Positions 1 to 40,218 of a stretch of DNA of 40,218 nt are shown here, in pieces (the first letter of the stretch is position 1; each line of letters starts with the position of its first letter). The notes beneath the pieces were generated by a model. The model was not told the origin of the DNA and ran no database searches. It was given only the letters and a program-made list of their open reading frames with translations. The translations under genes and the position numbers were made by a program. The stretch comes from a virus: positions 1 through 40,218 of the IMG/VR virus record IMGVR_UViG_3300009008_000091, one strand, 5' to 3'.

Positions 1-18
1 ATAGCAAATAAGAGGTGA
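1..18 (+). CDS. Possible last codons of an upstream gene (partial)
   Basis: The first frame reads five sense codons followed by TGA at 16-18, which is followed immediately by the Shine-Dalgarno of the next gene. Genes here are tightly packed, so this is probably the end of a gene that starts outside the window. Too short to say anything about its product. Confidence 0.25.
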   Translation: MANKR

Positions 19-27
19 GGAGAGGAA

Positions 28-129
28 ATGAAGTTTACTTTAGAGTGGTGCGAAACCTGCAAAGTATTTTTCGTTAAGTGTCCTAAGTGCGGAAACAATT
101 GCTGCAATGGTGGTTATGGTCCCGCGTAA
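28..129 (+). CDS. 33-aa cysteine-rich zinc-ribbon-like miniprotein
   Basis: ATG at 28 follows a good ribosome-binding site (GGAGAGGAA). The protein has two cysteine pairs, C8-E-T-C11 and C18-P-K-C21-G, followed by a C25-C26 pair, which is the pattern of a small zinc ribbon. The fold is inferred from cysteine spacing only and no partner is known. It is the last gene before the 130-304 control region, so it belongs to a transcription unit entering from the left. Phages often use such miniproteins to bind and redirect host enzymes, but nothing here shows a target. Confidence 0.6.
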   Translation: MKFTLEWCETCKVFFVKCPKCGNNCCNGGYGPA

Positions 130-172
130 AGCTTACGGTGGGGACATACGGGAACGGGCGTATAGTGTAAGG

Positions 173-210
173 TTAGTCTTACCTAAGGGGATTAGTCTTA
201 CCTAAGGGGA
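173..210 (+). repeat. Perfect 19-bp tandem repeat (2 copies)
   Basis: TTAGTCTTACCTAAGGGGA occurs at 173-191 and again directly at 192-210 with no gap. The unit ends three bases before the sigma-54 -24 element. The octamer TTACCTAA inside it (179-186, 198-205) recurs inverted at 235-242. About two DNA turns between copies puts both on the same face of the helix, which suits cooperative binding of a regulator. Whether that would be an activator or repressor cannot be seen. Confidence 0.8.
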
Positions 211-212
211 TT

Positions 213-229
213 TGGCACGCTTCTTGCAA
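213..229 (+). promoter_or_regulatory. Sigma-54 (RpoN) promoter element
   Basis: TGGCACG (213-219), four bases, then TTGCAA (224-229). This matches the established sigma-54 consensus TGGCACG-N4-TTGCW at every fixed position. The invariant GG (214-215) and GC (226-227) are separated by exactly 10 bases. Transcription would begin near 239. Sigma-54 polymerase needs an AAA+ activator bound upstream, and no such gene is in this window. The element is in non-coding DNA just ahead of an operon, which supports function. Confidence 0.75.
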
Positions 230-251
230 CGTTTTTAGGTAAAAGAGATAC

Positions 252-281
252 TTGACAGAGATATCCAAGGTGTGGTATAAT
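252..281 (+). promoter_or_regulatory. Sigma-70 promoter P1 (extended -10)
   Basis: TTGACA at 252-257 and TATAAT at 276-281 with an 18-base spacer, and a TGG directly before the -10 (extended -10). Start of transcription would be near 288. A short inverted pair GAGATA (258-263) / TATCTC (287-292) brackets the -10. The 12-base core TGTGGTATAATT is identical to that of the promoter at 1939-1968. It drives the 305-1386 genes. Confidence 0.88.
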
Positions 282-304
282 TGGGGTATCTCAGGAGGTT
301 AGGG

Positions 305-373
305 ATGGCTTTTTTGGTCCCCATCGCTATGGCGGTTCTCGGAATTCTAATCGTGAAGAAAGCGAGTAAGTAA
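305..373 (+). CDS. 22-aa single-span membrane miniprotein
   Basis: ATG at 305 follows CAGGAGG with good spacing. The peptide is almost wholly a hydrophobic span (residues 2-17) with a short lysine-rich tail, KKASK, which should lie in the cytoplasm. It is the first gene after promoters P54 and P1. Its stop overlaps the next start as TAATG. The function is unknown; one-span phage peptides act as membrane-potential or exclusion factors in other systems, but no family can be recognised here. Confidence 0.6.
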   Translation: MAFLVPIAMAVLGILIVKKASK

Positions 374-540
374 TGAAGTATTATGTGATCACCTATCGCC
401 CTAAGGGCAAGCAGTTCGACGCAGTGGGCATCGAACTGGTGCGTACGAAGGAAGAAGCTTCGAAGCTGGTCCGTCGCTACGAGGCCAAGGACCACGTGGC
501 TTACGCCATGTACCATTCCGTCTACCTGGAGGACAAGTAA
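373..540 (+). CDS. Hypothetical protein, 55 aa
   Basis: Start is the ATG in a TAATG overlap with the preceding gene, so it is probably translated by coupling. It is a small basic and aromatic protein beginning MKYYVITYRPKG, with an alternating beta-like N-terminus and a helical KEEASKLVRRYEAK centre. This resembles the compact alpha/beta miniproteins common in phage early regions. No motif assigns a function. Confidence 0.7.
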   Translation: MKYYVITYRPKGKQFDAVGIELVRTKEEASKLVRRYEAKDHVAYAMYHSVYLEDK

Positions 541-541
541 C

Positions 542-763
542 ATGAAGGCCACCAAGCACAAAGACGGCACGATCTCGATTCGGATGGAATCCATGGAGGC
601 CGCGGATCTCGTCTACGCGATTCTTTGTGAGAAGTCTTACAATCACGGAAAGCTGAAAACGCAGATCGACAATGATTCTATCCGCGAGGGAGTCTATGGC
701 GCGTATCGCGATTTCATCGATGCCGTACAGTCTACTTCTACTCATGACGGGGAGGATAAATAA
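542..763 (+). CDS. Hypothetical protein, 73 aa
   Basis: Begins one base after the previous stop and uses GGAGG (530s) inside the upstream gene as ribosome-binding site. Predicted as short beta strands (TISIRMESMEAADLVYAIL) followed by a helix. I recognise no family. It sits in the first operon of tiny genes. Confidence 0.7.
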   Translation: MKATKHKDGTISIRMESMEAADLVYAILCEKSYNHGKLKTQIDNDSIREGVYGAYRDFIDAVQSTSTHDGEDK

Positions 764-764
764 C

Positions 765-917
765 ATGAGAGCATGGTTGGTTTATGGCAAGGATGTTGAT
801 GGTCGCTCTATTTTGTGGGACCTCTACATGAGCCGCGAAGATGCCGAGATCCGCAAGATCGATCTCGACTCTAAGGGCTTCGCCCCTATCACCATTCACC
901 CCAGGGATGTGAAGTAA
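765..917 (+). CDS. Hypothetical protein, 50 aa
   Basis: The ATG at 765 is preceded by GGGGAGGATAAATAAC, a strong ribosome-binding site. A longer in-frame reading from 672 overlaps the upstream gene completely and has no such site, so the short form is chosen. It has a beta-rich start (RAWLVYGKDVDG) then SREDAEIRKIDLDSKG, typical of small alpha/beta phage proteins. Function unknown. Confidence 0.7.
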   Translation: MRAWLVYGKDVDGRSILWDLYMSREDAEIRKIDLDSKGFAPITIHPRDVK

Positions 918-1186
918 TGAAGTCGATCCGAGTTTACGTTTTGAGTGGAGTCCCGACCTATTCCGACGAGACTAACCATGTCCCGATCGCGGTCTATGAT
1001 TCCAAAGACGAGGTTAACCGTCGCTATCTGCTGGAGTTGGCCGAGGCGGATTATACCGACATTCGGACTTACTCCGTCATGTCTCATTCCCTGGAGATGC
1101 CCCGCTTCGTGGCCGAGTTGCGGCGTCGGTGGCCCCGTGAACTGGTGGGGCTGGCGCTGCGACTCCAGGAGGCGGAGGTGAAGTGA
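917..1186 (+). CDS. Hypothetical protein, 89 aa
   Basis: Starts in a TAATG overlap with the gene before. N-terminal half is beta-like (MKSIRVYVLSGVP). The C-terminal part is a long helix rich in arginine and leucine (residues 60-88). No recognised domain. Translationally coupled on both sides. Confidence 0.7.
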   Translation: MKSIRVYVLSGVPTYSDETNHVPIAVYDSKDEVNRRYLLELAEADYTDIRTYSVMSHSLEMPRFVAELRRRWPRELVGLALRLQEAEVK

Positions 1187-1386
1187 TGGATTACGGATTG
1201 GATCGTTTTGAGGTTCGTTGCGAGTACAGTGACGATGACGATATTGGATTCCTGGGGACGTTCGATACCCTCACGGATGCCGAAATGTACGCTCTGGATA
1301 TTCGCGAAAACTATGCCAAGCCCGATCTTGAGATCGGGCGCACCTGGACCGTGACTCGCGTTTGGGTTGTGGACCTGCAAAAGTAA
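1186..1386 (+). CDS. Hypothetical protein, 66 aa
   Basis: ATG at 1186 forms a TGATG overlap with the previous stop. A GTG one codon upstream is also possible, but the overlap ATG with GGAGG 11 bases before is preferred. Acidic protein with a DDDD run near residue 17 and a DLEIGRTWTVTRVWVVDLQK end. Last gene of the first operon; a terminator hairpin follows 30 bases later. Confidence 0.7.
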   Translation: MDYGLDRFEVRCEYSDDDDIGFLGTFDTLTDAEMYALDIRENYAKPDLEIGRTWTVTRVWVVDLQK

Positions 1387-1416
1387 AACCCATTGACCCA
1401 GCCGCCCACTCCAAAG

Positions 1417-1447
1417 ACCCCACCCTCAAAAACAAAGAGGGTGGGGT
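1417..1447 (+). terminator. Strong stem-loop terminator of operon 1
   Basis: An 11-base-pair, GC-rich stem pairs ACCCCACCCTC (1417-1427) with GAGGGTGGGGT (1437-1447) around a nine-base A-rich loop. It lies just after the operon's last stop codon. The T tract after the stem is short (TTAAAC), so termination may be partly dependent on other factors. Confidence 0.7.
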
Positions 1448-1509
1448 TAAACGTATATATGTGTATGGCATATACTAGGGGTCGCATGGAGAATTAAGCA
1501 TATATATAG

Positions 1510-1520
1510 ATGGGACCCAT
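1510..1520. promoter_or_regulatory. Palindrome ATGGGACCCAT, candidate activator site 1
   Basis: ATGGG-A-CCCAT is a perfect dyad about 185 bases upstream of the expected start of the 1679-1695 sigma-54 promoter. Position and symmetry fit an upstream activating sequence for an enhancer-binding protein. Its mate is at 1595-1605. Confidence 0.5.
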
Positions 1521-1594
1521 AATGCTATCACATATTAAGGTTCCAGGCTACGGGTTATGGGTATCTTTACATTCGCGGTATTAAGTCCATCTCT

Positions 1595-1605
1595 ATGGGT
1601 CCCAT
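1595..1605. promoter_or_regulatory. Palindrome ATGGGTCCCAT, candidate activator site 2
   Basis: Same dyad as at 1510-1520 with the central base complemented. The centres are 85 bases apart, about eight helical turns, so both face the same way. It lies roughly 105 bases upstream of the predicted sigma-54 start near 1705, the usual range for enhancer sites. Confidence 0.5.
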
Positions 1606-1650
1606 CGAATCCCCATATAATTTCAAAACTTTGAAACCATTTAGGTATAT

Positions 1651-1666
1651 TGGCATACCTTTTGCT
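1651..1666 (+). promoter_or_regulatory. Second sigma-54-like element (weaker)
   Basis: TGGCATA (1651-1657), CCTT, TTGCT (1662-1666). GG (1652-1653) and GC (1664-1665) are 10 bases apart as required, with CG of the -24 box replaced by TA. It overlaps an AGGTAT (1643-1648) / ATACCT (1655-1660) inverted pair. It is 28 bases upstream of the perfect element and could be a tandem promoter or a holoenzyme decoy. Confidence 0.45.
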
Positions 1667-1678
1667 AAGGGTCTGAGT

Positions 1679-1695
1679 TGGCACGCGACTTGCAA
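1679..1695 (+). promoter_or_regulatory. Sigma-54 (RpoN) promoter element
   Basis: TGGCACG (1679-1685), CGAC, TTGCAA (1690-1695) is a full consensus match with GG-N10-GC spacing. CTAAGGG lies a few bases upstream here (1665-1671), as it does before the element at 213. Transcription would start near 1705, about 30 bases before the ATG at 1735. Confidence 0.75.
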
Positions 1696-1734
1696 TAAAA
1701 AGGGTAGGAAGGCAACCGAAAGGCACCCTACGAA

Positions 1735-1917
1735 ATGTTCGACAAATCTTACACCGATGAGGCGGGGGTCCCGAGAGGGGTTCCCGCTGTCGTGTCTGTG
1801 GCCCTCCAGGGGGATTCCAGGAAGGTCCGAGATATCGTCCAGGGGACCCAGGAGATCTTGATGTGTCTCGCACATCACTTTGAGCTACCCGAAAGCTGTT
1901 ACAAGGGTAACAGGTAG
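1735..1917 (+). CDS. 60-aa protein under sigma-54 promoter control
   Basis: ATG at 1735 lies about 30 bases downstream of the expected sigma-54 start, and a separate sigma-70 promoter follows the gene. It is thus the only gene between the two promoters. The ribosome-binding site is only fair (GGAAGG and AAAGG further upstream). Residues 17-50 (VPAVVSVALQGDSRKVRDIV and onward) suggest a helical bundle. No recognised family. Its isolation makes it a candidate regulatory or condition-specific protein. Confidence 0.5.
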   Translation: MFDKSYTDEAGVPRGVPAVVSVALQGDSRKVRDIVQGTQEILMCLAHHFELPESCYKGNR

Positions 1918-1933
1918 GTACTATACAAACGTA

Positions 1934-1954
1934 GGGGGTTGACATCATACCCCC
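1934..1954. promoter_or_regulatory. Operator-like dyad over the -35 box of P2
   Basis: GGGGGT (1934-1939) and ACCCCC (1949-1954) form a six-base inverted repeat whose interior contains the rest of the -35 hexamer. A protein bound here would block sigma-70 polymerase. Inferred from position and symmetry only. Confidence 0.4.
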
Positions 1955-1968
1955 AGATGTGGTATAAT
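1939..1968 (+). promoter_or_regulatory. Sigma-70 promoter P2 (extended -10)
   Basis: TTGACA at 1939-1944, 18-base spacer, TATAAT at 1963-1968 with TGG before it. The core TGTGGTATAATT is identical to promoter P1 at 271-282. Expected start near 1975. It is the evident promoter for the 2014-7101 genes, since no other clear promoter occurs before about 7.1 kb. Confidence 0.88.
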
Positions 1969-1977
1969 TAAGTAGTC

Positions 1978-1993
1978 GAGGGAACTGGCCCTC
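1978..1993 (+). other. 5'-end stem-loop of the P2 transcript
   Basis: GAGGG (1978-1982) can pair with CCCTC (1989-1993) around a six-base loop. It starts within a few bases of the predicted P2 start, so the messenger would begin with a hairpin. Such 5' hairpins are known to slow RNase E decay of phage and host messages. Confidence 0.45.
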
Positions 1994-2013
1994 AATTCCG
2001 AAAGGACCGAAAG

Positions 2014-2178
2014 ATGGACATGGACAAACTGATTTCCGCTGCCAAGACTCTCGCCGAGATTCGCGCCGAACGTGCGAAGGTGTGGGCAGGTGAGTCTACC
2101 GACGATCCGAAGCATCTCAAGAAGGTGGAACGTCTCGCGATCCGCCAGATCATCGAATCCGTGACTGAGGAGATGTAG
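2014..2178 (+). CDS. Hypothetical protein, 54 aa
   Basis: First gene of the P2 transcript; ATG at 2014 follows GAAAGGACCGAAAG. Two methionines (1 and 3) are possible starts. The product is almost entirely helical and highly charged (TLAEIRAERAKVW, later HLKKVERLAIRQIIESV), consistent with a helical hairpin. No family recognised. Confidence 0.7.
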   Translation: MDMDKLISAAKTLAEIRAERAKVWAGESTDDPKHLKKVERLAIRQIIESVTEEM

Positions 2179-2181
2179 AAC

Positions 2182-2595
2182 ATGACTAATCAGAAGCTCA
2201 CCGAGATCAAGGCGAAGGCTTTCGACGCGATCAACCTGGAAGAAGGTTCGCCCGAACAGGTGGACGCCGAGAACGCGGCGTATGACATGAGCGCCGAGAT
2301 GATGAACATCGATTGGGATGAGTTCAGCGACTGCTTCATCAAGGCCAACTGTCATGAGCGGATGGCGCATGTGATCGCCCACTGCGAGATCTGGCTGGAC
2401 AATTTCCAGAACACCCTGCCCAAGGGCATCGTCGTTGCGTGTGGTGGCACGGAGCGTCCGTTCACCGTGAACGGCACCCGTTGGCTCTACGTGTTCGACA
2501 TGGATGCCCGAATTCACGGCTATCTGAACCTCGACACCGACATCGTGAATTGGGACCGCGAGTTCCACCCGAATCAGACTCAGGAGATGATGTAA
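2182..2595 (+). CDS. Hypothetical protein, 137 aa
   Basis: Begins three bases after the previous stop. The N-terminal two thirds is helical and acidic, with H and C residues (CFIKANCHERMAHVIAHCEIW at about 53-73, containing two C and three H residues that could bind a metal). The C-terminal part is beta-like with aromatic residues (WLYVFDMDARIHGYLNL). It overlaps the next gene by TAATG. No family recognised; one of the larger early products. Confidence 0.75.
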   Translation: MTNQKLTEIKAKAFDAINLEEGSPEQVDAENAAYDMSAEMMNIDWDEFSDCFIKANCHERMAHVIAHCEIWLDNFQNTLPKGIVVACGGTERPFTVNGTRWLYVFDMDARIHGYLNLDTDIVNWDREFHPNQTQEMM

Positions 2596-2912
2596 TGAGC
2601 AACCACATTGAGGACTTCTACGCTGCTGTCGATCACGAGATCAACGACATGCCGTTCAATGACATGGAGACTCTGCGCGAGTTCAAGGCCGATCCCTGGA
2701 CCATCCTGGACCACGAGGAAGCCATTGAAGAGATCGCGGAGAGCATGGGCTGGACCTACTGCGCCATCGTCTCCGACGTTCTGAATAACATGGTCGAGTA
2801 CACGGGCGGCGATGCCGAACGTGCGGTCGAGTTCGTTCGCCAGGAAGCCTTCGAGGGTCGTTGTGACGGAGAGCACGACGCCCGAATGAACCCTTTCTCC
2901 CACTGGGACTAG
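2595..2912 (+). CDS. Hypothetical acidic protein, 105 aa
   Basis: Start ATG in TAATG overlap, supported by CAGGAGATGATG upstream. A longer in-frame reading from 2439 runs entirely over the previous gene and is rejected. The protein is strongly acidic and helical. Very acidic small phage proteins can mimic DNA, but this is only a possibility and no motif proves it. Confidence 0.72.
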   Translation: MSNHIEDFYAAVDHEINDMPFNDMETLREFKADPWTILDHEEAIEEIAESMGWTYCAIVSDVLNNMVEYTGGDAERAVEFVRQEAFEGRCDGEHDARMNPFSHWD

Positions 2913-2921
2913 GAGAAGACG

Positions 2922-2999
2922 ATGGACCTTGGGATGCTCGTGCTGGTTGTTGCGACGATTTTCTGCTTTCAGAAGGCTTTTGAGAAGGAGAGCAAGTAA
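2922..2999 (+). CDS. 25-aa single-span membrane miniprotein
   Basis: ATG at 2922 with AGGAGAAGACG before it. Residues 4-16 are hydrophobic (GMLVLVVATIFCF), followed by a charged tail ending EKESK. Same design as the 22-aa peptide at 305, which also begins its operon region. TAATG overlap with the next gene. Function unknown. Confidence 0.6.
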   Translation: MDLGMLVLVVATIFCFQKAFEKESK

Positions 3000-3199
3000 T
3001 GCTGTTTTCGAACGGAACTTTCGATGTGAACGTGGAGAGCGCTGGAACTGGTCGTTGGCTGTGGAAGATTCGCGATCGGAAGCGCAAGACCGAATGGCTG
3101 GGTGAGACTGACGGCGGGTTCGGAACTGCCAAGGTGGACATCCAGGAGTCGATCGACATGCACCTGCTGAAGGTGTGCGAAGCGGAAGGACTGATCTAA
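2999..3199 (+). CDS. Hypothetical protein, 66 aa
   Basis: TAATG-coupled, with AAGGAGAGCAAG as ribosome-binding site. Beta-rich with several glycines and tryptophans (TGRWLWKIRDRKRKTEWLGE), then a helix. Possibly a small SH3- or OB-like fold by composition, but not recognised. Confidence 0.7.
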   Translation: MLFSNGTFDVNVESAGTGRWLWKIRDRKRKTEWLGETDGGFGTAKVDIQESIDMHLLKVCEAEGLI

Positions 3200-3423
3200 T
3201 GCTGACTGGCACGAAGATTATGAGATGCACGAACGAACCCGACGCGGTGACCTACGAGTGGACCATCAAGAGCGAGAACGATCCCGATGACTTCAACGAT
3301 CCCAACACCAGCTACTGGTATACAGTGTCCTACGAGGGTGTCATGATCGCCGAAGGTAGCGCTTTGACTCTCATCGACGCGAAGCTCTACATTTCCGAAG
3401 TCATCGAAGACGATACCTACTAG
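3199..3423 (+). CDS. Hypothetical protein, 74 aa
   Basis: ATG in TAATG overlap at 3199, preceded by GCGGAAGGA. Acidic beta-rich protein with EWTIKSENDPDDFND and TSYWYTVSYEGVMIAEG, likely antiparallel strands, then a short helix. No function can be given. Confidence 0.7.
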   Translation: MLTGTKIMRCTNEPDAVTYEWTIKSENDPDDFNDPNTSYWYTVSYEGVMIAEGSALTLIDAKLYISEVIEDDTY

Positions 3424-3432
3424 GAGGGTCTA

Positions 3433-3576
3433 ATGAAGACCAAACTGAAGTGCTACGAGTGTGGACACCGTTTCCAGCGAACCCTGAAGAGAGCCACCGT
3501 CGAGGTGAAGTGTCCGAAGTGCAAGGGCTACGACACGGATCTGGACTACACCCTGACCAAGGAGAACAACCGATGA
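3433..3576 (+). CDS. 47-aa zinc-ribbon protein
   Basis: ATG at 3433 follows TAGGAGGGTCTA, a very strong site. The protein has C7-Y-E-C10-G and C27-P-K-C30, two CxxC knuckles 16 residues apart, the standard layout of a rubredoxin-like zinc ribbon. It is the second protein of this type in the window (see 28-129). Zinc ribbons usually contact nucleic acid or RNA polymerase; which applies here is not visible. Confidence 0.75.
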   Translation: MKTKLKCYECGHRFQRTLKRATVEVKCPKCKGYDTDLDYTLTKENNR

Positions 3577-3866
3577 TTATCAAGGATCGCAGGACCATCG
3601 AACAGAAGCACAACCTCAACCGTTTCGTGATCGGATATGACCCCTGGATGTCGGGATGGGGTGAGGCCGAAGGTATGAAGTCCTACGCCGTGTGGGCTTG
3701 CTCCGAGGACGATCTCTCCACCGTCGAGCATTGGGTCCGTACCGTCAAGAGTGCAGATCTCCTCAATATCCGTGTGCTGGACAGCCTGGCGGCCCTGCCT
3801 CAGGGCGACGTCCACATCTCGATCTACCCCGTGACCGAAAACCACGTTGCCCTGGAGGCGAAGTAA
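3573..3866 (+). CDS. Hypothetical protein, 97 aa
   Basis: ATG at 3573 overlaps the preceding stop by four bases (ATGA). Basic N-terminus (IIKDRRTIEQKHNLNRF), then aromatic and acidic segments. A longer in-frame reading from 3450 covers the zinc-ribbon gene and is not used. No recognised family. Confidence 0.72.
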   Translation: MIIKDRRTIEQKHNLNRFVIGYDPWMSGWGEAEGMKSYAVWACSEDDLSTVEHWVRTVKSADLLNIRVLDSLAALPQGDVHISIYPVTENHVALEAK

Positions 3867-4204
3867 TGCAGAACGCTCGATTTTGGGTTTACATCAACGG
3901 TACGTGGAGCAAGATCACTCTCACGCAGGAGCGAAGGAACCTGCACCACCACAAGGGATGGGACCACGACGAGGGATGGTCGAGCGAGTTCCACCAGTGG
4001 AAGCTGGATGATGACTTCGTGACGGAGTACATCTGCGATGACGGGTGTGACTGCGACGGACGGCTTACCCGATGTTCGGACTGGATTTGTCGCGTCGAAG
4101 ATCTCCACAAGTCCCCGCGTGAGGACGGAGCTATCATGACTCCGCGATGGATCGAAGAGGGTGCCTATCAGACGGACCAGTACGCCGAGATGGCGGGATA
4201 CTAG
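3866..4204 (+). CDS. Hypothetical protein with Cys/His cluster, 112 aa
   Basis: Starts in TAATG at 3866. Residues 24-42 are rich in His and Trp, and residues 56-74 hold five cysteines (CDDGCDCDG, then CSDWIC), suggesting metal binding. The order is unlike any family I know. A strong AGGAGG for the next gene overlaps its stop codon. Confidence 0.72.
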   Translation: MQNARFWVYINGTWSKITLTQERRNLHHHKGWDHDEGWSSEFHQWKLDDDFVTEYICDDGCDCDGRLTRCSDWICRVEDLHKSPREDGAIMTPRWIEEGAYQTDQYAEMAGY

Positions 4205-4215
4205 GAGGTTATAGC

Positions 4216-4410
4216 GTGTTAGTGAACCGAGATTCTTTTGCTCGTCAGGAATTGCACCGTGAATCCGTCGATGGTGAGTGCAGTTTTTGTGGGTCTTCGA
4301 ATCGCTATGGTAAAGTGTGGAGCTACTCCATCGAGACTGATGGTGGTACCGTGTTCCCAATCTCTGGAACGTTCTGCTGTAAGGGTTGCTTGGAGGCTTA
4401 TCATGACTAA
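4216..4410 (+). CDS. 64-aa zinc-finger protein (GTG start)
   Basis: GTG at 4216 follows AGGAGG at 4203-4208 with seven bases spacing, so the unusual start is well supported. C22-S-F-C25-G and C53-C54-K-G-C57 flank a beta-rich middle, a layout like treble-clef or TRASH-type metal-binding domains (the family name is inference). Overlaps the winged-helix gene that follows by eight bases. Confidence 0.7.
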   Translation: MLVNRDSFARQELHRESVDGECSFCGSSNRYGKVWSYSIETDGGTVFPISGTFCCKGCLEAYHD

Positions 4411-4663
4411 ATCCAGACGCTACATTCTCCTGGCTCTCCAGGAGGGACCGAAGAAGATCGAAGAGATCTGTGAGGCTACTGGCCTTAAGGCTCCTACCGT
4501 CCGCTATAACGTCCGAAACATGGTGAAAGACGGACTGATCGAGACTACGAAGAAGCGCGTGTTCGTGAAGCAGGAGTTCCGCAACGGCGGAGATTCCGCC
4601 CTGTTTGGTGGTGCTGGCGCTGTGATGCGTGAGTTCCTGATCGTTTCCCTGAAGGAGGACTAA
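4403..4663 (+). CDS. Winged-helix DNA-binding protein, 86 aa
   Basis: Residues 5-50 form a classic winged helix-turn-helix: an initial helix (RYILLALQEG), then KIEEICEATGLKAPTVRYNV as helix-turn-recognition helix, then GLIETTKKRVFVK as the wing. This is the pattern of MarR/ArsR-like or HTH_IclR-type replicator/regulator proteins. The C-terminal 35 residues are unassigned. It is the only clear DNA-binding regulator in the early region and a natural candidate for a phage transcription switch, for example at the dyads near 1.5 or 1.9 kb. That link is inference. Confidence 0.78.
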   Translation: MTKSRRYILLALQEGPKKIEEICEATGLKAPTVRYNVRNMVKDGLIETTKKRVFVKQEFRNGGDSALFGGAGAVMREFLIVSLKED

Positions 4664-4664
4664 G

Positions 4665-4817
4665 GTGTTCTACAAGACCGAAGACGGAAAGACTTGGATG
4701 AAAGTTACGGGCGAACAGTGGGATCGACTTCCCGAGGTGCAGCGTGAGATCTTGTGCGAACGTTCCCGCGCTGACACTGGTATCGTTTTCGTGAAACTGG
4801 TCAAGGAGGATAAGTAA
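4665..4817 (+). CDS. Hypothetical protein, 50 aa (GTG start)
   Basis: GTG at 4665 follows GAAGGAGGACTAAG. No ATG is available except an internal one that removes a quarter of the protein. Small charged alpha/beta protein (MFYKTEDGKTWMKVTGEQW). Ends in TAATG overlap with the next gene. Unknown function. Confidence 0.65.
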   Translation: MFYKTEDGKTWMKVTGEQWDRLPEVQREILCERSRADTGIVFVKLVKEDK

Positions 4818-4975
4818 TGAAGTCACTAGCCGAGAAGCTGCAGGACCTTACGACTGAGATCGAGGATCAGGTGTTTGACCAGCTTTCGGGAAGTTCCCGA
4901 GCTTGGACTAAGATCAACGAAGCGATCATGCTGCTGGACGAGGCAGCCGATGAACTGGAAAAGGAGGGTCTGTGA
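4817..4975 (+). CDS. Helical acidic protein, 52 aa
   Basis: ATG in TAATG overlap at 4817, after AAGGAGGATAAG. Heptad-like hydrophobics through most of its length (LAEKLQDLTTEIEDQVFDQL and INEAIMLLDEAADELEK) suggest a two-helix coiled coil. No family recognised. Confidence 0.7.
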   Translation: MKSLAEKLQDLTTEIEDQVFDQLSGSSRAWTKINEAIMLLDEAADELEKEGL

Positions 4976-5166
4976 TGCGTGAACAGGTTTATGTTGTGGA
5001 GTGGTTTGGTGGTCAGGGTCCCGATCGCCACTCTTACGATAGGGTGTTTCAGTCACGGGACGATGCCAAACGATTCATTAAGTGGGCAGCTAAAGAAGAG
5101 AAATCCCCTGAGGACGAGTACACTGTCTATGCTATGGTTCTAATTCCGAAGGGAGAGATCGAATGA
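4975..5166 (+). CDS. Hypothetical protein, 63 aa
   Basis: TGATG overlap at 4975, after AAGGAGGGTCTG. The GTG one codon earlier is possible but the ATG is preferred. Pattern is beta (QVYVVEWFGGQGPD), then a helix (RDDAKRFIKWAAKEE), then beta (TVYAMVLIPKG), a ferredoxin-like half seen in many phage miniproteins. Function unknown. Confidence 0.7.
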   Translation: MREQVYVVEWFGGQGPDRHSYDRVFQSRDDAKRFIKWAAKEEKSPEDEYTVYAMVLIPKGEIE

Positions 5167-5366
5167 CGACAGTTAGAGAGCTTATCGAGAAGCTGAAGAC
5201 GCTGGATCCCGAGACAGAGGTGAAGGTTAGTGTTGTGGAAGACAGCAACGGACCAATGTGGGGCGGCTGTGGTTGTCGGGTTTATACATGGGGTAATCTA
5301 GACCTTGAAAAGTATTCCGATACTTTCGACGTGTACAAGAACGTACTTTACCTGGGAGAGGTGTGA
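5163..5366 (+). CDS. Small phage protein, 67 aa, 'TVRELIEKLKTLDPETEV' type
   Basis: The first 20 residues (TVRELIEKLKTLDPETEVKV) match a short domain seen widely in phage and prophage small proteins of unknown function, a helix followed by a strand. The rest has glycine and cysteine (GGCGC, about residues 35-39). RBS GGGAGAG at 5153-5159. Four-base overlap with the gene before it. Confidence 0.75.
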   Translation: MTTVRELIEKLKTLDPETEVKVSVVEDSNGPMWGGCGCRVYTWGNLDLEKYSDTFDVYKNVLYLGEV

Positions 5367-5533
5367 TGACTAAAGAGGATTTGATTCAGGATCTGAGGGA
5401 ATATTTTGATCGACTGGACAGCACGTATTGGGAGATGGAAAAACACTCTTCGTTGGTGCCGATATGCGATAAACTGGCACCTGTGCTCGATGAGTTAGAG
5501 AAAGTCGTAAAGGAGGCTCTCGGTGACCTTTAA
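5366..5533 (+). CDS. Hypothetical helical protein, 55 aa
   Basis: TGATG overlap at 5366, RBS GGGAGAGG. Wholly helical and acidic (LIQDLREYFDRLD and LDELEKVVKEALGDL). Overlaps the next gene by 11 bases. No family recognised. Confidence 0.68.
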   Translation: MTKEDLIQDLREYFDRLDSTYWEMEKHSSLVPICDKLAPVLDELEKVVKEALGDL

Positions 5534-5684
5534 AGTCGTAGTCAAAAAGTCGATGGAAAACGACGGGAAAGCTCGTTGGGTTTCCATCACGTACGGAGAC
5601 AAGCTTTATCACGGACTCCTGGATTCGTGGGACGAGGTAAACGCAAAGATCCAGGAATGCCGTGTCAATTGGGAGGTTGATTGA
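5523..5684 (+). CDS. Hypothetical protein, 53 aa (GTG start)
   Basis: GTG at 5523 is preceded by AAAGGAGGCTCTCG, one of the best ribosome-binding sites in the region, so the start inside the upstream gene is convincing. Basic beta-rich N-terminus (TFKVVVKKSM) followed by a helix. TGATG overlap with the next gene. Confidence 0.65.
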   Translation: MTFKVVVKKSMENDGKARWVSITYGDKLYHGLLDSWDEVNAKIQECRVNWEVD

Positions 5685-5929
5685 TGTCGAGGGAGTTTTT
5701 TATTGACTACGACATTTTCGACATTATGGAAGAGCGATGTAAGACTCTTGGTTTTCTCGTTGAGGGAGAATGGAGCGTTGAGGGGTATCCCAGTGGGTGG
5801 TGTTTAGTGCGATCGGGTCGCAGGCAGTCTCTTTATTTTGATGATCCCGAGGAACTAGCGATTTGGATCGACACTTTCACCGAAGGTGTTTACCTGGGTC
5901 TTTCTGGACAGTATACTAAGGGGGAGTGA
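5684..5929 (+). CDS. Hypothetical protein, 81 aa
   Basis: Starts at ATG 5684 in TGATG; GGGAGG lies 11 bases before. Acidic, aromatic-rich (EFFIDYDIFDIMEERC), with FDDPEELAIWIDTF near residues 52-65. No recognised function. Confidence 0.7.
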   Translation: MSREFFIDYDIFDIMEERCKTLGFLVEGEWSVEGYPSGWCLVRSGRRQSLYFDDPEELAIWIDTFTEGVYLGLSGQYTKGE

Positions 5930-6126
5930 TGGCCGTCGACAAGTGTAAGGATTGTAAGTATCACCAGATCTTTAAAAAGAAGCGATATGACAGAGGTAAC
6001 TTGCGCATAGATGAGTTCGATTACTGCTGCATCGAGCCTGAGACAATGCGTAGAGACAGAACTGTAGTGGCTTGTAGGCATTTCGTTAGCAGAAAGGAAA
6101 ACACTAATGAAAATGACCGATCTTAA
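5929..6126 (+). CDS. Cysteine-containing hypothetical protein, 65 aa
   Basis: ATG in TGATG at 5929, RBS GGGGGAG. C6-K-D-C9 with later C34-C35 and a C-H pair at about residues 50-51 could hold zinc. The CKDCKYHQI start and CxH end resemble small phage zinc-binding proteins. It overlaps the start of the next gene by 20 bases. Confidence 0.68.
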   Translation: MAVDKCKDCKYHQIFKKKRYDRGNLRIDEFDYCCIEPETMRRDRTVVACRHFVSRKENTNENDRS

Positions 6127-6412
6127 GTTCCGTGGGACTCAGCAGGGACCTAATTACACTAACGTCACCCTCAGCTATAAGGGGAAGTACGAGGTAGTCC
6201 TGACTTTCGATAAGGAGGACGACATTACTTTCCACGTGACCATTTGGGATGGATCTCATAAAGTAGATGAAAAGATCTGCAAGACTCAGGTGGATATGAA
6301 GGACTGGATCGAATGGTTTTTCACCGAGAAGGAGTATGCGGGTGAGTTCGACAAGAAAAACTGTCGTCATTTTAAGACTACGGATGCTGCAAAGGGAGTG
6401 TGTGACTGCTAA
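6107..6412 (+). CDS. Hypothetical protein, 101 aa
   Basis: ATG at 6107 after AGAAAGGAAAACACTA. Residues 1-55 alternate hydrophobic residues as in a beta sandwich (NVTLSYKGKYEVVLTF, DITFHVTIWDG), followed by a short helix. The end carries C-x-H and a terminal CDC. No recognised family. Confidence 0.7.
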   Translation: MKMTDLKFRGTQQGPNYTNVTLSYKGKYEVVLTFDKEDDITFHVTIWDGSHKVDEKICKTQVDMKDWIEWFFTEKEYAGEFDKKNCRHFKTTDAAKGVCDC

Positions 6413-6654
6413 TGAAAAACACATGGCTAGGTAACGAGATGCACAAGATAGAAGTAGCTGCAAAGTCCGATGTGCGCGGATTCTTTTCTGAACGTCAAAG
6501 GGCTATGTGCATGTTAGTCCCCCTGATGGAAAAGTGGCTTAACGACGAGGTAACTTCGGCGAAAGAGGCTATCGACCTTGAAGACACTTTGCGTCTTATC
6601 TTTGATGGTAGGCTTGAGCTTGCGGAAAGAAAGATTGGAGAGTTATGTGGTTGA
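6412..6654 (+). CDS. Hypothetical helical protein, 80 aa
   Basis: TAATG overlap at 6412. Helical throughout with an IDLEDTLRLIFDGRLELAERKIGEL C-terminal half. Ends ten bases inside the next gene. Nothing identifies its role. Confidence 0.68.
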   Translation: MKNTWLGNEMHKIEVAAKSDVRGFFSERQRAMCMLVPLMEKWLNDEVTSAKEAIDLEDTLRLIFDGRLELAERKIGELCG

Positions 6655-6797
6655 TGATTACAGGCGCTTTGATTTTCGTCCTAATCGTTCTTTTCATCAG
6701 CATGTTCCAGGCGGGGAAGAGGGCCAGCGAAGAAATGAGTGAAGCTCTAAAACGAAAGATTGAAGGAGAAGTGAATGACATTACAAGAACTGGTTGA
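6645..6797 (+). CDS. 50-aa N-terminally anchored membrane protein
   Basis: ATG at 6645 follows TTGGAGAGTT. Residues 2-20 are a membrane span (WLMITGALIFVLIVLFIS). The remainder is a charged helix (AGKRASEEMSEALKRKIEG) likely in the cytoplasm. It overlaps both neighbours, by 10 and 23 bases, the deepest overlap in the operon, so translation is probably coupled. Function unknown. Confidence 0.6.
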   Translation: MWLMITGALIFVLIVLFISMFQAGKRASEEMSEALKRKIEGEVNDITRTG

Positions 6798-7101
6798 GAT
6801 GAGCTACAAAACGGCGAAAGAGAAGGGGTTTCACGATCCCCCTCTTTCCTATGGCGAGGCTCTGATGCTCGTCGTGTCTGAGCTTGGTGAGATGCTTGAA
6901 GCTCATCGTAAGGGGCTAAAGATCGAGGATAACGATCACCCTACTGGTCTTCTCCCAGAGATCGAAGAGCTAGCGGACGTTTTGATTCGTCTTGGAGACT
7001 TTATCGCCGTTCGCTATACCTGGGAAGATGTGGCTAACGCGATCCGCATCAAAAACGAATACAACAAGACCCGTCCTCATCGCCATGGTAAAAAGTTCTA
7101 G
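6775..7101 (+). CDS. MazG-type nucleotide pyrophosphohydrolase
   Basis: 108 residues with the all-alpha NTP-PPase metal motif: E36-L-G-E39 on one helix and E65-L-A-D68 on the next, in SELGEMLEAHRKG and EIEELADVLIRLGD. These are the residues that bind Mg2+ in MazG and related enzymes, which split NTPs or dNTPs to the monophosphate and pyrophosphate. Phage versions are proposed to adjust (p)ppGpp or nucleotide pools during infection; the substrate here is unknown. RBS GAAGGAGAAGTG. It closes the early gene array; 46 non-coding bases follow. Confidence 0.88.
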   Translation: MTLQELVEMSYKTAKEKGFHDPPLSYGEALMLVVSELGEMLEAHRKGLKIEDNDHPTGLLPEIEELADVLIRLGDFIAVRYTWEDVANAIRIKNEYNKTRPHRHGKKF

Positions 7102-7147
7102 CCTTTCGTGTCCTTGAGAAACTAGTTAAAACAAAGGGGGAGTCCAT

Positions 7148-7255
7148 ATGAACTTCGGACAAGCAGGAAAAACTTTCAATCAAGGTACAAACCCCACTAT
7201 ACTTAACTATCCCAAGGATGCTAGCGACCCGCCCGTGGAGGAAGAGGATGAATAA
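7148..7255 (+). CDS. Hypothetical protein, 35 aa
   Basis: ATG at 7148 follows GGGGGAGTCCAT. Polar N-terminus rich in N, Q, G and T, then an acidic tail (DPPVEEEDE). It overlaps the start of the 516-aa gene by eight bases. Probably disordered; may act as leader for translation of the next gene. Confidence 0.5.
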   Translation: MNFGQAGKTFNQGTNPTILNYPKDASDPPVEEEDE

Positions 7256-8798
7256 AAATCGTATGCGCGAGACCATTCGCGAGGAAATCCAGCTAATGAT
7301 GGAAAAGAAGGTTATGGTCCAGAACGCCAAAACGGGAAATACCTACCTCGTTTCTCCCGAAACGGCCAAAAAGGGTATCGCGGATGGCAGATACACCAAG
7401 CCTGGAACCAAGGCATCGATGAAGAACCGCAAACGTGCTCTTTCCGATGATGACCTAAAAGCCTACATCGATAAGAATCCCGATGCTCTGAAGAAGATCA
7501 CGGGTAAGCTCGATGACGAGCCCGATCCCGAAGAAGGTGGTAAGCCCGATATGAAGGCAGTAGAGAAGGCGTATGGTCAGTTATATCAAGCATACGAAGA
7601 GGCAGCTTCTACTGTGTCTGATGTTCCTATTGAAGACACTAAAGTAATGAAGCAGATTAAACAGTTAGTAGCTGACATTTATGGTCAGGATGGTCTTGAG
7701 GCTGAAATGGAAGAAGCACACCTCCGTGACACAGATGAAGGAGATTGGCTTCTTAACGTGATTCAAGGTTATATCGAGGAACCTGGGGGCGAAGAGGGCA
7801 AAAGCGGCGGTGGACTGGATGATAAAAGCGACTTGATGGCTGCTTTAAAATCAGCAAAAGATGAAGATGATATAGCTGACGTTCTTTCTGATATAGCTTA
7901 CCATGCAGGATTCGAAGGAGATTGGGTACTAAACGTTACGGATCGTTGGCTTGAAGATGCTGAAAACCCTAAAGACGCTGTAGAGTTCGTCCACACCTTA
8001 AGCGATAAGTTTGGGTGGTACTCAGAAAACTCTGACCGAGATCTACCTGATATCAATTCGTTTGTTGATGCGTTAAGTAAGACGGGAGGCGTAGAAAAGA
8101 AGAAGTCTAAAGCCGATGATTATGAAGACACCAAGGGTGAGGAAGATAAAACTGGTAAGGGCGTTAATAAAGAAGTAGTCCGCCATGTTGCCGATCTTGC
8201 TGATGAAGCAATTGAAAACTTTTCCGATGAAGAAATCTCCAAAATGACTGGTGGATGGGTTGACTCGAAAGAGGAAGCTATGCGCGTGCATGCTGATTTT
8301 ATGGAGAGGATTCTACCCGCCTTACAGGATGGTGCTAAATTGGACGCCGAAGATGCTGACGTATATGATCTTTTGGCTACCATCACCACCCAATACTCTG
8401 GTTTAGACTCCGAAACTGGTGAGTATGATACGGGAGAGGATGATCCCGATAAGTCTGCTGACGAAACTTACGGCATCAGTGCAGATTACGCTGACGATCT
8501 TGTTAAAAGATGGAACAACGGGAGAAAGCTCGTGTCTGCTGATGTAAAGAAGCTACGCGGATACATGGAAGCTATTGGCATGGAAGACGACTATAACTGG
8601 AACTCCATAACGGGAGTTAGAGACGCTGTCGAGTTTATCCAGAACGAATTCTCCGCTGCTGATGACTATGGGATAGACGAACCTCAGGAACATGATGTGC
8701 CATCTGAAAAAGAGTTGGCCAACGACGAGAATCCCCGTAGGTTTAGGGAGTCTCAGATTCACAATTACACGACCCTCCTAGGCAGGAGGATCAAATAG
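7248..8798 (+). CDS. Large acidic protein of unknown function, 516 aa
   Basis: ATG at 7248 has GGAGG at 7236-7240; a longer reading from 7218 lacks a site. N-terminus is a charged helix (MRETIREEIQLMMEKK) followed by a basic patch to about residue 65, then a very acidic, helical body. Two segments are related: EGDWLLNV near residue 165 and EGDWVLNV near 223. A further echo, DAVEF, occurs near 245 and 463. So the body seems built of repeats of a helical module. Its C-terminus is basic (LLGRRIK). No enzymatic motif. The N-terminal R-x2-IRxEI helix recurs in the protein at 10103. Could be a virion-internal or scaffold-like protein, but this is not shown. Confidence 0.75.
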   Translation: MNKNRMRETIREEIQLMMEKKVMVQNAKTGNTYLVSPETAKKGIADGRYTKPGTKASMKNRKRALSDDDLKAYIDKNPDALKKITGKLDDEPDPEEGGKPDMKAVEKAYGQLYQAYEEAASTVSDVPIEDTKVMKQIKQLVADIYGQDGLEAEMEEAHLRDTDEGDWLLNVIQGYIEEPGGEEGKSGGGLDDKSDLMAALKSAKDEDDIADVLSDIAYHAGFEGDWVLNVTDRWLEDAENPKDAVEFVHTLSDKFGWYSENSDRDLPDINSFVDALSKTGGVEKKKSKADDYEDTKGEEDKTGKGVNKEVVRHVADLADEAIENFSDEEISKMTGGWVDSKEEAMRVHADFMERILPALQDGAKLDAEDADVYDLLATITTQYSGLDSETGEYDTGEDDPDKSADETYGISADYADDLVKRWNNGRKLVSADVKKLRGYMEAIGMEDDYNWNSITGVRDAVEFIQNEFSAADDYGIDEPQEHDVPSEKELANDENPRRFRESQIHNYTTLLGRRIK

Positions 8799-9193
8799 TG
8801 GATGCTCAGATGAAAAGACTGAGGGAACTGACGGAGCAGCTTTCGACCCATCCGTACGAATCCCACCAGCATGAGGAACAAATCCACGATTTCAATGGGA
8901 TGGTAAGACTTCGTGGTTTGTTCTCAAAGGATGAGGTGGGGGTAGCGTACGTGTTCATGGCGCAGGGATCTAACTTCCCAGAACACGCCCACGTTGCCGC
9001 AGAATGGTTGATCGTCTATAAGGGAGAAGTTAAATTCACGACGAGAGATGATTCGGGCAACGAAACAGACACGCTTGCTAAAACAGGGGATTTCATATAC
9101 CTCAATAGAGAAGTCGGGCATTCAGCCGAAGCTTTGGTTGACTCCTGGCTTATAGCTGTCACTATACCATTTGAAGAGGGGCTGCCTAAATGA
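8798..9193 (+). CDS. Cupin-fold metal-binding protein, 131 aa (GTG start)
   Basis: GTG at 8798 overlaps the preceding TAG; AGGAGG lies in the overlap. The two cupin motifs are visible: HAHVAAEWLIVYKGEV (H63, H65, E69 as metal ligands) and GDFIYLNREVGHSAEA (G97, H108). This is a single-domain beta-barrel cupin; relatives include isomerases, dioxygenases and sugar-binding proteins. The N-terminal 30 residues are an extra helix. Closest context is the glycan cluster 2.3 kb away, so a role in sugar modification is possible. Substrate unknown. Confidence 0.85.
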   Translation: MDAQMKRLRELTEQLSTHPYESHQHEEQIHDFNGMVRLRGLFSKDEVGVAYVFMAQGSNFPEHAHVAAEWLIVYKGEVKFTTRDDSGNETDTLAKTGDFIYLNREVGHSAEALVDSWLIAVTIPFEEGLPK

Positions 9194-9465
9194 CACTGGA
9201 CACAAAAAATGGGTGGGGGGAATGGAAAAATCTAGTATTAGATAAGCTCGAAACATCCCAAGCCGCAATTAAAAAACTAGAAGACAAAGTTGACAACAAC
9301 AAAGAGGACGTGGTAAATAAAATCGCGGAACTTAAAACTGACATCGCCATGATCAAAACTGAGATGAAGACTAGAGCTTCGTTTACTGGGGCGATATCAG
9401 GTGGTATCATTTCGATACTTATAATGATCGTAGGTGCTATAATCCTGTCAACCATGGGGATTTAA
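9190..9465 (+). CDS. Coiled-coil protein with C-terminal membrane anchor (XhlA/holin-like)
   Basis: 91 residues: a coiled coil over about 17-60 (heptads in AAIKKLEDKVDNNKEDVV and IAELKTDIAMIKTEM) followed by one membrane span at 68-90 (GAISGGIISILIMIVGAIIL). This layout is that of XhlA-type haemolysin/holin accessory proteins found in phage lysis cassettes. No endolysin is adjacent, so a lysis role is only suggested. Four-base overlap with the cupin gene. Confidence 0.7.
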   Translation: MTLDTKNGWGEWKNLVLDKLETSQAAIKKLEDKVDNNKEDVVNKIAELKTDIAMIKTEMKTRASFTGAISGGIISILIMIVGAIILSTMGI

Positions 9466-9466
9466 G

Positions 9467-9757
9467 ATGAACAAAAAGATGCTACAAGAAATCGAGGATG
9501 CGGTTTCTCAATTAGACGAAGTTGGCGGTGGTCATAGGCTTACCGTGCTAGTCAAGCAGGCAGAAAAGGACACAGATAAGTTGATGAAAGGGCTGAAACA
9601 CCTTCACGCTGCGCTTCGGTCTTCTTCAAAAGGAAAGGCTCTTTCACGAAACGACGCGAAGCAGTTGTGGAATATTGTGACATTAGTGGCTTCAGGCGTA
9701 GAAAAGTTAGACGATGATCTTAGTAAGTTGGTTATTAAACTGAATGAACTCCTTTAG
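9467..9757 (+). CDS. Hypothetical helical protein, 96 aa
   Basis: Begins right after the membrane-anchor gene. Helical throughout, mixed charge, with leucines spaced as in a coiled coil (LMKGLKHLHAALR, LDDDLSKLVIKLNELL). Weak RBS (GGGGAT), so probably coupled to the upstream gene and perhaps a partner of it. No family recognised. Confidence 0.7.
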   Translation: MNKKMLQEIEDAVSQLDEVGGGHRLTVLVKQAEKDTDKLMKGLKHLHAALRSSSKGKALSRNDAKQLWNIVTLVASGVEKLDDDLSKLVIKLNELL

Positions 9758-9769
9758 AAAGGATAAGTT

Positions 9770-9946
9770 GTGACGAAACAAAAATGGGTTACTGTTAAAT
9801 GTGTAGCCATAGACACAGCCAAAGTTTGTGAAAAGCTAACCGATGATGGTTACTGGATTTATGGCGTTTGGCCTACTATTCAAGATGACGCCGAGCAATT
9901 TTTCCAGATTTTAGCTTGTAAGGCTAAGGAGGATTCCGTTGAGTAA
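9770..9946 (+). CDS. Hypothetical protein, 58 aa (GTG start)
   Basis: GTG at 9770 follows AGAAAGGATAAGTT. Small protein with three cysteines (C11, C20, C50) and aromatic residues. No usable ATG exists in the frame. Overlaps the next gene by eight bases. Confidence 0.6.
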   Translation: MTKQKWVTVKCVAIDTAKVCEKLTDDGYWIYGVWPTIQDDAEQFFQILACKAKEDSVE

Positions 9947-10106
9947 GGATTATCGTTACCTCGATTTTGATGAGGAAGACGAGCTTGAAGTAGAAGAGTT
10001 TATGTCGGATCGAGATAAGAACAAACTCCAAAAGAGCAATAGAAAGACCAAAGTCGCCAATCAACGGAAGCGAAATCGCCAAAGGGTGAATGATGAGGAA
10101 AGATGA
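9939..10106 (+). CDS. Hypothetical charged protein, 55 aa (TTG start)
   Basis: TTG at 9939 is preceded by TAAGGAGGATTCCG, a near-perfect site, and the only in-frame ATG lies after the first 21 codons. The first half is acidic (DFDEEDELEVEEF), the second strongly basic (KSNRKTKVANQRKRNRQR), a split-charge linker. It may be disordered or bind nucleic acid with its basic half. Overlaps the next start. Confidence 0.6.
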   Translation: MSKDYRYLDFDEEDELEVEEFMSDRDKNKLQKSNRKTKVANQRKRNRQRVNDEER

Positions 10107-10921
10107 GTCCTTTTAAGTCGAAAGCCCAACGTCGTTTCATGTACGCTCGTCATCCCGAGATGGCGAAGAAGTGGGAAAAAGAGACTCCCAAGGATGCCAA
10201 GCTTCCCGAAAAGGTAAAAGAGGAAGCTATCGGCAACGGATGGGAAGTTGAGTTTAAGTCCGCTTTCAATCGTAAGATCAAAAGGAACGGTGGAAAGATA
10301 GACCTTGGTGGTTACTGGTTCGTCGCCGAACCCGAGAAGGAAAACGACAGGGAGTGGTTAGCGTTCAGTGTTGTCAATAAAAAGACCAAAAAGCCACTTC
10401 GTTTTTCTGGTACGTATAAAGCCAACGCAGATGGGGCGGTCAAGTTCGTCAAAGCCGTAATGAAACAAAACCGAATCAAAGACTTGAGGGAAAATGTGAA
10501 ACTTAATGAATCCGAATTCCGTCAGATGGTGAGAAAAGAAATCGAGTCTATTTTATCTGAAGGCATTAAAAAGGGGTCATACACATACAGTATAAAAGCG
10601 AAAAGTATAAAAAAGAGATACAAAGGTGAGGACAACGAATACTTTGTTATGTGTGCATACCTAGGGGGGAATCAGGATCTATTGAAAAAACTCCACGCAT
10701 CAAGAAGTCATATTTGGAAAACATCTCTTGGTTCTAGTTTAACGAATTCCGCTAAAAAACTAGGAATCTCGCTTAAGATACATGAAGCGGACATGATGAT
10801 GTACCCTGGAAAACCAGTGTACTCTGTTGGTGTTACTGCCATTGGTGATGAGAAAAAGATCAAGAGTCTATTTTCAAAAAAGCACCCCATTATAGTCAAG
10901 CTTTTAAGAGATATAAAATAA
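10103..10921 (+). CDS. Phage protein with N-terminal 'KSKAQRRFMYARHPEMAKKW' domain, 272 aa
   Basis: Residues 3-28 are a common stand-alone phage miniprotein of unknown function, here fused to more sequence. Residues 47-125 form a second basic alpha/beta part. A helix EFRQMVRKEIESILSE (about 138-153) resembles the N-terminus of the 516-aa protein. From about residue 155 onwards the DNA becomes clearly more AT-rich and the codon choice changes, so the C-terminal 115 residues may have come from elsewhere. Function unknown. Confidence 0.75.
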   Translation: MSPFKSKAQRRFMYARHPEMAKKWEKETPKDAKLPEKVKEEAIGNGWEVEFKSAFNRKIKRNGGKIDLGGYWFVAEPEKENDREWLAFSVVNKKTKKPLRFSGTYKANADGAVKFVKAVMKQNRIKDLRENVKLNESEFRQMVRKEIESILSEGIKKGSYTYSIKAKSIKKRYKGEDNEYFVMCAYLGGNQDLLKKLHASRSHIWKTSLGSSLTNSAKKLGISLKIHEADMMMYPGKPVYSVGVTAIGDEKKIKSLFSKKHPIIVKLLRDIK

Positions 10922-11457
10922 TGGCAAACAGAAAAAAGATAGCTCCCATTCGATGGAAAGCTACTGGTCCTACCCGTCCAAAGGTTGTTAAAAAGCCCAC
11001 TTCCGTTAAGGCTTCAAGAGAACACACGAAGCCCGAAAAGAAAGAACGGCCTTCTGGCGACCGCAAGTTAGCGGAAGTTAGAAGGCCAGGCTATCTTAGT
11101 CCAGGTAGGATCGTTAAGTTCGGATACAGAAGGCCATGGGCGAATGACCCCAACCCCGTAGTGTTCGTCCTATACGCCACACGAAAAGCAGAAGCCGACG
11201 CATACTTAGAGGGCATCAACGTTAGGTATATGTCGGCTACCTATTGGATGGCACTAGAAGCATTCGTGGAGGGGTACCCTAATGCAGACGGCGAATACTT
11301 ATACTACCTAATCAAGGGTTCTGCCCCCTATCTACTTAAAGCTTACAGAAGGTACTTGTACAAGAGGATGAGTAGTCCAGTGAAGGACGCAAGCATCCTT
11401 GCCGAGAAGAAAGCAATTGTTCGTAAGACCCCGAGGGGTGGAAAGAGAGCTAGTTAA
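10921..11457 (+). CDS. Basic hypothetical protein, 178 aa
   Basis: TAATG overlaps on both ends. Residues 1-55 are lysine/arginine/proline-rich and probably disordered. Residues 60-150 hold a compact part with LSPGRIVKFGYRRPW, then PVVFVLYA, then EGINVRYM. This G-x-x-x-F-x-Y...P-V...G-N-x-x-Y pattern is typical of a conserved small protein of T4-like phages of unknown role. I consider membership likely but unproven. Confidence 0.7.
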   Translation: MANRKKIAPIRWKATGPTRPKVVKKPTSVKASREHTKPEKKERPSGDRKLAEVRRPGYLSPGRIVKFGYRRPWANDPNPVVFVLYATRKAEADAYLEGINVRYMSATYWMALEAFVEGYPNADGEYLYYLIKGSAPYLLKAYRRYLYKRMSSPVKDASILAEKKAIVRKTPRGGKRAS

Positions 11458-12236
11458 TGAGTGACGTTATGTTTCACATCGTGATCCCAGGACGTAATCA
11501 CAGTCAGTGGATCGGAAAAAACCTGGATGTTTTAATTAATCAAACGCACAAAGACTGGAAAGCCATCGTCATGATCGATGGAGAAACTAAAGATAATGAT
11601 GAAGTGTATGAAATCGCTAAACGGTATACTAAGCGAGATGATAGACTTAGTGTGTGTTATGAACCAGAACGAAGATGGGGGCTTGAGAACATCATCAATG
11701 GTTTCATGTTTCTTGGAGCCCTTGATTCCCATCCCAATGATGTCCTTATGGAGATCGATGGGGACGACTGGCTAAACGGCACCACGGTTCTAGAGAATCT
11801 CGCCAAACTCTACGAGGATCCCGACATCTGGCTTACCTACGGATCCCATAAAAGAACCACAGGACAGGAAGTGCGATGCAAGCCCTACCCCGATAGGATC
11901 TGGGAGAGGAAGTCTCACAGGGCTTACCCGTGGTGGGCAAGCCAGCTTCGTACCTTCAGACGGTTCCTATGGGACTCTATCAAGGACGAGGATCTCAGGG
12001 ACGAAAACGGGAATTACTTCAAGAATGGGTGGGACATCTCTTTCATGATGCCTATGCTGGACATGTGCGAACAGCACAATGTGGTAGCTGTCCAGGATCT
12101 GATTTATACCTACAACATTCATCAAAACTGTAACTTCATGCTGGACAACGGCGAATCTCAGAGGGCCAATGAGTGGCTGATTCGTGGAAGAGAAAAGTAT
12201 CCCTACTATAAGGACATGGACGTTCCTTCCCCCTAA
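11457..12236 (+). CDS. Glycosyltransferase family 2
   Basis: 259 residues, GT-A fold. The nucleotide-sugar site is visible: VIPGRNHSQWIGKNLDVL at the start, VMIDG near 40, and the metal-binding D101-G-D103-D104-W. It would transfer a sugar from an NDP-sugar to an acceptor; donor and acceptor are unknown. It is a paralogue of the gene at 12831 (shared DGDDW, [HY]PW-[IW]ASxLxxF segment and [IV]YxYN near the end). The two are separated only by the HNH gene. Its stop lies inside a hairpin. Confidence 0.88.
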   Translation: MSDVMFHIVIPGRNHSQWIGKNLDVLINQTHKDWKAIVMIDGETKDNDEVYEIAKRYTKRDDRLSVCYEPERRWGLENIINGFMFLGALDSHPNDVLMEIDGDDWLNGTTVLENLAKLYEDPDIWLTYGSHKRTTGQEVRCKPYPDRIWERKSHRAYPWWASQLRTFRRFLWDSIKDEDLRDENGNYFKNGWDISFMMPMLDMCEQHNVVAVQDLIYTYNIHQNCNFMLDNGESQRANEWLIRGREKYPYYKDMDVPSP

Positions 12237-12255
12237 AACTATTTATTTTAGGGGG
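12229..12255 (+). other. RNA hairpin over the HNH gene's ribosome-binding site
   Basis: CCCCCTAAAA (12229-12238) pairs with TTTTAGGGGG (12246-12255), a perfect ten-base-pair stem with a seven-base loop. The left arm carries the GT2 stop codon. The right arm carries the only purine-rich ribosome-binding site (GGGGGTGG) for the ATG at 12263. In long transcripts the arm would be paired and the HNH gene poorly translated. No T-tract follows, so simple termination is less likely. Confidence 0.65.
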
Positions 12256-12262
12256 TGGTACT

Positions 12263-12844
12263 ATGAAATGTACTGTGTGTAAACTAGATAAAGACGATTC
12301 AGAATTCACTAATCCCAAGAAATGGAAAATCTGTCGTTCTTGTAAGTCAGAGAAAGACAAAGCGTACTATCAAGCCAACAAAGAAAAAATAAAAAAACAG
12401 GTAAAAAAGTACGCAAAGGAAAACTCTGAAAAGATAAAAGAGTACCATAAAAAGAAACGGCAAAGGTACAAAGAGAATTCAGAGTGGTTAGAAAAAAGAA
12501 GAGAGACATGCAGAGAGTGGGCTAGGCAACACCGAAAGAACAATCCTGAAAAAGCTAGACAATCTGGCAGGAAAGCCGCTAAGGAAAGAAGAGCTAGGAT
12601 AGCGGCTGCATTAACCGAACCCTGGACTCATGAAGAGATTGCTGCTTCGGGAACTGGTTTTTGTCCTTATTGTAAAAAATGGATCGGGTTGATTTATGAT
12701 TCAACGGTTATGCATGTGGACCACATAATCCCCTTGTCTAGAGGGGGCAATGACACGATAGAGAATCTAGAAACTGTGTGCTGTGAGTGCAACGGATCTA
12801 AGTGGACTAAAACAAAGGAAGAGTTTTTAAATGAGCGTGGTTAA
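12263..12844 (+). CDS. HNH homing-type endonuclease
   Basis: 193 residues. N-terminal zinc pairs C3-T-V-C6 and C24-R-S-C27. A long basic helical arm follows (about 30-115, rich in K, R, E and Y) and probably grips DNA. The C-terminal HNH nuclease has C134-P-Y-C137, H151-V-D153-H154, N168 and C173/C176 zinc ligands, ending NGSKW. Cuts DNA, typically at a site in phages lacking the insertion, and so spreads itself. It lies between two paralogous GT2 genes and overlaps the next start by 14 bases. Free-standing, not in an intron. Confidence 0.9.
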   Translation: MKCTVCKLDKDDSEFTNPKKWKICRSCKSEKDKAYYQANKEKIKKQVKKYAKENSEKIKEYHKKKRQRYKENSEWLEKRRETCREWARQHRKNNPEKARQSGRKAAKERRARIAAALTEPWTHEEIAASGTGFCPYCKKWIGLIYDSTVMHVDHIIPLSRGGNDTIENLETVCCECNGSKWTKTKEEFLNERG

Positions 12845-13628
12845 CTATGTGGCACCATGGAGAGGCGATTTTAAAACGATTGAGCGTTTTATCCAGTCTC
12901 TATTCGTACAGACTTCAGATATGTGGATCGCCCATATCGTAGATGATGCTTCTGATATGAGTGACGAGGATCGGAAGAAGCTCCACACTCTCGTGGACCA
13001 AAACCCAAGAATCTATCTGTATGAGAACTCCGAAAGGCTGGGTCCCCTACACAACGTTTACAACATCATCATGAATCAGATCGATGGAGACGACACTATC
13101 ATCGCCCAAGCTGACGGGGATGACTGGCTCCTGCCCGACGCCACGATCATAACCGAAAAGCTCCACAAAAGCTTCGATGTTGTCTATGGTCAGTTCGTCC
13201 GCTATGCTCCAAGCGAATCGTGGCACGGGGCTTTAGGTCAGTGTGCCGATTACCCCTCAATCGTCAAGGCGATGAACACCTATGAAGATCATCCTTGGAT
13301 CGCTTCCCACCTGAAATCGTTCAAACGTAAGCTATTCATGCAGATTCCGTATGAAATGTTGATCGACCCTCGCAATGGGGGGTTCTGGAACAGTAGCTAT
13401 GATAAGGCGTATATGCTCCCAATACTGAAATTGACTCAGCCATCCAAGATATGGTTTAATGAGATACCCATCTACGTCTACAACATGGAGGGGTGGGGCG
13501 TCACGGATGACCACATCAAACCCGCTGTGCAAAAAGAAACGTCTAGGTTTATCATTGAGTCGGTTAAACTTCACATGAATGAAAAGGTTCGTTGGCATGA
13601 AAATAAGCTTCCAGGGAGTCCAGCCTAA
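12831..13628 (+). CDS. Glycosyltransferase family 2
   Basis: 265 residues, paralogue of 11457-12236. Nucleotide-sugar region VNYVAPWRGDFKTIERFIQ, IVDDAS near 37-41, and D95-G-D97-D98-W as metal site. The ATG at 12831 lies within the HNH gene's end, with AAGGAAGAG upstream. Its 3' end overlaps the following GT4 gene by about 30 bases. Sugar and acceptor unknown. Confidence 0.87.
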   Translation: MSVVNYVAPWRGDFKTIERFIQSLFVQTSDMWIAHIVDDASDMSDEDRKKLHTLVDQNPRIYLYENSERLGPLHNVYNIIMNQIDGDDTIIAQADGDDWLLPDATIITEKLHKSFDVVYGQFVRYAPSESWHGALGQCADYPSIVKAMNTYEDHPWIASHLKSFKRKLFMQIPYEMLIDPRNGGFWNSSYDKAYMLPILKLTQPSKIWFNEIPIYVYNMEGWGVTDDHIKPAVQKETSRFIIESVKLHMNEKVRWHENKLPGSPA

Positions 13629-14577
13629 CCTCCTAAAGGGACCCTCTCTTTTTGCGGATCGTCTAAGAAAACAGTTCGAAGAGATGGGACATAGTGTCAC
13701 TTATCTAGACACCAATAGTGTCGATGTGAGTCTATGCTTCATAAAGTCGTGGTTTCCCCGACATCCAGGAGTCAAATATGTCCAACGGTTGGATGGAATG
13801 TACATCAATACCAAGCCCAACGTTGAGGGACTTACCCACGAAACGGGAAACATCGACTTGTCTAGGACCTACGGGGAAGTCGATGGTCACATCTTCCAGT
13901 CCCACTTCAACCACGACTTAATCCATCGCCATCTTGGTGTATCAGACAAACCCAATCGGGTTATCTCCAACGGAACCGAGCTTCCGATTTCAACTCAAAA
14001 ACATAGGCTGAACGCTTTCAAAGAGTATGATTACGTCTTCTTTGCTGCTTCGAATTGGAAGGGGCGTCCCAATAAGAGGTATGAGGATAACGTTAGGACG
14101 TTTTCGGCCTTACGAAAGATGATGCCCGATATGAAGATGGTGCTGGCTACCGCAGGAGAAACAGGTGGGCATCTTGAGAGGCGCGGAGTCATCGCTCTCA
14201 ATCGTTCTATTGATCAGCAGGTACTGACTAATCTGTACAAATCTGCTGATATGTTCTTCCATTTATCTTTCATTGATCACTGTCCCAATGCAGTAGTTGA
14301 AGCTCTGTCCCATGGATTGCCCGTTCTGTGTTCCAGTTCGGGAGGTACATCGGAGCTTTTACCCGAAGATGGTGGGGTAATTCACAAGGAAAACTGGACC
14401 ATGGACGTTCAGGATATTGGGAGTCCTCCCAAGGTGGACCACGAGAAAGTCGCTGCTCAGGTTAAAGAGTACATCGAGAAAACCAGTCTAGAAAGGATCG
14501 ATCGGCCTTTCTGGATAGACATCAGATCAACCGCCGCTAGGTACATTGAGTTTTTTGAGGAGGTTCTAAGTGAATAA
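13597..14577 (+). CDS. Glycosyltransferase family 4-like
   Basis: 326 residues from the ATG at 13597 (GAAAAGG before it; an ATG at 13579 would add six residues without a better site). GT-B fold: N-terminal Rossmann half with glycine-poor start (KISFQGVQPNLLKGPSLFA), and C-terminal donor half with CPNAVVEALSHGLPVL and SSSGGTSELL, the E-x7-E type region that grips the NDP-sugar. Probably a retaining transferase. Unlike the GT2 pair, it needs no metal. Ends eight bases inside the next gene. Confidence 0.85.
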   Translation: MKISFQGVQPNLLKGPSLFADRLRKQFEEMGHSVTYLDTNSVDVSLCFIKSWFPRHPGVKYVQRLDGMYINTKPNVEGLTHETGNIDLSRTYGEVDGHIFQSHFNHDLIHRHLGVSDKPNRVISNGTELPISTQKHRLNAFKEYDYVFFAASNWKGRPNKRYEDNVRTFSALRKMMPDMKMVLATAGETGGHLERRGVIALNRSIDQQVLTNLYKSADMFFHLSFIDHCPNAVVEALSHGLPVLCSSSGGTSELLPEDGGVIHKENWTMDVQDIGSPPKVDHEKVAAQVKEYIEKTSLERIDRPFWIDIRSTAARYIEFFEEVLSE

Positions 14578-15292
14578 GATGACCCTGCAAGAGTATTTCG
14601 ATTCTGTCGGGTACAACTGGAAAGACCATGAGGTTTTGGTTTCTGCCATTTGCAAACTGACCAAGACCAGAGTTAGGCCACCAGGGAAACGATCTAGATA
14701 CGGTACAGAGCAGCAGCACCTAATCAATGCTCTGGCTATCGAGCGTAACGTGAAGAGGTTCTTTGAGATCGGAACGGGAAGAGGTACCACGTCCTTCATT
14801 TTGTCCCGTCTTCCTCAGATAGAGCACGTTACCACCATTGATATCCTACCGTTCGACCAGAAGAGAAAAACGGCGGTGAACTATGTGGAAGCCCACATGT
14901 CTAACAAGGATTTCTACGATGCCATCCCTTTTAAAGAAAAGCTGAACATCGAGTTTATCACATCGAACTCTAAAGATTGGGACCCATCAGGGTACAAGGG
15001 TCAATTCGACATGGCTTTCATAGACGGAAATCATGACGACCCAAAAACAATCATGCGCGATTTCTACACATCGGAATTTGTTGTTTCCGAAAAAGGGATC
15101 ATCTTGTTTGATGACTACAATTGTGAATGGGGTTCTGGAGTTACTAAAGTGGTGGATGATGTGGTCGCTGAGGGTGATTGGGACGCCGTACTTGTTGAGT
15201 TTAGGGGCCACTTGTTCGAAGACATCGAACAGCAGCGAGGACCAGAAAAAGATCAGGGACTAGTGATCCTAAGGAGAAAGAATGTCGAATAA
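14570..15292 (+). CDS. SAM-dependent methyltransferase (Methyltransf_24-like)
   Basis: 240 residues; GTG at 14570 with GGAGG 11 bases before. Motif I is E66-I-G-T-G-R-G-T, the SAM-binding glycine loop. The acidic motif II follows as TTIDILPFD, and DMAFIDGNHDDPKTIMRDF is the cation-dependent O-methyltransferase-like motif with D and N ligands. A sugar O-methyltransferase is the most likely role, given its glycosyltransferase neighbours. Confidence 0.85.
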   Translation: MNKMTLQEYFDSVGYNWKDHEVLVSAICKLTKTRVRPPGKRSRYGTEQQHLINALAIERNVKRFFEIGTGRGTTSFILSRLPQIEHVTTIDILPFDQKRKTAVNYVEAHMSNKDFYDAIPFKEKLNIEFITSNSKDWDPSGYKGQFDMAFIDGNHDDPKTIMRDFYTSEFVVSEKGIILFDDYNCEWGSGVTKVVDDVVAEGDWDAVLVEFRGHLFEDIEQQRGPEKDQGLVILRRKNVE

Positions 15293-16301
15293 CATCAAAA
15301 TCCATGTACAGGACGCCGCTGAAGAATGGATCGTTGACAGAATCGCGGAAGAATATAGGGATGAAACAAGTTTTAGCGTTGTGTCGGATCCCAGAGATGC
15401 CGATATCATTTGGTTGATGGCTCCGTACATGTGGTACAAAATACGTCCAGAGGTTCTTGAAGAAAAGTTCGTTATCGCTACCCACCACCATATCGTACCC
15501 GAGAAGTTTGTCGGTTCTGATTTCTTGAATCGCGATCGGGATGCGCACATTGATGCTTACTTTACTTATGACCCCTTTGCCCTGAGAGTAATAGAGAAGC
15601 TATTGCCCGAAAAGAAGGTTTTGCTCCAGAATTATTGGTGTCAGCCGCACTTTTGGAAGAAGTGGGGTGCGGAGAAGTTGGCTGGGTACATTAAGAATAG
15701 TGATAAGCTTAAATCTTTAATGCCTGTCCTTGCAGAAGAAGAAACGATGGTATTCGGATCCTTCCAAAGGGACACCGAAGGGAAGACGGGTGGTCCGAAG
15801 CTTGAAAAGGGTCCTGATCGTTTAGTTGCTATCATGAAGGCTTTGAAGGATCAGGGAGAGGATGTTCACGTTGTTTTGGCAGGGTACAGACGTGACTGGA
15901 TTATCGAACAGTTTGAAAAAGAAGGGATCCCGTATTCCTATTTCGAGAAGTGTTCCCCAAATGATCTGCTGGCCCTTTATAACGCCATCGATATGTACCT
16001 CGTTACTAGCAGGTACGAGGGAGGACCCCAGGCCATTTTTGAAGCTGCTTTGGTTCAAAAGCCTATCTTGAGTACCCGATGTGGGTCCGCACCCAGAGTG
16101 TTGCACCCGTTCAGCATCTGTCAAGACGAAGAAGAGATGGCGAATAGGTTGTATAGTCTTGAACAGAAAGATATCGCATTGATGATGAAGAAGAATTTCG
16201 AATCCGCGATTAGTTTTGAGTACAAAAAGATGATTAAGTCTTATGATGAAGTGATAAGGGAGTTGTACACAGCATGGCTATCGGAGAAGAACAATGAGTA
16301 A
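15282..16301 (+). CDS. Glycosyltransferase family 4-like
   Basis: 339 residues, RBS AAGGAGAAAGA. The donor-binding half holds LVTSRYEGGPQAIFEAALVQKP and STRCGSAP, a typical GT4 donor site including E-x7-E-like residues. The N-terminal half has DIIWLMAPYMWYK and a THHHIVPEKF segment like those of trehalose/capsular GT4s. Overlaps by ten bases upstream and eight downstream. Confidence 0.84.
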   Translation: MSNNIKIHVQDAAEEWIVDRIAEEYRDETSFSVVSDPRDADIIWLMAPYMWYKIRPEVLEEKFVIATHHHIVPEKFVGSDFLNRDRDAHIDAYFTYDPFALRVIEKLLPEKKVLLQNYWCQPHFWKKWGAEKLAGYIKNSDKLKSLMPVLAEEETMVFGSFQRDTEGKTGGPKLEKGPDRLVAIMKALKDQGEDVHVVLAGYRRDWIIEQFEKEGIPYSYFEKCSPNDLLALYNAIDMYLVTSRYEGGPQAIFEAALVQKPILSTRCGSAPRVLHPFSICQDEEEMANRLYSLEQKDIALMMKKNFESAISFEYKKMIKSYDEVIRELYTAWLSEKNNE

Positions 16302-17082
16302 TTGGTATGATGATGTATGCGAGTACTACAACATAACCCCTGAGGAAGCCTTAAGGTTAGGTACCAGGGGGACCTATAGGGAGTTTACTCCTGGATCCAT
16401 TACGTGCGATCGACTAGAGGGGGATGCCGCACAGATCGACAATGTATGGGCGGCGAAAAAACGAGTAACGCAAGAGGACATCTTTTCTTTCTACAAAGAG
16501 TGTGGGTCTTTTTCCTCTTTAAGACAATGCGTAAGGCATAAAGATTCTTCGTACCTGCCCATATATGACAGGACATTGAGAGACGGGATGACCATATGTG
16601 AGTATGGGTGTGGGTCTGCTCCCATCCTGACCGAACTTGCTAATTCAGACATCATTAAGAGGTATAATGGCGTGACCTTTGTGATATCTGATGTGGACTG
16701 TGAACCTTTTGAGTTTGCAAAATGGAGACTGAAGAAAGCGATACAAAATAATAAACTGGATATTAAACTGGAACCCCATCCAATAGAACCCAACAAACTC
16801 CCCAAATACAGGAACAGACTAGATTTAGTTTTTTGCTACGAAGTTATGGAACACGTTCCGTCCCCGTTGAAAGCGGTCGCCAATCTCTATATCCAAATGT
16901 CCTCCAAAGCTGTGTACATAGAAAACTTTGTTAATCACCATGACGGTTACAACCATGATGGTCCAGATCTTTTGTCTGCTAAAAAAGAAAGATCAGCGTA
17001 CTTGTCATTACTAAAAAGTAAATTCACTCTCGTATATGGGGATTTCGGGGATGGCAACCGAATTTGGAGAAGGAATGATTAA
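16294..17082 (+). CDS. SAM-dependent methyltransferase
   Basis: 262 residues. SAM loop E103-Y-G-C-G-S-A-P110, acidic end of strand 2 at ISDVD, and the post-motif VMEHVPSPLKAV typical of class I methyltransferases. The N-terminal 95 residues are an extra helical domain. No target-recognition sequence of DNA methyltransferases is present, so a small-molecule or sugar target is likely. Confidence 0.8.
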   Translation: MSNWYDDVCEYYNITPEEALRLGTRGTYREFTPGSITCDRLEGDAAQIDNVWAAKKRVTQEDIFSFYKECGSFSSLRQCVRHKDSSYLPIYDRTLRDGMTICEYGCGSAPILTELANSDIIKRYNGVTFVISDVDCEPFEFAKWRLKKAIQNNKLDIKLEPHPIEPNKLPKYRNRLDLVFCYEVMEHVPSPLKAVANLYIQMSSKAVYIENFVNHHDGYNHDGPDLLSAKKERSAYLSLLKSKFTLVYGDFGDGNRIWRRND

Positions 17083-18016
17083 GCCAAAAGTCCACATCGC
17101 AGTAGACTTCGTTGACGGCCCGTGGGGCGGTGGGAATCAGTTCCTTAAAGCTTTATACAAGTCTTTACAAAAGAGGGGTATAGAGGTGTCCACCGATTCT
17201 GACTTTGATGCTGAGGTTGTCCTTATTAACTCTTTTAACTCTAAGAGTATTGATAGGATCGATAAGTGGAAAAAGGATGGAAAAAAGATCGTACACCGCA
17301 TCGATGGACCGATCCAGCTTGTAAGGGGAAAAGATAAAGAAAAAGATGATTTCATCTTTGAGATCAATAAGAAGGCTGATTGGACTATCTTTCAATCTCG
17401 TTGGAGTTGTAAAGAAAATAAAAGATTGGGGTGGAGAGGGAGTAACCATTGTGTAATCCTCAATGGTACTGATTTAGACATCTTCACCCCAAAACTTCGA
17501 CAAGACCCAACGAGTATTCGAAGTACAAAGGTAATAGGATCTAGTTGGAGTACAAACCCCAAGAAAGGATTACAATTTTGGATAGACTTAGACACTGACT
17601 TGGGGTGGAGACAGATGATGGGCCAATCTGTTCCCATAGTCACGTTTGTGGGGAGGGTAGACTATCATTTTCGAAATATTAAACACGTGAAAGCTGTGTC
17701 TTCAAAGGAATTAGCAGATCTATATGATCAACACCACGTATATGTGCACCCCACTATAGACGAACCGTGTTCAAATGCCTTGATAGAGGCCCAAGCTTGT
17801 GGATTACCTACGATTGTTAATGACAGTGGGAGTAACTCTGAAGTCTTGGGACGTGGCGGGGTTGCAGTAAAATCTTTGGACCCCACTTTGTTTTTCGCCG
17901 CCTTGGGCCGTGTATTAGAACAATACCAAAGGTTCGTTCGAAACGTAGAAATCAGAAACATCGACAACGTGTGTTCCCAATATCTGGCTGTGTTTGAAGA
18001 GGTGCTAAATGGATAG
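17075..18016 (+). CDS. Glycosyltransferase family 4-like
   Basis: 313 residues from ATG 17075, which sits right after GGAGAAGGA; a start at 17036 lacks a site. KVHIAVDFVDGPWGGGNQFLKAL is the GT-B N-terminal glycine loop. DEPCSNALIEAQACGLPTIV and DSGSNSEVL form the donor site. VHRIDGP and FQSRW resemble the segments in the GT4 at 13597 (VQRLDGM, FQSHF), so the two are related copies. Confidence 0.85.
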   Translation: MIKPKVHIAVDFVDGPWGGGNQFLKALYKSLQKRGIEVSTDSDFDAEVVLINSFNSKSIDRIDKWKKDGKKIVHRIDGPIQLVRGKDKEKDDFIFEINKKADWTIFQSRWSCKENKRLGWRGSNHCVILNGTDLDIFTPKLRQDPTSIRSTKVIGSSWSTNPKKGLQFWIDLDTDLGWRQMMGQSVPIVTFVGRVDYHFRNIKHVKAVSSKELADLYDQHHVYVHPTIDEPCSNALIEAQACGLPTIVNDSGSNSEVLGRGGVAVKSLDPTLFFAALGRVLEQYQRFVRNVEIRNIDNVCSQYLAVFEEVLNG

Positions 18017-18587
18017 ACTTAAAGAGTTGTTAGACTTAGTAAAAGATAAACCCGACTATAAAACTACCACTACATCTGCTCTTAAGCTTCAGTTGTATTC
18101 TTACATCGTAAAAAACGGGTATAGAAACATTTTGGAGCTAGGGTGTGATACGGGCAACACTACGGTGTTCCTTGCAGAAGCAGCGAGAGTGACAAAAGGA
18201 ATGGTTTTTGCTGTCGATGTTGATTCTGTTAGGATTTCTAAAGCTAAAGAACTATTGGAGAAAGCGGGGTTGGCCGATTATGTTAGGTTCATGGAACTAG
18301 ATCTATATGATGAACGAACAGCCCCTTTAGTCAATTGTGCTGATGGTATGGAGTTTGTTTTTATTGACGTCAACCACGAACATAGATATGTGAAGATGGA
18401 CATAGAAAGGTGTTATCGGAATGGTGCTTCTCCCGATATCGTGTTACACGATTACGGTCTTATTGGGGCTGGGGTAAAAAGCGCCATTACAGAGTGTGAG
18501 TGTGTGGTCAGACAATATATGGGCTTAGAGAAAAACTGGAACCCGAAAAAGAACAACACCGATGATTGGGAGGCGGCGTTGATATGA
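18009..18587 (+). CDS. SAM-dependent methyltransferase (Methyltransf_24-like)
   Basis: 192 residues. SAM loop E43-L-G-C-D-T-G-N, AVDVD as motif II, and FVFIDVNHEHRYVKMDI as the metal-site helix, with DIVLHDYG following. Similar plan to the methyltransferase at 14570. Probably methylates a sugar or an amine-linked group. Four-base overlap with the GNAT gene. Confidence 0.82.
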   Translation: MDRLKELLDLVKDKPDYKTTTTSALKLQLYSYIVKNGYRNILELGCDTGNTTVFLAEAARVTKGMVFAVDVDSVRISKAKELLEKAGLADYVRFMELDLYDERTAPLVNCADGMEFVFIDVNHEHRYVKMDIERCYRNGASPDIVLHDYGLIGAGVKSAITECECVVRQYMGLEKNWNPKKNNTDDWEAALI

Positions 18588-19054
18588 AAGAAACGGTTTT
18601 TAGGTTTGTTAAAATGGAAAAAGAGCATCTGCCGTTTGTTGTTTCCGTTAGGAACAGTTGTAGATACGTTCTTCATGACGGTAGAGAGTTTTCAGAATCA
18701 GACACAAAAGAGTGGTTTACTACTAAAAACCCGAATTGGTGGATGATAGAAAAAAGCGGGGACATTATAGGGTATTTTAGGACATCTAAATGGGACTATG
18801 AAAATGGGTCTGTTTTTATAGGTGCTGATTTAGCCTTTGAGTGGAGGGGGAAGGGGATAGGTACGAAGATATACCCTCTTTTTATGAGCATGATTAATGA
18901 CGAATACGGAATTTCAGACTTCTATGTTAGAGTCTTCCACACAAATTCTGCGGCAAAACGTGTGTATGAGAAAGTTGGATTTAAGCCTGTACAAGAAACT
19001 AATAACGACATACTGATGAGGAAAACGCATGGAAAAAGTAATACCTCTGTTTAA
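18584..19054 (+). CDS. GNAT N-acetyltransferase
   Basis: 156 residues from ATG 18584 (GGGAGGCGG before it). The acetyl-CoA site is E-W-R-G-K-G-I-G-T (motif A, R/Q-x-x-G-x-G/A) followed by SAAKRVYEKVGFKPV, the motif B helix of the fold. It transfers acetyl or another acyl group to an amine. Placed directly before a sugar aminotransferase with 26 bases of overlap, it most likely acylates the amino sugar that enzyme makes, as in FdtC/WbdR-like pairs. Inference from context. Confidence 0.87.
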   Translation: MKETVFRFVKMEKEHLPFVVSVRNSCRYVLHDGREFSESDTKEWFTTKNPNWWMIEKSGDIIGYFRTSKWDYENGSVFIGADLAFEWRGKGIGTKIYPLFMSMINDEYGISDFYVRVFHTNSAAKRVYEKVGFKPVQETNNDILMRKTHGKSNTSV

Positions 19055-20231
19055 AGTGTACATGTCTTCAGACGCTATCGAAGCTGCTTCTGAAATTCTT
19101 GGTAGTGGGTACATCGGTCAGGGTTCTATGGTAGACGAATTTGAAAAAGAGTTAGAGGCTAAGTTCAACCATCCCTTCGTAGTGACTACTAATAGTGCCA
19201 CTTCTGCAGAGCATTTAGCGATACACATGCTCAAAAAGCCCCGTAAAGAATACAGGGACGCGTATCAAGGGCTAGTGGGAGTACTAAATGATTGGCCAGG
19301 AATTGAGGACGGGGACATCGCTTTGTCTACTCCCCTAACGTGTACTGCAACAAACTGGCCACTACTGGCGAACGGCCTACGATTGAAATGGGTAGACGTA
19401 GACCCAACAACCCTGAATATGGACTTGGATGACCTAGAAAAGAAGATAACTCCACAAACAAAGGTTATCATGGTCGTCCATTGGGGTGGTTACCCTCTAG
19501 ATTTAGACAAGCTTAAAAGTATCCAAGCTAGGGCCAGGGAGAAATACGGATTCAGCCCCGTTATCATAGAAGACTGTGCACACTCTTTTGGGTCTACCTA
19601 TAAGGGAAACCCTGTAGGCACTACGGGGAACATGGCCACCTTTAGTTTTCAGGCCATCAAACACTTGACGTCAATCGATGGCGGAGCCTTGTTGCTTCCC
19701 CATAGAGAATTGTGTGATCGTGCTAAGCTATTAAGATGGTACGGTATAGACAGGAATACTAACAAAAAAGACTTTAGGTGTGAAGAGAACATAGATGAAT
19801 GGGGATTTAAGTTCCATATGAATGATGTTAACGCATCCGTTGGGATTCAAAATCTAAAGTACGTTGACGCAGTTGTTCAGTCTCATCAATCTAACGCTGG
19901 TTTCTATGACGAGCAGCTAAAGGGGTTAGAGAATGTAACTACTCTTAGCAGGCACTCAAACAGGACATCGGCATTTTGGATATACTCATTATTGGTGGAC
20001 AACAATCGAAAGTTTATGGATTTTATGGGAGAAAAAGGGATCTCAGTGAGTAAAGTACATGAAAGAAATGACATACACACGTGTGTGTCTGAGTACTCGT
20101 CTGAGTTACCTAACCTCAACGCATTGGACAAAAGAATCACTTCAATCCCTGTGGGGTGGTGGGTTACGGAGGAAGATAGAGAGCGCATTGTAGAGGCTAT
20201 ACGGCAGTATGATTGTAAGGGAGGAAGATGA
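19029..20231 (+). CDS. DegT/DnrJ/EryC1/StrS-family sugar aminotransferase
   Basis: 400 residues, PLP enzyme. IPLFKVYMSSDAIEAAS and GSGYIGQG at the start, phosphate-binding TNSATSAEHLA, D182-C-A-H185 that stacks on PLP, and FSFQAIK211HLTSIDGG with the lysine that holds PLP. These enzymes use glutamate to aminate a keto-deoxy NDP-sugar. Length is normal for the family. Substrate unknown. A keto-sugar dehydratase is not in the window, so the phage would depend on host NDP-sugars or on genes elsewhere. Confidence 0.93.
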   Translation: MEKVIPLFKVYMSSDAIEAASEILGSGYIGQGSMVDEFEKELEAKFNHPFVVTTNSATSAEHLAIHMLKKPRKEYRDAYQGLVGVLNDWPGIEDGDIALSTPLTCTATNWPLLANGLRLKWVDVDPTTLNMDLDDLEKKITPQTKVIMVVHWGGYPLDLDKLKSIQARAREKYGFSPVIIEDCAHSFGSTYKGNPVGTTGNMATFSFQAIKHLTSIDGGALLLPHRELCDRAKLLRWYGIDRNTNKKDFRCEENIDEWGFKFHMNDVNASVGIQNLKYVDAVVQSHQSNAGFYDEQLKGLENVTTLSRHSNRTSAFWIYSLLVDNNRKFMDFMGEKGISVSKVHERNDIHTCVSEYSSELPNLNALDKRITSIPVGWWVTEEDRERIVEAIRQYDCKGGR

Positions 20232-21052
20232 TGGTAGACATACAGGTGGGTTTTGTGGTTACACAAAAAGGCGCATGCCACGCAAAATTCTTAATGGAGA
20301 GTATACACAGGACTATTAGTGATCCTAAAAGAGTGAAGTTTGTTATAGGGGCGGTGGACCGCCATGCAACAGAATATCTTATGGAAAATCTCTCCGTAAA
20401 AACAGTGGGTGAGGAAACTTCTGAAGCTGTAACGATTCTAACTGAATCTGGGTTTACAGTTAAAGTTTTGACTTTAGAGAATAGCCAAAATTGGGGTTCC
20501 ATAGTGTCTAAAAGTGGGTGTTGGGAACACTCTAATGGTATCCATGAGATCTTACAGCATATGGACAAAGGTTGTAAATACGGAGTTATAGCGGATTCAG
20601 ACACGGCTTTTGTAAAACCAAACTGGGATACTGATTTAATAGATGAGTTGACTGATAAAAAAATAGTAGTAGGTGCGTGTTTCCCTACCAAGTATAAAAA
20701 GTACCAAAGAGACTCTTTCCCTGTTGTATTTATGTCTTTTTTCAAGACCAAAGAATTTTTAGACAGCGTAAACTTTCGTGACGAGATATCTGAAATCGGC
20801 GTAAAGAAAAACGGACTACTTAAAGATACGGGATGGAAAATGGGGGACGATGTAACCAAATCTGGGTACTCATTTGTTTGTCTCCCGTTTTCTGAAGAAA
20901 TTACCAAGAAATTAGGGATACGTGGGGAAGCGTACACACTTAATGGGGTCCCTGTAGTGCTCCATATGGGGAGAGGGAACAGAAGGACTGAAGGATCCGC
21001 AGACCTAAAAAAATGGAGAGAGGCGATAATAAAATGGGAGTATACACTCTAG
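20228..21052 (+). CDS. Glycosyltransferase-like protein (GT-A fold)
   Basis: 274 residues, last gene of the glycan cluster. GVIADSDTAFVKPNW (D123-S-D125) looks like the DxD metal motif, and the following region has alternating hydrophobic strands. The N-terminus (QVGFVVTQKGACHAK) is not a typical GT2 start, so the family is uncertain. Start ATG-ATG at 20228/20231. 19-base overlap with the terminase gene, so it is co-transcribed with the structural block. Confidence 0.65.
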   Translation: MMVDIQVGFVVTQKGACHAKFLMESIHRTISDPKRVKFVIGAVDRHATEYLMENLSVKTVGEETSEAVTILTESGFTVKVLTLENSQNWGSIVSKSGCWEHSNGIHEILQHMDKGCKYGVIADSDTAFVKPNWDTDLIDELTDKKIVVGACFPTKYKKYQRDSFPVVFMSFFKTKEFLDSVNFRDEISEIGVKKNGLLKDTGWKMGDDVTKSGYSFVCLPFSEEITKKLGIRGEAYTLNGVPVVLHMGRGNRRTEGSADLKKWREAIIKWEYTL

Positions 21053-22590
21053 AGCAACAGAAACATGAGTTTCTTGAAAGCGCTAAGAGTTGTGAATATT
21101 TCCTAGAAAATCATGGAAAAGTAAAGCACCCGATACGGGGCGTGGTTCCTTTCAGAATGTATCCTTTTCAGAAGGATACGCTAAGAGCAATTCAAGATGA
21201 CGGGCATATGATCATCCTTAAGGGTAGGCAGTTAGGTCTGTCTACCCTAATGGCTGGTTATGTAGCTTGGTTCATGATATTCAATCCCAATAAAGAAATC
21301 CTGGTAGTCGCTATCAAACAGAGCGTTGCGATCAACTTTATCAAGAAGGTAAAGCTGTTCATGAATGCTCTACCTGAATTTATACGACCCGCCCTATCTT
21401 CAGATAACAAGCTTGAGGTTACCCTATCTAACGGATCTAATTGTCAGGCGTCTACTAGTTCTGATGAAGCGGGGCGATCCGAAGCGCTGTCCTTGCTTGT
21501 TCTAGATGAAGCTGCGTTCATTAAAAACATCGATGAGCTATGGACTGCTGCTTACCCGACCCTATCGACGGGTGGTAAAGCGATTGCCCTTTCCACTCCC
21601 AATGGTCAGGGTAATTGGTTCCACAAGACCTTCATGGACGCGGAAAACGAACTTAATAACTTCAAGCCCATCACCCTCCCATGGCAGTTACACCCAGAAC
21701 GCGATCAAAAATGGTATGACGACGTTTTCAAGGGCATGAACTTCGACAGAAGGAAAATGGCCCAGGAGCACGAATGTGACTTCATCGCATCGGGTGACAC
21801 GGTTATTGATCCTGATGTTATTAAGTGGTACAAAAAGAACATGGTGCGCCCACCTGAAAAGAAATTCGGAGTTGCTAACGCCATCTGGAGATGGAAAGAC
21901 CCTATAGAAGGGCATAGATACTTAGTGGTTGGTGATACCGCCCGAGGGGATGGTAAAGATTACTCCGCCTATGAAGTAATAGATCTAGAGACTATGGAGC
22001 AAGTGGAAGAGTTCAAGTATCAGATACCCACTACGGATTTCGCAGATCTTTTAATTACGGCGGCTACTACTTATAATAAAGCGTTATTGGCCGTAGAAAA
22101 CAACGGATTAGGTTGGAGTACGGTAACGGGTGTAATCGAAAAATACGGGAACATTTACTATTCTGACAAGATGAACATGAGAGTGAAGAACCCGTTTCAA
22201 TACACTCCCGACCATAAAAAAGTACCAGGGTTTACTAACTCAACGACGATTCGTCCTATGGTAATCGATGCTCTTATTGAATCAGTTAATACAAAAGGGT
22301 TTAAGTTATACTCGAAAAGGCTTTTAGATGAGATAACTGTTTTCATCTGGTATCGGGGTAAGGCCCAGGCGATGAAAGGGTATAACGATGATGCGACTAT
22401 TAGTATCGCGATTGGTGCGTATTTAAGATCGGACGGTTTGAAAGAATCGGGTAGTGAGTTGATGGAAATTTACACTGGAGAACAACGATCGTACGCAGAA
22501 GTGTTTGCCCCACATGTTGATGTGGGACCACCTAGCAATCCATGGCAAGATCCCGAATTTGGTGATTTATCATGGTTAATCAGTGGATAA
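21034..22590 (+). CDS. Terminase large subunit (gp17-like)
   Basis: 518 residues from ATG 21034. ATPase: Walker A variant K63-GRQLGLS-T71 (the R/K-rich Q-L-G form of T4-type terminases), Walker B LLVLDEAA (154-161) with E159 catalytic, coupling motif ALSTPNG (185-191). Nuclease: V-G-D-T-A-R-G-D-G as the first aspartate, AVENNG, and DDATIS near the end, an RNase-H fold that cuts the concatemer. Motor for packaging DNA through the portal. Somewhat shorter than T4 gp17 (610). No small subunit gene is recognisable immediately upstream, where the glycosyltransferase lies. Confidence 0.95.
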   Translation: MGVYTLEQQKHEFLESAKSCEYFLENHGKVKHPIRGVVPFRMYPFQKDTLRAIQDDGHMIILKGRQLGLSTLMAGYVAWFMIFNPNKEILVVAIKQSVAINFIKKVKLFMNALPEFIRPALSSDNKLEVTLSNGSNCQASTSSDEAGRSEALSLLVLDEAAFIKNIDELWTAAYPTLSTGGKAIALSTPNGQGNWFHKTFMDAENELNNFKPITLPWQLHPERDQKWYDDVFKGMNFDRRKMAQEHECDFIASGDTVIDPDVIKWYKKNMVRPPEKKFGVANAIWRWKDPIEGHRYLVVGDTARGDGKDYSAYEVIDLETMEQVEEFKYQIPTTDFADLLITAATTYNKALLAVENNGLGWSTVTGVIEKYGNIYYSDKMNMRVKNPFQYTPDHKKVPGFTNSTTIRPMVIDALIESVNTKGFKLYSKRLLDEITVFIWYRGKAQAMKGYNDDATISIAIGAYLRSDGLKESGSELMEIYTGEQRSYAEVFAPHVDVGPPSNPWQDPEFGDLSWLISG

Positions 22591-22607
22591 GAGGATAAGA
22601 GGATAAA
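22585..22607 (+). repeat. Three tandem copies of GGATAAGA before the portal gene
   Basis: GGATAAGA (22585-22592), GGATAAGA (22593-22600) and GGATAAAA (22601-22608, running into the ATG) begin in the terminase gene's last codons and run to the portal start. Each copy has a GGAT/AGAGG core that can serve as ribosome-binding site. Replication slippage could add or remove copies and shift the spacing. Confidence 0.7.
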
Positions 22608-24266
22608 ATGAGAACACCAGCACGCCGCAGCACTATATTGCAATCGGGGAAAAGAGTAGGAAGGGACAAAACAGCTTACTCCTATTTAAAGCAGCTTTTA
22701 GATGACCCCAACAATGTAGCTTCAAAAGCGTATAGAGATCCTAGTATTACCCAGCAGATTATCAACTCGCTGGCTGATAAGGTTCAGTACTCTTTTTATT
22801 CCCAAAACACCGACAGTAGCGGAACAGAAAGAAAATACCGATACCAAGATTTCGAGATGATGGAGTTCGAACCCATTGTCTCATCTGCTATTGATATTTA
22901 CGCAGATGAAAGCACTATCTTCAATGAAGAAGACAAACTACTGCAGATTAAAGCTACCTCTGGCAAAGTAAAAGATGAGCTGGAGGATTTTTTTAAGAAC
23001 ACAGTGGATATAAAGAACAACGCATGGACTTGGGCTAGGACTCTTTGTAAGTATGGTGACTACTTCGTGTTCATCCACACGGAAGAAGGAAAGGGTATAA
23101 CCAACATGATACCCCTACCCGCCGTTGACATCGAAAAAGAGCATGGATACGACGAAGAGCATCCAGAAAAAATAAGATACAAATGGGCCATAATGCAAAG
23201 CGCCAAGAGGGCGATGGCTCCGATGATTCAGACAAAAGATGGAAAGTACATCGATGACGTTAATATAACGCATTTCTGTTTGGACATGGACGACAAATAC
23301 TTCCCCTACGGAAAGTCCGTTCTAGATGCGGGACGTAGGGTGTGGAAGCAGTTAAACATGCTTGAGGATGCCATGTTGGTGTACAGGATCACGAGATCCC
23401 CCGAGCGTCGAGTGTTTAATATCGAAGTCGGAAATATGAGCCCTAAAGACATTCCCGATTACATCGAAACAGTAAAAAACAAACTAAAGAAAGCTCCTAT
23501 CGTACAGAATCAGTCCAGTGGGCTAATGAACTTAAGATATAATCCGATGGCCGTTGACGAGGATTACTTTGTCGCGTCGAGGGGTGGCGTAAGCTCTAGG
23601 ATCGACACTCTCCCAGGTGCACAGAACCTTGGCGACATCGATGACGTTCAGTACATGCAGGCCAAGCTCTTCGCCGTGCTTAAGGTCCCCAAAGCTTACT
23701 TATCGTATGAGGAAGACATCTCTGCAAAGAGCCTTCTTTCTCAAGAAGACGTAAGATTCTCTAGGACTATTGAAAGAATCCAAAGGGTGTTTCTAACGGG
23801 ACTAACCAGAATGGCCGTAATTCACCTCTTCATGAAGGGGTTCTCTCCAGAGGATATTGAGAGTTTTGATCTTAAGATGACTAACCCATCTCATCAGGCC
23901 GAGCTTATGCAGCTTGAACTTTGGGAAAGAAGAGTAGCCGTCTTTAAAGAAGTAACTGGTAAGGATCAAGCGTTGTCTGTTGAAACTGCTATGGAAATGT
24001 TCTTGAATCTGTCTAAAGAAGAAATCAGACGAGAACTTAAGAGAATTCAAACGAACAACCATGAAGAGCTTGATGGTGGCGAGGGGGGTATGTTTGGAGA
24101 AGAGGCTTGGGATGAAGCTGGTCCAGATGTACCTGAGCCCGCTGAAAACAATAATCAATTTGGGGTCCCTAAAGAGCCAACGACGGAGCCCATGGCTTTC
24201 GAAAGTAGTAAAACCGTGTTCAAAGATGTCATTTGTATCTTAGAGGGAGAGAAGAAGAATGCTTAA
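22608..24266 (+). CDS. Portal protein (gp20-like)
   Basis: 552 residues, similar to T4 gp20 (524). Features known in this family: the conserved wing/stem core around EFEPIVSSAIDIYADES, the VYRITRSPERRVFNIEVGNM region near residue 265, the crown/tunnel segment NLRYNPMAVDEDYFVASRG, and GDIDDVQYMQAKLF followed by KVPKAYLSYEE. Forms the 12-subunit ring at one vertex through which DNA enters and to which the neck is fixed. The acidic C-terminal tail ends in the next gene's start. Confidence 0.92.
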   Translation: MRTPARRSTILQSGKRVGRDKTAYSYLKQLLDDPNNVASKAYRDPSITQQIINSLADKVQYSFYSQNTDSSGTERKYRYQDFEMMEFEPIVSSAIDIYADESTIFNEEDKLLQIKATSGKVKDELEDFFKNTVDIKNNAWTWARTLCKYGDYFVFIHTEEGKGITNMIPLPAVDIEKEHGYDEEHPEKIRYKWAIMQSAKRAMAPMIQTKDGKYIDDVNITHFCLDMDDKYFPYGKSVLDAGRRVWKQLNMLEDAMLVYRITRSPERRVFNIEVGNMSPKDIPDYIETVKNKLKKAPIVQNQSSGLMNLRYNPMAVDEDYFVASRGGVSSRIDTLPGAQNLGDIDDVQYMQAKLFAVLKVPKAYLSYEEDISAKSLLSQEDVRFSRTIERIQRVFLTGLTRMAVIHLFMKGFSPEDIESFDLKMTNPSHQAELMQLELWERRVAVFKEVTGKDQALSVETAMEMFLNLSKEEIRRELKRIQTNNHEELDGGEGGMFGEEAWDEAGPDVPEPAENNNQFGVPKEPTTEPMAFESSKTVFKDVICILEGEKKNA

Positions 24267-25125
24267 CTCAGGATTGATATTTGAAATGTTATCCTACTCA
24301 CTAGTAGAGTCTACCTTCTATGGGGACTCAGAGAGAGCAGCCGTATACATGGATCTCATCGAGAAGAACTTTCATTCGGAGTCCCCCCTTCTTAGAGAGG
24401 CTATAGTTTTCAACACCCTACTGAATAGGAAGTCGTCCAAGCTTGGAGCTTCCAGTTTTGTCGCCAAGACCCTAAAGAAGCTTCCTTCCTATGAGACTAC
24501 GGTGGAATCCTTCTCCACGCTACTTCACTCTCTAAAGAGGTCGGGAGTTCTGCAAGAGATCGAGGATACTTTCGAGAACATGGACGAAGATTACGACAGC
24601 GCTTTCTCCAACATTAGCTACTTGATCGACTCCGAGTATACTGGAAAAGATAATTCAGAAATTAAAAAAAGCGTGATTGAACACGTCAAGGGAGAATACG
24701 TTGGTAGCTCCCTCAAAACCAGCGAAAACGGCACTTTTTCAGACAAAGTAGCTCTTTTGAGAGTGGCTTCAAAAGGAAGTCTGACATTAGAGGAACAGAA
24801 ACTTCTGGTAGAGGTTTTTGCATCCCCGCTCCCTATACTTGAGTTCTTCAATGATAGATATAACTCAATTGAAAAAGATGTGGTTGGGGGAGCCGCTCTG
24901 ATCGAAGAATTGGGGACCGCAGGGAAAATTGGCGTAAGTGCTGCTGTGGTTGCCCTTATAATCAAAAAGTTCAATGAACTAAGGAAGGCCATCGAAACCG
25001 CATCCAAAGATCAAGTCCAGGCCATAAAAGGTATCAGGCTTGAATCCTACATGAAGTCCTATTTGGACTTTGAAGACCTACTCCTTGAGATGAAAACCAT
25101 CATAGGAGAATGTGAGGACGAATAA
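24259..25125 (+). CDS. Structural-module protein of unknown function, 288 aa
   Basis: Starts in the last codons of the portal gene. Almost all helical and acidic, with a hydrophobic glycine- and alanine-rich stretch near 215-240 (VGGAALIEELGTAGKIGVSAAVVALII). In T4 small core proteins (gp67, gp68) lie at this place, but this protein is far larger and shows no clear likeness. A role in the prohead core or portal vertex is inferred only from position. Confidence 0.75.
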   Translation: MLNSGLIFEMLSYSLVESTFYGDSERAAVYMDLIEKNFHSESPLLREAIVFNTLLNRKSSKLGASSFVAKTLKKLPSYETTVESFSTLLHSLKRSGVLQEIEDTFENMDEDYDSAFSNISYLIDSEYTGKDNSEIKKSVIEHVKGEYVGSSLKTSENGTFSDKVALLRVASKGSLTLEEQKLLVEVFASPLPILEFFNDRYNSIEKDVVGGAALIEELGTAGKIGVSAAVVALIIKKFNELRKAIETASKDQVQAIKGIRLESYMKSYLDFEDLLLEMKTIIGECEDE

Positions 25126-25715
25126 TGCGTGGAATTTTAGCTGAGTACACACTAATTAATATAAACGATTCAGTTATCAAAGAGGCCCAGGATGCTATTG
25201 CTTCGGGTGGTCCTTTGGTGATTAGAGGTATTCTTCAGAGTGCTAATAAAAAGAATCGGAACGGGAGAGTTTACCCTAGAGAGATCTTGGCTAAACAAAT
25301 CGAAGAGTACCTTCCGTTGATAAAAGAACGAAGAGCGTTGGGAGAATTGGATCATCCAAACTCTGCCGAAGTTAATCTTTCGAACACATCCCACTTGGTG
25401 ACTAACATTTGGTGGGAAGCCGATGACGTAATGGGGGAAGTTGAGATTCTCGATACTCCCGCAGGAAAGATTGCCAAGCAGTTGATCGCACAAAACGTGA
25501 AACTTGGCATCAGTTCCCGAGGCGTCGGAAGCGTGGTTGAAAGCGAAGAAGGCACTGTCGTACAAGATGACTTTAACTTGATTGGTTTTGATTTAGTATC
25601 CATGCCTTCTACTCATGGAGCTTTCTTGCATGAAAGTGAGGAGAAGGAGCCAAAACAAGCAGTAGATGTGTCTGGATTCAATAAGGTGTCCGCTAGGATA
25701 CTAGAAAGAAACTAA
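25125..25715 (+). CDS. Prohead core protease (gp21-like)
   Basis: 196 residues. Serine protease of the herpes/phage assembly family: catalytic H77 in ALGELDHPNS and the serine pair S130-S131 in GISSRGVGS, both conserved in T4 gp21 relatives. NGRVYPREIL near 46-55 is another conserved stretch. It removes the scaffold and trims the capsid protein at maturation. Between unknown 24259 and the scaffold, which is the T4 order. Confidence 0.92.
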   Translation: MRGILAEYTLININDSVIKEAQDAIASGGPLVIRGILQSANKKNRNGRVYPREILAKQIEEYLPLIKERRALGELDHPNSAEVNLSNTSHLVTNIWWEADDVMGEVEILDTPAGKIAKQLIAQNVKLGISSRGVGSVVESEEGTVVQDDFNLIGFDLVSMPSTHGAFLHESEEKEPKQAVDVSGFNKVSARILERN

Positions 25716-25724
25716 GGAGAAAGC

Positions 25725-26594
25725 ATGAAGAAAAATAAGAAGAGGATCAGGGATCTTTTCCTTACTGAGATGGAGGACTTAGACGCTTCTATTACGGAAG
25801 AGGAAGAGTGCGATGACGAAGAGAAGAAGGATGAGAAGCCTGACTTCTTGAATAAAGAGGCCGATACTTCTGGCATCGAAGGCGTAGACGTACCTGTTGA
25901 GGACGAAGAAGAAGAGCTTCTTCTGGGTGTTGAAGAGGAAGAAAACCCTCTTGAAGACATCGAGCCCGAGCCCGAGGAAGAAATTGGTGGCGAGGATGAG
26001 ATTACGGGTGACACCCTGGATATCGAGGCAGAGCCTATTGATGAGCCTGCTGATGAAGAGTTACTCATTGATGACGAGATGCCCATCGAGGACGAAGAGG
26101 AAGAGGAAATCATCGAGATCTACGATGACGAAATCTCCGACGAGGAAGAGAAAGAGGACGAACTAGCAGATGAGCCCTATATGGAGGCTATCCTGCGTCC
26201 GATCCAGAAGCTCGTATCCGAGGTTAAGAAGATTCGTGCCAAGAATAAAATCAACGCCAAGAAGCTAGCTAAGTTAGAGGGCAGGCTTAATGAGTCCGAA
26301 CTATTCAACCATAAGCTGGCTGTTACTAACCAGATTCTAGCTAAGTACGACCTAAGTGAAGAGCGAAAGATCGATCTGATCACTAGAATCGATGAGGCTA
26401 ATAGCTTCGGCGAGGTTGCCACCCTTAACAAGATGCTAGATGAAAGTTTTGCTCTTGGCACCAGAGGCAAGTCTATCAATGAGCTTCTGCCTAAGGGTAA
26501 AAAGAATTCTGGATCCTCGCCAGTCGATATTCCTGACGTGGATGTTAAGAGAATGCAGTATCTGGCGGGCATCGACGAAAACTCTTCAGACTAG
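25725..26594 (+). CDS. Prohead scaffold core protein (gp22-like), very acidic
   Basis: 289 residues, RBS AAGGAGAAAGC. About residues 18-145 are mostly Asp/Glu runs, and 145-260 are a coiled-coil with basic helices (PIQKLVSEVKKIRAKNK, LAKLEGRLNESELFNHK). C-terminus ends MQYLAGIDE, a helix likely to touch the capsid shell. This is the T4 gp22-type scaffold, digested by the protease just upstream. The acidic run creates a serine-rich false ORF on the other strand. Confidence 0.85.
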   Translation: MKKNKKRIRDLFLTEMEDLDASITEEEECDDEEKKDEKPDFLNKEADTSGIEGVDVPVEDEEEELLLGVEEEENPLEDIEPEPEEEIGGEDEITGDTLDIEAEPIDEPADEELLIDDEMPIEDEEEEEIIEIYDDEISDEEEKEDELADEPYMEAILRPIQKLVSEVKKIRAKNKINAKKLAKLEGRLNESELFNHKLAVTNQILAKYDLSEERKIDLITRIDEANSFGEVATLNKMLDESFALGTRGKSINELLPKGKKNSGSSPVDIPDVDVKRMQYLAGIDENSSD

Positions 26595-26608
26595 TCTGGA
26601 GGTGACAG

Positions 26609-27286
26609 ATGCTAGGAGACACACTTTTAGAGTATGTGTACCTAGGTACATCTAGACAATTGCTTGAAGATCTTAAAGACCTTAAGGTAGAGTCTAGTAT
26701 AGATCGAGCTACCATACAGAAGGAAGAGCAGCCCGAGCCAATCGATCAGAGAATGGACTTAGAGCCAGAAGGATTAGCTGGGGTAAGCCCTGAAGCGGAA
26801 ACGGTGAGAAAGTCACTGTTGACCACTTTGATGAAATACGTCAACGCCCTTAAATCCGCTGAAACGGATGGGGACGTTCAAGACATAGTAAACAGATTCT
26901 TTAGCCTAATGCATTCTCAAATGGGAGCTAAAGAGTGGAAAGAAAAAGGTGGAAAATCGGCAGGTCGAGAGGGTGGAACTGATGACACCCCCAAGCCGCC
27001 GCCACCAAGAAATCCAAGGCCATCGGACACTATGGAGTCCGTTGACTTTGACATAATTGAGTTGTTAGAATCCGTTAAAAAAGAGTTAGCTAGAAAAGAC
27101 AAAAGAATCGGTTCTTTGACGGAGAGCATAAAGAAAAAGGATGATTTGATCAAGAGTAAAGAGAAAAAACCAAAGAGAAAGACCAAAAGCGAACAGGCAA
27201 AACCCCTGATTTCCGAGAGAAACAGAAAAAGGCTAGAGTTCAATTGCGGTCTTGACATCTATGGAGAACAAGATGAAAAAGAATAG
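26609..27286 (+). CDS. Hypothetical protein between scaffold and capsid genes, 225 aa
   Basis: ATG 26609 with GGAGGTGACAG before it. Contains a helical segment about 70-105, a proline run (PKPPPPRNPRPS, near 128-139), then a highly basic helix pair (KKELARKDKRIGS, KKKDDLIKSKEKKPKRK). Charge layout suggests it lies inside the prohead or contacts DNA. No known T4 gene is equivalent. Overlaps the capsid gene start by 14 bases. Confidence 0.72.
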   Translation: MLGDTLLEYVYLGTSRQLLEDLKDLKVESSIDRATIQKEEQPEPIDQRMDLEPEGLAGVSPEAETVRKSLLTTLMKYVNALKSAETDGDVQDIVNRFFSLMHSQMGAKEWKEKGGKSAGREGGTDDTPKPPPPRNPRPSDTMESVDFDIIELLESVKKELARKDKRIGSLTESIKKKDDLIKSKEKKPKRKTKSEQAKPLISERNRKRLEFNCGLDIYGEQDEKE

Positions 27287-29069
27287 AACTTTTACAAGTG
27301 AGATCCTGCAGGCAGCAGCGCATGACGCTACTAAGTTCCAGCCTCAGCACACTCCTGAGCTTAACCATGAGCTTATGGAGAAGTGGTCGAAGTTTGGACT
27401 CCTGAAGGGTCTTAAAGATGACCACCAGCGTGGCGTAGTTGCTCAGATTCTGGAGAATGAAAGCCAGTGGATGATCAACGAGGCCGACACTGCCGATGCC
27501 GAAGGCTATAACACTACTATCTTCCCTATGGTTCGTAGGGTATTTGGTGGTCTGTTGGCCAATGATATCGTTAGTGTTCAGCCTATGAGCCTTCCTTCTG
27601 GTCTGTGCTTCTACATCGACTTTGTTGATGACCAGGGCCACCGTGTAATGGACGAACTCCTTTACAACAACGGCTACGGAATGGGTAGTGACTATTGGCT
27701 GGGGTACTACGGAATGGGTGCGTCTAACACTCACGAGTTTGCCCTTGACGTAGACGCCGAGTACGCGTGGTACACGGGGTCGCCGTCCAACCCTGAAGTT
27801 ATGGGCCAGGACACCACTCCGTATGCGGTGACCGCGGACGGCTTCTCAGATGATCCTGTAACTAATCTGCATAAGTACAGTCTTCCTGAAGTGTACATTT
27901 GCCCCGCAACTCCGTCGAACGATCCTACAAAGTGGGTACGTTTCTACGTTGTAACGGGAACTCCCGAAGCGTCGAATCAGGTTAAGCTAGAGCTTAACGG
28001 TGGTGACACGCTTGGTCTTGAGTTCTTCGATGGTGCAGGTGGATCGGGAGATCTTAGTGACCTTCTAGACGTTGTTAATAACAACACTAAGCTGTACACT
28101 CTAGATGGTACTGAGACTTGCGATGACAGCATCGATTGGACTACGGGAACCACAGGACAGTTAGACATCAGGGTTAACTTCGGACACAACCCGTTTGAGG
28201 TCGGCGCTAACATGAACCAGCCTCTGAACGAGTCTTACTTGCTCCCTGGTGAAGATACATCGAACATCAAGGAACTGAACCTTGAGGTCAAGAGTTCACC
28301 TATCATTGCGAAGACTCGCAAACTGAAGACCAAGTGGACTCCTGAGCTTCAGCAGGACCTTCAGGCTTATCACAGCATCGATGCTGAGCAGGAGCTTACT
28401 AGCGTAATGAGCGACGAGGTTGCCATGGAGATCGATCGTGAGATCATCCGTGACCTTATCGGCTCTGCTGGAACTGAGATCGAAGTCGATATCAGTGCCG
28501 CTATTTCCGCTGGTGAGACTGCGCACGATAGGTACAGGGTTGCCGTTGAGGCCGTAATGGCTGGTTCGAACGCGATCCACAAGAAGACGCTCCGTGGCTA
28601 CGGTAACTGGATTATCGTAAGCCCTGAGTTCGCGACTGTTCTGCAGTTCGCTGGTGCCTTCTTGAGGAACGACACCGACAAGACTATCAACTTCAGTGGT
28701 GGTATGCAGTTGGCTGGACTCCTTGAGAACCGTGTAAAGGTCTACGTTGATCCTTACATGCCAGCTTCGACTGCGATCATGGGATACACTGGTAGTAGCT
28801 TCCTGGAGTCAGGATACGTCTACTCTCCGTATGTACCCGTAATGATCACGCCGACAGTATACGATCCTAACACCTTCGTACCCCGTAAGGGTCTGATGAC
28901 TCGTTATGGTAAGAAGCTGATTAGGTCGGACTTCTTCTGTCGCATCAATATCACTGGATGGCCTACTGCTGGTCTGGGTAGCGCGATCTACAGTGGTGGC
29001 TTCGGCTACGCTGAGAGAGCGTTCAACATCGGACGTGGAGCGGCCTGGAATCCTACTAAGCTTAACTAA
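27273..29069 (+). CDS. Major capsid protein (gp23-like)
   Basis: 598 residues. ATG 27273 has GGAG six bases upstream, inside the previous gene; upstream ATG 27261 and TTG 27252 have no site. N-terminal part (about 1-60) is likely the cleaved delta region. FPMVRRVFGGLLANDIVSVQPMS and, near the end, FVPRKGLMTRYGKKLIRSDFF are HK97-fold signatures of the T4 gp23 family. It is about 77 residues longer than T4 gp23, and the segment around 165-310 seems to be an inserted domain. Transcript ends in a strong terminator. Confidence 0.92.
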   Translation: MKKNRTFTSEILQAAAHDATKFQPQHTPELNHELMEKWSKFGLLKGLKDDHQRGVVAQILENESQWMINEADTADAEGYNTTIFPMVRRVFGGLLANDIVSVQPMSLPSGLCFYIDFVDDQGHRVMDELLYNNGYGMGSDYWLGYYGMGASNTHEFALDVDAEYAWYTGSPSNPEVMGQDTTPYAVTADGFSDDPVTNLHKYSLPEVYICPATPSNDPTKWVRFYVVTGTPEASNQVKLELNGGDTLGLEFFDGAGGSGDLSDLLDVVNNNTKLYTLDGTETCDDSIDWTTGTTGQLDIRVNFGHNPFEVGANMNQPLNESYLLPGEDTSNIKELNLEVKSSPIIAKTRKLKTKWTPELQQDLQAYHSIDAEQELTSVMSDEVAMEIDREIIRDLIGSAGTEIEVDISAAISAGETAHDRYRVAVEAVMAGSNAIHKKTLRGYGNWIIVSPEFATVLQFAGAFLRNDTDKTINFSGGMQLAGLLENRVKVYVDPYMPASTAIMGYTGSSFLESGYVYSPYVPVMITPTVYDPNTFVPRKGLMTRYGKKLIRSDFFCRINITGWPTAGLGSAIYSGGFGYAERAFNIGRGAAWNPTKLN

Positions 29070-29100
29070 GCTGGTAGTAGTGATTTTGGTTGACAAAATG

Positions 29101-29126
29101 AGAGGGGGAGCATTCGCTCCCCCTCT
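29101..29126 (+). terminator. Rho-independent terminator after the capsid gene
   Basis: An 11-base-pair stem AGAGGGGGAGC (29101-29111) with GCTCCCCCTCT (29116-29126) and an ATTC loop, then TTCTGT. It lies 31 bases after the capsid stop. It ends the head operon and may let the capsid gene be expressed more than the tail genes. Confidence 0.88.
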
Positions 29127-29188
29127 TTCTGTAGGTATAACAAACTACTTATACTAAAGAGACTTTTGTTTTCAACCAAGGGAAGGCC

Positions 29189-30730
29189 ATGTCGTATACA
29201 CACAATAGTAGATTACTTTTTGGCGAAGACGTTATCGCCAACAGTGACAGGGACATTGTTATCAACTGGTGTAAAGCCATGCTTGGTGATGACCCCAGCA
29301 ACGCCGCCAACACGGGCATACAGGTAGAACTCGCTACCGTCCACTACGATTCGGCGATCGATGATGCTCTCCAAGAGTATTCCGCGATCATAAACGAATG
29401 GTCTGCGCTGGACAATCTCGCAAATACTTTCGATTCTGGGGGCGCGACTACCGAGCCCAATCCCGCCGATGTTATTAACATCTCCCAGCGTAGGGTACTC
29501 AGTACCTTTGGATTCCTACTGAAGAAAACCAATAAATACTCAGAATTGGTGGGCGCAGGTGGTAACGTCACCGAGCAGAGGGCGTATTTTAACTCTGTTG
29601 CCAATCAGCAGAACTACGATCTTCTAAGCAGAGAGTACGACAACGAAGAGTACAGCAACACCACATACAACGACAACGATGTTACTCAAGTTGATTTTAC
29701 TCTGGCGGGTACTACCAACATCACCCAAGCGGATGCGTCTAACTGGGAAGTAGTGTTGACCATGAGAAGGTCGATCACAGCTACCGACTACAAAGAAGTA
29801 AACATCGATGACTACTTCAGTCATCTGAATGTTAGTGGATCTACTCTGGAAGTCCACCTAACGGACACCATCGAGGACATTAGTAACACGGCAGTACATT
29901 ACTCTCCTTTGCCAGAGGGTGGTTGGCCCGTTGATCCAGAACCCATTGAGGTAACGCTTAAGTCCCCCTATTCCATACTCATATACAACGAAAGCGGTAC
30001 TAGGCTGACAGGAAGAACTCTGGATCGAAAAAAGATGGAGATTAACGAGATCAATTGGTACCCTCCGTCTACGATCTTTAAGTTTTATGATCCCTATAAC
30101 ATGGGGGCTAACATCGGCGCTGAAGCGTTTGGTTTTTCGTATACCGCAGAAACTCCCATTCACAGTATGCCCATCTTCTATGACATCCTAAGAGGTGCTC
30201 AGCACGAGATGTCCGCTAAGGTGAGAAGGAACAACTATTCGGTAATAGAGAACAACAAGCGCATTACTCTATACCCCTATCCTGGTGGCGAAGTCTCTCA
30301 GGTAGCGGCAGGTAAAGTGTGGATGGACTACCAGATCCCTCTAAATCCGTATGAGTCGGATGAGCTTGGTGCCGAAGGTACTATTGCCAATTTAGCTAAT
30401 ATACCCTATTTTCAGCTTGAATACACCTATATTAACAGTATAGGAAAACGCTGGATCCATAAATGGGCTCTTTCCTCTGCAAAAGAGGTATTGGGTAGAA
30501 TCAGGGGGAAATACACTAGTGTACCTGTTCCCAACAGTGAAATCTCTTTGGATGGTCCTTCTCTTCTAGATGAGGCTAGGCAAGAAAAAGATGAACTTAG
30601 AGAATCCCTACGCAATATCTTAGAAAAGGCCATGGAATCCGCGTTGATGGAGAACGAAGCTCTTGAAGCTGAAGCGTTACAGAGGGTACTGCAGTACACC
30701 CCTTCACCAGACACGTTAACGATGGGTTAA
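29189..30730 (+). CDS. Neck / head-tail connector protein (gp13-like)
   Basis: 513 residues, RBS AAGGGAAGGCC. The C-terminal 200 residues carry the signature of T4-like neck proteins: MEINEINWYPPSTIFKFYDP, YIN...RWIHKWALSSAKEVLGRIRGKY, and a long terminal helix LRESLRNILEKAMESALMEN. The N-terminal part DIVINWCKAMLGDDP and VHYDSAIDDALQEYSAI is adaptor-like. It would bind below the portal. Longer than T4 gp13 (309), so domain differences are expected. Confidence 0.75.
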   Translation: MSYTHNSRLLFGEDVIANSDRDIVINWCKAMLGDDPSNAANTGIQVELATVHYDSAIDDALQEYSAIINEWSALDNLANTFDSGGATTEPNPADVINISQRRVLSTFGFLLKKTNKYSELVGAGGNVTEQRAYFNSVANQQNYDLLSREYDNEEYSNTTYNDNDVTQVDFTLAGTTNITQADASNWEVVLTMRRSITATDYKEVNIDDYFSHLNVSGSTLEVHLTDTIEDISNTAVHYSPLPEGGWPVDPEPIEVTLKSPYSILIYNESGTRLTGRTLDRKKMEINEINWYPPSTIFKFYDPYNMGANIGAEAFGFSYTAETPIHSMPIFYDILRGAQHEMSAKVRRNNYSVIENNKRITLYPYPGGEVSQVAAGKVWMDYQIPLNPYESDELGAEGTIANLANIPYFQLEYTYINSIGKRWIHKWALSSAKEVLGRIRGKYTSVPVPNSEISLDGPSLLDEARQEKDELRESLRNILEKAMESALMENEALEAEALQRVLQYTPSPDTLTMG

Positions 30731-30731
30731 T

Positions 30732-31241
30732 ATGACAACTAACTTTTATGTAAGTAATCCAGACGTGTACTGGCTTAGGCAGTGGTCCCAAGAGCTAATT
30801 GGGGATCTTGCTAAACAGACAGTAGACATCTATAGGCCCGATCTAACCCAGACAGAAGCTGTTTCAGAAGGATCTTATGACTCATTCTATGGGGAAGTCA
30901 CTTCACGGGAAGACTACAGAATGTACAAATGGGAAAACGTCGAATGTTTTATTGAAACGTTATCCCCAGAGTTAGTAAACCAGAGGATGGGGATAGACCA
31001 TAAATATGGGTTGACTCTCTATTTTGACACTGATTACATCAACTCTGTAGCTGATACTAGCAGTACCTATTCTGACATTCTGGTAAGAGAAGGAGATTTT
31101 ATAGAATGGGAAGATCGAATGTACGAAGTAAAATACGCCAACAAAGAAAACCGAATTTTTGGATTGTCTGGAACCCATACACAACTGAGGGTTGATGCTG
31201 TTAATGTTAGATACCCCGAAGACTTTACAGTTATTACATAG
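30732..31241 (+). CDS. Neck / head-closure protein (gp14-like)
   Basis: 169 residues beginning one base after the gp13-like stop. FIEWEDRMYEVKYANKENRIFG is a typical beta-barrel turn of head-closure proteins. Two predicted strand pairs surround it. Position between gp13-like and tail-terminator genes matches T4 gp14. Identification rests on gene order more than sequence. Confidence 0.65.
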   Translation: MTTNFYVSNPDVYWLRQWSQELIGDLAKQTVDIYRPDLTQTEAVSEGSYDSFYGEVTSREDYRMYKWENVECFIETLSPELVNQRMGIDHKYGLTLYFDTDYINSVADTSSTYSDILVREGDFIEWEDRMYEVKYANKENRIFGLSGTHTQLRVDAVNVRYPEDFTVIT

Positions 31242-31251
31242 GGAGTAGCTA

Positions 31252-31932
31252 ATGCCTCTTAATTCTTTACTCAAAGACATGGATCAAGCCGTTATAACTT
31301 GGCTGGATGCTAGTTGTGCTCTGGTAAACTTAGACGGGAGTAACATCGCTCCTTATTACTCGTCATACCAAAGATGGAAGTACCAGTATGATCCGTCTAC
31401 AAACGTGATCATGGACTACGGAAGGGTAAGAACTCTTCCTGCCGTTTTTATTCGTAGGCAGGCGCCTAACTTTACTCAAGAGAGATACAGACATCCAAAT
31501 GCCAAGCTGTTTATTCAATACCAAAACGATGAAGTAGATCCATCTGCTAAACAAGTATTTTGGGTTCCCGCTCCCGTACCTATTGACGTACCGTACGAAA
31601 TAACAGTTGTAAGTAACTTCATAACCGAACATAACAGTATAACTGAAAAAATTCTACAGGCGTTTTCAACTGGCGAAATCTATTTAAATTTAAATGGATT
31701 TGTGCAGCATATGAGGTTCGATGATCATTCGGACGACTCAACTGCGTATGATCTAGATGAAGAAAGAATCTTTAGTAGCGTTATTCGAACAACTCTTAGA
31801 GGAAACCTAGTGGACGTTTCTAATCAAACGTCCCACGTTGGTAATATAACGAGTTTCGATATCGAGGTTTCGAACGCCAAAAAAGGCATGACAGTTGACG
31901 AAGCCTATCAAGCTTGGCTTGATACCTTGTAA
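31252..31932 (+). CDS. Tail terminator / completion protein (gp15-like)
   Basis: 226 residues, RBS GGGAGTAGCT. Residues 95-140 (VPAPVPIDVPYEITVVSNF, NSITEKILQAFS) look like the core of tail terminators: a central strand and the long helix that lies on top of the tube ring. T4 gp15 and gp3 do this job of capping the tail and joining it to the neck. Next gene is the sheath. Confidence 0.7.
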   Translation: MPLNSLLKDMDQAVITWLDASCALVNLDGSNIAPYYSSYQRWKYQYDPSTNVIMDYGRVRTLPAVFIRRQAPNFTQERYRHPNAKLFIQYQNDEVDPSAKQVFWVPAPVPIDVPYEITVVSNFITEHNSITEKILQAFSTGEIYLNLNGFVQHMRFDDHSDDSTAYDLDEERIFSSVIRTTLRGNLVDVSNQTSHVGNITSFDIEVSNAKKGMTVDEAYQAWLDTL

Positions 31933-31941
31933 GGAGAGGAA

Positions 31942-33660
31942 ATGCCAATTACAAAAACATACCCAGGTGTCTACTTCGAAACTATCGATGACTCAGCCTA
32001 CACTCTGGGCTTCGCGAATGATTCCAAGATAGGACTAGTCGGCGACTTCCAAAAAGGTCCCGCTCTGACTTGGATTAAAGTAGCTAACTGGGGTGAATTC
32101 AAAGAGATCTTTGGTGGATTGTCCTCAGAGACGTACGGACTAACCACAGATGGGCTGTCACAATACTACGGTCCTCAGGCTGCCAAAACTCTCTTGTCTG
32201 AAACTGACGAACTATACGTTTACAGGCTTCTTAAGACTGGTGCCGCATACGCTCAAACAACCGACCTTGGTGCTCAGGACGGTGGGAACAGTTCGGGATT
32301 GAAATTCCAGTTGTTATCTGCTGGCGGCGGCGACGACCAAGAATACAAACCCGAAAACAGGCCCGTATACCTCATTGAAGCTTCTAGCACCGTAGCTCCT
32401 GGTGGTGGGCCTAGGCAATATAACCTTTACATCTATGAGAGTGATCAGTATTACAACGCATCGGCCACTACGGCTCTTGCTGGTCTGACCTTTAACGGGT
32501 ATGATTTCTGGGGTGCAGACGCCTCCAACCTTAAAGCCAAGGAAGTCTTCAAGAACGTAGTATTCTTGAATGATCCCACTAGCGGTATTTCTGTTTTGGA
32601 CGCCGTTGGATCCGATGGAAGAGGTCAGGTTTCTAGCCTAATCAAAGTCGTCATCGACAACGCGACCACGTGGGCTTCTTTTAATACTACGGGAACGGGG
32701 TTGCTTGAAGCGGGATATCCTTACGGATCGTTCTTCGCTTCTAACCCCATCGCTGCCTCTGATCAAGGATCGGTCTTTGATGGGGGAACTGGAATCAGAA
32801 TGGATACGGATCCTAGGGATTTGGCTGACCTTCATGCCGACGCGTCTAACGTTGACGGATTGGCTGATGGTCTAGATATTATGATCATGCCCGACGCCCA
32901 CTTGTCTTCAGCTGCTGGTGATGTGGCTACTGCTGTGGACTCCCTAGAAACAGTTGCGGAAGCCTATGGGGCTATCGCAGTAGTTACTGCTCCCGATAGT
33001 AACACGGTTGGAACTCTGACGGATTGGGCCATCGCTAGGAATAGTTCCTTTGCCGCCGCCTATACTCCGTGGGTTAGTGTCTATACTACTGATGGATACA
33101 AATATCACCCTGCTGATGGATGGGTTGCTAAGGCTTACCTATACACTGATCGTGTTAATTGGCCTTGGTTCGCTCCTGCGGGTGCCAAGCGTGGTGCTTT
33201 GGGCGATATTTCTCCCAAGTACATCTTTACCGAGGCGAATCAGGAAGACATGTACGACAGTGGTGTAAACGTCATCAGAAACCTCCCTGGGTATGGTCCC
33301 GTGGTATGGGGTCAGAAGACTACTCAGCAGAAGAACACAGCTCTTGACAGAGTGAACGTAAGGCGTCTGATGAACTACCTCCAGAAGAAGGTCGAGGAAT
33401 ACTCTTCCGACTATCTGTTTGAGCCTAACGATTCTATTACGTGGTCCAAGCTGAGCGCCCGAGTGGTTGCCCTTATGGAAAACGTAAAGGCCGAGAGTGG
33501 GGTCTACGATTACAGGGTGATCATCGACGAGACTACTAATACTGCTGCTGTAATTGATCAGAACAAACTAGCTGGAAAGATTTTCATTAAGCCTACTAAG
33601 ACTGCTGAGGTTATCGCTATTAGCTTCACCATCAGTGGCTCAGGCGCATCGTTCGAATAA
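31942..33660 (+). CDS. Tail sheath protein (gp18-like)
   Basis: 572 residues, RBS AAGGAGAGGAA. TYPGVYFETID at the start is the classic N-terminal strand that links neighbouring sheath subunits. GLVGDFQKGPA, the C-terminal domain with NVRRLMNYLQKKVEEYSSDYLFEPND, and AGKIFIKPTKTAEVIAISF at the end match the conserved sheath core. Its contraction drives the tube through the host envelope. Slightly shorter than T4 gp18 (659). Confidence 0.95.
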   Translation: MPITKTYPGVYFETIDDSAYTLGFANDSKIGLVGDFQKGPALTWIKVANWGEFKEIFGGLSSETYGLTTDGLSQYYGPQAAKTLLSETDELYVYRLLKTGAAYAQTTDLGAQDGGNSSGLKFQLLSAGGGDDQEYKPENRPVYLIEASSTVAPGGGPRQYNLYIYESDQYYNASATTALAGLTFNGYDFWGADASNLKAKEVFKNVVFLNDPTSGISVLDAVGSDGRGQVSSLIKVVIDNATTWASFNTTGTGLLEAGYPYGSFFASNPIAASDQGSVFDGGTGIRMDTDPRDLADLHADASNVDGLADGLDIMIMPDAHLSSAAGDVATAVDSLETVAEAYGAIAVVTAPDSNTVGTLTDWAIARNSSFAAAYTPWVSVYTTDGYKYHPADGWVAKAYLYTDRVNWPWFAPAGAKRGALGDISPKYIFTEANQEDMYDSGVNVIRNLPGYGPVVWGQKTTQQKNTALDRVNVRRLMNYLQKKVEEYSSDYLFEPNDSITWSKLSARVVALMENVKAESGVYDYRVIIDETTNTAAVIDQNKLAGKIFIKPTKTAEVIAISFTISGSGASFE

Positions 33661-33671
33661 GGAGATAAAAG

Positions 33672-34154
33672 ATGGCAGAGATTATTAGCCCTCTGACACC
33701 CAACTCTTTTGAGCCTAAAAAGGCGTACAATTGGGTGATAGAAATAGAAGGAATTGATGCGTATCACGCCAAATCTACGAAGAGGCCGACTATTAGCTTC
33801 GGTGAAATGGAGATTCCGTATCTAAACCTACGTAGATACGTGGCTTCACGGTTTGAGTTCGAACCGATTCCGTTGACTCTCTACGATCCAGTAGATGCGG
33901 ATGCCGCTCAGGATGTCTTGGATTGGCTTACCCTGGTGGGCGATCCTGCCACGGGCGCAAGGTTCCCTTCTGCGGCGTATAAGAAAGACTTCAGGATTAA
34001 GATGCTGGATGGCAACGGTACTGTGCTCGAAACGTGGCAGATCGTGGGCGCATGGCCTCAGTCTACCAACTTTGGTGAGCTAGACTATGAGACTGACGCT
34101 CCCGTGATGATCGAGGTAACATTCCGTTGCGATCGCGCATACAAGGTCGCGTAG
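33672..34154 (+). CDS. Tail tube protein (gp19-like)
   Basis: 160 residues (T4 gp19 has 163), RBS AAGGAGATAAAAG. Follows the gp19 pattern: NSFEPKKAYNWVIEIEGIDAYH and KSTKRPTISFGEMEIPYLNL, then FEFEPIPLTLYDPV, and a final strand with VEVTFRCDRAYKV-type residues. Makes the hexamer rings of the inner tube. Confidence 0.94.
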   Translation: MAEIISPLTPNSFEPKKAYNWVIEIEGIDAYHAKSTKRPTISFGEMEIPYLNLRRYVASRFEFEPIPLTLYDPVDADAAQDVLDWLTLVGDPATGARFPSAAYKKDFRIKMLDGNGTVLETWQIVGAWPQSTNFGELDYETDAPVMIEVTFRCDRAYKVA

Positions 34155-34183
34155 TATAGACTCGACCGTATTAGTTTTAGTAA

Positions 34184-34231
34184 AATTTGAGCCACAGGAA
34201 CTACTTACTCGTAGAAGCTGTGGCTCAAATT
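34184..34231 (+). terminator. Long stem-loop after the tube gene
   Basis: AATTTGAGCCACAG (34184-34197) pairs perfectly with CTGTGGCTCAAATT (34218-34231). Inside the 20-base loop CTAC (34201-34204) and GTAG (34211-34214) also pair. It lies in a 93-base gap and ends about 17 bases before the next start. No T-run follows, so it could terminate, attenuate, or protect the sheath-tube message from decay. Confidence 0.6.
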
Positions 34232-34247
34232 ATATGAAGGAGTTATT

Positions 34248-35024
34248 ATGTCAGATAAACAAGTGGACATGAACGTTGGTGAGCCCGTGGGCGAGCCCGT
34301 ACAGGGCGTGGGAGTAACCGAGTATGAAATAAGCCTTCTCTCTAGAGGGAAAATAGGTCTTCCCGAAAGCGTGTCTATTAAAAGTATGACAGCAAAGGAA
34401 GAGGACATTTTGGCCAACCCCACGTTTATTAGAAACGGAACGGTGTTTAACAAGTTGTTGTCCTCTGTACTAAGAACAAAGGTAGATCCTCAGAAACTTC
34501 TTGCGGGGGACAGAGATTGGATTCTCCTAAACGCTAGGATAGACGCCTACGGAAATGAGTATCCTATAGAAATATCCTGTCCTGAGTGTGAGGAAAAATC
34601 GAAAGTAATGTATAGTCTTGAGAGCGTAGAAAAAGAAAGCATTAGGATTGAGCCTGACATTCTTGGTGAAAATACGTTTACCGTTACTACTCCTAGTGGT
34701 ACAGAAATCACATTTGCATTTTGGACAGTGGGGATGCAGCAAAGACTAGACACCTATCTTAAAAATTCCAAAAACAAATCTCCCATTACTGGTAAGATGT
34801 TCATTCAAACCCTTAAAATCAATGGAGAAGAGGATAGACAAACTATCAGAGACACTATTGAGTCTATGCCAGCAAAAGACAGTTTGTATATTAGGAAATA
34901 CATTAACGAGCATGCGGCTGGGGTAGACATGAAACTCGATTTTGAATGTGAGAATTGTGGTCATTTTGAAGGAGGTATCGAAGTTCCTATGGGAACCTCC
35001 TTTTTTTGGCCTGAACTCGATTGA
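34248..35024 (+). CDS. T4 gp26-like baseplate/tail-assembly protein with zinc knuckles
   Basis: 258 residues, RBS GAAGGAGTTATT. The start SLLSRGKIGLPESVSIKSMTAKEEDIL matches the T4 baseplate gp26 family (Pfam T4_baseplate). It has two CxxC pairs, SCPECEEK (about 110-113) and CENCGH (about 234-237), which together can bind one zinc. It stands where tail-assembly chaperones lie, just before the tape measure, and a T7 run at its end could shift ribosomes into the next frame (see 35038). Assembly chaperone or hub protein are both possible. Confidence 0.8.
   Translation: MSDKQVDMNVGEPVGEPVQGVGVTEYEISLLSRGKIGLPESVSIKSMTAKEEDILANPTFIRNGTVFNKLLSSVLRTKVDPQKLLAGDRDWILLNARIDAYGNEYPIEISCPECEEKSKVMYSLESVEKESIRIEPDILGENTFTVTTPSGTEITFAFWTVGMQQRLDTYLKNSKNKSPITGKMFIQTLKINGEEDRQTIRDTIESMPAKDSLYIRKYINEHAAGVDMKLDFECENCGHFEGGIEVPMGTSFFWPELD
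35001..35007 (+). other. T7 run: candidate ribosomal frameshift site
   Basis: Seven T bases, read in the first frame as TTT-TTT-TGG. A +1 (or -2) shift here enters the ORF that runs to 35223. A -1 shift meets a stop at 35012-35014. The fused product would be about 324 residues. The pattern resembles tail chaperone frameshifts, but it is not a standard X-XXY-YYZ site. Confidence 0.4.
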
Positions 35025-35037
35025 GGACGCACAAAAA

Positions 35038-35223
35038 TTGAAAAATATGACTCATGAAGAAGTGTTTAGATTAGTTTATCATTCTAGCATGTCTGGGGAA
35101 GAAGCGTACAATATGTCAATAGCTATGAGAAAGTGGTATGTTGACAGAATAATAAAAGAACTCCAGAACGAATCTGAGGCGAGGAATCATGGCTCTATTC
35201 AACAAACCAGACGCCGAAACTAA
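35038..35223 (+). CDS. C-terminal extension ORF / gp51-like small protein
   Basis: Open frame overlapping the gp26-like gene's end and continuing 199 bases past it. If translated alone, the start is TTG 35038 (GAGG 11 bases before) or ATG 35047 (no site): about 58-61 residues, helical (THEEVFRLVYHSSMSGEEAY, KWYVDRIIKELQNESEARN). If reached by frameshift it would be the chaperone extension. In T4 a small gene 51 follows gene 26 before the hub genes. It overlaps the tape measure start by 35 bases. Confidence 0.6.
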   Translation: MKNMTHEEVFRLVYHSSMSGEEAYNMSIAMRKWYVDRIIKELQNESEARNHGSIQQTRRRN

Positions 35224-36967
35224 ATTTAGTAAAGCTCTCGACAATATGGTTGAGAAGCTGGATGAATTAGTGCGTACCTCTAAGCAGGGGTACCAAGACG
35301 GTAGGGACCCTTTCGAAAAGCCTAAGGGGATGGAAAAATTAAGGGACCCTTTCGAAAAGCCTAAGGGGATGGAAAAATTAATAAAGACGTTTCCTAAGTT
35401 AGAAAAAGTAGCTGCTGGCACTTCTAAAGGATTGGGCATAGTGTCTAAAGTGTCTAAGAGGCTGACTAGAGCTTTTAAAGTAGCTTCAAAAGTGTCTAAG
35501 GGGCTGACTACAACTTTTAAAGTAGCTTCAAAAGCGTATATGTGGGCTGCTGGGATTATTACTGCGGTGGTTGGTCTGTTATCTGCACCGTTTCGAAAAC
35601 TTAGGTGGGCGATAGAAGTTACCCAGGATGCTATGCGAGATCTCGGTCTTAAAGGTTTTAAGACTTTGGATCAAGGTATGGCATCGCTGTTTACTAGCAT
35701 GCAAAAAGGCATGGGCGAGACAGGAAAAACAACCGCAAAGCTTATGATGGTGGGTGCTCTTCAACCCTACTCAGATACTCTGAAAAAAGCAAAAGAAGAC
35801 ATCGACACATTTACTTTTGTGACGGGTATGGGCGTTGAAAATCTTCAGAATTTCCTACACCCTATGTTACAAGCGGGTGCAAATGCTGACGAAATACGTG
35901 GAAGGTTGGCTGAGTTAGCTAGTGGGCTAGTGGACTCAGGAGCAAACATACCTGAAACCATGGACATTATTAATGAGGGGCTGATGAACAGTGCTATTTC
36001 TGTTGCAGATGTCCCCAGAATAATACGAATGTCTGCAACGGGTCCAGCGGGGCAACAAGCGGCTAAAGAGTTTATAGCTGTACAAAGAGAATTGCACACT
36101 TACACTACCGATGCATTTAACTCTTTCATCCAGGATACTTTTGGAACTGGAGCTGGCATACTGCAAGGGGATCTGAAGGGTTTCATTAGGGAAGTCAGTA
36201 AAATAGTAGAAAGTGGGGACTCAGCTAAAATTGCGGGGCTGGCTAAAAAGCTTGGCACTTCAGAAACTAGTGTCATAGAGTTAGCTAGAGCCGCTGGTAG
36301 TGTGGCCGACACTACTTCTAGAACTTTGAAGGATCTTGAACAAGATAAGTGGAAATCTATGAGCTTCGGAGAAGCTCTTACCGCCCTCACTCAAATATTC
36401 ACAGGGCATCTTCTTCCTGTTATATGGGAGCTTGTGGGAGATCAGATGGGCGGTCTCCCCAAACTAAGGGATAAAATAAAAGTTTTAGGTGAACAGTTCG
36501 GAACATTCATCAGTGACAATTGGGGGCCGTGGATGGACAAAATCCCCAAAATTTGGGAACTGTTAGAAAAAGGAATTAACTCGTTTGTTATTAGCCTAGG
36601 GTATATAGGTGCAAGGTTTGGGTTTATCATAGGTGAGGAGTTATACAAGGTTGGTGTAGAAACTGGCAATAAGACAATGCAAGATGAAGGTTTTAAAATG
36701 TTGGGGATAAGCGCATTTCCTGGATTCGGACACAACGAAAAAGAGAGGGGCGAGGCGTATCAGAGGGTGTTGCGAGATCCAGTGCGCGTTGAACAGGAAT
36801 ACCAAGACTTCCAAAAGAGAAAAGAAGTGGAGGACCGTATAAACAAGCTTGGCCAAAGCCTACAGGCGCAGGGTACTCTAGAAGTGTATGATAAGGATAG
36901 GCTGTTCAAAGGTACAACAACATGGATTGTGGGCCGCACCCGTACTGGAGCGAGCGGGGCGTGGTAG
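35189..36967 (+). CDS. Tape measure protein (gp29-like role)
   Basis: 592 residues, nearly the same as T4 gp29 (590). Helical, with a membrane-like hydrophobic part near 111-130 (YMWAAGIITAVVGLLSAPF). The N-terminal 115 residues contain two fresh in-frame tandem duplications (see repeats at 35303 and 35447). The middle has alanine/glycine-rich helices and the last 80 residues are charged. It spans the tube lumen and sets tail length. RBS GAGGCGAGGA. Confidence 0.85.
   Translation: MALFNKPDAETKFSKALDNMVEKLDELVRTSKQGYQDGRDPFEKPKGMEKLRDPFEKPKGMEKLIKTFPKLEKVAAGTSKGLGIVSKVSKRLTRAFKVASKVSKGLTTTFKVASKAYMWAAGIITAVVGLLSAPFRKLRWAIEVTQDAMRDLGLKGFKTLDQGMASLFTSMQKGMGETGKTTAKLMMVGALQPYSDTLKKAKEDIDTFTFVTGMGVENLQNFLHPMLQAGANADEIRGRLAELASGLVDSGANIPETMDIINEGLMNSAISVADVPRIIRMSATGPAGQQAAKEFIAVQRELHTYTTDAFNSFIQDTFGTGAGILQGDLKGFIREVSKIVESGDSAKIAGLAKKLGTSETSVIELARAAGSVADTTSRTLKDLEQDKWKSMSFGEALTALTQIFTGHLLPVIWELVGDQMGGLPKLRDKIKVLGEQFGTFISDNWGPWMDKIPKIWELLEKGINSFVISLGYIGARFGFIIGEELYKVGVETGNKTMQDEGFKMLGISAFPGFGHNEKERGEAYQRVLRDPVRVEQEYQDFQKRKEVEDRINKLGQSLQAQGTLEVYDKDRLFKGTTTWIVGRTRTGASGAW
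35303..35380 (+). repeat. Exact 39-bp tandem duplication in the tape measure gene
   Basis: Bases 35303-35341 are repeated without any change at 35342-35380. Each copy encodes RDPFEKPKGMEKL, so 13 residues are added in frame. Complete identity shows the event is very recent. Confidence 0.97.
35447..35530 (+). repeat. Near-exact 42-bp tandem duplication in the tape measure gene
   Basis: Copies at 35447-35488 and 35489-35530 encode KVSKRLTRAFKVAS and KVSKGLTTTFKVAS. They differ at a few bases, so this is an older event than the 39-bp one. It adds 14 residues in frame. Confidence 0.93.
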
Positions 36968-36980
36968 GGGAGAATTACAG

Positions 36981-37814
36981 ATGCCGTTAAACATACCCTT
37001 TTTTGATGGGGGCTTAAATGTAGCTCAGTATTCTGAACCGAAGGTGATAGCCATCACCAATCTAAGTAGGGATGTGTCCGAAAGCCCTGGGGGTAATAGT
37101 GGCAATCACAGGACCAAAACGTTTCCTGCCTTCATCAGGGGGGATATAGCCGAATCTCTCACTCCTGGGTGGGACCAGACTCCCATATACGGTAGGGTGG
37201 ACAGCGTTGCTCGGTACACAAATACGACTAGAACGGTGTCTTTCGCATTCTATCTTATGGTTCTTCGAGACGACGAGTTTAGGACAGCGATCGCTCTAAT
37301 GAGCGGCGGGGCTAAGACACTAGCTGGTGGGCGCGGCGATGGGGGAGTAACCCTTAGGCAACTTGGCTCAGCAAGACGTGCGGGAAAAGGGGTGTCCGAT
37401 TTCGGATTCCGAAGCGCCGCCGCCAATAGAGAAGCTGCTGCACATGCCTTGAATTTTGCGGGTGTTGGCAGCGCTCAAGGACAAACTTCCATAGATTACA
37501 TTTCTAAAAACTTTGACAGTTTATCTGATGTGAAAGAAAAACTTCTTTTTCTTAGAAAACTTGTGTACCCTAGACAAGGACAAGAAGACGGGAAGTATAT
37601 CCAACCACCTATGATCGAAATTGATGTTACAGATCAGTTCAAAGGAGTAAAGGGGTACCTAACCGATTTGAGTATCTCTCACCTTATTGAATCTGGGGCT
37701 GGAGTTGACATTTTGGGAAAGCGCTTTAACCCATTGGCGTATGAAATTGCTATGAACATGACAATTCTTCACAGTAAATCCCCAAACAATAAAGCGGGGG
37801 TAGATCTGATATGA
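36981..37814 (+). CDS. Baseplate / tail-tube initiator protein (gp48/gp54-like)
   Basis: 277 residues from ATG 36981 (AGGGGAGAATTACAG before it). The segment LLFLRKLVYPRQ...YIQPPMIEIDVTDQF followed by KGYLTDLSISH is the sequence seen in T4-type baseplate tube-cap proteins. The central part is alanine/glycine-rich with basic residues. It would sit on the hub and start tube growth. It comes before the hub genes as expected. Confidence 0.75.
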   Translation: MPLNIPFFDGGLNVAQYSEPKVIAITNLSRDVSESPGGNSGNHRTKTFPAFIRGDIAESLTPGWDQTPIYGRVDSVARYTNTTRTVSFAFYLMVLRDDEFRTAIALMSGGAKTLAGGRGDGGVTLRQLGSARRAGKGVSDFGFRSAAANREAAAHALNFAGVGSAQGQTSIDYISKNFDSLSDVKEKLLFLRKLVYPRQGQEDGKYIQPPMIEIDVTDQFKGVKGYLTDLSISHLIESGAGVDILGKRFNPLAYEIAMNMTILHSKSPNNKAGVDLI

Positions 37815-38128
37815 GACATTCTGACGCCTACGGAGTGAAGTTTACAAAGTCGTGGGGTGAAATGGCTAAGACTTTTCCGTACCACATAGAGGTCGAATTC
37901 TCTGATAAAGACACTTTTTACAAAATGGAAAGTGGGGACACTCCCCATACTCTCGCAAATAGACACTATGGCGATGAGCATCTGTGGTGGATTATAATGG
38001 TAGCGAACAAGGACAAGGGTTATCGCACTGAGTGGGACGTTGCAATAGGGGACACTCTTAGAGTTCCTTTCAATATTACTCCCTATCTATCCAAAATAAG
38101 AGAATACTACAAAAAAGAAGACATTTAA
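37811..38128 (+). CDS. LysM-like baseplate protein (gp53-like), 105 aa
   Basis: Residues 37-85 (YKMESGDTPHTLANRHYGDEHLWWIIMVANKD...IGDTLRVP) have the shape of a LysM domain: G-D-T..LA...YG.....W..I...N......G..L..P. In T4 the equivalent wedge protein gp53 has this fold, and small LysM proteins are also found at hub bases in other myoviruses (gpX). It may bind baseplate partners or peptidoglycan. Confidence 0.82.
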   Translation: MRHSDAYGVKFTKSWGEMAKTFPYHIEVEFSDKDTFYKMESGDTPHTLANRHYGDEHLWWIIMVANKDKGYRTEWDVAIGDTLRVPFNITPYLSKIREYYKKEDI

Positions 38129-39238
38129 ATGCAGAATTCTAGTTTTGAACTAACCAATAAGTACCCCCATTTATACCTGAGGTCCAAGGAATCGTCTTTC
38201 AAGTTATACGACTCTGCGGAGACAGCGGCCCGTTCTCAAATTGACACTAAAAATTTCAGAGGCGAAGCGTATCTAAAAAGTGCCATTGTCAAATCATACA
38301 ATGGGCTTAATCTGTACACTATTGTGATAGAGGCTCAAACCATAGAGTGGCTTAGTTCCTCTCTCATGGAGAGAGATAGGAAGTACATCTTTGAGTTCGG
38401 ATGGACGGATGACGTACAAAAAAAGGAAATAGCAGTGATTGATGTTGTGGTCAATCTTGTCCTGGAGTATGGTGGCGCCGAGATTACGTTAACAGCAAAA
38501 GATTATGATAACCCTTTCCACCCAGACATCAATTGTAATAACGTCATTTGGAATAGCGGTCTGGGATCCATAAAAACTAACCCCACTATGCAACAAGTTT
38601 TTTCAGTTATGAAGAACATATTTAGTCATTTAGACACCGTGTCTTTTAAGGGAGAGACTTTTGAGTTCAATCAACCAGAATTTGAGAGGTTAAGAAACAG
38701 TGGGGAAAAGAGTATCATGCATGTGCTCAATTCCATATTAGCTGAAAACCACAGAAGGTTGATTTTCCATGGAAAAGAGTGTAGAATCGAAAAATTAATA
38801 GGCTTAGATAGAGAAAAAGCCGTTTCAAAAGAGTATACTTGGGGGTCAGACTCTTCTGAAATAGAAAGAATGGAAATTAATTTTGTTGTTCCTGATTCTA
38901 AGGAAAAATCAAAAAGAATACAACTAGATAAAAACGGAAAAGAGCAGACGACTACAGAGGAAGACGACGCCCCTAAAAGTTCTCAGCAACTAGAAACCTC
39001 TGCCCTAGAATCAGGAGAGGAGCCTGTTAATTACGAAAAAAGGTATCTCCCCCCTGTATGGGCGGGTAGTATGAATGTCCTGGGGGATAACGATATCTTT
39101 TTATTTGACCGAATAGAGGTAAACAACGTGGGCATTCTCTCTAGTGTGTACACCGTAACTGAAGTAACTCATAAAGTTGCCCATGATGGCTTCTATACTG
39201 AACTTGTTATAGTGACAGAAACAGAGGAAGGATTTTAA
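38129..39238 (+). CDS. Baseplate hub protein (gp27 / gpD-like)
   Basis: 369 residues. An N-terminal beta part (YLRSKESSFKLYD, YTIVIEAQTIEWLSSSLMERD) and FEFGWTDDVQKKEIAVIDVVVNLVLEYGGAEITLTAKDY are typical of gp27/gpD hub domains, which form the trimeric ring that carries the spike. The middle, about 255-310, is a polar acidic linker. The end (DRIEVNNVGILSSVYTVTEVTHKV) is the small beta domain after it. The spike gene itself is not in the window. Confidence 0.78.
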   Translation: MQNSSFELTNKYPHLYLRSKESSFKLYDSAETAARSQIDTKNFRGEAYLKSAIVKSYNGLNLYTIVIEAQTIEWLSSSLMERDRKYIFEFGWTDDVQKKEIAVIDVVVNLVLEYGGAEITLTAKDYDNPFHPDINCNNVIWNSGLGSIKTNPTMQQVFSVMKNIFSHLDTVSFKGETFEFNQPEFERLRNSGEKSIMHVLNSILAENHRRLIFHGKECRIEKLIGLDREKAVSKEYTWGSDSSEIERMEINFVVPDSKEKSKRIQLDKNGKEQTTTEEDDAPKSSQQLETSALESGEEPVNYEKRYLPPVWAGSMNVLGDNDIFLFDRIEVNNVGILSSVYTVTEVTHKVAHDGFYTELVIVTETEEGF

Positions 39239-39414
39239 TGATCTGTAGTATTTGCAAAGAAAAAATCGAAGGTAAGGACGATGGTGGTGCCTACATGCTG
39301 TCCAACAAACTGTTTAATCTCCATTTTAAGTGTTACAGGGACTCTCAAGATCTATTGGAGAAGCTGAGAAAAGAAGAACGGGAGAATCCCAATCCTAATC
39401 TCCTTCTAGACTAA
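39238..39414 (+). CDS. Zinc-knuckle hypothetical protein, 58 aa
   Basis: TAATG overlap with the hub gene at 39238. C3-S-I-C6, then H29 and C32 (HFKC), is a treble-clef/LIM-like half pattern, followed by a charged helix and a proline/asparagine-rich tail. It is the last rightward gene, meeting the leftward gene with 20 bases of overlap. Small size and late position differ from the early zinc ribbons. Confidence 0.65.
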   Translation: MICSICKEKIEGKDDGGAYMLSNKLFNLHFKCYRDSQDLLEKLRKEERENPNPNLLLD

Positions 39415-39982
39415 AGCCGAACACCTCTTTGTACAGCCCCATTCTCCATTCCTTGTCAAAGGACTGAGAGTACCATACACCGTATTCGCCCACACGTATT
39501 CCAACGCTAGCGTACACTCGGTTCTCATTAGAATACCCCATCCCCCCTAAAACCTGATAGAAATGGTCCTTCGATAGCTCGATGGTATGGGTGTGGTATA
39601 TGTGTTTGTATTTGACGGTTATAGGGGCAGGGTCCCACATGATGTCGAAAATTCTAGGGGCTGTCCAGTACGTAACGGACAGATCCCCCTCTTTAAATGA
39701 CGTATCCGCATGCGCTCTCTCAGAGGCCATATAGACAGTATCGGTTGGTAAATATATAGGATATGGCACACTTTCTACGTGGGCGGGAAGAGTAATAACG
39801 ATTGGTTTCACGTCTAATGTGTCTATCACCCATACAGTATCAGGACTAGCATCGATGTCGTTAGCGAGGTCCTGCCCCGCTTTTTTCCCCTGCCAAAATC
39901 CCAATAGTAGTCCTAGTACAACGACCAGACCCACCATCGGCCAAGCTTCTTTAAGGCTTTTTATTCCGTTGAGCCATTGCAT
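39395..39982 (-). CDS. Membrane-anchored protein, 195 aa (leftward)
   Basis: N-terminal anchor: about residues 14-29 (WPMVGLVVVLGLLLGFW) after a short cytoplasmic start and before positively charged KKAGQD. The rest, about 165 residues, is outside the membrane and beta-rich, with PAPITVKYKHIYHT and later GVRVGEYGVWYSQ-type strands. Similar anchored proteins occur in phage lysis or envelope modules, but no spanin pattern (lipobox, proline-rich partner) is clear. Overlaps the next leftward gene by 32 bases. Confidence 0.75.
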   Translation of the reverse strand: MQWLNGIKSLKEAWPMVGLVVVLGLLLGFWQGKKAGQDLANDIDASPDTVWVIDTLDVKPIVITLPAHVESVPYPIYLPTDTVYMASERAHADTSFKEGDLSVTYWTAPRIFDIMWDPAPITVKYKHIYHTHTIELSKDHFYQVLGGMGYSNENRVYASVGIRVGEYGVWYSQSFDKEWRMGLYKEVFGFSLEGD

Positions 39983-40217
39983 CTTTGAACCTCTTAGCCA
40001 TTACGATGTCTTCGCGATCGGTACCGTGTATCATGGATTCATTGTCTTCCATGGGGAATAGAGTGTTTTCGTCATAAACGTTGAATCCGTGCCACTGGAT
40101 ATCGCTGTGGAAGTAACTGTGCAGTTTAACTCTGTCTCCCTTTGTCCCCGCGAAATCGACAAGCTCCCAATGGGGAGTAAACTCTGGAAGGATCGCGCAC
40201 TTGAACTTATCATCCTG
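39951..40217 (-). CDS. Leftward hypothetical protein, C-terminal 88 residues only
   Basis: An open leftward frame runs from the window's right edge to a TAA at 39953-39951. The visible part has aromatic residues (PEFTPHWELVDFAGTKG, HSYFHSDIQWHGFNVYD) and a basic helical end (MAKRFKDAMAQRNKK). The start is beyond the window. It is transcribed with the 195-aa membrane protein. No family recognised. Confidence 0.7.
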   Translation of the reverse strand, partial: QDDKFKCAILPEFTPHWELVDFAGTKGDRVKLHSYFHSDIQWHGFNVYDENTLFPMEDNESMIHGTDREDIVMAKRFKDAMAQRNKKP

Positions 40218-40218
40218 G

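Follow-up and report, generated by a model that had tools for sequence, protein, structure and literature searches.

Two perfect sigma-54 elements and one near-perfect partner are located in the early intergenic DNA of the window, the 40,218-nucleotide stretch of viral DNA that was analysed as a whole, and arrays of the same element recur in the control regions of other phages. Probably these are high-affinity docking sites for the host sigma-54 polymerase, which head two early transcription units and control early genes. Binding of sigma-54 to the elements can be predicted with considerable confidence, and for the element at 1679 the chance of being a true promoter appears about even.

The window and its phage

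The terminase, portal, major head and tail sheath genes of this 40,218-bp IMG/VR record belong to T4-like families, indicating that the window is a T4-like phage contig; the terminase, portal and sheath genes also show that it is not related to Yuavirus. Its closest terminases in IMG/VR are 43-47% identical and those of the closest isolates (Flavobacterium phage immuto and Microcystis phage Mel-JY01) 41-43% identical. No near relatives of the window were found in INPHARED, and a search of its first 8 kb against Rfam gave no match. The left 7 kb carries small early ORFs on the + strand, among which known families are absent. Ahead of the first control region, positions 28-129 encode a 33-residue ORF rich in cysteine (CETC, CPKC, NNCC). 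Between the early and the structural genes, a block at 8798-20231 contains genes for cupin, glycosyltransferase, methyltransferase, acetyltransferase and DegT aminotransferase, resembling a sugar-modification cluster, together with an HNH endonuclease (12263-12844).

Sigma-54 elements in the early region

Within the 40-kb window the perfect element occurs only at 213 and 1679, and the relaxed motif adds only the site at 1651 (Table 1). All three are in early intergenic DNA on the + strand and are oriented toward genes, and both groups lie 5' of same-strand early ORFs, as expected for promoters; no perfect element was detected in the window in the reversed orientation. The GG and GC dinucleotides of TGGCACR-N4-TTGCW are 10 bp apart in the window elements. 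The preliminary description had reported a perfect element with a weaker partner 28 bases upstream, and had placed the full TGGCACG and TTGCAA combination outside coding DNA; both statements agree with the present mapping, the partner being on the same strand. The pair was also said to occupy the only other intergenic region of the early part, which is correct as to its location and incorrect as to exclusivity, because 1918-2013 forms a third early intergenic stretch. The sites at 1651 and 1679 constitute a phage sigma-54-site array as defined here, with at least two intergenic TGGCAYR-N4-TTGCW sites spaced 25-29 bp apart.

Table 1. Positions of the predicted control elements and genes in the early region of the window
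Feature	Position	Strand	Remarks
Two abutting 19-bp direct repeats, TTAGTCTTACCTAAGGGGA	173..210	+	Directly 5' of the 213 element; candidate regulator site
Perfect sigma-54 element, TGGCACG-N4-TTGCAA	213..229	+	Predicted start ~239
TTAGGTAA, inverted copy of TTACCTAA (179, 198)	235..242		Between sigma-54 element and sigma-70 promoter
Perfect extended sigma-70 promoter, TTGACA-N18-TATAAT	252..281	+	Ends GTGGTATAAT
First early operon, small ORFs	305..1386	+	No known families
GC-rich 11-bp hairpin, weak T tail	1417..1447	+	Probable terminator of the first operon
Palindrome ATGGGACCCAT	1510..1520		Candidate activator/repressor site, ~185-195 bp 5' of predicted start 1705
Palindrome ATGGGTCCCAT, second copy	1595..1605		85 bp from the first; ~100-110 bp 5' of predicted start
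Near-perfect sigma-54 element TGGCATACCTTTTGCT, TGGCAYR-N4-TTGCW	1651..1666	+	28 bp 5' of the 1679 element
Perfect sigma-54 element TGGCACGCGACTTGCAA	1679..1695	+	Predicted start ~1705
60-codon ORF	1735..1917	+	Coding bias like early neighbours, non-decisive
Second perfect sigma-70 promoter, TTGACA-N18-TATAAT	1939..1968	+	Ends GTGGTATAAT

The possibility that the sites are chance matches or functionless relics is very remote. There are only three of them, on a 40-kb fragment without close relatives, but in 400 first-order Markov simulations a window contained on average 0.0075 perfect and 0.025 relaxed sites, far below the 2 and 3 observed. The same arrangement is moreover seen again in numerous phages and has been preserved among Pakpunavirus isolates despite varying spacer bases. 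In a scan with a weight matrix of phage array sites, the elements at 213, 1679 and 1651 scored 25.2, 24.4 and 20.5 bits, respectively, and the next-best site of the window, in coding DNA, scored 7.7 bits, a gap that is partly built in because the sites used for the matrix had been selected by the core motif. With a softer matrix from the textbook consensus, 1679 (20.9) and 213 (18.7) were still at the top, but a coding site at 19346 (14.3) outranked 1651 (12.3), so that 1651 is ordinary on that scale. The search for equally good sites in coding DNA, proposed beforehand as a means of refutation, thus leaves the elements at 213 and 1679 intact; on 1651 considered by itself it has no bearing either way.

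Recurrence in other viruses

Tandem sigma-54-like pairs with a period of 25-29 bp were detected in at least 120 stretches of IMG/VR, this being the main tandem period (114 contigs), whereas an IMG/VR-wide control with a 5-base spacer gave 2. No near-perfect tandem pair with this spacing was found in 369 gammaproteobacterial genomes. Convergent pairs likewise numbered at least 120 in IMG/VR, whereas 257 Gb of bacterial genomes gave 6. These six were considered as a clue to prophages or hosts and were set aside, as most look like terminator-type or chance palindromes; the exception, a Methylovulum MAG contig (L442:6776-6915), carries repeated TGGCACTG palindromes that are similar to the sigma-54 motif without matching it. 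Of 85 matches to the perfect motif 21 were intergenic, whereas the reversed motif gave 1 intergenic match in 80 (p = 4e-6). The ORF caller used is crude and undercounts intergenic sites, which affects all the site-in-gap statistics given here.

Many contigs with the perfect motif carry tandem or head-to-head clusters, with a maximum of 14 sites in 6.5 kb. In a 147-kb phage contig (L128, 1260-6430), 14 sigma-54-like sites are distributed over about 5 kb with imperfect copies interspersed. Locus L203 (418-596) has four consecutive head-to-head pairs, each TGGCACG-N4-TTGCA-N2/3-TGCAA-N4-CGTGCCA, and L415 (1964-2252) has ten same-direction sites between seemingly convergent operons, the downstream side being gene-free. 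A TTATGTAAA-like box, possibly an activator or operator site, is found just 5' of each sigma-54-like site in L100, L107, L162, L185 and L194, and 3' of the arrays in L338, L342, L359, L364 and others a conserved GTTGACAAGTGTGTGG is followed by TTATGTTGG.

The combination with a sigma-70 promoter also recurs. When TGGCACG-N4-TTGC followed, after a gap of 10-40 bp, by a consensus sigma-70 promoter was scanned for, seven IMG/VR contigs were matched, with a chance estimate of well under one; the layout of the window, an element about 40-70 bp 5' of a strong sigma-70 promoter, is shared with seven other contigs and with PAK_P3, whose sigma-70 promoter on the 3' side is an annotated one. Such sites were absent from 80 loci of distant T4-like terminase relatives, and two arrays compared with INPHARED by BLAST gave no match.

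Identity of the motif

The tandem-pair loci, 926 kb in total, contain TGGCAYR-Nx-TTGCW 516 times at x = 4 and 0-4 times at each other x between 0 and 9, but this set had been pre-selected for x = 4, so that the independent test of the spacer is the IMG/VR-wide comparison of 4 and 5 bases (at least 120 versus 2). The unselected flanks match the known preferences of sigma-54 (A, R, R, Y upstream; Y at -1 = 0.87). Together with the strict 4-base spacer, the location exclusively 5' of early genes and the many counterparts in other phages, cultured Pseudomonas phages among them, they support well the identification as sigma-54 elements made in the preliminary description.

It is unlikely that the motif represents the operator of another phage or host DNA-binding protein, sigma-54-like by coincidence, for which the head-to-head pairs would be dimer sites. 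The fixed spacings, 20-21 bp for convergent and 26 bp for divergent pairs, do resemble operator geometry. However, the free 4-base spacer, the Y, R and W positions and the flanking preferences all fit sigma-54, the motif is common to contigs from many metagenomes, no phage-encoded sigma-54 DNA-binding domain was detected in 47 array-bearing records, and P. aeruginosa, the host of the cultured carriers, has rpoN. An RNA hairpin or terminator as the function of the convergent pairs was rejected, because their 4-base spacers are non-complementary (0.95 matches of 4, compared with 1.28 expected from shuffled pairing). The SrpA palindrome of phage K5 was also rejected, its sequence being different.

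Predicted modes of regulation at the two loci

Exactly two perfect TTGACA-N18-TATAAT promoters exist in the window (252 and 1939), both with the same end sequence and both with a sigma-54 locus on the 5' side. The -35 box of the first (252-257) is expected to fall within the footprint of a polymerase at 213, and the sigma-54 and sigma-70 enzymes should therefore exclude each other. A polymerase docked at 213 would thus overlap the promoter at 252 with one of two outcomes: either it would add an activator-gated start of its own near 239, or it would bar the sigma-70 enzyme from the promoter for as long as sigma-54 stays in place.

At the second locus, the ORF at 1735 is, as had been noted beforehand, the only gene between the pair of elements and the following sigma-70 promoter. 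A search for its relatives found none, its ribosome site is ordinary, and the predicted start at 1705 is 30 nt upstream. An rpoN-dependent transcript would be expected to begin about 12 bp past the GC of an element. The sites at 1651 and 1679, being 28 bp apart, cannot be occupied by polymerase simultaneously. The polymerase may wait at 1679 as a closed complex, the site at 1651 helping or backing up, until an active host enhancer-binding protein, possibly on the twin ATGGGWCCCAT palindromes, allows a start near 1705. These palindromes (1510 and 1595), of which the window has no further exact copy, are at about -190 and -105 relative to 1705, where an activator might bind (enhancer sites are expected 80-200 bp upstream), and are candidate activator or repressor sites. 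The geometry, the upstream hairpin and the twin palindromes make it plausible that a separate inducible transcript begins at about 1705.

The lack of shared occupancy, the failure to find an activator gene and the directionless array sites nevertheless make binding without transcription a serious alternative. A search of 20 larger ORFs of the window against Pfam found no activator gene. Among the 47 array-bearing records no enhancer-binding protein was convincing and a single weak activator-domain match was obtained, with a model that also matches control genomes of sigma-54-lacking groups. Locus L448 (in the 216-kb record of L147) contains an 884-aa phage ORF with a weak match to the sigma-54-activator (AAA+) domain by this unspecific model.

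In this alternative, the elements are not promoters; polymerase would be bound without transcription and would either occlude the sigma-70 promoters or titrate sigma-54. Genome replication might even multiply the sites until they deplete the limited amount of sigma-54 and thereby weaken the host sigma-54 regulon. We regard this as possible but rather doubtful for the window. In its favor, array sites point with or against the neighbouring genes at random (50:55), and convergent pairs at 20-21 bp leave no room for two polymerases. Array neighbours are nearly all of full consensus, 9 imperfect copies having been seen. Arrays prefer divergent early control regions: 82 of 143 are in divergent gaps, whereas among large gaps in general 271 of 1155 are divergent. 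Strong sigma-70 promoters flank the arrays on the far side and are oriented outwards. The failure to find an activator gene alongside the sites in the 47 records also agrees with it, as does the repression by sigma-54 at an overlapping promoter mentioned in PMC4591121. Single sites in co-directional gaps, on the other hand, lean to the promoter-like orientation (44:22 with versus against genes, p = 0.009, a value which, like the other p-values, overstates the evidence because sites within an array and contigs within a lineage are not independent). The mere three sites of the window all face genes, titration by three sites would require a high phage copy number, and a host enhancer-binding protein might activate them, with which the sequence is compatible. 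Since 213 resembles the single sites and the 1651/1679 pair is a minimal tandem facing its gene, activator-gated promoters are favored here, with occlusion of the sigma-70 promoter by the 213 site as a possible addition, and trapping of the polymerase is the main rival.

Possible role of the arrays

Sigma-54 governs nitrogen use, motility and stress in bacteria. If the sites bind sigma-54, early gene control of many environmental phages is linked to that host factor. We tentatively consider, as a minority view of our own, that the early control regions of many phages hold purpose-built, high-affinity sigma-54 arrays that capture host polymerase as a switch or a sink. Depending on the cell state, the early sigma-70 promoters would then be restrained or the host sigma-54 regulon starved, and within such a reading the window would be a minimal version of these arrays. 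If so, whether phages exploit or disarm sigma-54 is a directly testable question, since two carriers of the sites, PAK_P1 and PAK_P3, can be grown on laboratory Pseudomonas, for which rpoN deletions exist.

Comparison with known systems

Among cultured phages, between 5 and 9 relaxed matches were counted in each of PAK_P1, PaoP5, Ps12 and Ab1 (in Ab1 some are duplicated at both genome ends) and two in PAK_P3; one of the loci collected (L208) belongs to Pseudomonas phage vB_PaeM_C2-10_Ab02. No TGGCAYR-N4-TTGCW site was found in YuA, M6 and the Roseobacter, Pelagibacter, SAR116, Vibrio, Flavobacterium and Microcystis phages tested. Three Pakpunavirus genomes share a long intergenic region in which sigma-70 promoters reading outwards enclose a convergent pair. 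The core of this pair is intact and its spacer bases vary, although the region as a whole is 93% identical. In PAK_P3 a divergent pair is located immediately 5' of an annotated sigma-70 promoter. The PAK_P1-like and PAK_P3-like phages (Pakpunavirus, Nankokuvirus) thus resemble the window in that strong sigma-70 promoters of a long intergenic region are accompanied by sigma-54-like elements, which may be single, convergent or divergent. For the early region of these phages, 41-nt sigma-70 repeats are reported in PMC4309531; the accessible portions of this paper and of PMC4933390, which describe sigma-70 repeats, do not mention sigma-54 sites.

Use of sigma-54 by phages is called rare in PMC5053324, in which YuA is given as strictly dependent on host sigma-54. 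For YuA (Mesyanzhinovviridae, Yuavirus), fragments with the -24/-12 consensus are annotated as having high promoter activity. The principle of a phage gene programme relying on host sigma-54 is therefore already known and would be shared by the window. The -24/-12 promoters of YuA, however, sit among structural genes and are off the strict consensus, whereas the window, of another lineage and layout, has near-perfect early sites, paired or beside sigma-70 promoters. Arrays of such sites in phages are, provisionally, apparently unreported: no account was found in the open-access literature, subscription journals being mostly outside the coverage.

In bacterial tandem sigma-54/sigma-70 promoters such as glnA, both starts serve one operon and are close together. 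The window is similar in that a predicted sigma-54 start is near a sigma-70 start, but the bacterial sites are usually single, less perfect and require a mapped enhancer. According to PMC4591121, ChIP-seq in E. coli indicated that sigma-54 holoenzyme is bound at mostly inert sites and that, where these are intergenic, it competes with other sigma factors, and the studies cited therein describe repression where a sigma-54 site overlaps another promoter. Such inert or repressor sites of E. coli are on the host chromosome and two thirds of them are intragenic, in contrast to the phage sites, which are viral, intergenic and paired or clustered.
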